A stretch of 64,000 nt of DNA from Arenicola marina (taxonomy: Eukaryota > Annelida > Polychaeta > Arenicolidae), in contig OZ025255.1 of assembly GCA_964019135.1 (NCBI GenBank), positions 22,173,708 through 22,237,707 of the forward strand, written 5' to 3'. The notes beneath the pieces are model-generated. The model saw only the letters and a list, made by a program, of their open reading frames with translations, made no database searches and had not been told where the DNA came from. The position numbers and the translations under genes were made by a program. Numbering within the stretch: position 1 is the stretch's first letter; each line of letters opens with the position of its first letter. Positions 1-64,000 of the stretch are shown here, piece by piece.

Positions 1-2992
1 GGCGCGTGGAGTGCGACGCTGTGTTCCAAAGCCCCCTGGTCGTGTGCGAGGACCCCAGCGTGCCCCGTGACGTCGCGGCGGTCACACCCGAGACTCTGAA
101 GAGGTCGGTCCACGAGTGTAGGCGAGGCTGGACCTGGTGCGACGCCAAGTGTTACCGGCTCGGCGCGCGGGTCTCTGGAGAGTCGGAGACCGCTGCCTTT
201 CTGAAGGAGACCTGCGGTCTCGTCGCGTTAGCCGGGGACCGGGGGCTGAGCGAGACCCTATACGGCTATGTGACGTCATGGCTGGAAGAGGCTTTGGAAG
301 AACTCGTGACGCCCTTGGCGCTGTACACGTGGGATGCCGACACCGGTGAATGCTCGGCCCGCTACCTCACCGCCATGGACATCTTTTCTGACTACGGACT
401 CCTGACAAGCGGCCGGATCCGCCGGATGTCCATGCCCGGCAACACCTGGGGCGTTCGCAGCGCCGTGGTCCTCTACCAGACCGAGCCGGATGACGTGACT
501 AGACGAGACTGTGGGAACGGACTCTTCCGCTGCCGGACGGGAGCCTGCATTCTGGAGTACTACCGCTGCGACGGCATTGAGGACTGTCCGGACGGCAGCG
601 ACGAGTATCAGTGTCTCCCATCGTGCGTGATGAGAGACGGGTCCCCGGTGTCCCTGGCCTTCTGCCGGGGTAGCTGCGCGGGGGATGACTGCCTTTGTCT
701 GCCGCTCTACGTGCAGTGCCAACCCGCCGGGTGCGCACCCATCTCTGCCGGGAGCGGCCAGCACAATGCGAGAACAGTGGAACAGTCGTCCCGAAATGCA
801 GCGCATTAAACAACGTCACAATGCGGCCGCCTGGCAACGAAAGTGACGTCGTCAGAAATGAGACAAAGACCGCGTGGTTTATTTGCTCCTCCGGGCAGAG
901 GCTGCCGGTTGAGTTGTTCGACGACCTGGTGGAGGACTGCGAAGCCGGGGAGGATGAGGAGGGGATGTCGGCTTACGTGACGACGGGTTGGCAGGACTCA
1001 TCGCGTGCAGACCCGACGTGCGGACACGTGGGCTACACGGCCTGCCTAAAGGGCTACCACGGCCGTTGTTTCCCGCAGGATAAGATCTGCGAGATGGACC
1101 GGGACAGGCATCACGGGGGTCTTGCCTTCTGCCGCGACGGGTCTCATCTGAGGCATTGCATCGACCACCAGTGCCCGGCCGGTTTCAAGTGCCCCCACGG
1201 CTTCTGTCTCCCGCTCCATCGGGTCTGTAACGGCGTTGGTGACTGCCCGAGAGGGGAGGACGAGATCAACTGCGCCAACATCACCTGCTCGGGCCTCCTC
1301 AAGTGTCGGGGAGTCGGCTTTTGCGTCCACCCACACCAGCGCTGTGACGACACGCCTGACTGCCCCCTAACGGAGGACGATGAACAGCTGTGTGAGGCGG
1401 TCCCCTGCCCCGAGAGCTGCACGTGTCTTGGTTATGCCTACCACTGCCAGGGGACACACCATGAATGGATTCCTGATCTCAGTCGCGCCACAACTGTTCT
1501 GATCTACAACAATAACACTAAATACGGTCCAAACATAGCCAGAGACGACTTCGATGGTTATGGCCAACTGAACGTTTTGGATTTATCGTTTTGCGCAATT
1601 AAAGATTTGCCTGCTTTGATATTTCAGGCATTGTTCAAGCTGGAATCGCTGAACTTAGAACATAATAATTTGACGGTACTCTCAAAGGATACTTTCTGGG
1701 GTTTATCCAACTTAAAACGGCTTGCCATAAGGGGAAACTATCTGTCGGTATTGAAAAGGGATTCGTTCTCTGGATTGGCAAGCCTTCCACTCCTAGATCT
1801 GGGCCATCAGAAGATCAGTAATATTGCTGGTGATTATTTCGTCGGTTTGACGGCTATTACTTCGCTGAACCTCAGCGGGAATGAGGTGAGCTCCATGCCT
1901 CTCGGCGTTTTGGATGGCATAGTGTCCACCCTGGAGGCCCTGGACGTAACCGCTAATCCTGTCCCACTGGAGCGGTTCGACATACAGGTCTTAGAGAGCT
2001 TGCCCGCCCTGAACTGGCTGCGGACAGACCTGGCCGCGCTCTGCTGCAACCTGCCTTCTGGCGTTAACTGCATCGCGAGATTCACGTCACCAGGGGTTTG
2101 TGACCCGATTCTCGAGATCAGCTACCTCAAGCTCCCTCTGGTAGTACTAACATTCGTGGCCTTGATCTTGAACGTCACCACCGTCATTATCAGACACCGC
2201 ATGTTTGTCACCAAGGGCGAAACCAATGTCCCTAACTTCCTGCTCACCTCCTTGTCCATGTTCGACTTCAGCATGGCTTTGTACCTGGCCTGCCTCTTGG
2301 TAGTCGACCTTTTCTACGGCTCTCAATATTATTTGGTACAGACGGAATGGCGCTCGAGCGCCACCTGTCGGATCATGATGACAATGTCCTTCGTCTCCAT
2401 GGAGATGTCCTCATTGACTCTTCTGCTTATGTCCATCTGCAGGTTTATCAAGGTGGTCCTGCCAATGAGGCTGATCTACATCAACCCGACCGTGATCCAA
2501 TCGATCATCGCGCTGGGAAGTTTGGTCCATTTCAGCTTCACTTTGATGTCGGCGTTGCGTCCGGATCTATTTTTGACAGATTCTAAGGTCGCCAACTCGA
2601 AATGTTTCTTCTTCCCAGTCTCGGTCGACTCGCAACATCCCCTCGTCACCTCCTTTCTGCTCACTTACAATCTCCTCATTTGCATGACGGCGCTAGTTTT
2701 AGGGTATTTTTCGCTCGCCCAGAAATCCACGTTTGGCTCGAAGTCGCGCTCCAGGCGCTTCCAGCCGGCCGTCCGTGCCCTAGTGGCCTGCTCCCTGCAG
2801 ATTCCCTGGCTGGTGCTGATCGCCACCCACACCCCCGTACTGTCGGGACACTGGAGTCTGGATCGGGTGCCCTACTTGTGGCTCCTGTTTCTTAGTGTTG
2901 GTCCTTACCTGATCCTGAACCCACTTATCCACTCCTTTACGTCAAAACAATTCCTGGCTGACCTAAGAAAGATGACTATTTTCTCGAAGTAA
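1..2992 (+). pseudogene. Receptor copy A: final exon of GRL101-like LDLa-LRR-GPCR, 5' cut by window and frameshifted
   Basis: This is the last-exon part of the same receptor as copies B and C. It is open in one frame from base 6 to 809, and the homologous reading resumes in another frame (usable from about 768) to the stop at 2990-2992. Compared with copy C it lacks 10 bases at about 767/768 (C reads CACAATAACAACACCTGCGAG, A reads CACAATGCGAG), which explains the frame change. A 9-base in-frame loss at about 2704 removes three residues at the end of helix 5 / start of loop 3 (LGYFSLA against LGLRIFFSLA). A Cys is also replaced in GSGQHN (GCGQHN in B and C). Readable domains are the end of the first C-type lectin domain, the second lectin domain, LDLa modules (about 505-610, 1160-1270, 1275-1375), LRRs (about 1480-2060) and seven helices (about 2120-2960). 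The earlier exons lie outside the window. It is probably a non-functional paralogue; a spliced product skipping the lesion is not excluded. Confidence 0.85.
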
Positions 2993-3690
2993 TTTGCTGT
3001 ACTGAAATGTTTAATACCGCTCTCATGTAGAAATACGATGATGTTTATAGGCCAGTTTATGTGCACATGACGGCTAAAATGGGCTGCGAAACCATCCGGG
3101 ACAATGATATGAGGTTGATGGGACATGCTGCATATGTAAAAAATGCTGCACACCGACTACAGACGTAGGCCGATATACCTTTATGGTGCTTGTTATTATC
3201 TGTCTCCGCTGAAAAGCTCAAAAGAACACTTTATGGTTGATCAAAGGAAGAGAAAAATGAAAACCACATCTCGAGCTCAAGGATGGCTACAAAGCAGTAT
3301 AAACGTTTTAAACTTCATCCTGACACATATCGAAAAATATGTTTGTATTGGGTTTGGAAATGCATTTCTTTCCAGGCACGCACGTACATGAAAGCGGGAC
3401 GAGGGCGGGGAGAGTTGTCCACCTTGCTTAGGCGTAGTCTTGCCAGGCCTGTATTTGGAAAATGTCAATCGAAAGAAAGTTGGGTAAATGGCATTCAAAA
3501 ATATGTTGCCAGCTTGTAAAAAACTTCTAATCTTGGGCCAACCCTTGATGCATCGATGAGAGAACAATGAGAGAATATCATGTATTTAACAAACGCCGTG
3601 TTACAAGGAGTACATGATAATAAAAAGTACATGATAATATAGAGAAACACATATATGAGAACAAAATAATGTTACACCTGATACAAAGTA
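2993..3690 (+). repeat. 3' flank of receptor copy A, nearly identical to the 3' flank of copy C
   Basis: This stretch matches 63304-64000 with only occasional base changes (same order and spacing, offset 60311). An AATAAA at 3619-3624 is a candidate polyadenylation signal shared with C. The portion from about 3046 to 3570 also occurs without a receptor gene at 10565-10724, 25795-26990 and 28095-28310. It is therefore a dispersed repeat that lies next to the receptor genes and not only a UTR. Confidence 0.8.
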
Positions 3691-4319
3691 GAGAGTCCCA
3701 TTTAGACATAAATGTCGCTGGCATGGAACCCAAATTAACAACCGCGAATCATTTAACGTAAGGCATTTAACATAAAGCTTCTGTACATGTCTCATTATAG
3801 CTCAACATGTTGTAAACAAACATAGCAGTTCTGTATAGTACATTCATAGCAGTTCTGTATGGTACATTCATAGGTGTATGTTTTGATGATGTTCTTTTTG
3901 ATATACTGTGCGAATCCCTTTAGAGTATGAGTTGTAGTTTTGCTTAATATAATTTGTGGGGTGTTATTCATGATTTCTGGCATTGAGTACCGGAGGCAAT
4001 GATGGGCAAATTTATGTTTGGTTTTCTTAGTTCGGAAATTTTGCCTTTGCCTAGTGTTGTGGTGATGTATGTCGAATATCCTTGGGAACATCCAGGCTTA
4101 GTGGAAGTATATGGGAAGTTCATGTTTGACATATTTATGTAAAATTTCAGTTCTTACAGTTTGTGTATGTCTTTTAATTTTACTTGTTGCAAATCCTTAA
4201 ACAGCGGTTCTGTGTAAGAGTCTCTTTTGCGGTTTGTGATAAATCTCATAACTTTTTTCTGCAGTTGAACATTGTAAGGTTGAATATGGTTTGTATCTTT
4301 CGGGGAAGCTTATTTATGG
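3691..4319. other. AT-rich intergenic stretch without a recognisable gene
   Basis: Only short reading frames without recognisable motifs are present. A 25-base motif (GCAGTTCTGTATGGTACATTC-like) is repeated twice at about 3826-3872. I see nothing else to annotate. Confidence 0.4.
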
Positions 4320-6530
4320 ATTGGAAACGGGAGGTAGACAATAGGAGCGATGTCATTTGGTAGATATGATGCCAGTGATATTGGGGCATGTTCCACCAAG
4401 TGTGGCCGATGTACCGTTGTTTAAGTAGTCACTGTGAATTTTTGAAAGTTTGACAACAGTAAAGTTAGTATTTGAAGTGGATTGTTGGGTTTGCCATAGG
4501 TGGTGAGGTGCGGAGGCGCGCATGAATGTTATATAGCCTCAAAGAGTCTCAGAATGAATCACTAATAAAGTATTGACGGGATCGTTTACAGCGAGACTTG
4601 AAGCGTTAAATTAAGACTTGCTTTTATAATTTTAAGTATTGGCGTAGACATGTTTCGTTGGGGTTCGAGTCGATATAGAAATTGAGGCGGAAGCGTGGAG
4701 TGCTGCGGTGGAGCTTATGGAAGGCCGAGAGCAGGATTTTGTGTTGAAAATAACTGAGCGACCGGGCCATTTGAAAAGTGCGTTGTGAGGTATATACTGA
4801 ATATAATGTCCTATTACGTTGTACATATTGTTTGTTTCATGAACATTTGGGCAAAATAAAGTTGAAGTCAGGTTGTATCCCGAGTAAACTACATTTTGAA
4901 AGATACGCGTTTACAAATATGGTCACCCGATACATGAAGGAAATGGAGCCCTGACCAAAAATGTGCTTCGTCGAAATATATGCGGTATGTCAGTTTGACG
5001 AGATGGGGAACATTCGGCAGAATTGATACGTTGTCATTGCTAGAAGTTAAAAGGCAAGCATCTGTGAATCCAATATGAATTTTCGACTATATCTGACATG
5101 TGTGTATTGTATCGATTTGCTTTCATGTTGACAGAACGTGTAGTCAACACGCAACAATCCTATGGCACTGCAGTACAAGGCTGGCATTTTTAAGGTGCTC
5201 AGTTGTACATCAATGTTCCACCCGTGTCATGACAAAACAAGGTATTAAGTTACATAATCATGAGTACAAAATCGGACAATACGCGGACGATACGTTTATG
5301 TTTAGGACAGGTGAGAGGTTTCGTTAAGAAGAAAATTCTAGGTGTTGCATGAGTTTGAAGTATGTTCAGGCACGGCAGTAAATGTCGATCGAGAAAACCA
5401 AAGTAATATGACTAGGTAAACCGATCCAGACCCATCCTAAAATCTGCCCGGACAAGCCCCTTACCTGGGTGAACGTATTTAAGAATCATTTTAACGGTAA
5501 ATATGAACGATAGGGTTAACCGAAATTATAATGAGAATTTCAGAGTGTATTAAATGTGTACGGTAAGCGTAAGATTTCACTTCGAGGAAAAGTGACCGTC
5601 ATTAAAACAATGGCTATCCCTAAACTGATTAATGTTACCTCTGTGCTACCATTGTCGCAATCCAGTTTTAGCAAACAGGTTACCCAAAAAGAGGCGATCG
5701 TTTATACGCAACTCAGGCTCTCCCAAGATGGCCTCCACAGAACAAATTGCTGGAATTATTTTCACTCACTTTCGATCACTGTTGCAAGGGCTAAAGGTTT
5801 CGTGGGTGAAAAGGCTTGTCACGTCAGAAGGCGCTTGGCAAGACCAGCTCTCTACCATCGTTTGTAACGCGAAGTGACTGTTGGCAACGGGATCTAATAT
5901 ATATTTTCACATATGGCCGTTACTGTCCCTAACCATGGTAATGTTTGGTGCAAGTAAGTCTAAAGATTATCGTCTACTAAACCATATTGTAATCATAGTC
6001 AAAAACGATATATTCTCTTGCAAAAAAAACCCAGGGTTTTACAGAGAAAATATATTTAATGAATGGAATGTCTCTTAAATAAGTATTTGTTCTTTATGTG
6101 GACAGGTCCTCTTATTGCAGCGTTTTGCCTTGTGTATGAACATCTTTATGTATCAATGTTAGTATTCAATTTTGTAGCGTATGTCATGGCAATGCTCAAT
6201 TTCTGCTCATTCATCAGCATATTTAGTCATATTGTTAATTAGTAAAACATATAGTTATGTCAATTTGTTGTCGTGGTTTATGACAGAATATGCACAAGTA
6301 TGTTCGCATTGATAAATATGTATATCCACGTATGGAAGCTTACTATATATTTGAAAATTGTAAATGTACGCCGTAAACGTCAAAGTTGTCAATTTTATCA
6401 GACGCATGAAATATGTATTTGTTGCATAATGCGATCTGAAGGATCCTAGGTGTCCAATCTGTATTATAGCTTCCAACCGGCAATTCAGCGTATATGGAGC
6501 TTCTAACGGTCTATTTAGGCGAAACCTAAA
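4320..6530 (+). mobile_element. LINE fragment, Tx1/L1-like, reverse-transcriptase and C-terminal region
   Basis: Broken coding pieces of a non-LTR retrotransposon ORF2 read left to right. YADD, the reverse-transcriptase catalytic motif, lies at 5280-5291 in the context KIGQYADDTFMF. The frame around 5556-5640 reads SLRGKVTVIKTMAIPKL, resembling the post-RT segment of Tx1/L1 ORF2 (LSLKGKITVIKSLALPKL-like). The frame at 5881-6078 reads like the ORF2 C-terminus (LNHIVIIVKNDIFSCK). The 3' part (about 6110-6530) matches 23960-24600 in reverse, and 4320-4860 matches 9690-10180 in reverse. About 320 bases after 4860 have no counterpart in the inverted copy. Many stops and frame changes make it inactive. 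Clade assignment is by motif memory only. Confidence 0.65.
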
Positions 6531-6554
6531 AGTTAGGGGTATAGGGGGATAGCC

Positions 6555-7147
6555 CGCTTTAGACAGTATATTACACATACCCGGCCGAGACCAGTTAATA
6601 ACAATGCCTGGATCCTTTTGCGTCTCTTATGTCGGGCGAATTTCATAGTAAATATGCCTGATGTGATATCCGCCCCCACCCCTCCCTTCCCCCACGCACT
6701 CATACTCCCGCTTACTGAAACATACTGGCATTTACATTTGAGCATGTAAAATCATTATTTCCATATGCCCAAACAGCAGGAAGCGAACGGGTATCCTTTC
6801 CAGACTTCGTTTGGTCCAAAAAACATTGCATAGATTTAGAATCGTTACGGAGGACAGTGACTCGCCATCTCCTAGTCGTCGCGACACGAACCACAAAATA
6901 GAATGGAATGAGTGAACCATATTAATAAAAAGGAATTTATCTCATTGTTTCAAAAGTGGATATTGTATTAGTGATATAATGAGGATGCCACGTGTCTGCT
7001 GGTAGCAAATGTAGTCGCTTGTTTGTGAAGAGTTTTCCATGAGTCTCATAGTGGCGAGAGCTTATAGAAAATAAGAAAGGGCCAGCAGACAGTAATACTG
7101 GATACCTTGAAATGGTTATATCTAGTCTATTTCAGGCGGCAGATTTT
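6555..7147 (+). repeat. Dispersed repeat family R3, copy 1
   Basis: Two blocks, 6555-6760 (starting near ACAGTATATTACACATACCC) and 6976-7147 (CTGGTAGCAAATGTAGTCGC and onward), recur at 23255-23455 and 23467-23640. The second block also occurs inverted at 31894-32045. No coding capacity is recognisable. It is probably a non-autonomous mobile element or a fragment of one. Ends and target duplications were not resolved. Confidence 0.6.
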
Positions 7148-8650
7148 GTTTCTAGTATCAGTTTTCCAGGCGCCTGGTAGCAGGTAGGGTTATACTTCAC
7201 TCAGTAATAGGTAGGCAAAATTCTAAAAGTTCGTTAGTCGCATATGTAGGCCAAATGTCAAGGTCAAAGTGATTTTGTGAAAAAAAAAATCTGTTACTAT
7301 TTGGGGTAGATACATCGAGCAATGTTTAAAATGTGTTACTCTATAATACGCATCTTTCGTGTACTGTTCATTTTTTGACGCGTCATACTCATTTTCGAGT
7401 AAAACGACGTTTTATATTGAATAGTTGAATATCAAAATATGAATAGCAATGAGTTTTAGGAAATCTGAGAGTTTTCGGATACGTCAAATGGCGTCACGAT
7501 GATGTCACTTCCGGTACATTGTAAAAAATCGTCACAAATCGGTAAAAAATGCAAAAAAATGCGTAAATGGAGTCATATTGTAGGGAAAGCGATCCGTGGT
7601 ATACATGCAGGATAAAAAATTTATGTTCCTGTCTTACTTTTGGTTCTAGGGGTGACGACAGTTTTCTATGGGACTTCCCATGTTAAATCTTTCAATCTCG
7701 TAAGCTGGGAAAAACTTGTCGCGTATTTCGCAAGTGCCTCCGACAATCTGTACCATGCTTTTCTATCTGGTTAAACATGGTACTCAGGAGCCACAGTGCT
7801 TACATGGAATTCGAGCAAGAAATGACGTCAAAATATTTTTTAAATTTAATTTCCTAATGATGAAAGATACAGATTGTTGTTGCTTGCATAATGCCAGATA
7901 ATGCCAGATAATGCCAGATAATGATAAACAATGGTGTATTTGATGGGAAAGTACGAATATATATTCGATTAGATACATTTTCAATTTTCGCGTATGAAGG
8001 ATAATTGTGTCGGTTAAATTTGACGTATAGCGTAAGCGGAACGCCCTCTGCCGGAAGATCGGGAACATACAGCTCCAGATAACTAAGGACAGAAAAACAT
8101 TCCGTCCGCCATCCTTCCGAATGCAGTGCTCTTTGTACGTCTGTCCGTTTTTCATGTTTCCGCGACGATTAAGTATAGTAATTTTTGGTCAATTCGTCAA
8201 GCCATATCTGAAGGGCTGATGCTCCTTTCACCGTGGTGGTCAACGTTTTTGGGTTGTGGGGCAAACGTTTGGGTCTTATTATTTGGACGTTACCATGCGT
8301 CATGTCATGACGTCACCATGGCGTCATGACGTCACACATTTTACGTAAGCTCTAAATCAGCTATTATGCGGTATGGCGACTTCCAGTTCATTCGACGTTG
8401 CAGGTCGTCTTCAGTGATAAGTTGTGCCGTGCCTAACTTTTTTGGCCAGGGGTCTAAGTGCGCGTCAAAAATGACGTCATAGCTAACGTGCTCCTACGAT
8501 ATGCTGGGCTTGCTTCATTTTCAGCTACGTGGGCAATAGCTACAATCACCCGAATTCGTAAGTAGGTATATTGAAAAAAACAAAAGCCATCTTCAACATT
8601 TTCGTGATCGTCAAATGACGTCATGTGACGTCACGATGACGTTTCATTAT
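7148..8650. other. Non-coding stretch with a cluster of TGACGTCA-type motifs
   Basis: No gene is recognisable. GACGTCA or close variants (cAMP-response-element-like) occur near 7480, 7824, 8308, 8326, 8470, 8616 and 8625, several in opposite orientations. A short array of about 11 bp (ATAATGCCAG-type) lies at 7889-7925. The next feature to the right is an inverted LINE fragment. Confidence 0.45.
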
Positions 8651-8654
8651 TTTT

Positions 8655-10200
8655 CACCGGTCGCAATTCAAGGATCAATCGTTGATACAGAGTATTGCAC
8701 ACCCGCTTAGATGTTAACACACCGATTTTAAAATGTTGACCCCTTTTTCCAAACTCTCTACTCTCCAACTTCTTGGTAGTGAATGGGTTATACTGTATCA
8801 CTCTTCAAAGAAACATAGCTTCCAAACGACCGTTTGAAGTCTTGCCAACCTAAAACAAGACCCATATCATCAATAACATCGTGTGACCCTTGCATTATTA
8901 AATTTTGTTTTCCTGTTTAGGTTAGAGTGACTTAGAAAGTGCGTGTCCCAAAGTAGATATTTTCGGACATCTGTACCGTTGAAGATCGATCTAAACCGGT
9001 ACCACGCTTTAAATACATCACGCCGAAAGGGATTCGACAGCGTCGTAAAGCACTTCAGAAATTTTAGATTCAGTTGCCAACACAGTGACTTATCGTTACA
9101 AAGATGGTAGAGAACAGATCTTGCCAAGCGACTTCTGACGTGACAAGCCATCTCACCCACGAAACCTTTAGCCCTTGCAACAGTGACGCGAAGTGGGTCA
9201 AGATAATTCCACCATTTTGTTTTTAAAATGAAGCCTGAGTTCCATATAAACGATCGTATAATTTTGGTAACCTGTTCGATACAACTGGATTGCGACAATG
9301 GTAGCACCCACATAGCATTAATCAGTTTTAATCACTTTTCGTATATTTATTACACTCTGAAATTCTAACATGTTCCTGTTATAATAGGAACTAACCATGT
9401 TTCATATTTATCGTTAATAAGATCCTTAAATTCTTTCACGCAAGTAAGGGGCTTGTCCGGGCAGATTTTAGAATGGGTCTAGATCGGATTACCTAGTCAT
9501 ATTAGTATGGTTTTCTCGACATTTATGGCAGTGCCAGAACATACTTTGAATTCATGCAACACCTACAATGTCCTTCTTAACGAAACCTCTGACCCATCTG
9601 AAAACATAAAAGTATCGTCCGCGTATTGTCCGATTTTGTACTCATGATTATGTACCTTAACTTTATGTAGCCCAAATAATATTGAAACAAACAATATGTA
9701 CAACGTAATAGGACATTATAGTCAGTATATACATCGCAACGCACTTTACAAATGGCCCGGTCGCTCAGTTATTTTGCACACAAAATCCTGTTATCGGCCT
9801 TCCATAAGCTCCACCGCAGCACTCCACGCTTCTGCATCAGTTTCTATATCGACTCCAACCCCAAAGAAACATGTCCACGCCAATACTTCAAATTCTAAAA
9901 GCAAGTCTTAATTTAACGCTTCAAGTCTCGCTGTAAACGATCCCGTCAATACCTTATTAGTCATTAATTCTGGAACTCTTTGAGGCTATATAGCATTCAT
10001 GCGCGCTTCCTCTCCTCGCCACCTATAGCAAACCCAACAGTCCACTTCAAATACTAACATTACTGTTGTCAAACTTTCAAAAATTCGCTGTGACTATTTA
10101 AACAACGGCACAACAGCCACACTCGGTGGAGCATACCCCAATATCACTGGCATCATATTCACGAAATGTCATCGAAATCGAACGTAGCTCATAATCTGCT
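8655..10200 (-). mobile_element. LINE fragment, Tx1/L1-like, inverted relative to the 4.3-6.5 kb copy
   Basis: Read on the minus strand it carries YADD at 9626-9615 in the same context (HNHEYKIGQYADDTFMF) and, at about 9313-8870, a stretch typical of the ORF2 C-terminal half (SFIWNSGF, then NPFRRDVFKAWYRF). The 9690-10180 part matches 4320-4860 inverted. The 8655-8850 part matches 25130-25340, the third copy. It is fragmentary and has no intact ORF2. Confidence 0.65.
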
Positions 10201-10564
10201 ATATATGGTGATCAACTATCTTATTACAACTTGATTTGTGTTGGGTGCCATATGTCTATGGTCATTTGTCTCAGGTTATCTACTGAAGTATTAGGTAAGG
10301 TTGGAGCTCCTATTGTCTGGTTCCCCTTTCCACTTAATACTGAAGCTTAACAACTTACTATTACATGGTTGCGATGGACTCGCCCTCGCACAGAACCAAC
10401 AATTGTTCAAAAGAGTTCACCGCTATATCCGTGACTTGACGTAGTCTGAATTTCTCAATTTATGGTCACCTGCCATTACTCTCCCTTAAGGTGAACATTT
10501 ACATGTACTATACATTGTTGTAAACCTCTTGAAATAAATAAAGCTTATATAAAAAAAAATCTAT
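10201..10564. other. Intergenic stretch ending in an A-rich tail-like sequence
   Basis: No gene is seen. The run AATAAATAAAGCTTATATAA followed by A residues (about 10530-10558) resembles the 3' tail of a retroposed element. It abuts the truncated receptor-flank repeat at 10565, which may mark an insertion end. Confidence 0.35.
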
Positions 10565-10724
10565 GAATGGAGGAATGAAATACGTTTCCAAACTCAATGC
10601 ACATATGTGTCAGGATGAAGTTGAAAACGTTTATAGCCATCCTTGAGCTCGAGATGTGGTTTTCATTTTGATCTTCCTTTGGTCAACCATAAATTGTTCT
10701 TTTGAGCTTTTCAGCGAAGACACA
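10565..10724 (-). repeat. Distal half of the receptor 3'-flank repeat of copy B, displaced by an insertion
   Basis: On the minus strand this matches 3199-3370 of the copy A flank (CGCTGAAAAGCTCAAAAGAAC and onward). The proximal half lies at 14257-14415 directly behind receptor copy B. The two halves are separated by the 3.5-kb element at 10727-14254. The natural reading is one flank repeat split by an insertion. Confidence 0.75.
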
Positions 10725-10726
10725 TA

Positions 10727-13700
10727 ATAGCGAGCGCAAGCGAGCTCTTGAGGTAACATGCATGCATAATCAAAGTCTACTTCAAGCATAGGCTTTGGAC
10801 TTTCATTCGCGTAACAGCCCCCATGAGACGTTTCTGGGTAAGGAGCAAATTTCCGCGGAACCACAAAATTATCCCCTAAACACTGGTCGAAATGTGTTAT
10901 ATCAAGTCTTTGATAATTAAATTATCTACCTCAAAAAGATAAATGATGAATTATTGAAACGCTGACACTTCATTTACACTATAAATTACAATACATTTAT
11001 GAGTTCAACGATCCGCGCCGCGATAAATATTCCTTGCCACACTCCCGGCAGAGGGCGCTCGGGCTGTGTTGTACTAGTTAGGCTGCTGCCCAACTTTCCA
11101 CTGACTGGTTTGCGTTCACATGCACAGTCGCCCCCGTAAACAGAACGCCACCTACCGGCATCGTAAACTATTAGCGTCTCCGTTTAACAAAATGGCTGGT
11201 CGTCTGCTAGCTTTGCTCACCTGCTCACTTAAACTGCTTGAAATCGCCATTTCGCAAAGAAAATTAACAGACCAGAAACTGGTAATGTGATGAAACCACG
11301 ATCACAGATAAGTGTTACTTAATTCATTGTGCAAAACTGCGTGTAATTCTACGCCATTTGCCAGTTTGTTGACCTGGTTTCGCACTCTGGCAACGGTCTG
11401 TCTGTCCGTCTGTCGTTCTGACAGCCGAGCGTGAGCTGTTGAGCTGGCTGCACTGCCACCCATTGCCGTCGGTGTGGTCAGTGTGACTCATTTTTACTGT
11501 GTCGGGCTGTCACTGTGTCAAACACACGCCGTCACTGTGTCAGACACACACAGAGTCACTGCGTCAATGCCAGTGACAGTTGACCCTAGCAATTTTACTG
11601 TCACCTATAATTTACGCTAGCTTAGCCGCTTGACTAGAATTTTCAATTTCAGGCTGACCGGGCTTGGATCCAGGGATGTGTGTGGGGGGGGGGGGGGGCA
11701 AGTTGATCTAAAGACTAAGTCTTAATTTGCAAATGAAAAAGGACTACAAAAGTGTGGGGTGGGGGGCTGCATGTAGACGTGCCCCACGACCCAAGGCCTC
11801 TTCGATCTCTCTGGACCAGCCACTACTCACAATCAGATGGAAAATATGAACAATAATTTTGTTCACAAAATCCAAGGCTAAAATGTATGTGTTTTTTGTG
11901 TGTGTTTTTTCAGCGCTGATAAGATAAATGAATAACATTGGGATAATTATTATGCATAGTCTTAAAAGTGACACAAAAATAGTGCTATTGGCAATTGAAA
12001 TGCCAAAAACCATTTCTATAAACAATTGTCAATTATCAATAGACTGATTACACAAATGGAAAAACCTGGTAATATTAGTTTGCTTTGAATCTTGCAAAAA
12101 ACAGTTATCCATTTATACAACCTTTCGGTAGGTTTTCTCCAATTTATATCAATAAAGTCATCAAGGCAAATTTACTTTAGGTCACCATCACTGCATGGTA
12201 CCTGCACAATCACAAACAATAACAAAAGTTCAATGAAAGATACTTTACAAGTTACAAGTAAACTAAAATTATCACAAAATATTTTGTTCCCAATAAATTA
12301 CTTTTGACTGATAATCAGCCTTTTTTGCATGCTATTAGTATCAATCAGTACCTTAAGTTAGAGGAAGTTTATTTTAATATATATATTTATAATATTCCTT
12401 AGGCTTATTATAAGCCATGCATATAGGTATTAAAAAATTATATGTGGTGTATATTAAGCTTGTTATATGTTAAGCACCTAATAACTGCATGTCATTTATC
12501 CACTTGTTGTCTATTAATTTAGCCTAGTTCTATAAGAGAAATCAAAAGTGTTTGCCGAAAAAAGACAGTGTAAAATTGCTCAAGTGTTACTGTCAGCCTA
12601 AAGTTGTTTATTTCCGTTCCCATGTGGAAATATTAATGAACATTGCATTTGTATAAATATATATAATGACAGTTAGTGGATGCTGATCACTTATATTAAA
12701 ATGATTTTCGCGGTTAGCATGGTTAGAGTAGTTAATTGTCCCATCCAGCTCAGCCAATTACCATGGTTTTGTTTCTTATTACTCAATCTAATTGGCTTTC
12801 AGCATATCATTTAAGTTGCAGAAGTGCTAATTACATTAAGGGGTTGAAATTCTTCTGGTCTGAGATTTGGTCAAACTACTGCTAACCACATATCGTAAAA
12901 GTGATTTTGATTTATCCAGCAATGTAGAAATATGGCTATATTGTCAATTGCACACTGGCATGAAATTGTCTTACCAGCCTAATTTACCATATAAACTTGT
13001 TTCTTCAAAACCTTACATTGCATAATGGGATCATCCTTGTATAATTTCCGTGTTTCATGTATATATAAATTTGATCTGACTTTGTATCAAGATTGACAAT
13101 CATTGTCTATTGTAGTTAAGTGGTGCTTTATGGAACATTCAGGTCTTGTCATACTGTGTCTATGTCACTCAAATTTCTTTGTTTCCAAAGTCATGCCCCC
13201 AACTCATAGGGTTATAATTCTACCATGTAAAGGATATGTCATATCATAGAAAGATGTGAAATACCTATTCTCCATGAAAATACAGACATTTAACTTTCTC
13301 TTACTTTGAAGGTTTCATCGGTTTAGTCTAATTAAGTCTAATTTGGTTGAATATTATCTTGATGGTTCAATTATGGGACATTATGATATAATGTAACCAT
13401 TTAGCGAAAATACTGTTATGAATTCCATATTGTTAACATATGAAGTATATCACACAATCTGCTATTGACCATATGTAGTTTTTGCATGCCAGTTTTGTTT
13501 TATTAATGATCATAGGAGCATACTCAGTATTTCATCCCTTAACTATCACTTCAATCTGTCTTGTTATTTGTTATTTGTTATTTGAAACATACAGGCCTTC
13601 ATTTTCATTTGCTTTGACCAAAAATCCAACTCGATCAAAAAATAGTTGCGCTCGCTCTTTTAAATTTTGCCTATATGACATAATATAGATAGGTGCTACC

Positions 13701-14254
13701 TAAAAAATGCGAGGGTATATTTACTAATTCAGAGATTCCGAGGAGATACATCTAAATTAATATTCACAATTAATCTCACTTCGGCTTGCCATAAAGAATA
13801 TCTTTAGCGGGATGACGTATACCATGCACATGATTGTGGCATATTATTCGGTTGCTTAGGAACTCTCATTGTGACGTCATGTTTATAAAATTTTGACGTC
13901 ACAACTACTCACTATCACAGCAGCCGATGGGCGGTCACCAAGAACGCTCTGCTTGGCAACAGACATTTAGCGCGTCGCTTATAAATTAACTTTAATTTGA
14001 AGCCTACATCCAGTGTTAACGTTGAATAATTTATTCGTTAATTTTGTGGGGCAGCTGATTTAATTATTGAAGACATGACATAATAGACTTCGACCTCTCT
14101 TTGCTTGAATATATTTATTTACAGCTGATATTTACTCCGAATCCGAAAACGTCTCATGGGGGCTGTTACGCGAAACGAAAGTCCTAAGCCTATGCTTGAA
14201 ATGGACTTTAAGTATGAATGCATGTTACCTTAAGAGCTCGCTTGCGCTCGCTAT
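10727..14254. mobile_element. 3.5-kb DNA element with long terminal inverted repeats inserted in the 3' flank of receptor B
   Basis: Both ends begin ATAGCGAGCGCAAGCGAG reading inward, followed by CTCTT(G/A)AGGTAACATGCAT and, further in, GCGTAACAGCCCCCATGAGACG. The match remains clear for about 130 bases and weaker for roughly 250-300 (10727-10990 against 14254-13990). A TA (or TAA) lies just outside each end, consistent with a 2-3 bp target duplication. The receptor flank that is continuous in copies A and C is interrupted exactly here. The interior (about 11000-13640) is AT-rich and has a 15-base G run (11684-11698), but I recognise no transposase, so it is probably non-autonomous. Superfamily is unassigned; a TWA target would favour PIF/Harbinger and a TA target Tc1/mariner-like. 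Confidence 0.7.
13680..14254 (-). repeat. R2 terminal segment (right end of the 3.5-kb element), with paired TGACGTCA motifs
   Basis: This right-hand end is also found alone at 27478-27970 (+) and in part at 18745-18970 (+). It carries two cAMP-response-element-like palindromes about 30 bases apart (about 13871-13905), which are kept in the other copies. The solo copies look like deletion derivatives of the long element. Confidence 0.65.
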
Positions 14255-14256
14255 TA

Positions 14257-14460
14257 ACAAACATCATAAAGGTATATCGGCCTACGTCTGTAGTCGGTGT
14301 GCAGCATTTTTTTCACATGCAACATGTCCCATCAACCTCATGTCATTGTCCCGGATGGTTTCGCAGCCCATTTTAGCCGTCACGTGCACATAAACTGGCC
14401 TATAAACATCATCATATTTCTACATGTACGAGCGGTACCAAAACATTTTAGCACAGGAAA
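14257..14460 (-). repeat. Proximal 3' flank of receptor copy B
   Basis: On the minus strand this follows the stop codon of copy B and matches 2993-3198 of copy A and 63304-63510 of copy C (GGCCAGTTTATGTGCACGTG, GGGCTGCGAAACCATCCGGG). It stops at the end of the 3.5-kb element. Confidence 0.75.
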
Positions 14461-17400
14461 TTACTTCGAGAAAAACGTCATCTTTCTTAGGTCAGCCAGA
14501 AATAGTTTTGACGTAAAGGAGTGCATAAGTGGGTTCAGGATCAGGTAAGGACCAACACTAAGAAACAGGAGCCACAAGTAGGGCACCCGATCCAGACTCC
14601 AGTATCCCGACAGTACGGGGATGTGGGTGGCGATCAACACCAGCCAGGGAATCTGCAAGGAGCAGACTATCAGAGCACGGACGGCCGGCTGGAAGCGGCT
14701 GGAGTGCGACTTCAAGCCCAATCTGGATTTCTTGGCTAGCGAAAAAAATGTCCGCAACCCCAAAACTAGTGTTGCGACGCAAATGAGGAGATTGTAAGTG
14801 AGCAGAAAGGAGGTGACCAGGGGATATTGCGACTCGACCGAGACTGGGAATAAGAAACATTTCGAGTTGGCGACCTTAGAATCCGTCAGAAGTAGATCCG
14901 GACGCAACGCCGACATCAAAGTGATGCTTAAATGGACCAATGTCCCCAGCGCGATAATCGATTGGATCACGGTCGGGTTGATGTAGATCAGCCTCATTGG
15001 CAGGACGACCTTGATAAACCTGCAGATGGAAATAAGCAGAAGGGTCAACGAAGACATCTCCATGGAGACGAAGGAAATTGTTACCATGATCCGACAGGTG
15101 GCGCTCGAGCGCCATTTCGTTTCCACATAATAATATTGAGAGCCGTAGACAAGGTCGACTACCAAGAGGCAGGCCAGGTACAATGCCATGCCGAAGTCGA
15201 ACAGGGACAAGGCGATGAGCAGGAAGTTGGGGACATTGGTTTCGCGCTTGGTGACAAACATACGTTGTCTGAAGATAACGGTGGACAAGTTTAAGATCAA
15301 GGCCGCGATTGTGAGTACTACCAGAGGGAGCTTGAGGTAGCTGATCTCGAGAATCGGGTCACAAACTCCTGTTGACGTCAATCTCGCGATGCAGTTAACG
15401 CCAGAAGGCATGTTGCAACAGAGCGCGGCCAGGTCTGTCCGCAGCCACTTTAGGGCGGGCAAGCTCTCTAAGACCCGTATGTCGAACCGATCCAGTTGCA
15501 CAGGATTGGCGGTTATGTCCAGGGTCTCCAGGGTGGACACTATGCCATCCAAAACGCCGAGAGGCATGGAGCTCACCTCATTCCCGCTGAGGTTCAGCGA
15601 AGTAATAGCCGTCAAACCGACGAAATAATCACCAGCAATATCACTGATCTTCTGATGGCCCAGATCTAGGAGTGGAAGGCTTGCCAATCCAGAGAAGGAA
15701 TCCCTTTTCAATACTGAAAGATAGTTTCCCCTTATGGCAAGCCGTTTTAAGTTGGACAAACCCCAGAAAGTATCCTTTGAGAGCGCCGTCAAATGATTAT
15801 GTTCTAAATTCAGCGATTCCAGTTTGAACAATGCCCGAAATATCAAAGCAGGCAAGTCTTTAATTGCGCAAAACGATAAATCCAAAACCTTCAGTTGGCC
15901 ATAACCATCGAAGTCGTCTCTGGCTATGTTTGGACCGTATTTAGTGTTATTGTTGTAGATCAGAACAGTTGTGGCACGACTGAGATCAGGAATCCATTCA
16001 TAGTGTGTCCCCTGGCAGTGGTAGGCATAACCAAGGCACGTGCAGCTCTCGGGGCAGGGGACCGCCTCACACAGCTGTTCATCGTCCTCCGTTAGGGGGC
16101 AGTCAGGCGTGTCGTCACAGCGCTGGTGTGGGTGGACGCAGAAGCCGACTCCCCGACACTTGAGGAGGCCCGAGCAGGTGATGTTGGCGCAGTTGATCTC
16201 GTCCTCCCCTCTCGGGCAGTCACCAACGCCGTTACAGACCCGATGGAGCGGGAGACAGAAGCCGTGGGGGCACTTGAAACCGGCCGGGCACTGGTGGTCG
16301 ATGCAATGCCTCAGATGAGACCCGTCGCGGCAGAAGGCAAGACCCCCATGATGTCTGTCCCGGTCCATCTCGCAGATCTTATCCTGCGGGAAACAACGGC
16401 CGTGGTAGCCTTTTAGGCAGGCCGTGTAGCCCACGTGTCCGCACGTCGGGTCTGCACGCGATGAGTCCTGCCAACCCGTCGTCACGTAAGCCGACATCCC
16501 CTCCTCATCCTCCCCGGCTTCGCAGTCCTCCACCAGGTCGTCAAACAACTCAACCGGCAGCCTCTGCCCGGAGGAGCAAATAAACCACGCGCTCTTTGTC
16601 TCATTTCTGACGTCGTCACTTTCGTTGCCAGGCGGCCGCATTGTGACGTTGTTTAATGCGCTGCATTTCGGGACGACTGTTCCACTGTTCTCGCAGGTGT
16701 TTTTATTGTGCTGGCCGCACCCGGCAGAGATGGGTGCGCACCCGGCGGGTTGGCACTGCACGTAGAGCGGCAGACAAAGGCAGTCATCCCCCGCGCAGCT
16801 ACCCCGGCAGAAGGCCAGGGACACCGGGGACCCGTCTCTCATCACGCACGATGGGAGACACTGATACTCGTCGCTGCCGTCCGGACAGTCCTCAATGCCG
16901 TCGCAGCGGTAGTACTCCAGAATGCAGGCTCCCGTCCGGCAGCGGAAGAGTCCGTTCCCACAGTCTCGCCTAGTCACGTCATCCGGCTCGGCCTGGTAGA
17001 GGACCACGGCGCTGCGAACGCCCAAGGTTTTGCCGGACGTGGAAATCCGGCGGATCTGGCCGCTTGTCATGAGTCCGTAGTCAGAAAAGATGTCCATGGC
17101 GGTGAGGTAGCGGGCCGAGCATTCACCGGTGTCGGTATCCCACGTATACAGCGCCAAGGGCGTCACGAGTTCTTCCAGAGCCTCTTCCAGCCATGACGTC
17201 ACATAGCCATATAGGGTCTCGCTCAGCCCCCGGTCCCCGGCTAACGCGACGAGACCGCAGGTCTTCTTCAGAAAGGCAGCGGTCTCCGTCTCTCGAGAGA
17301 CCTGCGCGCCGAGCCGGTAACACTTGGCGTCGCACCAGGTCCAGCCTCGCCTACACTCGTGGACCGACCTCTTCAGAGTCTCGGGTGTGACCGCCGCGAC

Positions 17401-17760
17401 GTCACGGGGCACGCTGGGGTCCTCGCACACGACCAGGGGGCTTTGGAACACAGCGTCGCACTCCACGCGCCTCCACAGAACTTGGGGGAAGCCGTAGAGG
17501 ACAAACGCCGCGCAGCCGGTAGATGGCGCCACCGTCCAGAGACCGGGCAAGCCCCTGACGTCATCGAAATCCGTCACGTGCTTGATGGATGCCGCGGGAC
17601 ACGTCTTCCAGGTTAAATATAGATATTGGCCGTACTGATTTGCTTGGTGTTTGCACTTGTACCTAACCGAAGGCGAAGACATGTGCATATAGGGCTTGTG
17701 GTCCGGTCCACAGTAGCCACAGGGCTTGTTCCCGGACCAGACTGGGCCCCTGCTCGGCAT
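14461..17760 (-). CDS. Receptor copy B, exon 3: second half of lectin domain 1, lectin domain 2, LDLa, LRR and 7TM
   Basis: The exon starts at 17760 after the acceptor ATCCCACAG in phase 0 and runs 1099 codons to the stop at 14463-14461, uninterrupted. Order: the C-terminal half of the first C-type lectin domain (ends [19 protein letters not shown]); a second lectin-like domain ([15 protein letters not shown] onward); a canonical LDLa ([13 protein letters not shown]); Cys-rich divergent modules; two further LDLa modules (CNGVGDCPRGEDE, CDDTPDCPLTEDD); an LRR N-cap (CPESCTC); about six LRRs; a Cys-rich cap; and a class A seven-helix domain ending NPLMHSF. This is the LDLa-LRR-GPCR layout of GRL101 and RXFP/LGR type C receptors. 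The seven-helix part differs from copy C at about 40 of about 295 positions, whereas the LDLa part differs at only about five of about 310. The frame also stays open upstream to an ATG at 17814, which I read as intron. Confidence 0.88.
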   Translation of the reverse strand: MPSRGPVWSGNKPCGYCGPDHKPYMHMSSPSVRYKCKHQANQYGQYLYLTWKTCPAASIKHVTDFDDVRGLPGLWTVAPSTGCAAFVLYGFPQVLWRRVECDAVFQSPLVVCEDPSVPRDVAAVTPETLKRSVHECRRGWTWCDAKCYRLGAQVSRETETAAFLKKTCGLVALAGDRGLSETLYGYVTSWLEEALEELVTPLALYTWDTDTGECSARYLTAMDIFSDYGLMTSGQIRRISTSGKTLGVRSAVVLYQAEPDDVTRRDCGNGLFRCRTGACILEYYRCDGIEDCPDGSDEYQCLPSCVMRDGSPVSLAFCRGSCAGDDCLCLPLYVQCQPAGCAPISAGCGQHNKNTCENSGTVVPKCSALNNVTMRPPGNESDDVRNETKSAWFICSSGQRLPVELFDDLVEDCEAGEDEEGMSAYVTTGWQDSSRADPTCGHVGYTACLKGYHGRCFPQDKICEMDRDRHHGGLAFCRDGSHLRHCIDHQCPAGFKCPHGFCLPLHRVCNGVGDCPRGEDEINCANITCSGLLKCRGVGFCVHPHQRCDDTPDCPLTEDDEQLCEAVPCPESCTCLGYAYHCQGTHYEWIPDLSRATTVLIYNNNTKYGPNIARDDFDGYGQLKVLDLSFCAIKDLPALIFRALFKLESLNLEHNHLTALSKDTFWGLSNLKRLAIRGNYLSVLKRDSFSGLASLPLLDLGHQKISDIAGDYFVGLTAITSLNLSGNEVSSMPLGVLDGIVSTLETLDITANPVQLDRFDIRVLESLPALKWLRTDLAALCCNMPSGVNCIARLTSTGVCDPILEISYLKLPLVVLTIAALILNLSTVIFRQRMFVTKRETNVPNFLLIALSLFDFGMALYLACLLVVDLVYGSQYYYVETKWRSSATCRIMVTISFVSMEMSSLTLLLISICRFIKVVLPMRLIYINPTVIQSIIALGTLVHLSITLMSALRPDLLLTDSKVANSKCFLFPVSVESQYPLVTSFLLTYNLLICVATLVLGLRTFFSLAKKSRLGLKSHSSRFQPAVRALIVCSLQIPWLVLIATHIPVLSGYWSLDRVPYLWLLFLSVGPYLILNPLMHSFTSKLFLADLRKMTFFSK

Positions 17761-19060
17761 CTGTGGGATAAGCGCAATTTTGAATAATCTTCGGGGTATC
17801 AAATATCGAAACAAAGCTAACCGTGAGTAAACATCATCATTTCAGATACCCCAGGCGACATCTATCTTCAAAAATATACTCTGCGTGTTACGGGTTGGAA
17901 AGCAGATTCTCGCATGCGTTTACAATGCATACCTATGGAGTTAGTTCCGGTGCCCGGCTTCAACGTTTCTTTTGTCAGGGAAAGGTTTGTTCTATGGCAT
18001 TGTTATTCACGGAACAAACGCACAAGATGTCTCCACAACATTGTGCAGTAAGTATTATATTATATAATGGAATCACAGCTTATCGTTCACTAGATTAAGA
18101 ACAGTTTAACAATCCTATCTGTTCGGCTCCCCGTTCGACATTCCTTTTTGCTACACAACAAGGCCACTTCAGTGCACTCGGATTCGTATTGAAAAGACAG
18201 TGTATACCGGTCCATATAATCGCTTTATAACAAGTTATAATCAGTACACATATGAAACCAAGTTATGTAATCTGTACAACATATATCCCTGAATTAGATT
18301 TGTAGCATTTCTGGTAAAAATAGACGCCAGAATGATTTCTGCACTGAAGAACAGCAGCAAGCCGAGAATATGCCCGCTTTCCTGCCACGCGCAGCGTCAC
18401 GCGCAGCGTTGTGACAGTCCTTACGTTCGCCGGTTGGCATTTATATCAGCTGTTTTCTCTGCTTTTATGCCTCCATCTCGTTCTTAAAATGGTATTATTT
18501 GGTAGTCAAGATATTTATCTGTACAAAGTGGGTTTTTGTTTTTTTGTTGACCCATGCTAAACTGTTGAAAATTATGCAGCTGTAAGTCAATACTCGCCTT
18601 CTGCATGTTATGCAGCACAGAGCGAGCTTTAGCTAACCGAAACACTCGCGCCTGCCAGAATTTCCCCTGAAACGGTCTATTGTGATAACATGTTTGATAA
18701 TACCAAAAAAATTGTATGTTCTATAAATAATTCTTTGATAATACTGAGTAGTTGTGACGTCTACATGTTATAAAAATGACGTCACAATGGACGTTCCTAA
18801 GCAACCGAATCATATGCCACAAGCACGTGTATGGTATACGTCATTCCGCCAAAAATATGCATTATGGCAAGCCGAAGTGGGATTTATTTTGAAGAAATCA
18901 TCTAGATGTATCCGCACGGAATAGCTGATATACGCTCGCATTTTAGGTCGAACCTATCCATATTGCAATGCTTATATTCGGACATGACGCCAAGCAATTG
19001 TTTGAATGGCTTGTATGTAGCGCACACCGCTATGCATGTGAAAGCTTCCCATTTCCTCAC
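17761..19060 (-). other. Intron 2 of receptor copy B
   Basis: Donor GTGAGG follows AAG at 19061 and the acceptor is ATCCCACAG ending at 17761 (minus strand). Length is 1300 bases, phase 0. It contains a partial R2 repeat (18745-18970). The remainder is AT-rich with no recognisable gene. Confidence 0.75.
18745..18970 (+). repeat. R2 repeat fragment inside intron 2 of receptor B
   Basis: It matches 27735-27965 and, inverted, 13690-13910, including the paired TGACGTC(A) motifs and the stretch GCAACCGAATCATATGCCAC. It lacks the ATAGCGAGCG terminus, so it is an internal fragment. The exon 2 frame reads on through part of it before stopping at about 18902, which supports placing the exon end at the splice donor. 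Confidence 0.6.
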
Positions 19061-19513
19061 CTTCATACCCAGAAAGCCTAGTTTAACCAGAGTCGATTCC
19101 ACGTCGACGGACTCCGAAAACTGCCTAAAGGGTTCCTTCGAGATGGCGGCCACCAGCAGTTCCCAGTCCAGCTGGGTCCTAGGAGCAGCCAATCGAAGGC
19201 CTTGAGACATACACCAGGCATCAGCCTCGTGCCAGCTGCTCTGATTGGCCAGCTGGAACACCGGATACCGGAAGTAAAACTTTGAGTCTAGCATGTTTTG
19301 GGAAAGCGTCGCCGAGTTACGTGACCATTGTCCTGCGGCCTGGAGTAAATAATCGAGCCTCAGGGTCGCACCTGGGGTGAGGAAGGTGGAGTTGGGGGGT
19401 AGTTGAATCAACACTCCCTTAGCGTGTCGGCCAACACCTGACTCGTGCAGGGGGACTGACCAACGCAGGGGTCGTCCCAAAGCCAACTTGGACCCGTTCC
19501 ATCTGTAGACAAC
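19061..19513 (-). CDS. Receptor copy B, exon 2: N-terminal half of C-type lectin domain 1
   Basis: The exon is bounded by acceptor TTTCAG (before 19513) and donor AAG|GTGAGG (after 19061), 453 bases, 151 codons, phase 0 on both sides. The first 75 or so residues (VVYRWNGSKLALGRPLRW onward) are not recognised. The rest is the first half of a C-type lectin fold (SSWHEADAWCMSQGLRLAAP, then LDWELL). The conserved second half (Trp and paired Cys) is found only after joining to exon 3, which ties the two open stretches into one gene. The frame is 151 codons in copy C too, with identical junctions. Confidence 0.82.
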
Positions 19514-19941
19514 CTGAAACATGAAAGCAACAAACAAGATGTCAGTGAGATCGTCAATTAGCGAAAAACCACCGATTTCTCGGTCGATAATGGATAAGAT
19601 AATGGAACTTACTTTTAGCCTATGTACGCAGCTAATCAATAGAGGTAACGCGACCATCGACCATCGACATGAATAACGCTACATTTCCAGATAATCACCT
19701 GAACATATCAACCACACTGAGTGAGTGGTACATGTGGTCGTATGAGTCGTGAAACAAAGAGGTCCTTATATCAAGGGACCAACACTAACGTCTGGCTGGG
19801 AATCGGCCTGTTTATCAAAAATATCAGAAACAAACTACGAGCATATGTTCTCGCCAGCCTACGCCAACTGACTGTAACGTTACGCCCCGCTCCGACCCCA
19901 CTCGACCACTGACGAACTGACCACCCCTGATCTCCACTGAC
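19514..19941 (-). other. Intron 1 of receptor copy B
   Basis: Donor CAG|GTCAGT at 19941 and acceptor TTTCAG ending at 19514; 428 bases, phase 0. About 300 bases match the start of intron 1 of copy C (57308 onward). The copy C intron is longer (1184 bases). Confidence 0.75.
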
Positions 19942-22635
19942 CTGCATCTCGCCTTTGCTCGCATCATTGATGTCGATGAAATCGATGAATGCGACGGGGT
20001 TCTGGTCTCCAAGGGGGCAGTCGGGGCAGCTCACGCGGACAGTGAGTCGGGGATAGGCTGGGCCGGCAAGGTCTCTGTGGCCTTCGGCGAATGTGGTGAA
20101 GGTGAACAGCGGGTTGTCGTCGATTAGTTCCGGTCGGACGAGGATCTGGCCGCAGGGCAGAGTGGGCACCTTGACGTAGGGCACGGACTCGTACATCGAC
20201 ACCCGTCGGAAACTCGGCAAGCGCGATTCGTCCAGTCGGAGGGTGCAGCACATCTCGGTGACGTCACAGGGGATGTGGTCCTCCGCGGTGAGGAGGTACC
20301 CGCGGCCACGCCACATACAGTCGCGTTTTACCTGGATGGCGATAAATGCGGAGAGGACATGGGTGGCGCTGACCAGGTTGTGGCCGGTGCGCGTGGACAA
20401 CATGAAGTGACACGGCTCATCGGCGTACGATTTGGCCATGGTGACCTCGTCGAGAGACCCCGGGGCGGCGAAATCGAGGACTTGCACGGAGAACTCAGCC
20501 AGGTCGTTCATTTCCACGTAATACCAGCATAAGTCCAAGTGGAGCTTGTCGTCGGGGAGGAAGGAGACGGTTTGGCAGCGGAAGACGTCGCTGTGGCGCT
20601 CCTCAATGTCGGTTCTGACGGTGACACCGAAGCCGACGAGACATGGGTTGAGACCTCCGAAACAAAGCGGTTTAGGTGTCAGCATGCCCCGCAACGTGAC
20701 GCGCGTGAAGGGCGCGTATGAGTAGGTGACGATGGTAATGTTCCTCTGTCCCTGCAAAAGGATGCCCGGGGCGTCCGCCGCCTGGCGCCATACCCCGAGC
20801 GTGGCCCGAGAACAGATGGCCAACTCGGATCTGTAGTCACTCATGTCCAAAAACGGAGAATCGAGGTAGGCGCTCCGAGCCCAGAGACTGTCCCTGAACA
20901 GCATCATAGCTATCCCGCCCATCCGGCATCCAAAGTTTGGGTGTCCGGACACTTCCAGTCGATCCAAAAGGAGGGCCACCGGAAGCGGCGCCGAAAAAAC
21001 AAATGTCAAGATGTGTTTACGGTTAGCGTGGGCCGTGGGCGGGATGTCAATGGTGGCGTTGCCCTCGGTCTGTCCCATCTTGATATCAGTCGCCGTGCAC
21101 GCCGGGGCTTTGCATTTCCAGACGGCTCTGTACTTCACCTTGATCCGGACGCTAGATCTCCGGTTGTGAGTCAACACCACGGATAGATCGCCGATGCTGC
21201 CACGCACGCTAAGCTTCTCCCCCAGGTCATCACAGCCATGCACTGCTTGAACGACACTCAACAGGGAAGAGAAAGCAGAAGCGGAAAACTTGGGCATGAC
21301 CGGCGAATAGTGAGTTGCGGAGTTCCCTACGTCGGTGTCATCGATGACGTCATTAATCGCACCGATAGGGCCGTCATAGATGATTAATCGCGAGGTCACG
21401 GCGTCGCACTCCAGCGTCGTTACCTGCAGTCCGACCACTGCCAAAAGAGACACACTGACGAACCATATCTTAGAAACCATACCGGCCACTTCAGCGGCGA
21501 CCACGACTGGCGCTTCTGGGGAAGTCCTCGCCCCGTTGTAGTAGTGTAAATCCCACTTCTGCAGCCAGCGGATGGAACCCTTGTCAATCACCTCATAGCT
21601 GACGAGCAGCTCCACAGAGTCTTCAACCGACGACTGGTTGAGTAGAAGGGTAAGCAAGTTCTCCTCCTCAACGTAGCTGGCGTCCCGGGCCGTTCCACAC
21701 AAAGCATCCGGAATCCGGCCCCAGAGGGAGGAGGGAGGAACAACGGTCAGGTTGGGCCCGCCGTGCAGATAGACGAACTGGTCCCGGCACCGGTAGCTCT
21801 GGAAGGAAGAGCGGAAGGAGTGAATAGTCAAGTTGATGGAGAATTCTTGCGGCACTGACATGTTCCACTGACATAAGCGGAGTCGCCTCTCCGAGGTGAC
21901 GACGCAGAGCAGTCCGCATGGTGACGTCATCAGGCGTGGCCGCGCGGGGCAGGTTGTCTCGGAGCAGCGAGTGGCGTCGCAAGACGCGCGGTAGCGGTGT
22001 GCGCGGCGGTACACGGCCTGCCAACCCACGTGGACGTTACGGGGCCTGGCAGGGACCAAGTCCCACTGTTCCTTTAGCACCAACTCCGCCATGAGGTCAA
22101 CGTACCTTTTCCACAGCGAGGTCCCATTCAGACCCCCAGATAACGTCTGGTGCACGCTCGGAGCGTCAGTAACGGCGGGTAAAGATTCTGTGCTTGACTG
22201 CCATGACTCGCTGAATGTTGTTGAAGATTCCTCAAGATTTTTCACCCTCACAGATGTTGTCAAAAATGCCAGAGATTTTCCGACATCTGCAGAAGACGTC
22301 CGCAACTCTCCGATTGCTGGCGAAGAATCATCGACTGTTGCCAAAGACTCTTCTGCCGCCGAAAACTCACCGATTACTGCCGAAACGCCTTCGACTGCTA
22401 CCGAAGACTTACGGTCTTTTTCCGTACACTCTACGCTTGCTGCCGAAAACGTGACCATCAAAAGGAGCCACACGCTCATGTGTCTCACCCTTCCGTGATT
22501 CTGCACCCTTCGTCTCCATACTCGCCTCATACCAGTCCATAACCTACTGGACCCACATGTTGGTTGACAACTACGCCCAGGAGACTGCTCAAGGTCAGTA
22601 CGTAGGTCATGTTGAACCCCCAGAAAGGCATTCAT
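19942..22635 (-). CDS. Receptor copy B, exon 1: N-terminus, Ser/Thr-rich stalk and CUB-like ectodomain
   Basis: This is 898 codons from ATG at 22635 to the donor CAG|GTCAGT. The ATG has G at -3 and is kept in copy C. The hydrophobic core MSVWLLLMVTFSAASVEC begins at Met53 (22479), so either the signal peptide is internal or translation starts at Met53. After it comes an acidic Ser/Thr-rich stalk (about residues 70-165), 18 residues longer than in copy C. A Cys-rich region of about 700 residues follows, with CUB-like strands such as DQFVYLHGGP and LIIYDGPIG (compare LEIYDGP in CUB domains). Numerous N-x-S/T sites suggest glycosylation. CUB assignment is by motif and weaker than the exon 3 assignments. 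With exons 2 and 3 the predicted protein is about 2148 residues, with no break seen. Confidence 0.78.
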
Positions 22636-22864
22636 AACTACTTACATTCTATCGCTATTGCTTAAGGGTGTCTCGTCGAGTCCCTCGGCCACGTTTTATG
22701 GCTCTTTGCGTTTCAGATCCCAGACTGATAATAGGCGCGGTCATGTGATGAACATATGGTTTTGGCAGACAGCACACTTGGGTGACACATGTACAACTGC
22801 GAGGGTTAGATCGGATCATATTAACCAAAGCGATAACTCAGTGTAGTGGACGTTAATTGGTCCT
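22636..22864 (-). promoter_or_regulatory. Conserved 5' flank (promoter region) of receptor copy B
   Basis: This flank is shared inverted with 54448-54667 upstream of copy C, including ATTAACGTCCACTACACTGA and GTTATCGCTTTGGTTAAT, and marks the outer end of the inverted repeat. A TATA-like CATAAAACG lies at 22700-22692, about 57 bases before the ATG. The TATA-like element of copy C sits at a different place and is not conserved here. Core promoter identity is inferred. Confidence 0.45.
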
Positions 22865-23254
22865 TTGATTTGCGTTAGCATCGTGCCAATTGGGCCCCGC
22901 GCCCCCACCCTCCGACATCATGTGGATCGTGTTATCATGGCAGAAATGAGTCTCTGCGAGATATCGTGTCGCATCTAATTGATTATTAATTAAGGCAGGA
23001 GAACCTTTCATCTATATCTATGTGGAGTCGACACCAAAGGTGGAGATATTATACCTGTATTGGGTGCGGGGACTGCAGTCCATGGTGGGGGGTAAGACTG
23101 TGCTGGGTTTGAAAGGGTTCCGTGGAAGAGCCTTGCCCCCTACCCCCTGTTTAGCTTAAAAATATCAGTATCAATGCTATCTGTTTCCCCAGAAATGTCC
23201 GGTCCATAGGCTTATCTTTCTCCCGTCCCCCCTCCCCCCGCCCGCCCGATTTGG
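22865..23254. other. Intergenic stretch without recognisable feature
   Basis: This is mixed-composition sequence with C-rich runs (about 23226-23245) and no gene or repeat that I recognise. Confidence 0.35.
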
Positions 23255-23640
23255 ACAGTATATTACTCATACCCGACCGAGACCAGTTAATAACAATGCC
23301 TGGATCATTTTGCATCTCTCATGTCGATCAAATTTCATGGTAAATATGCCTGATGTGATACCCCCCCCCTCCCTTACCTCATGCACCCATACTCCAGCTT
23401 ACTGAAACATACTTGCATTTACATTTGAGCAAGTAAAATCATTATTCTTATATTCCCAGGAAGTGGTAATGAGGATACCACGTTTCTGCTGGTAGCGAAT
23501 GTAGTCGCTTGGTTGTGAAGGGTTTTCCGTGAGTTTCATAATGGCGAGAGCTTATAGAAAATAAGAAAGGGCCAACAGGCAGAAATACTGGATACCTTGA
23601 AATGGTTATTTATATCTAGTCTATTTTAGTGGGCAGATTC
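23255..23640 (+). repeat. Dispersed repeat family R3, copy 2
   Basis: It matches 6555-6760 and 6976-7147 in the same order and orientation, with the segment between them shortened. The shared C-rich run (CCCCCCCCCTCCC) is longer here. It lies next to a LINE fragment, as copy 1 does, but the LINE is in the opposite orientation. Confidence 0.6.
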
Positions 23641-23954
23641 CGTCATTTATTTATTGTTCAAAGACCTAGCAAGCCCGTTCTATCAACACATAGTCCCCCT
23701 CCCCCGGTCGCAAGTGTCAGCGCCCCCCCCCGCCCTCCCCTCTCCTCGGTCGAAAGTTTTAAAATATCCGCTCTTTAGGGGTAACCTTTTTATCCCAAAT
23801 TTCCGCTTTCTCAGGCATAAACGGGCATTCGCAGATCCTCCCCAACCAGATTTGTATAATAGTCGCAGCTGGTCTTAAAATGTTCAAGATGGACTTTTTT
23901 ATTTCTTTCTGATGATCAACGTTCAATAATGCAAGCGCTAAGTTGCCCCAATTG

Positions 23955-25640
23955 CCCGTTAAACCTCTATTTCGCCTAAATAGACCGTTAGAAGCTCCAT
24001 ATACGCTGAATGGCCCGTTGGAAGCTATAATACAGATTGGACACCTAGGATCCAGATTGGACCCTTCAGCATTGCATTATACAACAAATACAGATTTCAA
24101 GCGTCTGATACAGTTGACAACTTACATTTCAAATTTTAAAATATATCGTAAGTTTCCATATGTGGATATACATATTTATCAATGCGAACATACTTGTGCA
24201 TATCTCTGTCATACACCACGACAACAAATAGACATAAATATATGTTTTATTAATTCATTATATTATTAAATATGCTGATGAATGAGCAGTAATTTAAATA
24301 AGTCACCTGTAAGGCATACAATGATAAATTTAAATTGCAGAATGTGACAATGAAATAAATTAATAGGCTAATACCATGTGCTACAGCGACACTATGTGAT
24401 ATAAAGTGAAGTATATTGAATACATTACAAATGTTATTCTACATATGATTTTTTTATTCATGTATTTAGATAAGATGCCAGGACATGCGCTATAAAATTG
24501 AATAGCAACATCAAAACATTGATACATAAACATAGTCATATACAAGGCAAAACATTGCAACAAGAGAACCTGTCCACATAAAGAACAAATATTAATTTAC
24601 GAGACATTTATCATTAAATATCTTCTTGGCTGCAAGACGGTTACTGCTTACGGAATGACGCATTGCTCTATAATATAGTAATATCTTAAAGCATTCTATA
24701 CCATGGGTTTTACTCTTTTTCATTTGCTAGAGACTATAAAGTTTTTGACTGATTACAATATGGTTTAGTAGACGATACTCGTTAGACTTGCTTACACCAT
24801 TACCGTGGTTATGGGCAGTAACGGCCATATGTGAAAACCAGAATGCGCCTCAAACCAAATTGCAAGTGAATGCCACATTTGCTTAACATATGGACAATGA
24901 AAAAAAATAAGTGTTCAACTGTTTCAGCAGCACTATTACAAAACATACAACTCTCGTCTTCTGCTAGATTAAATTTTGTTAAGATAAGTATTTGTAGATA
25001 AACATCGTTGAAGAAACTTGTATTGGAAACATTTGAGTCATTCATCTACTGTACTTGACTTCGCAAAAGTATAAAAACCTCGCCATTCTTCATGCGTAAA
25101 TTTTGCATCTTGCGATGTTTTCCACTTGGTTTCATTATTTCTCACCGGACGCAATTCAAGTATCAAGCGTTGGTACACAGTATTGCACACCCGTTTTTAT
25201 GTTAACACAGCCTGTAGTTCATTACATCGTCCTTTTCGTAAGTTGGACCCCTCTTTGCAAACTATCTACTCTTCAGCTTCTTGGTAGAGAATGGGTTATA
25301 CTGTATAACTCTTCAAAATAAACCTTGCTTCCAAACGACCGTAAAACACGACCCATATCATTAATAACATCGTTGTAAAATACGGCCCTTGCATTATTAA
25401 AAAAAAAGGTTCTGTTAAAGTTAGAGTGACTTAGAAAGTGCGAGTCCCAAAGTGGATTTGTTCGGACATCTGTACCGTTGACGATCGATCTAAACCGGTA
25501 CCACGCTTTAAATGCATCTCGCCAAAAGGGATTCGACAGCGTCATAAAGCACTTCAGAGATATTAGATCCAGTTGCCAACAGAGTGACTTCTCATTACAA
25601 ACGATGCTAGAGAACATTTTCTCGACACTTAACATACTTT
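23955..25640 (-). mobile_element. LINE fragment, Tx1/L1-like, C-terminal half with zinc-knuckle-like motif
   Basis: The minus-strand frame 25635-25273 reads NPFWRDAFKAWYRFRSIVNG and frame 25045-24809 reads CMFCNSAAETVEHLFF, the C-x2-C...ETxEHLF pattern of the zinc-binding segment at the C-terminus of LINE ORF2. The 3' part matches the first LINE copy inverted. Frame changes and stops are present, so it is an inactive remnant. Confidence 0.7.
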
Positions 25641-25794
25641 GAACTCATGCAGCAACACCTAGAATGTTCTTCTTAACGAAACCTCTGACCCATCTAAAAC
25701 ATTTTGTACTCATGATTATGGAATACCTTGATTTGTGCGTCATTCTTAACGCGCATGGCTAGAGGTTCAGTGGTCAGAATGAATGTATATGACG

Positions 25795-26990
25795 ATATAC
25801 ATATGGGCTTCGAAACCATCCGGAACATTGACATGAGGTTGATGGGACATGCTGAATGTGACAAAAATGCTGCACACCGACTACAGACGTAGGCCGATAC
25901 AGTAAAACCTCCCTAAGTCGACCGACGACGGGACTACCGCTCATCGATCGACTTAGGGAGGTGGTCGGGTTACAAAATATCAGCGAGCTTTGTGAAACCA
26001 GGTGCATATGGCAGAGTCTAAATTCTCGCTATCAACACAGAGCCGAAAGCGCTTGCGACTCGGTTCTTCATTAGCCTCGTATGCCATAATGTAATCAGCT
26101 TTACGTTTCACTTTGAACTGTTGATTTTCCGATGCCAAAGATATCAGCAAGCTGCTGATTGCTAATGCCCCCGAGTTCCTTCGTGCCGATGAGTTCTACC
26201 TTCCGTGAATGTGGAAGCTCCTTCGCATTTTTCTGCGTTGCTGCCATGACGCTCAGTGAGATAATTATTCATAAGACTAATATCCATACCTTATATAGCC
26301 GCTACTTCTATCTTTCGTGTGTGTTGTAACAAGAGGGAGTTTTGTGATCAAGATCATTGAAGTTCATGCCGTTCACAGGTTTATTGCTCGATTGTATGTG
26401 TTCAAAAGGTATCGAGTTTTGTGATCAAGATTATCAAAGCTTCAATGCATACTTTAACAACCTATAACAACGTGCAAATATGTTTCACACATTTTAAGAG
26501 TGCTATCCAGTCCACAGGCGTTATCGCCTGAATGTGTGTGTTCTGCTAATTGCAATCAGCCGGTGACACTAATCCTTCCGCTAGCCGACAACCGATCGAC
26601 TTAGGGATTATAAAATGGGGCGTTGGGACGAAAATGATCGATCGACCTTACAGAGTAGGGAGGTGATCGGGTTAGAGAATACTGTTGCAATGCTAAAGTA
26701 TAGGCCGACCGTCTGGACTGGAAAAAATCGATCGGGTTAGGGAGGTGGTCGGGCAGGGAGGTTTTACTGTATACCTTTATGGTTTTTGTTATTATGCGTT
26801 TTCGCTGAAAAGCGCAATAGAACACTTTATGGTTGATCAAAGGAAGACCAACATGAAAGCCACATATCAAGCTCAAGGATGGTTACAAAGCGATATAAAC
26901 GATCTCAACTTCATCCGGACACATGGAGGGGATATATGTTTGTATTGAGTTTGGAAATGTATTTCTTTCCAAGCATGCACTGCCGTACAT
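25795..26990 (+). repeat. Orphan copy of the receptor 3'-flank repeat, split by a pogo-like element
   Basis: 25795-25899 and 26770-26990 together match 3090-3400 of the copy A flank (GACATGAGGTTGATGGGACA, then CTCAAGGATGG), but no receptor exon lies upstream. It is either a relic of a fourth receptor copy or an independent copy of a dispersed repeat. Confidence 0.7.
25900..26769 (-). mobile_element. pogo/Tigger-like DNA transposon, non-autonomous, with relic transposase N-terminus
   Basis: Termini are CAGTAAAACCTCCCT at both ends, inverted, with the TA target duplicated (25898-25899 and 26770-26771) inside a flank whose empty form (GGCCGATATACC) is seen at copies A and C. On the minus strand an ATG at 26247 opens 48 codons, including RKVELIGTKELGG and NQQLADIFGIGKSTVQ, the CENP-B/pogo N-terminal helix-turn-helix. 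After a frame change the text continues YEANEEPSRKRFRL and SAICTWFHKAR, again as in Tigger-type transposases. The catalytic DDE domain is absent, so the 870-bp element is internally deleted and needs a helper. Confidence 0.85.
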
Positions 26991-27477
26991 GAGCACAATG
27001 AAATAAAGCGGAAACCACTACCAAGTTCCGTTAGACTTCCATATTTATAAATTTCTGTCCCATATTTTGCTGTTGGCTGATTGCCAATGGCAATCATCGG
27101 TAGATGGTAAATACATGGTATACAGTTGAGAAGATGTAAATGTGTTGTCTTGGGAAGACAAATGTAACATAATCTGATGAACTGAAAGCATACAACAGAG
27201 CACAATGTACAGAAATGCCCCCCCAAACTGAGAAGAATAAAAACGAGGTTTTTGTTGGAATTTTCTTTGCGTTGATTTTATTCAGCGTTCTAAATCAGTC
27301 CCTTCAACCCCCCCGTATGGAATATACTAGAATGAGTGTGAAACGAGTGATCGTTGCACTTCGGTCAACCCTCGTTCGTCCTTTTTACGGTAGTCGTTGA
27401 GTTCCGTGTTATATGTGATAGCGCTGACAACGATGCAATAACCGAACTAAATTCAGCCTCGACATACTCACCATGAT
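26991..27477. other. Intergenic stretch, no gene recognised
   Basis: Only short frames without motifs are present. Confidence 0.3.
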
Positions 27478-27970
27478 TAATAATAGCGAGCGCAAGCGAG
27501 CTCTTAAGGTAACATGCATGCATATTCAAATATATTCAAGCAAAGTGAGGTCGAAGCCTATTATGTCATGTCTTTAATAATTAAATCAGCTGCCCCACAA
27601 AATTAACGAATAAATTATTCAATGTTAACACTGGATGCATAATTGAAATTAAAGTTAATTTATCAGCGACGGGCTAAATGTCTGTTGCCAAGCAGAGCGC
27701 TCTTGGTGACCGCTCACCGGCTGCTGTCATAGTGAGTAGTTGTGACGTCAAAATTTTATTAACATGACGTCACAATGAGAGTTCCTAAGCAACCGAATGA
27801 TATGCCACAAGCACGTGCATGGTATACGTCATCCCGCCAAAGATATTCTTTATGGCAAGCCGAAGTGAGATTAATTGTGAATATTAATCTAGATGTATCC
27901 CCTCGGAATATCAATTAATAAATATACGCTCGCATTTTTTAGGTAGCACCTATCCATATTAATAATACGG
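27478..27970 (+). repeat. R2 repeat, solo terminal copy
   Basis: It starts with TAATAGCGAGCGCAAGCGAG and continues colinear with the right end of the 3.5-kb element (14254 down to 13680), including both TGACGTCA-like motifs (about 27744-27775). The opposite terminus is not evident, so it is probably a deletion derivative. Confidence 0.65.
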
Positions 27971-28094
27971 TTTTCTGTATGATAATAAACCGGAATTTGC
28001 CCTAAATACTGACGCCTTCCTCGACTGGTCCAATATGCGAATTCAGATTGATTTCAATCTGAATGTCGAAAGACTAACAGCAAATTTGTCCGAG

Positions 28095-28310
28095 TCGGCG
28101 GGAGGCGGGACTAAGGCGGGAAGAGATGGAGCGATCGATCACCTTGCTCGGGCGTAAACATTCTCGCCAGGCATCTGGTAAATGTCAATTGAAGGGAAAT
28201 TGATGGCCCAACGGCATTCAGAAATATGTTGACAGCTTGTGGAAAACTTCTCATCTTGGGCCAACCCTTGACATATCGACAAGGAAACATTGCACATCGT
28301 AACTTAGGAG
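28095..28310 (+). repeat. Fragment of the receptor 3'-flank repeat
   Basis: It matches about 3390-3575 of the copy A flank (GGCATTCAGAAATATGTTG, ACTTCTCATCTTGGGCCAAC) with clear divergence. There is no adjacent receptor exon. Confidence 0.6.
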
Positions 28311-31300
28311 ATAGTTTGCGAGTCACGCAGCTGCAGCAGGGCACCAGCGTGATGCGCACTCGTTCCAAGAGCACGTGCTTTTTTGTTGGTCCCCAAAAGA
28401 TTTAACCCGAAAATAGAACCCGCGAGAACTGTACAGCCCTATGGCCAGAGACATAGCACCGAACACAAATTGTAGACTTAGCAGACCATGGGCTACGCTA
28501 CAGTTCATAAAATAACAAATCCGTCATGTGTCAGCGAAAATATTATTTTATTTTCCCTTTAACCTGAAATTGTATAAAATTCAACATGGAGATGAGGAGA
28601 ACCAGGTTACCATGAAATGGATGAAATAACAGAGATGAGGGTGCCAACGTCGACCGTATGAACAAAGCAGACGACAAGCGTGCTTACCTACCTACTAAGA
28701 TACTTGATTGGAACTACTGGGTCATTCCTGGGTGAAGGGGGTGGGGGGGGGGGGGGTAGTGAGCTTGATATCATGCAGTGAGGGGTTAAGCTAATGGAGT
28801 ACAGAACATACGCACGCAGGTTTAACACACCGTTTTAATAAACCTAGCAAAAAAAGTTTATGAAAAGTTTATGAAGAGGATTGGAATATTTTACTTTCAC
28901 GGTTTAGGCGTTTTTGGTAAAAGGGGGAACAAGCCTCAACGTACGTAAGGCGGGTGAGGCGGGGGGGGGGGGGGGGTTGTAGTGCGCGGAGCCGGGGTGT
29001 GTGGTATCTTATGATATCTCATTTACAGGTTATACACATAGGAGCCGCAGGTTGCCCAAACACGTGGGATCCAATTTAGGTGTCAATGGATCAGCTTAGA
29101 AACCCGGTCGGCCTCGTTCCGTATACAATGTGGCAATTGCCCCCCCCCCCTCCCCCTTCCCAGTGCGGACATCAAAAAAGACTGACGCAACAAGGCTAAA
29201 ATGCAATTTCGACCAGAGTCGAGTCGAATAATTACGTTAATGGAAAATAAATAATAGAATACTTCTCAATTGAAACGAACGATATGACCCTAAATAGTTG
29301 GAATTTATGAAATCTGCACCACACACACCTCAATCCGCTCGTGGAAAGTACATTAGAGCGATAGATTACTCTATGCGTGGATGCGTGGAAAAGACAAGTC
29401 GTTTGGTGTACTTTCCAGGTTTAAACCCAAATGCAGAATATTTGCTAGAGTTTTATAATTCCAATTTAGTATTATCCTGATATTTATTGTTCACAGGACA
29501 GTTCTCCATATCCAGCAATAAATAATAGATGTTACAGGCAAATGGTTTGAACCGGATTCTGCTCTTTGTTCTCCTGTTACACATCACCATGTTAATGTAT
29601 CGTACCATTGTTATTATTGGTATTTGAACCGAAACAGTTCCTAAATAGACCAATTAATTCATCGCGCAATGCATTAAAGATTAATAGTCCCAATAACGCT
29701 CGATCTATAATTCGACTTGTTATAGGTTTAATTTTAACTTTTAAATCGCGTCAATTCAAAGTCGGTGCATTGCTAGAGACTCCTTTTACAATGACTATCG
29801 CATGAAGCACGGGAGATAACTTCATTAACACCCAAGCGCCAATCTAACAGTGCTACGGCTTACCCCAGATATATTATCCTTAGGTTGTTGATCGATCAAA
29901 AATACTGTAGTGCAACATAGAAATGATTGATTCAATAACCTTTCACCAAAGAAAACGAGCTAAACTTGCGATGACGATGATGCGACCAAGCAAAACTTGT
30001 ACATTTTAAGTGAAAACCGTGGTCTTTAATATAAACAGAAAAAGAGAGACAGCTTCCCTGTTGTTGAACTGACTAGACTATCCCATGCAGAGCCCCTGGC
30101 GGCAGTGCATGGTTTCTCGTATATAACAGCTCACCAAGGTTCTATGTATGACAATCGGTGAATGTGAATGTGTTCCTGTCCCAAAGTGCGAAGAACAATA
30201 TCGTAATTAGAGCGACAATAATAATCAAGCAGTATATCGCTGCGGCTGATGAACGTATCAGACACCTCTACCATTCATCACAGAATTCTATCATTCGCGC
30301 CCTTATGTGATGCACATAATCGCTGCAGTTTTGCATATTCATGATTTACGCACACAATAAGATCCATATTATAACTTGCAGAGGCAAAGATCTGAGCAAA
30401 GAATATATCACAAAATTAATATATACAATTAGGCGAACATGATACAATGATGAGTAACGATAATGACTCGCTTTTGGGTTCGAAGAATTATACACACATG
30501 AACAATTTTGACTTTAGAAGTCACACAGAAAAAAAGTCGTACATCGTCTCTCAACATTAACACCGCGACTTGAAACTCTTAAGCAACGTAAGTATATTCT
30601 TCACTCAATTATCTTTACAATAACGACAAAATTACTTTAATACAATCAAATGACGGAATGTCTCAAGACAAGTCTTGAATAGAAGGGACACAACGTTAGA
30701 TATTATCGCAGGATATCCTAATACATTTTAAACTTATAGAAGGGAATGTATATTTTATTTGTTCGTTTCTAACCGAAATCGTCCAATGAAGAGGTTCACT
30801 ACACACTAAAATTGTTATTGGTACATTCTCTTATTCCCTTTACTCAACTCAGTACACAACAAACCGTTGTCTAGACAACGGTTGGATAGCGCGCCGCGAA
30901 ACCCTGAGACGATGGTTGTGAAGCTAGTGCTATGAACAGCTGTAAGATACAACGTCATTATTTGAAATGACTTGAAATTATCCAGTTGAATTATTTGAAA
31001 TTATCCAGTTGAAAATTAACGCAAACACAGAAAGCGGAAATAGTTTTGTCAGCAAACAAATGTTATCTCTAGCAATTGGAACAATTATGTACAAAGAAAT
31101 AACTTTTTAAAATTAAGGGATTCATAAAATAGTTTGGGGGTTAACCACACTCAGTCTTCATGCGCCAATATCATTCTATGTCAAGGTCACTTGCTTATTT
31201 TCGCACAGCAGGCGTTGCGAAATACTTTCCAAACGCCGATTCTGGAAGACACAACGAGATTACTTCTGTTGTCTCTTGCAGTCGATCTCCGTTGTTAATG

Positions 31301-31893
31301 ATCTCGCGTGCGAACCATGATGGCGGCGACAGGACAGCTTGCAACGTGGCCAACAGAAATCTGGCCAAGCGGAACATGCCAGAGAGGCAAACGGCCAAGA
31401 GGCACACGGCCAAGAGCCACAAACTAACAGCCATATAACTAACAACCACATGACCAATAGCCACATGACTAAGAACCACATTTAAGAGTAAAACTGGTCA
31501 AGGGTCATATGGCCAACAGTCATGTGGCTACACGGATAGCAGCCTCCATGGAATGCAGCCGCACGAGAATGTAAATGGCCGCAGGTTGTTTGTTATGTAG
31601 CTATTTGTTGGTGTGTGGTTAGCTATCTTATTTCATTTCCCATCGACAATGTGCCAAGTTTCAGCACAAATCCTCAGCTGCATGGTGAACAATCCGGAAA
31701 CATGAGCATCGCTTTCTCTCGCACACAGAAATTGTAGGAATGAAGATTCTTGTTCCCGGTTAGCTGTTGATGTGATGTCTACAGTTAGTCTCATGGAATG
31801 CATCGAAGAGCAACAGCAGCCTTGTTACACCTTGGGCTTTATACAATACAATGTTCCGGCCCTAAATAAACGGCGAATTCTGCCGACTGAAGC
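28311..31893. other. Gene-free stretch with long G/C runs and a perfect palindrome
   Basis: I recognise no coding region. It contains homopolymer runs (G at 28743-28756 and 28961-28976, C at 29140-29150), a perfect 22-bp palindrome at 30862-30883 (half site AACCGTTGTCT), and a degenerate short repeat rich in GGCCAA and CCACATGAC at about 31345-31530. Part of it may be 3' UTR of the MCTP gene, but no clear polyadenylation site was assigned. Confidence 0.4.
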
Positions 31894-32045
31894 AGACTAG
31901 ATATAACCATGTCAAGGTATCCAGTATTACTGTCTGTTGGCCCTTGCTTATTTCCTATAAGCTCTCGCCACTATGAGACTCATGGAAAACTATTCACAAC
32001 CAAGCGACTACGCGCGGTACCAGCAGACACGTGGAGTCCTCATCA
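31894..32045 (-). repeat. Dispersed repeat family R3, copy 3 (inverted, partial)
   Basis: On the minus strand it matches 6976-7147 and 23467-23640 (GAGAGCTTATAG, CTGGTA). The left block of R3 is missing. Confidence 0.6.
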
Positions 32046-32742
32046 TACCACAAATATACAGGAAGGATCCTGGTCACGGCACCATAAATGGTTCATTTCA
32101 TTTGTCCCAGACGTCGTGGGGCATGCTGGTTCCGTCACCAGACGCACTGCACCATTCTGATCACGATACCAAAATGCAAGCTTGTCGAAACGTCCAAAGC
32201 GAGTGTCTATGCTCGCTTTTTCTTCTGGGAGCCGACAGCGGGTTCGGGTCGAAGCTCGCGGTATTGAAACTGAAACAAGAGCAGCACATCATAATTAACA
32301 TAGAGTTATGTTATGCATATCCAACCAAATACCTTAGCAGACACGATCAGTTCAAACAGAAACAACCAAGACAGACATGAAAAGAGAACAATTTAATAAA
32401 ATCAATTTTGATCGTGTTTGACAGCAAAAAGGTACCGTTATTACAAATCCTACTTTCCTGTCAGTCCTACGTTCTAAAATATAAAGGTTTAACCATTGAA
32501 CGTCGGGCTACAAACGTTAAAAATTTGATTGCGTACGCGTTGGAACCTTAACTAGTTAGACGTTTAAAAAGAAATTCACTTCTTTGCATTACTGCGGGTG
32601 TGGGGGGGGGGGGGGGAGGGCGATTTTCCATTTAAAACTGTAGATGGACACATTACGGGGAAGCAGGGCGAAAAAGCGGTGTCAAAAACAAGGACATGGA
32701 TACTTTTAATTAGGCGCAAGATGTCATACATGCAAAACAGCA
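32046..32742. other. Probable start of the MCTP 3' UTR / intergenic
   Basis: This lies directly downstream of the MCTP stop on the minus strand. It holds a 15-base G run (32602-32616) and no other recognisable feature. Confidence 0.35.
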
Positions 32743-32897
32743 TCATTCAGTAACGGAAGTGGGATAGTCAGGGGGTGGGGGGGGCTCAGACGAACGCACC
32801 AGTTCCTTGTCGGACGGCACGCTGGACAGGTAATCCAACACCTCGTTGTTGGGAATAGCATTCGGCGCGCGCAGCTTCTTGGTAAACTTGTTGATGC
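32743..32897 (-). CDS. MCTP: MCTP (multiple C2 and transmembrane domain protein), last exon
   Basis: After acceptor CTGCAG the exon completes a split Gly codon and encodes [20 protein letters not shown] then [12 protein letters not shown], ending at TGA (32745-32743). This closely follows the C-terminus I recall for animal MCTP1/2 ([24 protein letters not shown]). MCTPs are ER-anchored proteins with three C2 domains and two C-terminal membrane segments. This exon is the cytosolic tail behind the last membrane segment. The tail ends in a proline run, [13 protein letters not shown], which contains a PPDY motif of the WW-domain-binding PPxY type. I did not see the C2-domain exons; they should lie at higher coordinates. 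Confidence 0.9.
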
Positions 32898-33277
32898 CTG
32901 CAGCAGCGAGAGGGAAGATCACGGTGAAAATCTACTCCAAAGGTAGCGAGTTAGGAACGAATGACGTATATTCTTTGCGTCAGAATTTGTGATAAGATCA
33001 TACGATGTAAACTGATTTCCGTATTTCGGAGTCATTCGTTGCCATCGTCGTAACGAGACAGTAATAGTAATAATAATTATAAATAATTACTTATAATGTC
33101 ACAGAATAAAGCAAAACTGCTTAACTAAAAGAAAATAGCAAAAAACAAATTACTTCCATATGGCGTTTTCATCTAATGATCAATACTTCTTAATTTGAAT
33201 TTAAGGCAACGTCATGCACCTTTTAGACACAAACAATTATTGGCCGATCTCTACATGATGACCTGTTGTTGACTTAC
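32898..33277 (-). other. MCTP last intron
   Basis: 380 bases between donor GGG|GTAAGT and acceptor CTGCAG, splitting a Gly codon (G|GC). Confidence 0.8.
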
Positions 33278-33387
33278 CCCAAAGCATGATGATGTACAGT
33301 ATGGGGACATTATACAGTATAACTGACGCTATGGTGAGGACAATCACGGCTAACCACGACAGCCACGGCACGGTCCAGTTGAACGTA
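33278..33387 (-). CDS. MCTP: MCTP penultimate exon, last membrane segment
   Basis: The exon is 110 bases from acceptor TGTGCAG to donor GG|GTAAGT. It encodes TFNWTVPWLSWLAVIVLTIA and on to VPILYIIMLWG, the last MCTP membrane hairpin (TFNWTVPFLSW in the vertebrate proteins). The upstream junction rebuilds an Asn codon (AA|T), giving VKNTFNWTV exactly as in the family, which supports both splice sites. Confidence 0.92.
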
Positions 33388-34126
33388 CTGCACAAACACA
33401 ATTAAACAAAGTCATGGTCATCAATTCATTGAACCAGACTCGGTTTTAAGGCCAATAGGGTAGGTTACCTATATATTACGCTTGCGTTGGTAATTATTTT
33501 ATCAATCACTCTTAATATATTCTCAAAATTTCGTCTTGGAGTAATGAGATATCAAAGGTAGCGCATGATTTACATTGACCATTCATACACGCCCTACTGA
33601 TAATTGGAAGTTACTACAGATAATTATGCGTGCAAAATAAGATCTAACGATAGCAAAATGAGAAATACAACTGGGGTCGGAAAGAACATCTTGCGACCGA
33701 TATAATACAAGTGACTTGCACGAATAGTGGGAACTAGATATTAATTACTTGGAACATTCAAGAATGAAAATATGTATTTATTAATAGTGTCTCATGTGAC
33801 AATGGTGTGGTGACAATAATGACGTATTAAGCTTCTCACAATATGCTTAAGTGTATGTGTGTAATTTAACGAATTAGTGTTTTAGGCCGTTTTTGTGCAC
33901 ACAAGGTCCAAACTGGGCCAAAAAACCTCCCGGGACGATGAAGGATGAATCAATGTAACTTGCCCCACATTATATGCCGAAGCCCGGATTTGAGCCCAGG
34001 ACTATTCAGCGGTAATAGTACACCACTACACCAGGGAGCCGCCCCCCTCCATTTACTTGAGTGTATTATGTGTCAAAATGTTTCACTCTAGTCTGGCGCG
34101 AGCCACTGGTTGAATGGTGTACCCAC
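33388..34126 (-). other. MCTP intron containing a SINE
   Basis: 739 bases. The donor is GTGGGT after AAAAA and the acceptor TGTGCAG. A tRNA-derived SINE occupies 33874-34047. Confidence 0.8.
33874..34047 (-). mobile_element. tRNA-derived SINE, family S1, copy 1
   Basis: On the minus strand the head reads GGCTCCCTGGTGTAGTGGTG (tRNA A-box) and CCTGGGCTCAAATCCGGGCT (B-box), with the body as in the copies at 39214-39406 and 50138-50323. It is the most diverged of the three, hence the oldest. It sits in an MCTP intron 80 bases from the exon donor. Confidence 0.8.
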
Positions 34127-34233
34127 TTTTTGACGCGTTCTCCCATGGAAGCCGCCATGTCCATTCCCTCTTGGACTTGGAGACATACGTCCTGAATGGC
34201 CTGCAGCTTCTCCTTAAAGCTCTTCTTCTCCTC
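34127..34233 (-). CDS. MCTP: MCTP exon, linker before the last membrane hairpin
   Basis: The exon is 107 bases from acceptor GACTTACAG to donor AA|GTGGGT. It encodes EEKKSFKEKLQAIQDVC and LQVQEGMDMAASMGERVK(N). This corresponds to the charged segment between the MCTP membrane segments (KLQAIQDVC, ASFGERIKN in relatives). The preceding exon, with the first membrane segment, was looked for on the minus strand to 54 kb and not found by eye. Confidence 0.9.
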
Positions 34234-35641
34234 CTGTAAGTCATCGACACCATTACGGCCATTGCACAGTGTCTGCATGCAGAGCCACGAACTTAAGGAT
34301 GAAACGACAGGAAACCACGAATATCATCGCATACATCAGCAAGAGAAACGAATGTACGGCAACACACAGCACGGCAGCACGCGATTCAACAACAGTGCTA
34401 AAAGTGCTATGGTTGAAAAGATGCCGTGGACACATACAGGCACCTAGTTACAGATTAGTCACCAAACATCGCAAGAAATAAGCATATATGAACATGCTAT
34501 CGGACAGTAAACATGTTTCAGGTAAACGGCCAACAAAAATAACATAAAATATCGGTTTATATTTATTGATAAAATATCAGACAATAAAATGATGTAAAAA
34601 ATACCTTTGGGTCCATGCACGTCAATGAACATCATGCAAAAATAATGGACGTATTAGGTTTTAACTTCATCTTTATCTAGAGAATTCTATCTTGTACGAG
34701 GCATGTCCTGCTGGAGAATAGGGTAAAACAACTGAATATGAGGAGCTAGAGCTAGTGTCAAACTTGTGGAGTCAATAAGACAGTCGTGACGCACACAAAT
34801 TATGTACGTATCACATATGCATGAATTGTGACATAATCTCGAAGAAAATGTTGATGAAAAAAAATGACTTAAAATTGCTCACACGGGAACAATAACAATA
34901 GTTCCAAGTTAACCTTCACCTTGGAAAACCTTGAAGCTAATGACATGCAAAACAGAGAGTGGTGGGATTTGCGTACCGGGCCCTCTGTTAATAGAGATGG
35001 GTTATGGATAGGTATATATATAACTATACATGATCATGGATATTTAGCCTAAGTAGATGATAAGCTTCTGAACAGAGACGAAAAGGGAATCAACTGATCA
35101 TTCAAAACATAGTTAAAGGAAATCCCAGTCACCAGGATAGATAACTAACTGACTTCCACGGGGTCGATTTGGCACTTCACCTCCCGCCAGATCTATACAC
35201 ATCGGTATCAAATTCAAGTAAATAAATCCGAACGACTGCCATATAGACTACAGCTAGCATGCAAGATGATCCATTATCCGTTATTGATCGCAAATAACAA
35301 GCGGGGCTATGTAACAGAAGGGAGGGTTGGCTTGGTAAAACACCCACAACGATATACCTTTGGCTGTTCCATACAAGGGTAAAACAAAAGCCATGGGAAT
35401 ACAAATTATAAGACAGTGGTTGAAACTGGACAGCTATTCACTGGTTCAATGGGTTATTGGCTGAAGGCAGTATCATGCCCTATACAACACATATATTTAT
35501 ATATGTATATTTATGTAAATGCATGTAACTTTTATACATGCTGAAGACTAGGTGGATGACTATGAACAACAGTTACATCAAATGCATTCCAAACAAACAT
35601 AATACAAGATGCATATAAAGTTGTATGTATGCATATATCCT
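34234..35641. other. Probable MCTP intron, no feature recognised
   Basis: AT-rich, with only short frames. No MCTP-like exon was recognised. Confidence 0.35.
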
Positions 35642-35929
35642 CATGAACCTCCAGTCTCTGCCACCCCATCTTGAACCCCACATGGACCTCCAGTCTCTGC
35701 CACCCCATCTTGAACCCCATATAAACCTCCAGTCTCTGCCACTCCATCTCAAACCCCATATGAACCTCCAGTCTCTGCCACCCCATCTTGAACCCCACAT
35801 GAACCTCCAGTCTCTGCCACCCCATCCTGGACCCCACATGAACCTCCAGTCTCTGCCACCCCATCTTGAACCTCCAGTCTCTGCCACCCCATCTTGAACC
35901 CCACATGGACCTCCAGTCTCTGCCACCCA
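35642..35929 (+). repeat. 39-bp minisatellite, about 7 copies
   Basis: The unit is ATGAACCTCCAGTCTCTGCC followed by ACCCCATCTTGAACCCCAC. Because 39 is 13 codons, open frames run through it on both strands (MNLQSLPPHLEPH repeated). There is no start, splice or homology evidence that it is coding. Confidence 0.85.
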
Positions 35930-36123
35930 CCCCCTCCATAAACCTACTCTCCATTAGCCTTCCCCGACCCTCATGTGCAGCATGGTTCACACCAGCCCCA
36001 AATCCATCCCAGAGTTAATACCAACAAATACAGCACAGCATGGCAATTAAGCGTTGAATTATTTACGCGCGTCTCTGCTTGTTGCTATCCACAACACCGC
36101 ATTATACACCAAGCCATTCAACT

Positions 36124-37150
36124 GGCCATTCACCGAGACAGAGCTACCCCGGGCCATCCACCGGGAGAGAGAGGGACACCGGGCCATCCACCGGGACAGA
36201 GAGGGACACCGGGCCATCCACCGGGACAGAGAGGAACACCGGGCCATCCACCGGGACAGAGAGGGACACCGGGCAATCCATCGGACATAGAGGGACACCG
36301 GGCCATTCACCGAGACAGAGAGGGACACCGGGCCATTCACCGAGACATAGGTACACCGGGCCATTCACCGAGACATAGGTACACCGGGCCATCCACCGGG
36401 ACAGAGAGGGATACCGGGCCATTCACCGAGACATAGGTACAACGGGCCATTCACCGAGACATAGGTAGAATGGGCCATCCACAGGACAGAGAGAGACACC
36501 GGGCCATTCACCGGGACATAGGTACAACGGGCCATCGACCGGACAGAGAGAGACACCGGGTCATTCACCGAGACATAGGTACAATGGGCCATCCACCGGA
36601 CAGAGAGAGACACCGGGTCATTCACCGAGACATAGGTACAATGGGCCATCCACCGGACAGAGAGAGACACCGGGTCATTCACCGAGACACAGGTACAACG
36701 GGCCATCCACCGGACAGAGAGAGACACCGGGCCATTCACCGAGACATAGGTACACCGGGCCATTCACCGAGACATAGGTACACCGGGCCATCCACCGGAC
36801 AGAGAGAGACACCGGGCCATTCACCGAGACATAGGTACACCGGGCCATCCACCGGACAGAGAGAGACACCGGGTCATTCACCGAGACATAAGTACACCGG
36901 GCCACCCACCGGGACACCGGGCCATTCACCGAAACATAGGTACACCGGGCCATCCACCGGGACACCGGGCCATTCACCGAGACATAGGTACACCGGGCCA
37001 TCCTTCGGGGCAGAGAGGGACACAGGGCCATTTACCGAGACATAGGTACACCGGGCCATTCACCGAGACATAGGTACACCGGGCCATCCACCGGGACAGA
37101 GAGGGCCAACGGGCCATCCATCGGGACAGAGAGGGCCAACGGGCCATTTC
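36124..37150 (+). repeat. GC-rich minisatellite with mixed 28- and 30-bp units, about 35 copies
   Basis: Two related units alternate: a 30-bp type (CCGGGCCATCCACCGGGACA then GAGAGGGACA) and a 28-bp type (CCGGGCCATTCACCGAGACA then TAGGTACA). The first part is mostly 30-bp units and the later part mixed, with occasional deletions. The open frames it creates are by-products of the array. Confidence 0.85.
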
Positions 37151-37206
37151 ACCCGGCCATCCATTGTACTACAGGAAAAGAGAGGGCCACCGGGCCACTC
37201 ACCGAA

Positions 37207-37650
37207 ACATAGAGGCATATCGAGCCAGAGGCACACCGGGCCAGAGGCACACCGGGCCAGAGGCAAACCGGGCCAGAGGCACACCGGGCTGGAGGCGTAT
37301 CGAGCCACAGGCACACCGGGCAAGAGGCACACCGGGCCAGAGGCACACCGGGCCAGAGGCACACCGGGCCAGAGGCACACCGGGCCAGAGGCACGAGGCA
37401 CACCGGGCCAGAGGCACACCGGGCCAGAGGCACACCGGGCTGGAGGCGTATCGAGCCACAGGCACACCGGGCCAGAGGCACACCGGGCCAGAGGCACACC
37501 GGGCCAGAGGCACACCGGGCCAGAGGCACATCGGGCCAGAGGCACACCGGGCCAGAGGCACACCGGGCCAGAGGCACACCGGGCCAGAGGCACATCGGGC
37601 CAGAGGCACACCGGGCCAGAGGCACACCAGGCTGGAGGCGTATCGAGCCA
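37207..37650 (+). repeat. 16-bp minisatellite (CACCGGGCCAGAGGCA), about 27 copies
   Basis: Units are nearly perfect, interrupted by variants such as GGAGGCGTATCGAGCCA. It shares CCGGGCCA with the neighbouring 28/30-bp array, suggesting a common seed. Another unit recurs at 37733-37770 after an intervening non-repeat. Confidence 0.85.
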
Positions 37651-37658
37651 TAGGCACC

Positions 37659-37733
37659 TATTATCCTGGTGATAGTACGGTTTTTTTCTCTGAGTAACGT
37701 GTATATCATCATAATTACCACGATAATTACCGG
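37659..37733 (+). repeat. 75-bp motif duplicated at 38665-38737
   Basis: TATTATCC(T/G)GGTGATA, CGAGTAACGT or its variant, and AATTACC..GATTACCGGGC occur in the same order at both sites, about 1 kb apart. Confidence 0.6.
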
Positions 37734-37993
37734 GCTGGAGGCGTATCGAGCCAGAGGCACACCGGGCCACTTAAACGGCTAGAGGCGTATGGAGGGCAAG
37801 GAAAGCGGCGTGTGGGTGGGTGGGGTTGGGGGTGGGGGGTGTGGCGGCGCCTTAGCAGTGCCTTAGCACAGATGAGAAGCAGTAGAGGGCGGTGGAGCGG
37901 GGTGGGCAGTGGATTTACCAATGGCAGGTCCGCCGGCTAACATCGAGGTCAAACTCACACGCAACATCCATCCATCCATTCAAGCACGACCAT

Positions 37994-38085
37994 AACACCA
38001 CCCTCGCACCCAGCATCCCCCCACCACCCTCGCACCCAGCATCCCCCCACCACCCTCGCACCCAGCATCCCCCCACCACCCCACT
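37994..38085 (+). repeat. 26-bp C-rich minisatellite, about 3.5 copies
   Basis: The unit is CACCACCCTCGCACCCAGCA then TCCCCC. It lies at the left edge of a CpG-rich stretch (about 38130-38350) in which I recognise no gene. Confidence 0.8.
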
Positions 38086-38664
38086 CTGTTTCCAGAAAGC
38101 AAAAAAAAACACACATGAAAACGACATCCCATTGACGGCCGTGCAGCGAGTAACGCGCGGCCGTGGGACGGACGGCGACGCCACCTCTTCGCGGCTCCTA
38201 AATAAGGCACACATAACAAGCAGCGGGATCCATTTGGCCGCATTATGTTGCCAGATAGCCCGCCCCACGGGGCCGTCCTTCCCGCCGACCGCTGGGCCTT
38301 AATAAGCCGGAGGGGTGGCCGCCCGCCCCCGCACCAAGGAGACGGGCGCCTAGTGACTGCATAGGGCGAATGAAAGACGAGCCTACGGGGAGGGGTGGGT
38401 GAGGACAGAGGGGAGGGGAGGGGGCCGGGGGGTGCTGGACAAGCGGAACAATATCTCTCTTGACAGCTAGGGACACCCAGAGTCTTTAAGAGCGAGGTCG
38501 GTGACCCTATTAATGGTCAGTAGCGGGGAAGGGTTGCAGAACGTAGGCGGGGAAGGTGATAATAGCTAATAATGTTGCAATGAACTAACATTATCACAGC
38601 GTCAGGGGAGGTCATCAGTACGACAAAGCTACATTACGCAATTTTTTTTTCACTATCCTGGTCT
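38086..38664. other. CpG-rich stretch without recognised gene
   Basis: 38130-38350 is markedly GC- and CpG-rich compared with its surroundings. It could be a CpG island or promoter of an unrecognised transcript, or composition left by the minisatellite block. Confidence 0.35.
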
Positions 38665-38870
38665 ATTATCCGGGTGATATTAGGGTATTTTTCTTCGAGT
38701 AACGTCTACCATCGTAATTACCATTATGATTACCGGGCAATTGTGACTCAATTGACAGATTTGAGGAAACATACACAGTAACCGATAAAGTTATGAGCTT
38801 TACAACGCAGTAGGGGTCCAAAGTAACAGTCACAAAATGTCCTTGTTGCGGACGACATCAGAGGGATATC

Positions 38871-40997
38871 CAACTGATCTCCTATATAGGGCTTAGCGTC
38901 TATTCAGATATCCAACTGATCTCCTGTATAAGGCTTAGGGGCTATCCAGGTATCTAACTGTCCCCTGTATAAGGCTTAGCGGCTATCCAGGTATCTAACT
39001 GTCCCCTGTATAAAGCTTAGGGGCTATCCAGGTATCTTACTGTCCCCTGTATAAGGCTTAGGGGCTATCCAGGTATCTAACTGTCCCATGTATAAGGCTT
39101 AGGGGCTATCCAGGTATCTAACTGTCCCCTGTATAAGGCTTAGGGGCTATCCAGGTATCTAACTGTCCCCTGTATAAGGCTTAGGGGCTATCCAGGTATC
39201 TTACTGTCCCCTGGGGGGGGGGCCTCCCTGGTGTAGTGGTTAGCGCACTAGACCGCAGATCAATAGGTCCTGGGTTCGAATCCGGGCTCGGGCACCTAAT
39301 CTGGGGCATGTTTCATTCCTTCATCCTTCATCGTCTCGGGAGGTTCCTTGGCCCAATTTAGCCTGTATGTGCACAAAAGTGGCCTAAAACACCAACATTC
39401 CATTCCTCTTACTGTCCCCTGTATAAGGCTTAGGGGCTATCCAGGTATCTTACTGTCCCCTGTATAAGGCTTGGGGGCTATCCAGGTATCTAACTGTCCC
39501 ATGTATAAGGCTTAGGGGCTATCCAGGTATCTAACTGTCCCATGTATAAGGCTTAGGGGCTATCCAAGTATCTAACTGTCCCCTGTATATAAGGCTTAGG
39601 GGCTATCCAGGTATCTAACTGTCCCATGTATAAGGCTTAGGGGCTATCCAGGTATCTAACTGTCCCCTGTATAAGGCTTAGGGGCTATCCAGGTATCTAA
39701 CTGTCCCCTGTATAAGGCTTAGGGGCTATCCAGGTATCTAACTGTCCCATGTATAAGGCTTAGGGGCTATCCAGGTATCTAAATGTCCCATGTATAAGGC
39801 TTAGGGGCTATCCAGGTATCTAACTGTCCCCTGTATAAGGCTTAGGGGCTATCCAGGTATCTAACTGTCCCCTGTATAAGGCTTTAGGGCTATCCAGGTA
39901 TCTAACTGTCCCCTGTATATAAGGCTTAGGGGCTATCCAGGTATCTAACTGTCCCCTGTATAAGGCTTAGGGGCTATCCAGGTATCTAACTGTCCCCTGT
40001 ATAAGGCTTAGGGCCTATCCAGGTATCTAACTGTCCCCTGTATAAGGCTTAGGGGCTATCCAGGTATCTAACTGTCCCATGTATAAGGCTTAGGGGCTAT
40101 CCAGGTATCTAAATGTCCCATGTATAAGGCTTAGGGGCTATCCAGGTATCTAACTGTCCCCTGTATAAGGCTTAGGGGCTATCCAGGTATCTAACTGTCC
40201 CCTGTATAAGGCTTAGGGGCTATCCAGGTATCTAACTGTCCTATGTATAAGGCTTAGGGGCTATCCAAGTATCTAACTGTCCCCTGTATAAGGCTTAGGG
40301 GCTATCCAGGTATCTAACTGTCCCCTATATAAGGCTTAGGGGCTATCCAGTTATCTAACTGTCTCCTGTATAAGGCTTAGGGGCTATCCAGGTATCTAAC
40401 TGTCCCATGTATAAGGCTTTGGGGCTATCCAGGTATGTAACTGTCCCCTGTATAAGGCTTTGGGGCTATCCAGGTATCTAACTGTCCCCTGTATAAGGCT
40501 TAGGGGCTATCCAGGTATCTAACTGTCTCCTGTATAAGGCTTAGGGGCTATCCAGGTATCTAACTGTCCCCTGTATAAGGCTTAGGGGCTATCCAGGTAT
40601 CTAACTGTCTCCTGTATAAGGCTTAGGGGCTATCCAGGTATCTAACTGTCTCCTGTATAAGGCTTAGGGGCTATCCAGGTATCTAACTGTCCCATGTATA
40701 AGGCTTAGGGGCTATCCAGGTATCTAACTGTCCCCTGTATAAGGCTTAGGGGCTATCCAGGTATCTAACTGTCCCATGTATAAGGCTTAGGGGATATCCA
40801 GGTATCTAACTGTCTCCTGTATAAGGCTTAGGGGCTATCCAGGTATCTAACTGTCCCCGGAATAAGGCTTAGGGGCTATCCAGGTATCTAACTGTCCCAT
40901 GTATAAGGCTTAGGGGCTATCCAGGTATCTAACTGTCCCCTGTATAAGGCTTGGGGGATATCCAGTTATCTAACTGTCCCATGTATAAAGCTTAGCG
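38871..40997 (+). repeat. 41-bp minisatellite, about 47 copies, interrupted by a SINE
   Basis: The unit is CCCCTGTATAAGGCTTAGGG followed by GCTATCCAGGTATCTAACTGT (41 bases, exact spacing). Units differ at a few positions (CCCCTG or CCCATG, CTAACTG or CTTACTG). Two marker variants, a TATAT expansion (39581, 39911) and CTAAATG (39780, 40110), recur at exactly 330 bases, that is eight units plus 2 bases. The first units (38871-38960) are degenerate. Confidence 0.95.
39214..39406 (+). mobile_element. tRNA-derived SINE, family S1, copy 2, inserted in the 41-bp minisatellite
   Basis: The head is CCTCCCTGGTGTAGTGGTTA (A-box) with GGTTCGAATCC (B-box, 39273-39283), so an internal RNA polymerase III promoter is present. 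The 3' end is ATTCC-rich. It is flanked by a perfect 15-bp target duplication, TCTTACTGTCCCCTG (39199-39213 and 39407-39421), drawn from the satellite unit. It is nearly identical to the 50138-50323 copy, so recent. It is not a functional tRNA because the acceptor stem is not closed. Confidence 0.92.
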
Positions 40998-41205
40998 AAC
41001 TAATAAGACGGGCCTCGTTTTCGCTGCCACGTGATACCCTATTTCGCTATACCAACAGTTACGCATAAGTTCGGAGATTAAAAACAGAATTTAGAAAATA
41101 AAACACGCAACCAATGACAGTTCTCGAGCTCTGAAGGCTAGCCTACCCTACACATGTCTGGGCCATTCGCAATACAATAAATTGATGCAATTTGCAAATA
41201 GATTG
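40998..41205. other. Short spacer without recognised feature
   Basis: Nothing recognised between the minisatellite and a SINE fragment. Confidence 0.3.
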
Positions 41206-41372
41206 CTTGTATATTCAGGACGCTTTAACCAATTCTGGCCATATCGCGTCAATGGGAGAAGCAAGGGAAGAGCGGAGCCATGTCCCCGGGGTAACCCTAC
41301 TCTTTGCGAAGAAAAACATGAAATCTTTATCATGCGACCACACAAACAGGACCACAGCGGGGCTCGAACCAC
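41206..41372 (-). mobile_element. SINE family S2 fragment, copy 1
   Basis: It matches 45595-45750 (TTGTATATTCAGGACGCTTT, CCATGTCCC(C/T)GGGGTAAC). On the minus strand GGTTCGAGCCCC is a B-box-like motif. The tRNA-like 5' part with the A-box is not recognisable here. Confidence 0.6.
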
Positions 41373-41929
41373 CCTCAGTTTTCGTTAACCAAATCTTCCA
41401 TCCAACCTAAACTTCCACCCTTAAAACCAGTACATCGCAAACCCCAAACTCTCACCGGACCAACTATAAACACGCCGCTGCGTGTACGAACGCCAAATAA
41501 CCGAACGTTTCGTGATAATATACATAACTATTCGCTATTCGCCTCCTGGTTCACTGTTAGCATCGACCCAGCGTGACAGTACACAGATTACATTGATATC
41601 ACGTGACTCCAGAATCTCGTCCTCACGGTAGTCAGGGGGAGGGGGAGGGGGAAGGATCATCGGCCGGGTCTAACGGCGCCTCAAGGCACTTACATAGGAT
41701 ACACGTGGCGAACAACAAGGCTGGTTCTTACCTTCTCCAGCTGGAATCCGGGGGTGGTGACAAGTAAGTGGCTCCATAGGGCGAGCAATCCACCTTCACC
41801 AAGGTCAAGGTCGTTATCATCACATAGAATCATCCGTTGGCAGGTAAAACGAAAGATCAAAGTAACTTTAGAGCCGCTTTTCGCAACCAGGTTTTGCACG
41901 GGGTGGTTTCCTTGCATGGGAACTACTAT
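41373..41929. other. Intergenic stretch, no gene recognised
   Basis: It contains a purine-rich run GGGGGAGGGGGAGGGGGAAGG-like at about 41635-41656. A minus-strand frame with a good donor (CTGGAGAAG|GTAAGA at about 41733) has no recognisable homology, so I do not call an exon. Confidence 0.3.
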
Positions 41930-42135
41930 AAAGGCATATATATATATATCCATGGATTAACGGTATACAAAAAAGTATCGTTTTACTTGCGAGTCATTCA
42001 AAGAAAAAAGGGATGATGCCACTTAGCCTAGATCGTGATAGGGTTCTGTTCACAGATTAGTGCCACCAGCCAGACATTAATAGAGAAACGGATGTAGGCC
42101 CTCGCATTTAGACGCGGGTGAATGTCTCACTTGAC
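41930..42135 (+). repeat. About 200-bp direct repeat, copy 1 (copy 2 at 42303-42499)
   Basis: The shared order is GGCATATATATA, TTTACTTGCGAG, GATGCCACTTA, ATTAGTGCCACCAG and CCCTCGCATT..GGGTGAATGT. It looks like a local duplication or two copies of a mobile element. Confidence 0.6.
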
Positions 42136-42302
42136 AACAACGTCAACGTTTTTTTTGTCATTTGCTCTCGTTTGTTGAATGCATGATTAGGTTTTTGACC
42201 ATGTACGCCACTGTTACAGATAACATTACCCGAATGGCATAATTTTCACGGGAACCTCATTAAAGACATTATGTTACAGAAAAGCACATTTTATTTGAAT
42301 TG

Positions 42303-42499
42303 GTTATTATATTGGCATATATATACTGACTATACAAAAAAGGAATTGGTTTACTTGCGAGCCATTCTTGGAGAAAGGGGATGCCACTTAACCTAGATGA
42401 TTTTAGGATTCTTTTCACCGAATAGATCAATTAGTGCCACCAGAACGACATTACTAAAAGAATAGATTGGGACCCTCGCATTAAGACTAGGGTGAATGT
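42303..42499 (+). repeat. About 200-bp direct repeat, copy 2
   Basis: See the copy at 41930-42135. Divergence is moderate, with small indels. Confidence 0.6.
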
Positions 42500-43155
42500 T
42501 CTTATGAGAGAAATCTCCCTACACATTATATGAGTAATCTCTCCACATAAACCTGATAAAGTCGAGAGTGTTGTGACAGGTGTGGCACAGGAGGGTACGA
42601 GTAGGCTTTACAACCCCAATCACATAAAATCCCAGATGTCATTACTTTTTTGCCATCGATTGACAACACATTTGAACAAACGTTTTCTTCTATTTTAGTA
42701 TAGCTATCTATATGAGGTGTTGAACGTGACAGTGATGCCAAACTGCTACGATATTTCATGAAAGTTTGAATTATACCGATAATGTATTCATGGTAAATGT
42801 CTTAGCCATTTTCTTAACAACAGGAACACCTTTAAGCGAGAGGATAGCAGTGGTTTTAAAAGGTGTCCAAGACAGTATACCAATAACTATTTTATTACTG
42901 TAATCAGCACTTATGGAGAAAGGAGTAGAAAGAATATAGAGAAATCTAGAATCCACATCACAGCTCTAGTGAGTAATTTCAATTTAATATGCAACATTCT
43001 ATGTGCATTTTATAGCTCAGTTTGTGGTCATGCCTACCATTTATTACACCAATGGACCTCGTGGAGATCTCATCCAAGAGATCTGAGGGATTGCATTTAA
43101 AGGGCACTTTTATGAAATTAGGATCTCTATCATGTCCGATACATTGTACATGCTT
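42500..43155. other. AT-rich stretch without recognised gene
   Basis: Only short frames, no motif. Confidence 0.3.
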
Positions 43156-43660
43156 TCAATTGAATGGATTATTTTGATACATTGAATTCTACTCACAAGG
43201 GATGGCTTCGATTGAATGGGTTATTTTCAAACACTGGAATTCGCCTCACAGGGAATGGTTTTTATTGAAGGGGTTATTTTCAAACACGGGCATTCTCATC
43301 ACAAGAGATGGCTATAATTTAAGGGGTTATTTGATACATTGGAATGCTCGTCACAAGGGATGGCTTTAATGGAATGGGTTAGGAATATACGAATGTATAG
43401 GTCAATTGAAACACAAGGGATGGCTTTCTTTAAATGAAGGGGTTCCTCGATACACTAGAATTTTAATCATAAGGGACCATTTAATTGAACGGGTTATTTG
43501 ATACACTGGAATCTCATCACAAGGGAATATTTAACTGAATGGATTATTTGATACACCAGGGTTCTCATCATAAGGGAATATTCAATTAAATGGTTTAATT
43601 GATGCACTGGAATTTTGATCATAAAGGAATTTCAAATACATGGGTTATTTGAGACACAGG
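43156..43660 (+). repeat. Degenerate minisatellite of about 51-53 bp, about 10 copies
   Basis: The recurring order is ATTGAATGGGTTATTT, GATACACTGGAATTCTCATC and ACAAGGGATGGCTTT. Units are AT-rich and strongly diverged, so the array is old compared with the 41-bp one. Confidence 0.7.
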
Positions 43661-45594
43661 TATACACGTTTAAATGTCTGGTACTTAATATTACTTGAAC
43701 ATTTCATCACACCAGGTACCTGGGCTTGTTGCTCTGAAAAATCTAGTAACTTAATAGAGGTAGATGCTAAAAGTTTACAGCAGCGATTCTGATAGGCATA
43801 GGTATAGTGAGCGGACTACGCCATATTTCATTTCAATTAATGTCCCATTATTGTGCGGATGTCCCATATCTTTAAAGAGCTCTGGGACACTGGGACCCAC
43901 CCACTGGCCTAGAATCAGAAGCACTGTAATACAGGATGAATGACCTGGCAAAGGTCTCTCGATATTTACCACGACTTTTTTGTAGGGCTTCGATAACAAC
44001 AATAATGACTCTCGTCATTATGCAATAACAAACGTTTACCTATCAGGTTAAATGCATGTATTCCTATTACAGCATCGTGCTAGTATTACTATGCTGACAG
44101 TTGGGCCGTTGTATACTGTAGATTAGACCTCTATAGAATAGAAATTCCGCTCAACAGACTCCGTGCTGTGTTGTGGGATAGCATGAAAAGGATACCCGTT
44201 TGTCTAGTGGTATGGGCCGAGGCCGCGTGTGTCCGGGGCCTGTCCGGGGACGCTCTCTGTGGTAGCGGTCCACCAGACTCTGGCGACCTGACCCTGGCTG
44301 CTTCATGTCCTCCAAGTTGTTCAGGGTGTTAAGGGCCCCCCAAAAACGAGACCATTAGTTCGCGTTAACAGGACTGTACTGAGCTGCAAGGGATGAGCTA
44401 TTATTACATCAGACAGTGTGCTCAATATACAGGGAGGAGATAATACTGGCAAGTGCAAGGTAATTGGTAAGTGTTGCCTCTCACAGCAGAGAGCAATATC
44501 TGAATAATGTGCAGTGGTTTGAGCTGCACTCCACAATCAAGTACAAATAGTACTGTAATACTGCATTGCGCAGTAGCCTGTACAATAAAAAAATACAATT
44601 AATCAGGAACATTATTTAGCCTCCTAATAAAATTATCTCACAGAAACAAATACAATTGCGCAGCATCCTGTGCAATAAAAAGGATGATGAAGGAGAGATG
44701 TTTGCAGTACTGATACCATGTGCAATAAAATAATCAGAAATATCAACGCTAGCAAAAAGAAAGATAAACAAATCAAACATCTATATTCCCAGTAAGTTAA
44801 ACCATGAACTGGTATTTGGATCAGTTCCCAGCAGGTCATACCTGCAGTGAGCAATTTCCATTGCACCAACTAACCCATGCCAAAAGGGCATCTGGTCGTA
44901 ACTGTCAATCATCATTGGCTGTAAGCCATTCTCAAAGCTCTTACAAACTTGCCCTCATGTTACTTCGTTGTACAAATTTGTTGTATCCCATACTTTTTTT
45001 TCAGTTTTAGTTTCAGTTTTAGAGGCCTCATTACTAAACAAACTTGCACATGGTTTGATTTCTTTTTATTCTGAGATATTTACATTGCAGAGCAAAGGTG
45101 ATCCATCCATTAGAACTATCACTTTTCCGGACATGTATATTCATCTAATTAAATACTATACCATATGTATAGATTAATCACATCAACCCTGATAAAAATT
45201 AACAATGGCATTTACCTGGTAGCGAAATTATTGATGTATTTCAGCAACAAAAGTAAACTACAAGTCACATAAGCAAGGAACTTGTATTATCTAGGTGAAC
45301 AGCAAGATATTTATGTAGATGACAAATCATAACAGTATTACCCAGTTATATAATGCATCGACCAATGTATATCATTTATTATACATGTCTTGTATGTACA
45401 TGAAACACTAAAATCTATCATTATTACAAAATGAAGATGGACCTTGCATATTGACAAGTGTCATAACAGTCAATTCAACTACAATATTCACTTTCTCTAT
45501 TTAGCTATAACTGCAACTGATTTCCTGACATGCTGTTTCAGCAACACTAAAAATTGGAACTATATTAATATTTATATATACGGTTTGATCGGGT
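43661..45594. other. AT-rich stretch without recognised gene
   Basis: Small imperfect repeats around GCGCAG..CCTGTGCAATAAAA occur three times at about 44565-44735. No coding region was recognised. Confidence 0.3.
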
Positions 45595-45822
45595 GGTTGT
45601 ATATTCAGGGCGCTTTAACAAATTCTGGTCATATGTCATCAATGGAAGAAGAAAGGGATGAGCAAAGCCATGTCCCTGGGGTAACTCCCTACTTTTTGCG
45701 GAATGGGACTGTTATCCTGTGACCACACAGCCATGACCACAGCTGGGGTCTGATCTACCGATCGACGTGCCATTAGGTCTAGCTCTAGCCCATTTAGCTA
45801 CCAAGGGATCCTATATATGGTT
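45595..45822 (-). mobile_element. tRNA-derived SINE, family S2, copy 2
   Basis: On the minus strand the head reads GGATCCCTTGGTAGCTAAAT then GGGCTAGAGC (A-box-like), with a weak B-box-like GGTAGATCAGACCCC. The body matches 41206-41372. A tRNA-Lys-like origin is possible but the assignment is weak. Confidence 0.55.
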
Positions 45823-48684
45823 TGAACTGATAAGGTATCCCTAAATAGTCATCACACTGGAGTTAACTTAAACAAGTGCAAGTGGGCTTTGAAATTTAAT
45901 ATTAATATTGCATAAAGCAGTAAAAAGAATATTACTACATGCATGCATTTGCCAGCCAGGTATACAGACTATGCAGTGCAGTAGATCTTTGGGAAAAGGC
46001 AGCTTTTCTTATACAGTGGTCCCTGCCTCATACAACATCCTGTAGAATGGCCAATGAGGTCATAGAACTCTGGCATTGTGTACCGTAATTGAGGGAATCC
46101 TTGAGGGATCACCATTTATATACTTGACATCAGAGCATTGATTTGATGTTATATGTACTGGATCCAGGTAGGTTTCTTTGATATGCAAGAAGATGAAATA
46201 CATGATTGCCACAAATGATTGGTATTCATTTGCATAAAGGATTGCCTTAAGTTTGATAATTGGGATCTACTGATAGTTGCAAAAATGTAACTGTAACATG
46301 TAAAAGTGTTTTTTGAGAAAAGTTTAATAATGGAAGGTCTTACAATCAATGGGGGTGTATAGTGCAGGGACCACTGCACTACCACATTCATCTTGTGATA
46401 TCAATAGAGTTTATATATGCCATAAGAAGACAGATTTGAAGTAGAAATATCTCAAAAATACATGTAAATTCAAAAGTTGTCATTCGACCCTATTGACATT
46501 ATATTTCATCTTTGACTTTACTGCTGATATCAACTTATACAAGGCTATACGCCATGCAGAACCATTGAATAATGGTTCTGTTAAATCCACTGAATAGAAA
46601 GTTTCCACATCATTATTGTTCTTCAGTGAAGAACTCCCATATGGGAAAGGACAGTAAGAATTTGTATATCCTTTTAATATAAATATAAGATAAATTAATA
46701 AGCAATGTAATGCTTTTCTTTGCTAAATTACCGGTATCATTGTTTATATATAGAGTATAGTTTATGATATATCCCCCCCCCAAAATTCCTTTTTACCACA
46801 TAAGTATAACCAAAATAATATTTTATTCATATCTGTACTATCATATTTTTAATGAATAAGAAGATGACATTTTATATTTAAGTCCATCTCCTATGTTACC
46901 TTGCATATATTTGATCCATTTGCACAACATACCGGGTAAACAAACTTCCATACACACTTAATTTATTTGCCACTGATATTAACATTATTAGCCCCTTTAT
47001 CCCTGACCTACCCAAAAAATTTAAAGATAGACAGGGAGAATTTTTTTATTGATTTGTGATGTCAAAAGATGACATGGAGTCTATAGGAGGTGCAGGTCTA
47101 AAGCGTTGCTGTAAACATGGGCCTGGAAGTGAACCCTCCTCCTCACTTGGGTGGAAGAAGGGGGGAATGAGGGGGCTAGGGATTCCTTTGGTCATCATTA
47201 CAGGTATGTTTGGCGGAAGAGATCCCTTGTTTTCCCCAAAGACCCTATTCATATACATCTGCCTGGCTCAGTTCCAGTTCAGTTGCCTGTGCCTCAATTA
47301 TTAATTGTTGAAAAAACAACATCATCACTTTGTGTGGTTTCCAAGGCCTGTTTGCTGATCCATGCAACAATCCGGGACAGTGGCCACCCTATGTAAGCAT
47401 TGGAATTTATGCTAAGAAATCATAAAAGTTTAAAAAAACTGCAAATATGCCCTATTAATGATAAGAATATTAATTTAGCGACCATCAGACACATAGGTGA
47501 ATGCTACTTAGTTGTTTTCCCAAATGGACACTATAACATTCCGGTTTCTACAAGTATTACTATTAAATAAAAATATGTGATGGAACATTTTACAATATTA
47601 GTGTGCTGCATGTTTTCTAAGCTAGGCCGATAAATGCTGCACTCCCTCCCTTCTGATGTGCATGAACAAATTCTTTTTGCCACATAAATTTTATTTAACC
47701 CTAGATCTAGATTCTATGTCTACAAATTCACTGACATCCCTGAGATGGCCTGTTTCCTACTGTAGCCTAGCCCACCCTCTTGGGAAGAAACGCAGGCTCG
47801 CAACACACTGTCACTGCAGTTGCTTGTGTTCAGTGACTGTCAGTGTCACAAGTGTTGCTCCAACCACCAAGACTACACTGTTAATGTCATAGATCTAGGA
47901 AAATAAACATCAGTGTTAGAGCTTCCCTGTTGTGAATACATTCAAACAGAGTAGCAAAGAGAGTCAAGGCGAGATAGCCCTATACTCAAACCAGTTCATC
48001 TTGTGACATCTCAAATTTCTACTCTGAGCAAGGGTTTAGAAATGGATTGTTCATGGCCTGAATTTATTTGGTTTAGTTTAGATATTAATATTGATGGCAT
48101 AATTGACATTTAAAAATAACTCCACCTTATAAATAGCTTCAATAACCATCGGGAAATATATATTTGGTAGTGGTTTACTAACAAATACCCCCCAAGAGAT
48201 GGATTTTGAACTATAATAGATTTATTATAAGAGATAAAAAGATAGATCTGAGTTAATAACATTATAAACAATAATTTATCTATAGCAATAAAATAATATA
48301 TGGAACCGAAAAGTATAGATCTATGTGCTTTACATCAAAAAGTAAATAATATAAAACTATAGAAAAGTTATATAATATCAGACTTCATTCTCTTCTTTTG
48401 TTAAAATTGGCAAGATTCCAAATTAATGTTAGATTAGTTTTCTCTTTCATCTTTTTAACAAATAAATGTAGCAGATCCATCATGTATCTTTAAGAAAAGA
48501 ATAGTAATCCTTTAATCAAGTTCAATGTAAATACATTGCGTTAAGACTGAGCCAAGCATATTCATAATCCATCCATGTATCTTATGACTTATCACAATTA
48601 CCTAGGCTACGCCTACAGTAGGCTAAGCCTTAGCCTGAAAACAAGACGTTACAGTCGTAAGACAGTCAGGGGATGGGACGACAT
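45823..48684. other. Long AT-rich stretch without recognised gene
   Basis: No exon, RNA gene or repeat was recognised. It could be intron of MCTP or intergenic. Confidence 0.3.
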
Positions 48685-49230
48685 ATAGTCAAAGTCATAA
48701 ATGCCGCAGACTCACGTTTCGGCCCATATTTTCCGCGAATTTGGCGCGATCGCTCTAAAAATTACTGACGTGACAAAGCAACCCTGTGCAATTTTAATGA
48801 TACCAAACTTACGCGTGTACTGCGAGGTTATTTTTTTTTAAGACACAAACAATATTTCTCTATGCTGACACTCCATTGGCACGTTTCGTAAACATACTAA
48901 AGCACACGTCATAAAATGACGTAGTTGCCATGGCGCCGAACGTGCTCTGAGCTATATTTGCACCAGCCACGCGCGCCATGGCAACAGCCTTTCATTGTCT
49001 GTGATTTAGTCTATTTGCCACAAAGTGTCTGCTGCCAATGGAGTGTCAGCATGGAGAAATATTGTTTGTGTCTTAAAAAAGGATAAGCTCACAGTACACA
49101 CGTAAGTTTGGTATCATTAAAATTGCACAGGGTTGCTTTGTCAGGTCAGTGATTTTTTGAGCGATTGCGCCAAATTCGCGGAAAATATGGGCTGAAACGT
49201 GAGTCTACGGCATTTATGACTTTGACTTTA
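48685..49230. mobile_element. Foldback MITE, copy 1
   Basis: The arms are about 200 bp and inverted (48685-48882 against 49230-49033), starting (TA)AAGTCAAAGTCATAAATGCC-like. A TA at each end suggests Tc1/mariner-type target use. The centre holds GTTGCCATGGCGCC (48924-48937) and GCGCCATGGCAAC (48973-48985), each resembling an RFX X-box. There is no coding capacity. A transcript would form a long hairpin. Confidence 0.85.
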
Positions 49231-50123
49231 GTAACCAGGCAACGTCTGAACTCATCCGCCCCGGCCTCTGTTAGCAATACCTATTTTGTGCAAAATGTCG
49301 AAACACTCACCTGCTAGACGAAATGTGAAATTACACAAATATTCCTCAATCAAGAATGATGCATGGGCACACGATGTTGAAGAAATGTAATCACAGATAA
49401 ATGTGTATTTGCGAAGTTTTGCATGCCTACCAAATTAAAAGATTTCCTGAGCAGCCATGATACATTCTTCACACTCAATCAACAGGTAGCGCTATAACGT
49501 CGTTGATTGGTAGAGATGTAAGCGATGTTTAGTTTGCAGGACGTTGGTCTCGGCGAAATGAATGATATGCGAGGCAAGGCTATTCTCTATATCCCTTCTC
49601 ACAAGTCTCGCTGTGAAAAAAACATTGCACAAAAAGACAAGACCATATGCAAGTTATGGTTTATCATATATAAATTTCGGTCCCGCTCGCTATATATCTT
49701 AGCTCACCTCTTCATCTTGCCGAGGTGCTTGCAAACGAACATGGTCGTCGAATAAACCCCGGGAAGTTGCATATTGTATGCAAGTCTTGCTAGATCTGGT
49801 TCATGTAGACAAATATGAACTGTTTACTTCAGTTAGAAAAAAAACACGTTGCTGACATATCTTGCACTTGCACAGTCAATGCCTGACAAGAGCTGTATTG
49901 GAAAGATTGCCATAAGATGGAGGGGTGGAGTGTAAGTGGCGTAATTCTAAGCCATACATCAGTCATTGTAGGTACAATTCGTTAGGCCTATATCATTATA
50001 AACTCGTGGACTGTCCCACATTGCCTTTGTAAAGAAATGAAAACGCATTGAATCCAATATTTCTTATCGCTTTACGAAACTTGGAGGATAAAAAGTCACG
50101 TTGTCAGTCACCGAATTTCCAAG
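49231..50123. other. Stretch without recognised gene
   Basis: Short frames only. Confidence 0.3.
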
Positions 50124-50137
50124 CGTTACATGTAAGG

Positions 50138-50323
50138 AATGGAATGTTGGTGTTTTAGGCCACTTTTGTGCACATACAGGCTAAATTGGGCCAAGGAACC
50201 TCCCGAGACGATGAAGGATGAAGAAATGAAACATGCCCCAGATTAGGTGCCCGAGCCCGGATTCGAACCCAGGACCTATTGATCTGCGGTCTAGTGCGCT
50301 AACCACTACACCAGGGAGGCCCC
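50138..50323 (-). mobile_element. tRNA-derived SINE, family S1, copy 3
   Basis: It has the same head (GGCCTCCCTGGTGTAGTGGT) and B-box (GGTTCGAATCC) as 39214-39406, on the minus strand. A perfect 14-bp target duplication, CGTTACATGTAAGG, flanks it (50124-50137 and 50324-50337), so the insertion is recent. Confidence 0.92.
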
Positions 50324-50337
50324 CGTTACATGTAAGG

Positions 50338-51831
50338 TGTTGTACTGTTATGGATACAATAACAACAAATTATAGCGGAGGTCCAGCACAAACAAAACAC
50401 AGCAGGATAGATATGATAGTTTATGAACAGTTGCATTAGTGCAAGTTGTAGGCATAATTGGGGGTGAGGGGGGGGGGGGGGGCGGTGCAAGGGGTATTTC
50501 CGTTCCTCGGGAATGGGGTTTTCATTTCATCGTGAACTATCAAAATTGCCGCCATATATGATTACAGAATAGTTGCGAGACCTATGACGTCGCAAATTTT
50601 GCAATGAAAGTTAAGAAGATCTTTGTCTTAACTTTTCTAGAATACCACTTGCGACAAAACGTAACTTTTGCAAATTTTCGCAACAATATTTGCGAGGAAG
50701 TCGAGTTGCGAAGATCGCAACTGGTTCGAGATTACGGATCCAGCTCTTCAAAGGGGAACCTAATTTACGTCACGAAACGTCCAATTATCATCTGTGACGA
50801 TTTATTGATGTTTTAATGCGTCATATGAGATAATGGCAAATATCTCTAATAGTGCTACCGAATAAACTTAACGGATAATATATTTGGATGAAGCAAAATC
50901 TTACCATTAATATCATGAAAGTCCCTTTGGACCTGGGATATGGACTTCAATCATATTAGGGTACTTTCCAGTGTATAAATCGCACCTTTTTTCCTGAGGG
51001 GTACGACTCCCCCTTCCTACCTTCCAGCGTTCCCGCCTATCATAATCCCGTCCGGCGAACGAATACATGCAATTACTCCGACACCAATTGTAGATACAAC
51101 CAGTCACGACAATTGCCGGTAACAACATTCACCTGTCTATTCCACATCACTTCTCCTACCAAGTATGACTGGGTTAACTAGGAATTCACAGGCTGCTATA
51201 ACGGATCCCAAATAGGGAAAGGGTCTTCGCGTTGAACTAGGAATTGTACGGATAAAGATCCCCAAAAATTGCCCACAGCTAATCGCGAATCTCCAAGAAT
51301 TCTTGGATGCCAATCGCGGAGATCGGAAAAGGTAACCCCCCACCTGTGATATAGATGGTCATATGCTTTATTATTTGTTACTATCACAACTACCCCCCTT
51401 CCCTTTTCTCCACCCTCCGTGGCGACGAGAGACACCGTCAACATTGAACAACGCTGACACTGACTGAATATTTATGAATCACTGAGGCGGGCGACTACCA
51501 GGTAGGCTACCAAGTGTCTGTCTGGCCCACTTAGTCTAAGACGGCAGTTGTATCAGATTATGCAATGTAATATACGATCTCTGTCTGTCAAGTTACACCA
51601 TCCAATGCCCTTTCCCGACACTGCCTAATCACTGATAGTGTTTCATTCTTATATATTATGGGACTGTTAGTTGCGGGGTATTACGCAAGTGCCGCTGAAA
51701 CTGCGCTCCGATGACACATGAACGAAACAAGATCGATCAGTTCTGAAGGTCTTCGTCCAACTAGCTGCCCACAACAGCACAACAAGCCATTTGCTATCCC
51801 AAGACATTGTTTTTTGGTGTTAACGCTGTGT
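50338..51831. other. Stretch without recognised gene
   Basis: A 14-base G run lies at 50469-50482. Frames at 50604-50816 (+) and 51343-51137 (-) have no recognisable domain. Confidence 0.3.
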
Positions 51832-51977
51832 CAAGGGCGGACCCAGGGGGTAGTCCAGGGGGTCCGGACCCCTCACCCCTTTTTTTAGGAAGAATGTTGT
51901 TTTTTAATGTAAATTTTAGGCCATTTGAGGCGTGCCCCTGACCTCCGGCTTTTATCAAATTCCTGGATCCGCCCCTG
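51832..51977. mobile_element. Small MITE with CAGGGGCGGATCCAGG-type termini
   Basis: The ends CAAGGGCGGACCCAGG and, inverted, CAGGGGCGGATCCAGG are imperfect terminal inverted repeats around a 146-bp body. The TGTGT flanks are only partly matching. I recall this terminus from widespread metazoan MITEs (hAT-like), but the superfamily is not secured. Confidence 0.6.
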
Positions 51978-53009
51978 TTGTGTGAAATGAAGTTACGGTC
52001 AATAGTTAACAAACCCTGTCGTTATGGTGAGCGTCAACGTGGGTGATTTTATACGCCGTCGGTAATGTTTCTCAAAATCGGCGGGTGCGACTTATACACC
52101 GATGGAGGAGTGAAAGGACAAGGCCCCTATAACATATTACATATAAAAGTTAATAGCCGGGGAACTCAAAAATATACGCGAAAAAAAGAGATGGGGCTTC
52201 ACGAATAAGGAGACATTTTGCGTCCTCGATAAAAGTTTGGGCCTTAAGAACCCCCCCCCCCCCCCTCCTCTTGTATCATAGTGAGTCACAGCAAGGGCCT
52301 GTGACATACATACATTCCCGGTGGCGGCATCAGTCGTTGTACCTAAAATTAACCTCGAATTTTACTATTCCACAGACCAATAGGTTGAGTCTCATGTGCC
52401 AGCGCCTTTCTTGATGAAAAACAAATACAAAGAACTAAATAAGGCTTATAACTCGCAAAACTTTTGCCTCATTTTTCAAAAATGTCGTGCAAATTGTACA
52501 TGTTTGGGCCGCCATTTTGCTGAACTACGAGAGGCGAACGCTGCCGGGCAATGTGTTGTGCAGACGACGCATCACGATATATTTGCATCCGATAAGCGTT
52601 TGTTGGTTATTTCTATTCGAGCGGTAATCGTACTCGCTGTCATTGTTACCTGTCACACGACAATGGAAAATGGCGCGCGCGCCGCTGATGGAATAAAGCT
52701 GGACAGAAAAAGCCCAGCCGTGTCAAGTTAAAAGAAAAAAAAACGAAGTATTTTCTTTTCGTCAGGTCAGTAAATTGCATAAGGATGCTGGTAAGGTACA
52801 TCAATTGGGGATAGCTATAAGGACTGTACGCCCTGTACGCGAAAATATGCGATGCAGCACCACAAAGACCGGCTCTAACGGCACCCTGTGACATTAGAGA
52901 CGGGTTTGGTAAGGATGAGATCAGTAACTGTAGTCAATCAACTGACCCAGAAAGGGGCTTGGGGGGGGGGGGGGGGCGCGTCCGGAGTGGCTGTTGTTGA
53001 GTTGAGGTC
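51978..53009. other. Stretch without secure gene
   Basis: It holds a C run (52251-52265), a G run (52961-52976), and a plus-strand frame at 52396-52731 (111 codons) with one hydrophobic segment but no recognised homology. I do not call it a gene. Confidence 0.3.
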
Positions 53010-53580
53010 TAAAGTCAAAGTCATAAATGCCGTAGACACACGTTTCAGCCCATATTTTCCGCGAATTTGTCTCGTTCACTCTCAAAATCCCTGACGTGAG
53101 AAAGCAACACTAGACCATTTTAATGATACCAAACTTACCTTTGTAATGCGATGTTATCCTTTTTTATGACACAAAGAATATTTCTCCATGCTGACACTCC
53201 GTTGACATAAAACGCTCTGTCGCCAAAATACTAAAACACGCGTCATAAAATGATGGTTGCCATGGCGCCGAACGTGCTTTGAACAATACATGCTCTATTT
53301 TTATACCAGCCAGGAGGATGCCATGGCAACTGTAGAGCCTTTCATTGTCTGTGATTTAGTCTAGTTGCGAAAGTGTGTCTGATGCCTATGGAGTGTCAGC
53401 ATGGAGAAATATTGTTTGTGTCTTAAAAAAGGATAACATCGCAGTACAAACGTAAGTTTAGTATCATTAAAATGGTCTAGTGTTGCTTTCTCACGTCAGG
53501 GATTTTGAGAGTGATCGAGGTAAATTCGCGGAAAATATGGGCCGAAACGTGTGTCTACGGCATTTATGACTTTGACTTTA
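53010..53580. mobile_element. Foldback MITE, copy 2
   Basis: It is the same element as 48685-49230: termini TAAAGTCAAAGTCATAAATG inverted at both ends, long arms, and a centre with GTTGCCATGGCGCC (about 53257) and a weaker GATGCCATGGCAAC (about 53317). It is 571 bp, with arms slightly better conserved than the centre. Confidence 0.85.
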
Positions 53581-54447
53581 CTGGCGCCGTGGCCGCGCGT
53601 CCACCGGACGGAGAGGGGGGGTGGGGGGGGGGGGGGGGCTAAGGATTAGCAGGATGCAATTAAAACGGCAGGCAGGGTTTTGTGTGATCGTGCTAATCGT
53701 GTACTGTTATTTTCAGGGCGGGAAATGAAAGACCTGACGAGTCGACATCAAAGGCACAGATCGTGTATCGTTATTTGACGCTGTCATGTGGAAGACCTGA
53801 CGGTTCTCTTGCATCATTAGTTCTAATAAAGATGTGATGTGCTATATATATAATAACGAGTAATGTCTTTAAGTAACACAAGGAAAACGGAAAGTGATAA
53901 AAAGGAAGTGATAAAACGGAAAATCGTATTCACCAGGCCAGGAGGACGTCCCGCAGGTCGCCGCCGTCTCCCACGCCGTCGCCATCCCCCAGGCCGATGT
54001 CTCGCAGGTCGCAAGGGACTGTAGCCCGCCCCATGTGACTTTGTTGGTTTTACACAACACCGAAACACATGTCCTAACCATAAAATCCTGAACGGTAATG
54101 CACAAACATGCGTGGCGAGAAGCAGCTTCGATGGCAAGAACTTTTTAGAGTATGGCAATAGTTTCTGGAGTATGTATCTTACCGTTTACTTTATTTTATG
54201 CGTTATTTTGGTCGAGCCAGCAGACAGCTCTGTGCCGTCCGCCATTATGCCCACCCAGTGGACAAATTGCACATACGCACCATCGTCAAAGCGATACCGT
54301 TTGCTTGGTGGCCCTTTGTAAACCCAGCCGTTGAGACACGATAAGCGAAACGCGACCTGCCTGCAGCATCGCACCATCGCTGGGCCATCGTTGGCAAGGA
54401 GGGGGGGGGGGGCATGGTGGGAGCGCGGGAACTAATTGGCTCTATGC
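53581..54447. other. Stretch upstream of receptor C with G runs and an uncertain short exon candidate
   Basis: G runs lie at 53623-53638 and 54401-54412. Both strands of 54170-54380 look locally coding (see findings). No call is made. Confidence 0.3.
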
Positions 54448-54667
54448 GACGCAAACCAATTAACGTCCACTACACTGAGTTATCGCTTTGGTTAATAGGA
54501 CCCAATCTAACCCTCGCAGTTGTGGATCTGCCACCCACGTGTGCTCTTCAGCCCACCACATGACCGCCCATTATCAGTCCGGTATTTAAAACGCAAAGAG
54601 TCACAAGACATAATCGAAGGACTCGACGAGATACCCTTAAACAATAGCGATAGAAACTTAGATAGTT
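54448..54667 (+). promoter_or_regulatory. Conserved 5' flank (promoter region) of receptor copy C
   Basis: It matches 22864-22636 inverted. A TATA-like TATTTAAAA lies at 54583-54591, about 77 bases before the ATG and absent from copy B. The block with CCAATTAACGTCCACTACAC and GTTATCGCTTTGGTTAAT is kept in both copies and is the best candidate for shared regulation. Confidence 0.45.
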
Positions 54668-57307
54668 ATGGATGCCTTCCTAGAGGTTCAACATGACCTA
54701 CGTACTCATCTTGGACAGTCTCTAGGACGTGCTTGTCCCCCAACATGTGGGTCCAGTAGGTTATGGACTGGTATGAGGCGAGTATGGAGACGAAAGGTGC
54801 AGAATCACGGAAGGGTGAGACACATGAGCGTGTGGCTCCTGTTGATGGTCAAGTTTTCGGCAGCAGTCGTAGAGTGTACGGAAACAGTCCATGCGTCTTC
54901 ATTAGCAGTCGAAGATTCTTCGGCAGCAATCGGAGAGTTGCGGACGTCTTCTGCAGATGTCGCAAAATCTCTGGCATTTTTGACAACATCTGTGAAGGTG
55001 AGGAATTTTGAGGAATCTTCAACAACATTCAGCGAGACATTGCAGTCAAGCATAGAATCTTTACCCGCCGTTAATGACGCTGCGAGCGTACACCAGACGT
55101 TATCTGGGGGTCTGAATGGGACCTCGCTGTGGAAGAGGTACGTTGACCTCATGGCGGAATTGGTGCTAAAGGAACAGTGGGACTTGGTCCCTGCCAGGCC
55201 CCGTAACGTCCATATGGGTAGGCAGGCCGTGTACCGCCGCGCGCACCGCTACCGCGCGTCTTGCGACGCCACTCGCTGCTCCGAGACAACCTGCCCCGCG
55301 CGGCCACGCCTGATGACGTCACCATGCGGAACATTCTGCGTCATCACCTCGGAGAGGCGACTCCGCTTATGTCAGTGGAACATGTGGGTGCCGGTAGAAT
55401 TCTCCATCAACTTGACTATTCACTCCTTCCGCTCTTCCTTCCAGAGCTACCGGTGCCGGGACCAGTTCGTCTATCTGCACGGCGGGCCCAACCCTACCGT
55501 TGTTCCTCCTCCCTCCCTCTGGGGCCGGATTCCGGATGCTTTGTGCGGAACGGCTCGGGACGCCAGCTACGTTGAGGAGGAGAACTTGCTTACCCTTCTA
55601 CTCAACCAGTCGTCGGTTGAAGACTCTGTGGAGCTGCTCGTCAGCTATGAGGTGATCGACAAGGGTTCCATCCGCTGGCTGCACAGGTGGGGTTTACCCA
55701 ACACTCACGGGAGCAAGACTTCCCCAGAAGCGCCAGTCGTGGTCGCCGCTGAAGTGGCCGGTATGGTTTCTAACATATGGTTCGTCAGTGTGTCTCTTTT
55801 GGCAGTGGTCGGACTGCAGGTAACGACGCTGGAGTGCGACGCCGTGACCTCACATTTAATCATCTATGACGGCCCCATCGGGGCGACTAATGATGTCATC
55901 GATGACATAGCTGTGGGGAACCGGCACTCCGCAACTCACTATTCGCCGGTCATGCCCAAGTTTTCCGCTTCTGCTTTCTCTTCCCTGTTGGATGTCATTC
56001 GATCAGTGCAGGGCTGTGGGGACCTGGGGGAGAAGCTTAGCGTGCGTGGCAGCATCGGCGATCTATCCGTGGTGTTGACTCACAACTGGGGATCTAGCGT
56101 CCGGATCAAGGTGAAGTACAGAGCCGTCTGGAAGTGCAAAGCCCCGGCGTGCACGGCGACTGATATCAAGATGGGACAGACCGAGGGCAACGCCACCATT
56201 GACATCCCGCCCACGGCCCACGCTAACCGTAAACACGTCTTGACATTTGTTTTTTCGGCGCCGCTTCCAGTGGCCCTCCTTTTGGATCGACTGGAAGTGT
56301 CAGGACACCCAAATTTCGGATGCCGGATGGGCGGGATAGCTATGATGCTGTTCAAGAATAGTCTCTGGGCTCGGAGCTCCGACTTCGACAATTACCTGGA
56401 GGACGATATGAAATACAGATCTGAGTTGGCCATCTGTTCTCGGGCCACGCTCGGGGTATGGCGCCAGGCGGCGGACGCCCCGGGCATCCTTTTGCAGGGA
56501 CAGAGGAACATTACCATCGTCACCTACTCATACGCGCCCTTCACGCGCGTCACGTTGCGTGGCATGCTGACACCTAAACCGCTTTGTTTCGGAGGTCTCA
56601 ACCCATGTCTCGTCGGCTTCGATGTCACCGTCAGAACCGACATTGAGGAGCGCCACAGCGACGTCTTCCGCTGCCAAACCGTCTCCTTCCTCCCCGACGA
56701 CAAGCTCCACTTGGACTTCTGCTGGTATTACGTGGAAATGAACGACCTGGCTGAGTTCTCCGTGCAAGTCCTCGATTTCGCCGCCCCGGGGTCTCTCGAC
56801 GAGGTCACCATGGCCAAATCGTACGCCGATGAGCCGTGTGACTTCATGTTGTCCACGCGCACCGGCCACAACCTGGTCAGCGCCACCCATGTCCTCTCCG
56901 CATTCATCGCCATCCAGGTAAAACGCGACTGTATGTGGCGTGGCCACGGATACCTCCTCACCGCGGAGGCCCACATCCCCTGTGACGTCACCGAGCTGTG
57001 CTGCACCCTCCGACTGGACGAATCGCGCTTGCCGAGCTTCCGACGAACAGCATGGTACGGGTCTGTGCCGTACGTCAAGGTGCCCACTGTGCCCTGCGGC
57101 CAGATCCTCGTCCGACCGGAACTAATCGACGACAACCCGCTGTTCGCCTTCACCACATATACGGCCACGGCACGGGACAACACCGGCCCGGCCTCCCCCC
57201 GACTCACTGTCCGCGTGAGCTGCCCCGACTGCCCCCTTGGAGACCAGAACCCCGTCGCATTCATCGATTTCATCGACATCAATGATGCGAGTGAAGGCGA
57301 GATGCAG
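54668..57307 (+). CDS. Receptor copy C, exon 1: N-terminus, stalk and CUB-like ectodomain
   Basis: This is 880 codons from ATG at 54668 (G at -3, G at +4) to the donor CAG|GTCAGT. A signal-like hydrophobic stretch MSVWLLLMVKFSAAVVEC starts at Met53 (54824), and Met36 and Met53 are alternative starts. Residues about 70-165 form a Ser/Thr-rich, acidic stalk. Residues about 190-880 are Cys-rich with CUB-like strands (DQFVYLHGGP at about 265, LIIYDGP at 397-403) and several N-glycosylation sites. Beyond the donor the frame ends after four codons (VSGD), as expected for intron. The exon ends in phase 0, matching exon 2. The ligand is unknown; CUB and lectin modules suggest extracellular protein or glycan binding. 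The gene is intact in this window. Confidence 0.8.
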
Positions 57308-58491
57308 GTCAGTGGAGATTAGTGGTGGTCAATTCGTCAGTGGTCGAGTGGGGTCGGAGCGGGGCGTAACGTTACAGTCAGTGAGCGTAGGCTGGCGGCC
57401 GAACTAGAACATATGCTCGTAGTCTGTTTTTGATATTCTTGATAAACCGGCTGATTCCCAGCCAACAATGAGTGTTGGCCGCGGGGTTAAACGACCCCTT
57501 TATTTCGCAACTGTCGCCCTCATACGACCACATGTACCATTTACTCGGTCTGGTTGATGTGTATATGTGATCATCTGGAGATGTAGCGTTATACTTCATG
57601 TCGCATAAAAGTAAGTTCCAGTTGAAGAGCAGGAGTTTCTTGATTTGATTGTAGTCGTGCCAAAACGGAAATTGCCTAATCAGTAGATTAGTTTGGCGAT
57701 TTTTGACCTCCAAAATGTGCTCAAAGGTGGCATTTTACTCCAAAAATCTGCTCTGAATAAGGGGCATTGTTTTCGTCGACCTGCTCCATGTCGCAGTTAC
57801 ATACAGACCCGCCTGGTTTATTCTTTCTTTCTCGGCAAACTAGCTGAGAACGCACATTTTGATCCCCCCCCCCCCCAACCACCCGGTTGAAAGTTTCCCA
57901 AATATCAATTCTATGTTCTTTTAGCACAAATGTCCGCTCTCTCAACCATCAAGGGTTACCCGCCGAACCCCACCATTAGATTGGTATAATTACCACCTCC
58001 CCATTCCACCCCCGGGGATAAATCGAATCATAGAAATAAAGAAGTCATCAACGTACCAAAGACCAATGGCCTCGGTTTTTTCTATCATCCCTATTGGGAA
58101 TGTGCATTGCTACCAGTGTATTAGCCCGAATTTATTTTTTACCAGCCAATACTTTGGGTAGAATAAAATTCTCAAACAACAACACGCCAGCTGATCATGA
58201 CGTTGTCGTTTACGTCGAGCTCGTAATTTGCAATTCAATAAACCATGTTCTTATTGTTGTCATATAAAATTGTGAGCGACGAGCGACGAAAGTTGAGGAC
58301 TTTCTTCTGGACCTCGTTACCAAAGGCCCTTTTGGGCGGGTAAACAGCTTCCTGCCCGCCTGCCTGAAAAAACTGCGCAGCAATTGAAACTGGGGTGTGC
58401 GGGCAGACGGGTCTCTGGCTTATAATACCCTGATTCATTTTCACCAACAGACGATCTCGCTGACATCGTGTTTGTCTTTTTCATATTTCAG
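57308..58491 (+). other. Intron 1 of receptor copy C
   Basis: 1184 bases, GTCAGT to CATATTTCAG, phase 0. The first 300 bases match intron 1 of copy B. The remainder is extra sequence with a C run (57864-57876). Confidence 0.75.
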
Positions 58492-58944
58492 GTTGTCTAC
58501 AGATGGAACGGGTCCGATTTGGCTTTTAGACGCCCCTTACTTTGGTCCATCCCCCTGCGCGAGTCCGGTTTTGGCCGACACGCCAAGGGAGTGTTGATTC
58601 AACTACCCCCCAACTCCACGTTCCTCACCCCAGGTTCCACCCTGAGACTCGATTATTCAGTCCAGGCTGCAGGACAATGGTCACGTGACTTGGCGACGCT
58701 TTCCGGACACTTGCTGGACACCGAGTTTAAGCACCGGTATCCGGTGTTCCAACTGGCCAATCAGAGCAGCTGGCACGAGGCTGATGCCTGGTGTATATCT
58801 CAAGGGCTCCGATTGGCTGCTCCTAGGACCCAGCTGGACTGGGAACTGCTGGTGGCCGCTATCTCAGGGGAACCTTTTAGGCAGTTTTCGGAGTCCATCG
58901 GCGTAGAAGCGACTCTAGTTAAACTGGGCTTCCTGGGCATGAAG
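58492..58944 (+). CDS. Receptor copy C, exon 2: N-terminal half of C-type lectin domain 1
   Basis: 453 bases, 151 codons, phase 0 at both ends (acceptor CATATTTCAG, donor AAG|GTGAGG). It carries SSWHEADAWCISQGLRLAAP, the first half of a C-type lectin domain, at protein residues about 971-990. Length and junctions are identical to copy B. The GTG-initiated frame upstream of the acceptor is intron. Confidence 0.82.
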
Positions 58945-60003
58945 GTGAGGAAATGGGAAGCTTTCACATACATGGCGTTGTGCGCTACATACAAGCCATT
59001 TAAACAGTTGTTTACCTAAACATCATGTACGGATTTAAACATTGTAATATTTTATGACCTGATTTGGCCTGATATTGCCATAATAGTACAATAATGATAT
59101 CATTATGTCACTAGCATGCAATGCCTATAGCCTACACACAACGTTCACAAGTCAAGTGAACCACATCAACATATGGAAGGTATTACACATAGTTTCCGAA
59201 TGACGGTCAAACAACTGCCAATAAAAATACCTAAATAAGATTTACAGGTTTTTACCATTTTGCAAGTCGAGTGAAATTGAGTCGTTAGAGCACGTGTTTT
59301 GGAGATTCCCTGTAGCACAAGCCCTTTGGCGAGACATGGATAAGTGGTTACATTCGGATTTGTACGTAGTATATAGAGGGAGTAACATTACCCATAACTG
59401 CCAAATTGTAACCATATAGTTCATATTGTAAAACGCTTCATATATACCTGTAAGTAGACAAATTGGGCGTCAAGCGTAACAGGCGTCCTCGGGCAGATTA
59501 AGCATCATTGTCCTTTGGAAAACAATATGAGAAACCTTTCAGATAACTAGCAGCAAACAATACATATGTTTATGTAACATTATATACTTTATACCGTGTG
59601 TAGTATACATTGATGTCTAGTGGTCAATACCATTACAGATTGTAAGAAAATTGCAACCTTCATTTCATTTCAGTATAATAAGGAGGGTTATTTTTCACCA
59701 AACATCTATATAATTAACTTTTAGGTGTTTATAGTGTCGCGAGGCTGGTTCTCCTAACGCGACTGAGCGGGGAACGAGCTGATCAACGTTGTTCTACTAC
59801 GTGGCGGTGACGCGTCGATCACGTGACCAAATCATTGACTTTCCTATGCAATGATACAAGCAGAATGATAGACTTATGCAAATTTAAGTACTACGCCTCT
59901 GTATTCATATCGTTATTTCGTTTCCGACCCTATGATGATTGTGGTCCATAACATCAGTCCCTCTGGAGAGGAGATATTCAGAATTGTTGTGCTTATCCCA
60001 CAG
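58945..60003 (+). other. Intron 2 of receptor copy C, with a LINE remnant
   Basis: 1059 bases, GTGAGG to TTATCCCACAG. It contains a LINE zinc-knuckle-like remnant at 59245-59410 and lacks the R2 fragment present in intron 2 of copy B. Confidence 0.75.
59245..59410 (+). mobile_element. LINE ORF2 C-terminal remnant in intron 2 of receptor C
   Basis: One frame reads FCKSSEIESLEHVFWRFPV and ALWRDMDKWL, the pattern of the LINE C-terminal zinc-binding segment (FCxxxxETxEHLFxxC...FWxxxxxWL), with the last Cys lost. It is short and isolated. Confidence 0.55.
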
Positions 60004-63000
60004 GTAACGAGCAGGGGCCCAGTCTGGTCCGGGAACAAGCCTTGTGGCTACTGTGGACCGGACCACAAGCCCTATATGCACATGTCTTCGCCTTCGGTTA
60101 GGTACAAGTGCACCTATAAAGCAACTCACTACGGCCAATATCTATATTTAACTTGGAAGACGTGTCCCGCGGCATCCATCAAGCACGTGACGGATTTCGA
60201 TGACGTGAGGGGCTTGCCCGGTCTCTGGACGGTGGCGCCATCTACCGGCTGCGCGGCGTTTGTCCTCTACGGCTTCCCCCACGTTCTGTGGAGGCGCGTG
60301 GAGTGCGACGCTGTGTTCCAAAGCCCCCTGGTCGTGTGCGAGGACCCCAGCGTGCCCCGTGACGTCGCGGCGGTCACACCCGAGACTCTGAAGAGGTCGG
60401 TCCACGAGTGTAGGCGAGGCTGGACCTGGTGCGACGCCAAGTGTTACCGGCTCGGCGCGCAGGTCTCTGGAAAGACGGAGACCGCTGCCTTTCTGAAGGA
60501 GACCTGCGGTCTCGTCGCGTTAGCCGGGGACCGGGGGCTGAGCGAGACCCTATACGGCTATGTGACGTCATGGCTGGAAGAGGCTTTGGAAGAACTCGTG
60601 ACGCCCTTGGCGCTGTACACGTGGGATGCCGACACCGGTGAATGCTCGGCCCGCTACCTCACCGCCATGGACATCTTTTCTGACTACGGACTCCTGACAA
60701 GCGGCCGGATCCGCCGGATGTCCATGCCCGGCAACACCTGGGGCGTTCGCAGCGCCGTGGTCCTCTACCAGACCGAGCCGGATGACGTGACTAGACGAGA
60801 CTGTGGGAACGGACTCTTCCGCTGCCGGACGGGAGCCTGCATTCTGGAGTACTACCGCTGCGACGGCATTGAGGACTGTCCGGACGGCAGCGACGAGTAT
60901 CAGTGTCTCCCATCGTGCGTGATGAGAGACGGGTCCCCGGTGTCCCTGGCCTTCTGCCGGGGTAGCTGCGCGGGGGATGACTGCCTTTGTCTGCCGCTCT
61001 ACGTGCAGTGCCAACCCGCCGGGTGCGCACCCATCTCTGCCGGGTGTGGCCAGCACAATAACAACACCTGCGAGAACAGTGGAACAGTCGTCCCGAAATG
61101 CAGCGCATTAAACAACGTCACAATGCGGCCGCCTGGCAACGAAAGTGACGTCGTCAGAAATGAGACAAAGAGCGCGTGGTTTATTTGCTCCTCCGTTCAG
61201 AGGTTGCCGGTTGAGTTGTTCGACGACCTGGTGGAGGACTGCGAAGCCGGGGAGGATGAGGAGGGGATGTCGGCTTACGTGACGACGAGTTGGCAGGACT
61301 CATCGCGTGCAGACCCGACGTGCGGACACGTGGGCTACACGGCCTGCCTAAAGGGCTACCACGGCCGTTGTTTCCCGCAGGATAAGATCTGCGAGATGGA
61401 CCGGGACAGACATCATGGGGGTCTTGCCTTCTGCCGCGACGGGTCTCATCTGAGGCATTGCATCGACCACCAGTGCCCGACCGGTTTCAAGTGCCCCCAC
61501 GGCTTCTGTCTCCCGCTCCATCGGGTCTGTAACGGCGTTGGTGACTGCCCGAGAGGGGAGGACGAGATCAACTGTGCCAACATCACCTGCTCGGGCCTCC
61601 TCAAGTGTCGGGGAGTCGGCTTCTGCGTCCACCCACACCAGCGCTGTGACGACACGCCTGACTGCCCCCTAACGGAGGACGATGAACAGCTGTGTGAGGC
61701 GGTCCCCTGCCCCGAGAGCTGCACGTGCCTTGGTTATGCCTACCACTGCCAGGGGACACACTATGAATGGATTCCTGATCTCAGTCGCGCCACAACTGTT
61801 CTGATCTACAACAATAACACTAAATACGGTCTAAACATAGCTAGAGACAACTTCGATGGTTATGGCCAACTGAAGGTTTTGGATTTATCGTTTTGCGCAA
61901 TTGAAGACTTGCCTGCTTTGATATTTCGGGCATTGTTCAAACTGGAATCGCTGAATTTAGAACATAATCATTTGACGGCGCTCTCAAAGGATACTTTCTG
62001 GGGTTTGTCCAACTTAAAACGGCTTGCCATAAGGGGAAACTATCTTTCAGTATTGAAAAGGGATTCCTTCTCTGGATTGGCAAGCCTTCCACTCTTAGAT
62101 CTGGGCCATCAGCAGATCAATACTATTGCTGGTGGTTATTTCGTCGGTTTGACGGCTATCACTTCGCTGAACCTCAGCGGGAATGAGGTGAGCTCCATGC
62201 CTCTCGGCGTTTTGGATGGCATGGAGTCCACCTTGGAGGTCCTGGACGTAACCGCTAATCCTGTCCCACTGGAGCGGTTCGACATACAGGTCTTAGAGAG
62301 CTTGCCCGCCCTGAACTGGCTGCGGACAGACCTGGCCGCGCTCTGCTGCAACCTGCCTTCTGGCGTTAACTGCATCGCGAGATTCACGTCACCAGGGGTT
62401 TGTGACCCGATTCTCGAGATCAGCTACCTCAAGCTCCCTCTGGTAGTAATAACATTCGTGGCCTTGATCTTGAACTTGTCCACCGTCATTATCAGACACC
62501 GCATGTTTGTCACCAAGGGCGAAACCAATGTCCCTAACTTCCTGCTCACCTCCTTGTCCATGTTCGACTTCAGCATGGCTTTGTACCTGGCCTGCCTCTT
62601 GGTAGTCGACCTTTTCTACGGCTCTCAATATTATTTGGTACAGACGGAATGGCGCTCGAGCGCCACCTGTCGGATCATGATGACAATGTCCTTCGTCTCC
62701 ATGGAGATGTCCTCATTGACTCTTCTGCTTATGTCCATCTGCAGGTTTATCAAGGTGGTCCTGCCAATGAGGCTGATCTACATCAACCCGACCGTGATCC
62801 AATCGATCATCGCGCTGGGAAGTTTGGTCCATTTCAGCTTCGCTTTGATGTCGGCGTTGCGTCCGGATCTATTTTTGACAGATTCTAAGGTCGCCAACTC
62901 GAAATGTTTCTTCTTCCCAGTCTCGGTCGACTCGCAACATCCCCTCGTCACCTCCTTTCTGCTCACTTACAATCTCCTCATTTGCATGACGGCGCTAGTT

Positions 63001-63303
63001 TTAGGGTTACGGATATTTTTTTCGCTCGCCCAGAAATCCACGTTTGGCTCGAAGTCGCGCTCCAGGCGCTTCCAGCCGGCCGTCCGTGCCCTACTGGCCT
63101 GCTCCCTGCAGATTCCCTGGCTGGTGCTGATCGCCACCCACACCCCCGTACTGTCGGGACACTGGAGTCTGGATCGGGTGCCCTACTTGTGGCTCCTGTT
63201 TCTTAGTGTTGGTCCTTACCTGATCCTGAACCCACTTATCCACTCCTTTACGTCAAAACAATTTCTGGCTGACCTAAGAAAGATGACTATTTTCTCGAAG
63301 TAA
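60004..63303 (+). CDS. Receptor copy C, exon 3: lectin domain 1 end, lectin domain 2, LDLa, LRR and 7TM
   Basis: This is 1099 codons from the acceptor TTATCCCACAG to the stop at 63301-63303. In full-protein numbering (2130 residues): first lectin domain end to about 1144 ([11 protein letters not shown]), second lectin-like domain about 1165-1290, LDLa at about 1297-1332, 1520-1555 and 1558-1595 with divergent Cys-rich modules between, LRR N-cap about 1599, LRRs about 1628-1807, seven helices about 1836-2120. The conserved extracellular Cys pair is seen (ATCRIM in helix 3, NSKCFFF in loop 2). The helix 3 motif is CRF instead of D/ERY and the helix 7 motif is NPLIH instead of NPxxY. The layout is that of GRL101/LGR type C receptors with added lectin and CUB parts. 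The frame reads open upstream to ATG 59932; I prefer the splice acceptor because the exon 2 lectin half fits. Confidence 0.9.
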   Translation, partial: VTSRGPVWSGNKPCGYCGPDHKPYMHMSSPSVRYKCTYKATHYGQYLYLTWKTCPAASIKHVTDFDDVRGLPGLWTVAPSTGCAAFVLYGFPHVLWRRVECDAVFQSPLVVCEDPSVPRDVAAVTPETLKRSVHECRRGWTWCDAKCYRLGAQVSGKTETAAFLKETCGLVALAGDRGLSETLYGYVTSWLEEALEELVTPLALYTWDADTGECSARYLTAMDIFSDYGLLTSGRIRRMSMPGNTWGVRSAVVLYQTEPDDVTRRDCGNGLFRCRTGACILEYYRCDGIEDCPDGSDEYQCLPSCVMRDGSPVSLAFCRGSCAGDDCLCLPLYVQCQPAGCAPISAGCGQHNNNTCENSGTVVPKCSALNNVTMRPPGNESDVVRNETKSAWFICSSVQRLPVELFDDLVEDCEAGEDEEGMSAYVTTSWQDSSRADPTCGHVGYTACLKGYHGRCFPQDKICEMDRDRHHGGLAFCRDGSHLRHCIDHQCPTGFKCPHGFCLPLHRVCNGVGDCPRGEDEINCANITCSGLLKCRGVGFCVHPHQRCDDTPDCPLTEDDEQLCEAVPCPESCTCLGYAYHCQGTHYEWIPDLSRATTVLIYNNNTKYGLNIARDNFDGYGQLKVLDLSFCAIEDLPALIFRALFKLESLNLEHNHLTALSKDTFWGLSNLKRLAIRGNYLSVLKRDSFSGLASLPLLDLGHQQINTIAGGYFVGLTAITSLNLSGNEVSSMPLGVLDGMESTLEVLDVTANPVPLERFDIQVLESLPALNWLRTDLAALCCNLPSGVNCIARFTSPGVCDPILEISYLKLPLVVITFVALILNLSTVIIRHRMFVTKGETNVPNFLLTSLSMFDFSMALYLACLLVVDLFYGSQYYLVQTEWRSSATCRIMMTMSFVSMEMSSLTLLLMSICRFIKVVLPMRLIYINPTVIQSIIALGSLVHFSFALMSALRPDLFLTDSKVANSKCFFFPVSVDSQHPLVTSFLLTYNLLICMTALVLGLRIFFSLAQKSTFGSKSRSRRFQPAVRALLACSLQIPWLVLIATHTPVLSGHWSLDRVPYLWLLFLSVGPYLILNPLIHSFTSKQFLADLRKMTIFSK

Positions 63304-64000
63304 TTTGCTGTACTGAAATGTTTAATACCGCTCTCATGTAGAAATACAATGATGTTTATAGGCCAGTTTATGTGCACATGACGGCTAAAATGGGCTGCGA
63401 AACCATCCGGGACAATGACATGAGGTTGATGGGACATGCTGCATATGTAAAAAATGCTGCACACCGAGTACAGACGTAGGCCGATGTACCTTTATGGTGC
63501 TTGTTATTATCTGTCTCCGCTGAAAAGCTCAAAAGAACACTTTATGGTTGATCAAAGGAAGAGAAAAATGAAAACCACATCTCGAGCTCAAGGATGGCTA
63601 CAAAGCAGTATAAACGTTTTAAACTTCATCCTGACACATATCGAAAAATATGTTTGTATTGGGTTTGGAAATGCATTTCTTTCCAGGCACGCACGTACAT
63701 GAAAGCGGGACGAGGGCGGGGAGAGTTGTCCACCTTGCTTAGGCGTAGTCTTGCCAGGCCTGTATTTGGAAAATGTCAATCGAAAGAAAGTTGGGTAAAT
63801 GGCATTCAAAAATATGTTGCCAGCTTGTAAAAAACTTCTAATCTTGGGCCAACCCTTGATGCATCGATGAGAGAACAATGAGAGAATATCATGTATTTAA
63901 CCAACGCCGTGTTACAAGGAGTACATGATAATAAAAAGTACATGATAATATAGAGAAACACATATATGAGAACAAAATAATGTTACACCTGATACAAAGT
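63304..64000 (+). repeat. 3' flank of receptor copy C, continuing beyond the window
   Basis: It is nearly identical to 2993-3689. AATAAA at 63930-63935 is the candidate polyadenylation signal. The similarity does not end inside the window, so the true length of the 60.3-kb direct repeat is unknown. Confidence 0.8.

Follow-up and report, generated by a model that had tools for sequence, protein, structure and literature searches.

Do three successive open frames in the annelid Arenicola marina encode one giant receptor, or do they belong to two or three adjacent genes? The window analysed is a stretch of 64,000 nucleotides, and its complete plus-strand copy consists of exons at 54668-57307, 58492-58944 and 60004-63303. 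These join in phase 0 across GT-AG borders into 880, 151 and 1099 codons followed by a stop, giving 2130 residues with no internal stop, so that joining the frames bears out the exon coordinates, phase, borders and product length of about 2130 residues proposed in the first-pass annotation. The frame of exon 3 extends over 1143 codons from stop to stop, compared with a longest frame of 392 codons in 200 mononucleotide shuffles of the same stretch. A TATA-like element (TATTTAAA, 54583-54590, plus strand) lies 85 bases 5' of the ATG at 54668, and an AATAAA (63930-63935, plus strand) lies 3' of the stop; both are consensus matches only. The start codon may instead be at 54824 (M53), where a signal-peptide-like stretch is recognized by eye, and the predicted product of this single gene is a protein of about 2080-2130 residues.

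The window contains two more copies. A complete one occupies 14461-22635 on the minus strand, with exons at 22635-19942 (898 codons), 19513-19061 (151 codons) and 17760-14461 (1099 codons and a stop), while a partial plus-strand copy at 1-2992 has only its 3' part, exon 3, within the window, in two overlapping frames (3-809 and 689-2992). The lengths of exons 2 and 3 are indeed identical in the two complete copies (151 and 1099 codons), but exon 1 differs (880 versus 898). Both belong to a local array of eight, among which there might be unmerged haplotypes. Synonymous divergence between them (dS of 0.10, 0.24 and 0.08 for exons 1, 2 and 3) identifies them as recent duplicates within one array; they are therefore not the independent witnesses they had been taken for, and independence comes from older relatives, which are 20-33% identical. 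The dN/dS values of the same pair are 0.59, 0.38 and 0.49 for exons 1-3, and 0.73 for the lectin part versus 0.23 for the LDLa part, all based on a single copy pair with few changes (in LDLa, 6 synonymous and 5 replacement). Judged by these patterns, all three exons look coding and under constraint. It is thus highly improbable that we are dealing with a mostly non-functional expansion, in which young tandem copies decay and the long N-terminal part is a relic: two of the eight local copies do have a broken exon 3, and contigs C17 and C18 contain short exon-1-like fragments, several of them interrupted by a stop, but the other six local copies keep open frames for all three exons, dN/dS is below 1 in every exon, and many cysteines are invariant across ten aligned exon-1 frames from contigs C8, C18, C1, C5, C14 and C2.

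The question of one gene or several was addressed in the window's own 867-Mb genome. In a mitochondrial piece of the assembly, COX1 reads well under invertebrate code 5, and the order nad3-nad2-cox1-cox2-atp8-atp6, with genes identified by eye, resembles that of the mollusc Katharina; ARAGORN detected no tRNA there. The ten loci of alignment A1, on these six contigs, were chosen from 34 exon-1 matches. Eight of the ten are older relatives, and in 7 of these a single frame runs from the start of exon 1 to the donor inside lectin domain 1, which means that exons 1 and 2 are fused there. Intron 1 (57308-58491, plus strand, phase 0, GT-AG) is also found in the relative on C18 and is missing from relatives on C1, C5, C14 and C2; the three-exon structure holds for the window copies and the C18 relative, but not for those four contigs, where exons 1 and 2 form one frame. 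A genome search with exon 2 (58492-58944, plus strand) returned ten matches, eight from the local array, one on C18 and one within a 921-codon frame on C1; exon-2 homology of the fused frames was recognized by search for C1 only, and elsewhere by alignment A4 or by the shared end point.

Exon 2 encodes a linker and the first half of C-type lectin domain 1, ending at a WIGL-like motif (FLGM), and intron 2 (58945-60003, plus strand, phase 0, GT-AG) falls inside that domain. The earlier claim that the lectin domain is split over exons 2 and 3 is supported by the profile match of the domain, which covers both sides of the border, and by a Pfam match in a relative (protein 3, residues 19-155) that spans position 75, where the border lies. 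A phase-0 intron at the same point is present in all 15 loci sampled, a non-random set of those at hand that represents about nine branches, since several loci are close pairs, and two include the window's own copies. Locus C1b (joined), L061, L065 and the remaining fetched exon-3 loci from those branches were left out of the sample. The guessed motif was off by one or two whole codons for the C2d donor and the L055 acceptor, where the border was read from the bases; 14 of the 15 loci, all except C8q, were joined into proteins.

Front and core also lie together across the genome. From 34 + 82 matches, four N-terminal pieces (query 1-95) were dropped, whose minus-strand copies were in the list already, and the remaining 112 were merged into 105 exon-1-like places. 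Given 150 receptor cores, 86 of these places are followed by a core in the same orientation at no more than 8 kb, compared with 6 in the upstream control and none in either opposite-strand control; within 15 kb the count is 90 versus 18, 6 and 1. With 154 cores it rises to 91 at 15 kb (controls 20, 6 and 1) or 88 at 8 kb (8, 0 and 0). Of the 14 places without a core in the count of 91, ten lie on C10, C17 and C18 and match over a short length only (52-154 residues), and seven of these ten contain a stop. Seen from the other side, 86 (8 kb) or 89 (15 kb) of the 150 cores have an exon-1-like place upstream, and the remainder may have diverged fronts or no front. The two parts also diverge in parallel: distances in the N-terminal part and in exon 3 correlate over seven loci (r = 0.96), a value reached by 7 of 5040 permutations.

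These observations have to be weighed against the reading of two or three separate genes, in which exon 1, alone or together with exon 2, encodes a secreted CUB protein and exon 3 a neighbouring GRL101-type receptor. AATAAA occurs within both introns of the window copy, which makes shorter, secreted products possible, and exon 3 of copy B opens with an ATG codon. On the other hand, no hydrophobic stretch above threshold was found between residues 543 and 1832 of the joined protein, a range that includes the beginning of exon 3. We reject separate genes as very improbable on account of the one-frame relatives, the conserved intron inside a straddling domain, the colinearity and the parallel divergence: by comparison of related loci, exons 1-3 are predicted to be one gene.

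What does the long front part consist of? In exon 1, a first CUB domain at approximately 55360-55610 is accompanied by a CUB-like segment with a YDGP motif and by cysteine-rich segments of no assigned fold. The exon-1 family profile matches the CUB proteins PCPE-1 (1.7e-7) and cubilin (1.6e-5) over the whole chain, with the best single stretch, in PCPE-1, at 7.6e-4. Six of 10 family members match Pfam CUB at E up to 1, and three of five first-domain slices also match it, two of them above the cut-off. A second CUB domain was dropped as a profile assignment: a single slice of the segment matched nothing in Pfam, and the segment's best PDB match, 1sfp, is non-significant (E 0.15). Lectin domain 1 keeps W18, C25, W41, G73, C158, W171, C176 and C187 invariant in 10 of 10 sequences, corresponding to two conserved disulphides and the WIGL-like motif, and its profile matches PLA2R in the PDB at 3.9e-22 summed over lectin domains (best single stretch 9.3e-6). 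Lectin domain 2 is weaker (3.7e-5, with Ly75 as best match in the PDB). Pfam Lectin_C appears in 4 of 8 sequences, at E 0.0005-0.003, all below the cut-off and the window copy not among them. The CUB/lectin ectodomain suggested earlier is hence recovered by family profiles but not by Pfam in the window copy, whose own exon 1 and lectin stretch match neither Pfam CUB nor Lectin_C. Taken together, the profiles argue for an ectodomain that combines a CUB domain with additional cysteine-rich segments and two domains of C-type-lectin fold. EPN or QPD, together with WND, are the calcium-site motifs of sugar-binding C-type lectins. None of the three occurs in the 10 sequences of the first lectin domain or the 8 of the second, which lends no support to the pattern-recognition role proposed at first. 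A single EPD is located at the very end of the slice of the window's second lectin domain. AlphaFold models of exon 1 and exon 3, each built from two near-identical sequences, have mean pLDDT of 25 and 27, respectively, and are useless.

The receptor core is firmer. Exon 3 (60004-63303, plus strand) encodes, in order, the second half of lectin domain 1, lectin domain 2, LDLa repeats, an LRR block with a CC..C..C hinge, a seven-helix domain and a short tail. Pfam finds LRR_8 (1.2e-23), Ldl_recept_a (8.7e-14, three stretches) and 7tm_1 (1.5e-7), all above the cut-off, which confirms the LDLa, LRR and seven-helix content proposed before and supports kinship with the LGR receptors. An LRR block directly precedes a rhodopsin-class seven-helix domain within one exon, as in LGRs, and several LDLa repeats precede the LRRs, as in type C2 LGRs (GRL101-like). 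Hydrophobic stretches cluster at residues 1833-2110. The CC..C..C hinge between LRR and helix 1, a mark of LGRs, is present in 13 of the 14 joined proteins, the exception being C2e, which ends before this part. PDB matches of exon 3 are LRR proteins generally, including LGR4 and RXFP1. The best solved relatives of the helices are TSHR (9.3e-9), FSHR (7.2e-6) and LHCGR (2.6e-5), followed by the urotensin receptor (0.0049), and the helices of RXFP1 (type C1) match at 0.053 only; the predicted helices are nearest to those of LGR (glycoprotein-hormone) receptors. Pfam gave no match at E up to 1 for GPS/GAIN or 7tm_2, the domains expected of an adhesion GPCR. In the window copy, CRF replaces DRY at the end of helix 3 and NPLIH replaces NPxxY in helix 7, and the few relatives that gave a pattern match have YRY, YRF or ERM, which makes G-protein coupling uncertain; the protein may signal nonetheless.

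The genome has at least 150 receptor-core places, many in arrays, a number that stands for 150 scored among 558 candidates, some in short frames. By these counts the family is large and partly tandem. The helices of other branches are mostly 21-30% identical to the window's. The ectodomain, described earlier as added upstream, is better regarded as a feature that the family had before the loci on C1, C2, C5, C8, C14 and C18 separated.

Several known receptors share parts of this architecture. RXFP1/RXFP2 and the glycoprotein-hormone receptors, which are among the PDB matches, have LRRs and class A helices, and LDLa in the case of RXFP; their ligands are known peptide or glycoprotein hormones, and they are not known to have CUB or lectin domains. 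The mannose-receptor family (PLA2R, Ly75) shares the C-type-lectin fold and comes first among the PDB matches to lectin profile 1 and, with Ly75, to profile 2; these are single-pass receptors with many lectin domains and are not known to carry LDLa, LRR or seven helices. GRL101 of Lymnaea stagnalis and other type C2 LGRs have several LDLa repeats, an LRR block and rhodopsin-class helices; GRL101 is described with twelve LDLa repeats and six LRRs, and that description includes no lectin or CUB part (PMC8286064). Amphioxus receptors are reported with CUB, LDLa and Lectin C before seven helices, but those are of the adhesion class (PMC2246102), unlike the window protein with its 7tm_1 match. The SudRes2 GRL101-like receptors of the snail Biomphalaria sudanica already combine a C-type lectin-like domain, LDL class A, LRR and seven helices, and are likewise clustered: a 440-kb region contains 12 of their genes, 10 complete and 2 incomplete, with 6 more outside it (PMC12297450), versus at least 150 core places here. 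As described, the snail receptors differ in that the lectin domain is N-terminal, the gene description gives no long part before it, and 'CUB' is absent from the main text (PMC12297450). Neither the long CUB-bearing front part nor the scale was met in literature searches. SudRes2-type genes were largely unannotated until manual work (PMC12297450); gene models may miss a CUB/lectin part of about 1,000 residues, and should this belong to the true receptor, the ligand-binding end could be absent from published models.

What might such a receptor do? We think it rather probable that this one gene, with its CUB/lectin front and LDLa-LRR-LGR-like core, encodes a membrane recognition receptor of a large family. 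Such a receptor would sit in the cell membrane; the CUB/lectin tip would bind a protein or glycan from outside, whether it comes from a microbe or parasite or from prey or a mate; the LDLa-LRR-hinge part would relay binding to the helices, as in relaxin and glycoprotein-hormone receptors; and the helices would signal via a G protein. An outer part of this size on a receptor core may recognize something outside the cell. A receptor for a peptide hormone (an insulin-, relaxin- or IGF-like ligand), with the CUB/lectin part only modulating, agrees with the proximity of the helices to TSHR, FSHR and LHCGR, with LGR4 and RXFP1 among the LRR/LDLa matches and with the proposal of IGF as ligand of GRL101 (Veenstra 2021, PMC8286064). 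We consider it unlikely, given the divergence of the helices between branches and at least 150 core places, versus a single GRL101 ortholog in each ambulacrarian species studied (PMC8286064). Copy number, and a lectin part changing faster than LDLa, would agree less with a single hormone receptor than with an immune or chemosensory repertoire directed at varied ligands. Within such a repertoire, a chemosensory role, directed at food or conspecifics and not immune, is possible though on balance doubtful. Tandem arrays and few introns, as here, characterize many chemoreceptor families. A GRL101-like receptor is overexpressed in the sensory tentacles of the crown-of-thorns starfish (PMC6267866); against this, the genetic association in the snail relatives concerns parasite resistance (PMC12297450).

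Returning to the membrane recognition receptor, it is plausible, if tentative, that a hormone-receptor chassis (LGR type C) became a repertoire of more than 100 giant CUB/lectin-tipped GPCRs, their changing tips read by one conserved LDLa-LRR-seven-helix machine; such a repertoire could, equally tentatively, correspond in G-protein-coupled form to variable immune lectins or to a family of odorant receptors. The passage from hormone receptor to recognition repertoire could be put to the test in a family as large as this. The association of the snail relatives' region with schistosome resistance was counted in favour of recognition; the variant validated there belongs to a neighbouring gene of another kind and not to a GRL101 gene (PMC12297450).

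The three exons proposed in a first-pass annotation (54668-57307, 58492-58944 and 60004-63303, plus strand) join in the window sequence through GT-AG introns in phase 0, yielding the anticipated 2130 residues. The minus-strand copy (22635-19942, 19513-19061 and 17760-14461) is likewise complete. Exon 3 is open for 1143 codons from stop to stop, whereas 200 mononucleotide shuffles of that stretch gave no frame longer than 392. The annotation counted these copies as two independent instances, a view that does not hold: both are recent duplicates within one local array of four plus-strand and four minus-strand copies (22.04-22.26 Mb of C8, the contig of the window). We therefore sought older relatives throughout the animal genome (867 Mb, 762 contigs). 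In this genome COX1, on contig C762, is judged by eye to translate well with invertebrate code 5, an argument against echinoderms and chordates, and the mitochondrial order nad3-nad2-cox1-cox2-atp8-atp6, its genes also identified by eye, is similar to the order ancestral in molluscs; these features would make a mollusc the probable source.

A relative on contig C18 has the same three exons, with an exon 1 only 31% identical to that of the window. On contigs C5, C14, C2 (34.56 and 51.29 Mb) and C1 (where three loci were joined and two read), the front is one uninterrupted frame of 867-961 codons that extends to a donor within the first lectin domain, with exon 3 downstream. One locus of the C2 array at 20.5 Mb has such a fused front too, 927 codons long. 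Counting it, exons 1 and 2 form one frame in seven of the eight older relatives in our alignment of ten exon 1 frames, the exception being C18. The front of the C8 locus at 20.93 Mb is spread over two frames that overlap (539 and 482 codons), reflecting an intron or a break, and its branch displays single frames of 959-1001 codons at 10 of 14 places. All 15 sampled loci share a phase-0 GT-AG intron that interrupts the first lectin domain at the same position, a WIGL-like motif.

Genome-wide, an exon 3 core follows in the same orientation, no more than 8 kb away, at 86 of 105 exon-1-like places, compared with 6 of 105 for a core upstream on the same strand, and 0 and 0 on the opposite strand. 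Extending the limit to 15 kb gives 90 of 105 against controls of 18, 6 and 1, the latter raised by the tandem arrays. Viewed from the core, an exon-1-like place is detected upstream of 86 (8 kb) or 89 (15 kb) of 150 scored cores; these places came from two queries that may miss some branches, and some cores may lack the long front part. The distances of the front part and of exon 3 correlate over seven loci (r = 0.96, matched by 7 of 5040 permutations). All three exons almost certainly constitute one gene, and the gene structure and the family are well supported.

The domain search bears out the core of the proposed architecture in the window copy, where Pfam matches three LDLa stretches, LRRs and 7tm_1 in exon 3 after the lectin part; the proposed CUB and lectin domains go unmatched there and emerge from family profiles and from other members of the family. 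Among PDB matches of exon 3, LRR proteins of several kinds rank on top, with the IGF-binding acid-labile subunit followed by LGR4 and Toll-like receptors; RXFP1 is also present. The helices alone best match TSHR, FSHR and LHCGR, and carry CRF and NPLIH at the DRY and NPxxY positions.

Exon 1 is alignable over most of its length among the ten frames, with many invariant cysteines. Its family profile matches PCPE-1 (1.7e-7 for the whole chain, 7.6e-4 for the best single stretch) and cubilin (1.6e-5). Pfam CUB is found at E up to 1 in six of ten family members and in three of five first-domain slices (two above the cut-off); the window copy gives no such match. For a second CUB-like segment, marked by a YDGP motif, the profile match is not significant, and no segment in the rest of exon 1 could be assigned to a named domain. 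A profile of ten joined sequences confirms that the first lectin domain spans the intron between exons 2 and 3. It matches PLA2R (3.9e-22 summed over several lectin domains, 9.3e-6 for the best single stretch), Ly75, mannose receptors and, down to 4e-5, single-domain lectins. For Pfam Lectin_C, four of eight family sequences give values of 0.0005-0.003, all under the cut-off, and the window copy gives no match. The second lectin domain is weaker (profile match to Ly75, 3.7e-5). Neither lectin domain contains EPN, QPD or WND.

The family would belong, as a variant, with the LGRs resembling GRL101. Background on GRL101, on the types of LGR and on adhesion receptors of amphioxus is given in PMC8286064, PMC4079206, PMC11863921, PMC6267866 and PMC2246102. 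Among the works that mention both GRL101 and C-type lectins, the relevant ones are a Biomphalaria sudanica study (PMC12297450) and its preprint. In a schistosome-resistance-associated region, the study reports ten complete GRL101-like genes that carry CTL, LDL and LRR domains, with RNA aligned to 11 of 12 gene models; the validated variant of the region sits in a neighbouring Zn-RING-IAP gene, and 'CUB' does not occur in the main text. Searching for GRL101 together with a CUB domain returned only a work on brittle-star regeneration, and a search of the literature covered, with most subscription papers and bioRxiv outside it, turned up no GPCR joining CUB, C-type lectin, LRR and seven transmembrane domains, nor did titles or the openings of abstracts suggest one. 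The CUB and lectin-fold domains could form a binding tip on an LGR chassis. We infer that the tipped receptors of this large family most likely recognise varied outside ligands, in a role that may be immune or chemosensory.

At least 150 core places lie on 17 contigs: scoring covered 150 of 558 candidates, and every one of these 150 was a match, in some cases in a short frame. Examples of arrays are C2:20.5-21.1 and C8:20.9-21.35 Mb, with others at C9:14.8-15.1 (14.83-15.07), C19:30.1-30.6, C2:39.8-40.1 and C6:5.6-5.8 Mb. At 9.16-10.15 Mb of C18 and 13.8-14.0 Mb of C17, nine short fragments resembling exon 1 have no scored core near; seven contain a stop, and all nine are probably relics. Between the two complete window copies, dN/dS is 0.59, 0.38 and 0.49 for exons 1, 2 and 3. 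Within exon 3, the lectin part stands at 0.73, LDLa at 0.23, LRR at 0.61 and the helices at 0.45. All these values come from one pair with few changes.

Of the four plus-strand copies in the local array, two have a broken exon 3: the reading frame is interrupted in the copy at window positions 1-2992, and ~1.7 kb splits the exon in that at C8:22049136-22052570. Exons 1 and 2 are open in both. The complete window copies share 90% protein identity in exon 1 and differ in intron 1 (1184 bases at 57308-58491 versus 428 at 19514-19941), where the additional sequence may be an insertion. In both, 52 residues (54668-54823 in the plus-strand copy) precede a signal-peptide-like stretch. G occupies both -3 and +4 around the ATG at 54668 but neither position around that at 54824, so either the leader is unusually long or the start lies upstream. 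The long gap separating the two copies contains large tandem arrays (36119-41000): units of 28/57 and 16 bases occupy 36.1-37.7 kb, and one of 41 bases recurs ~52 times at 38867-40995.
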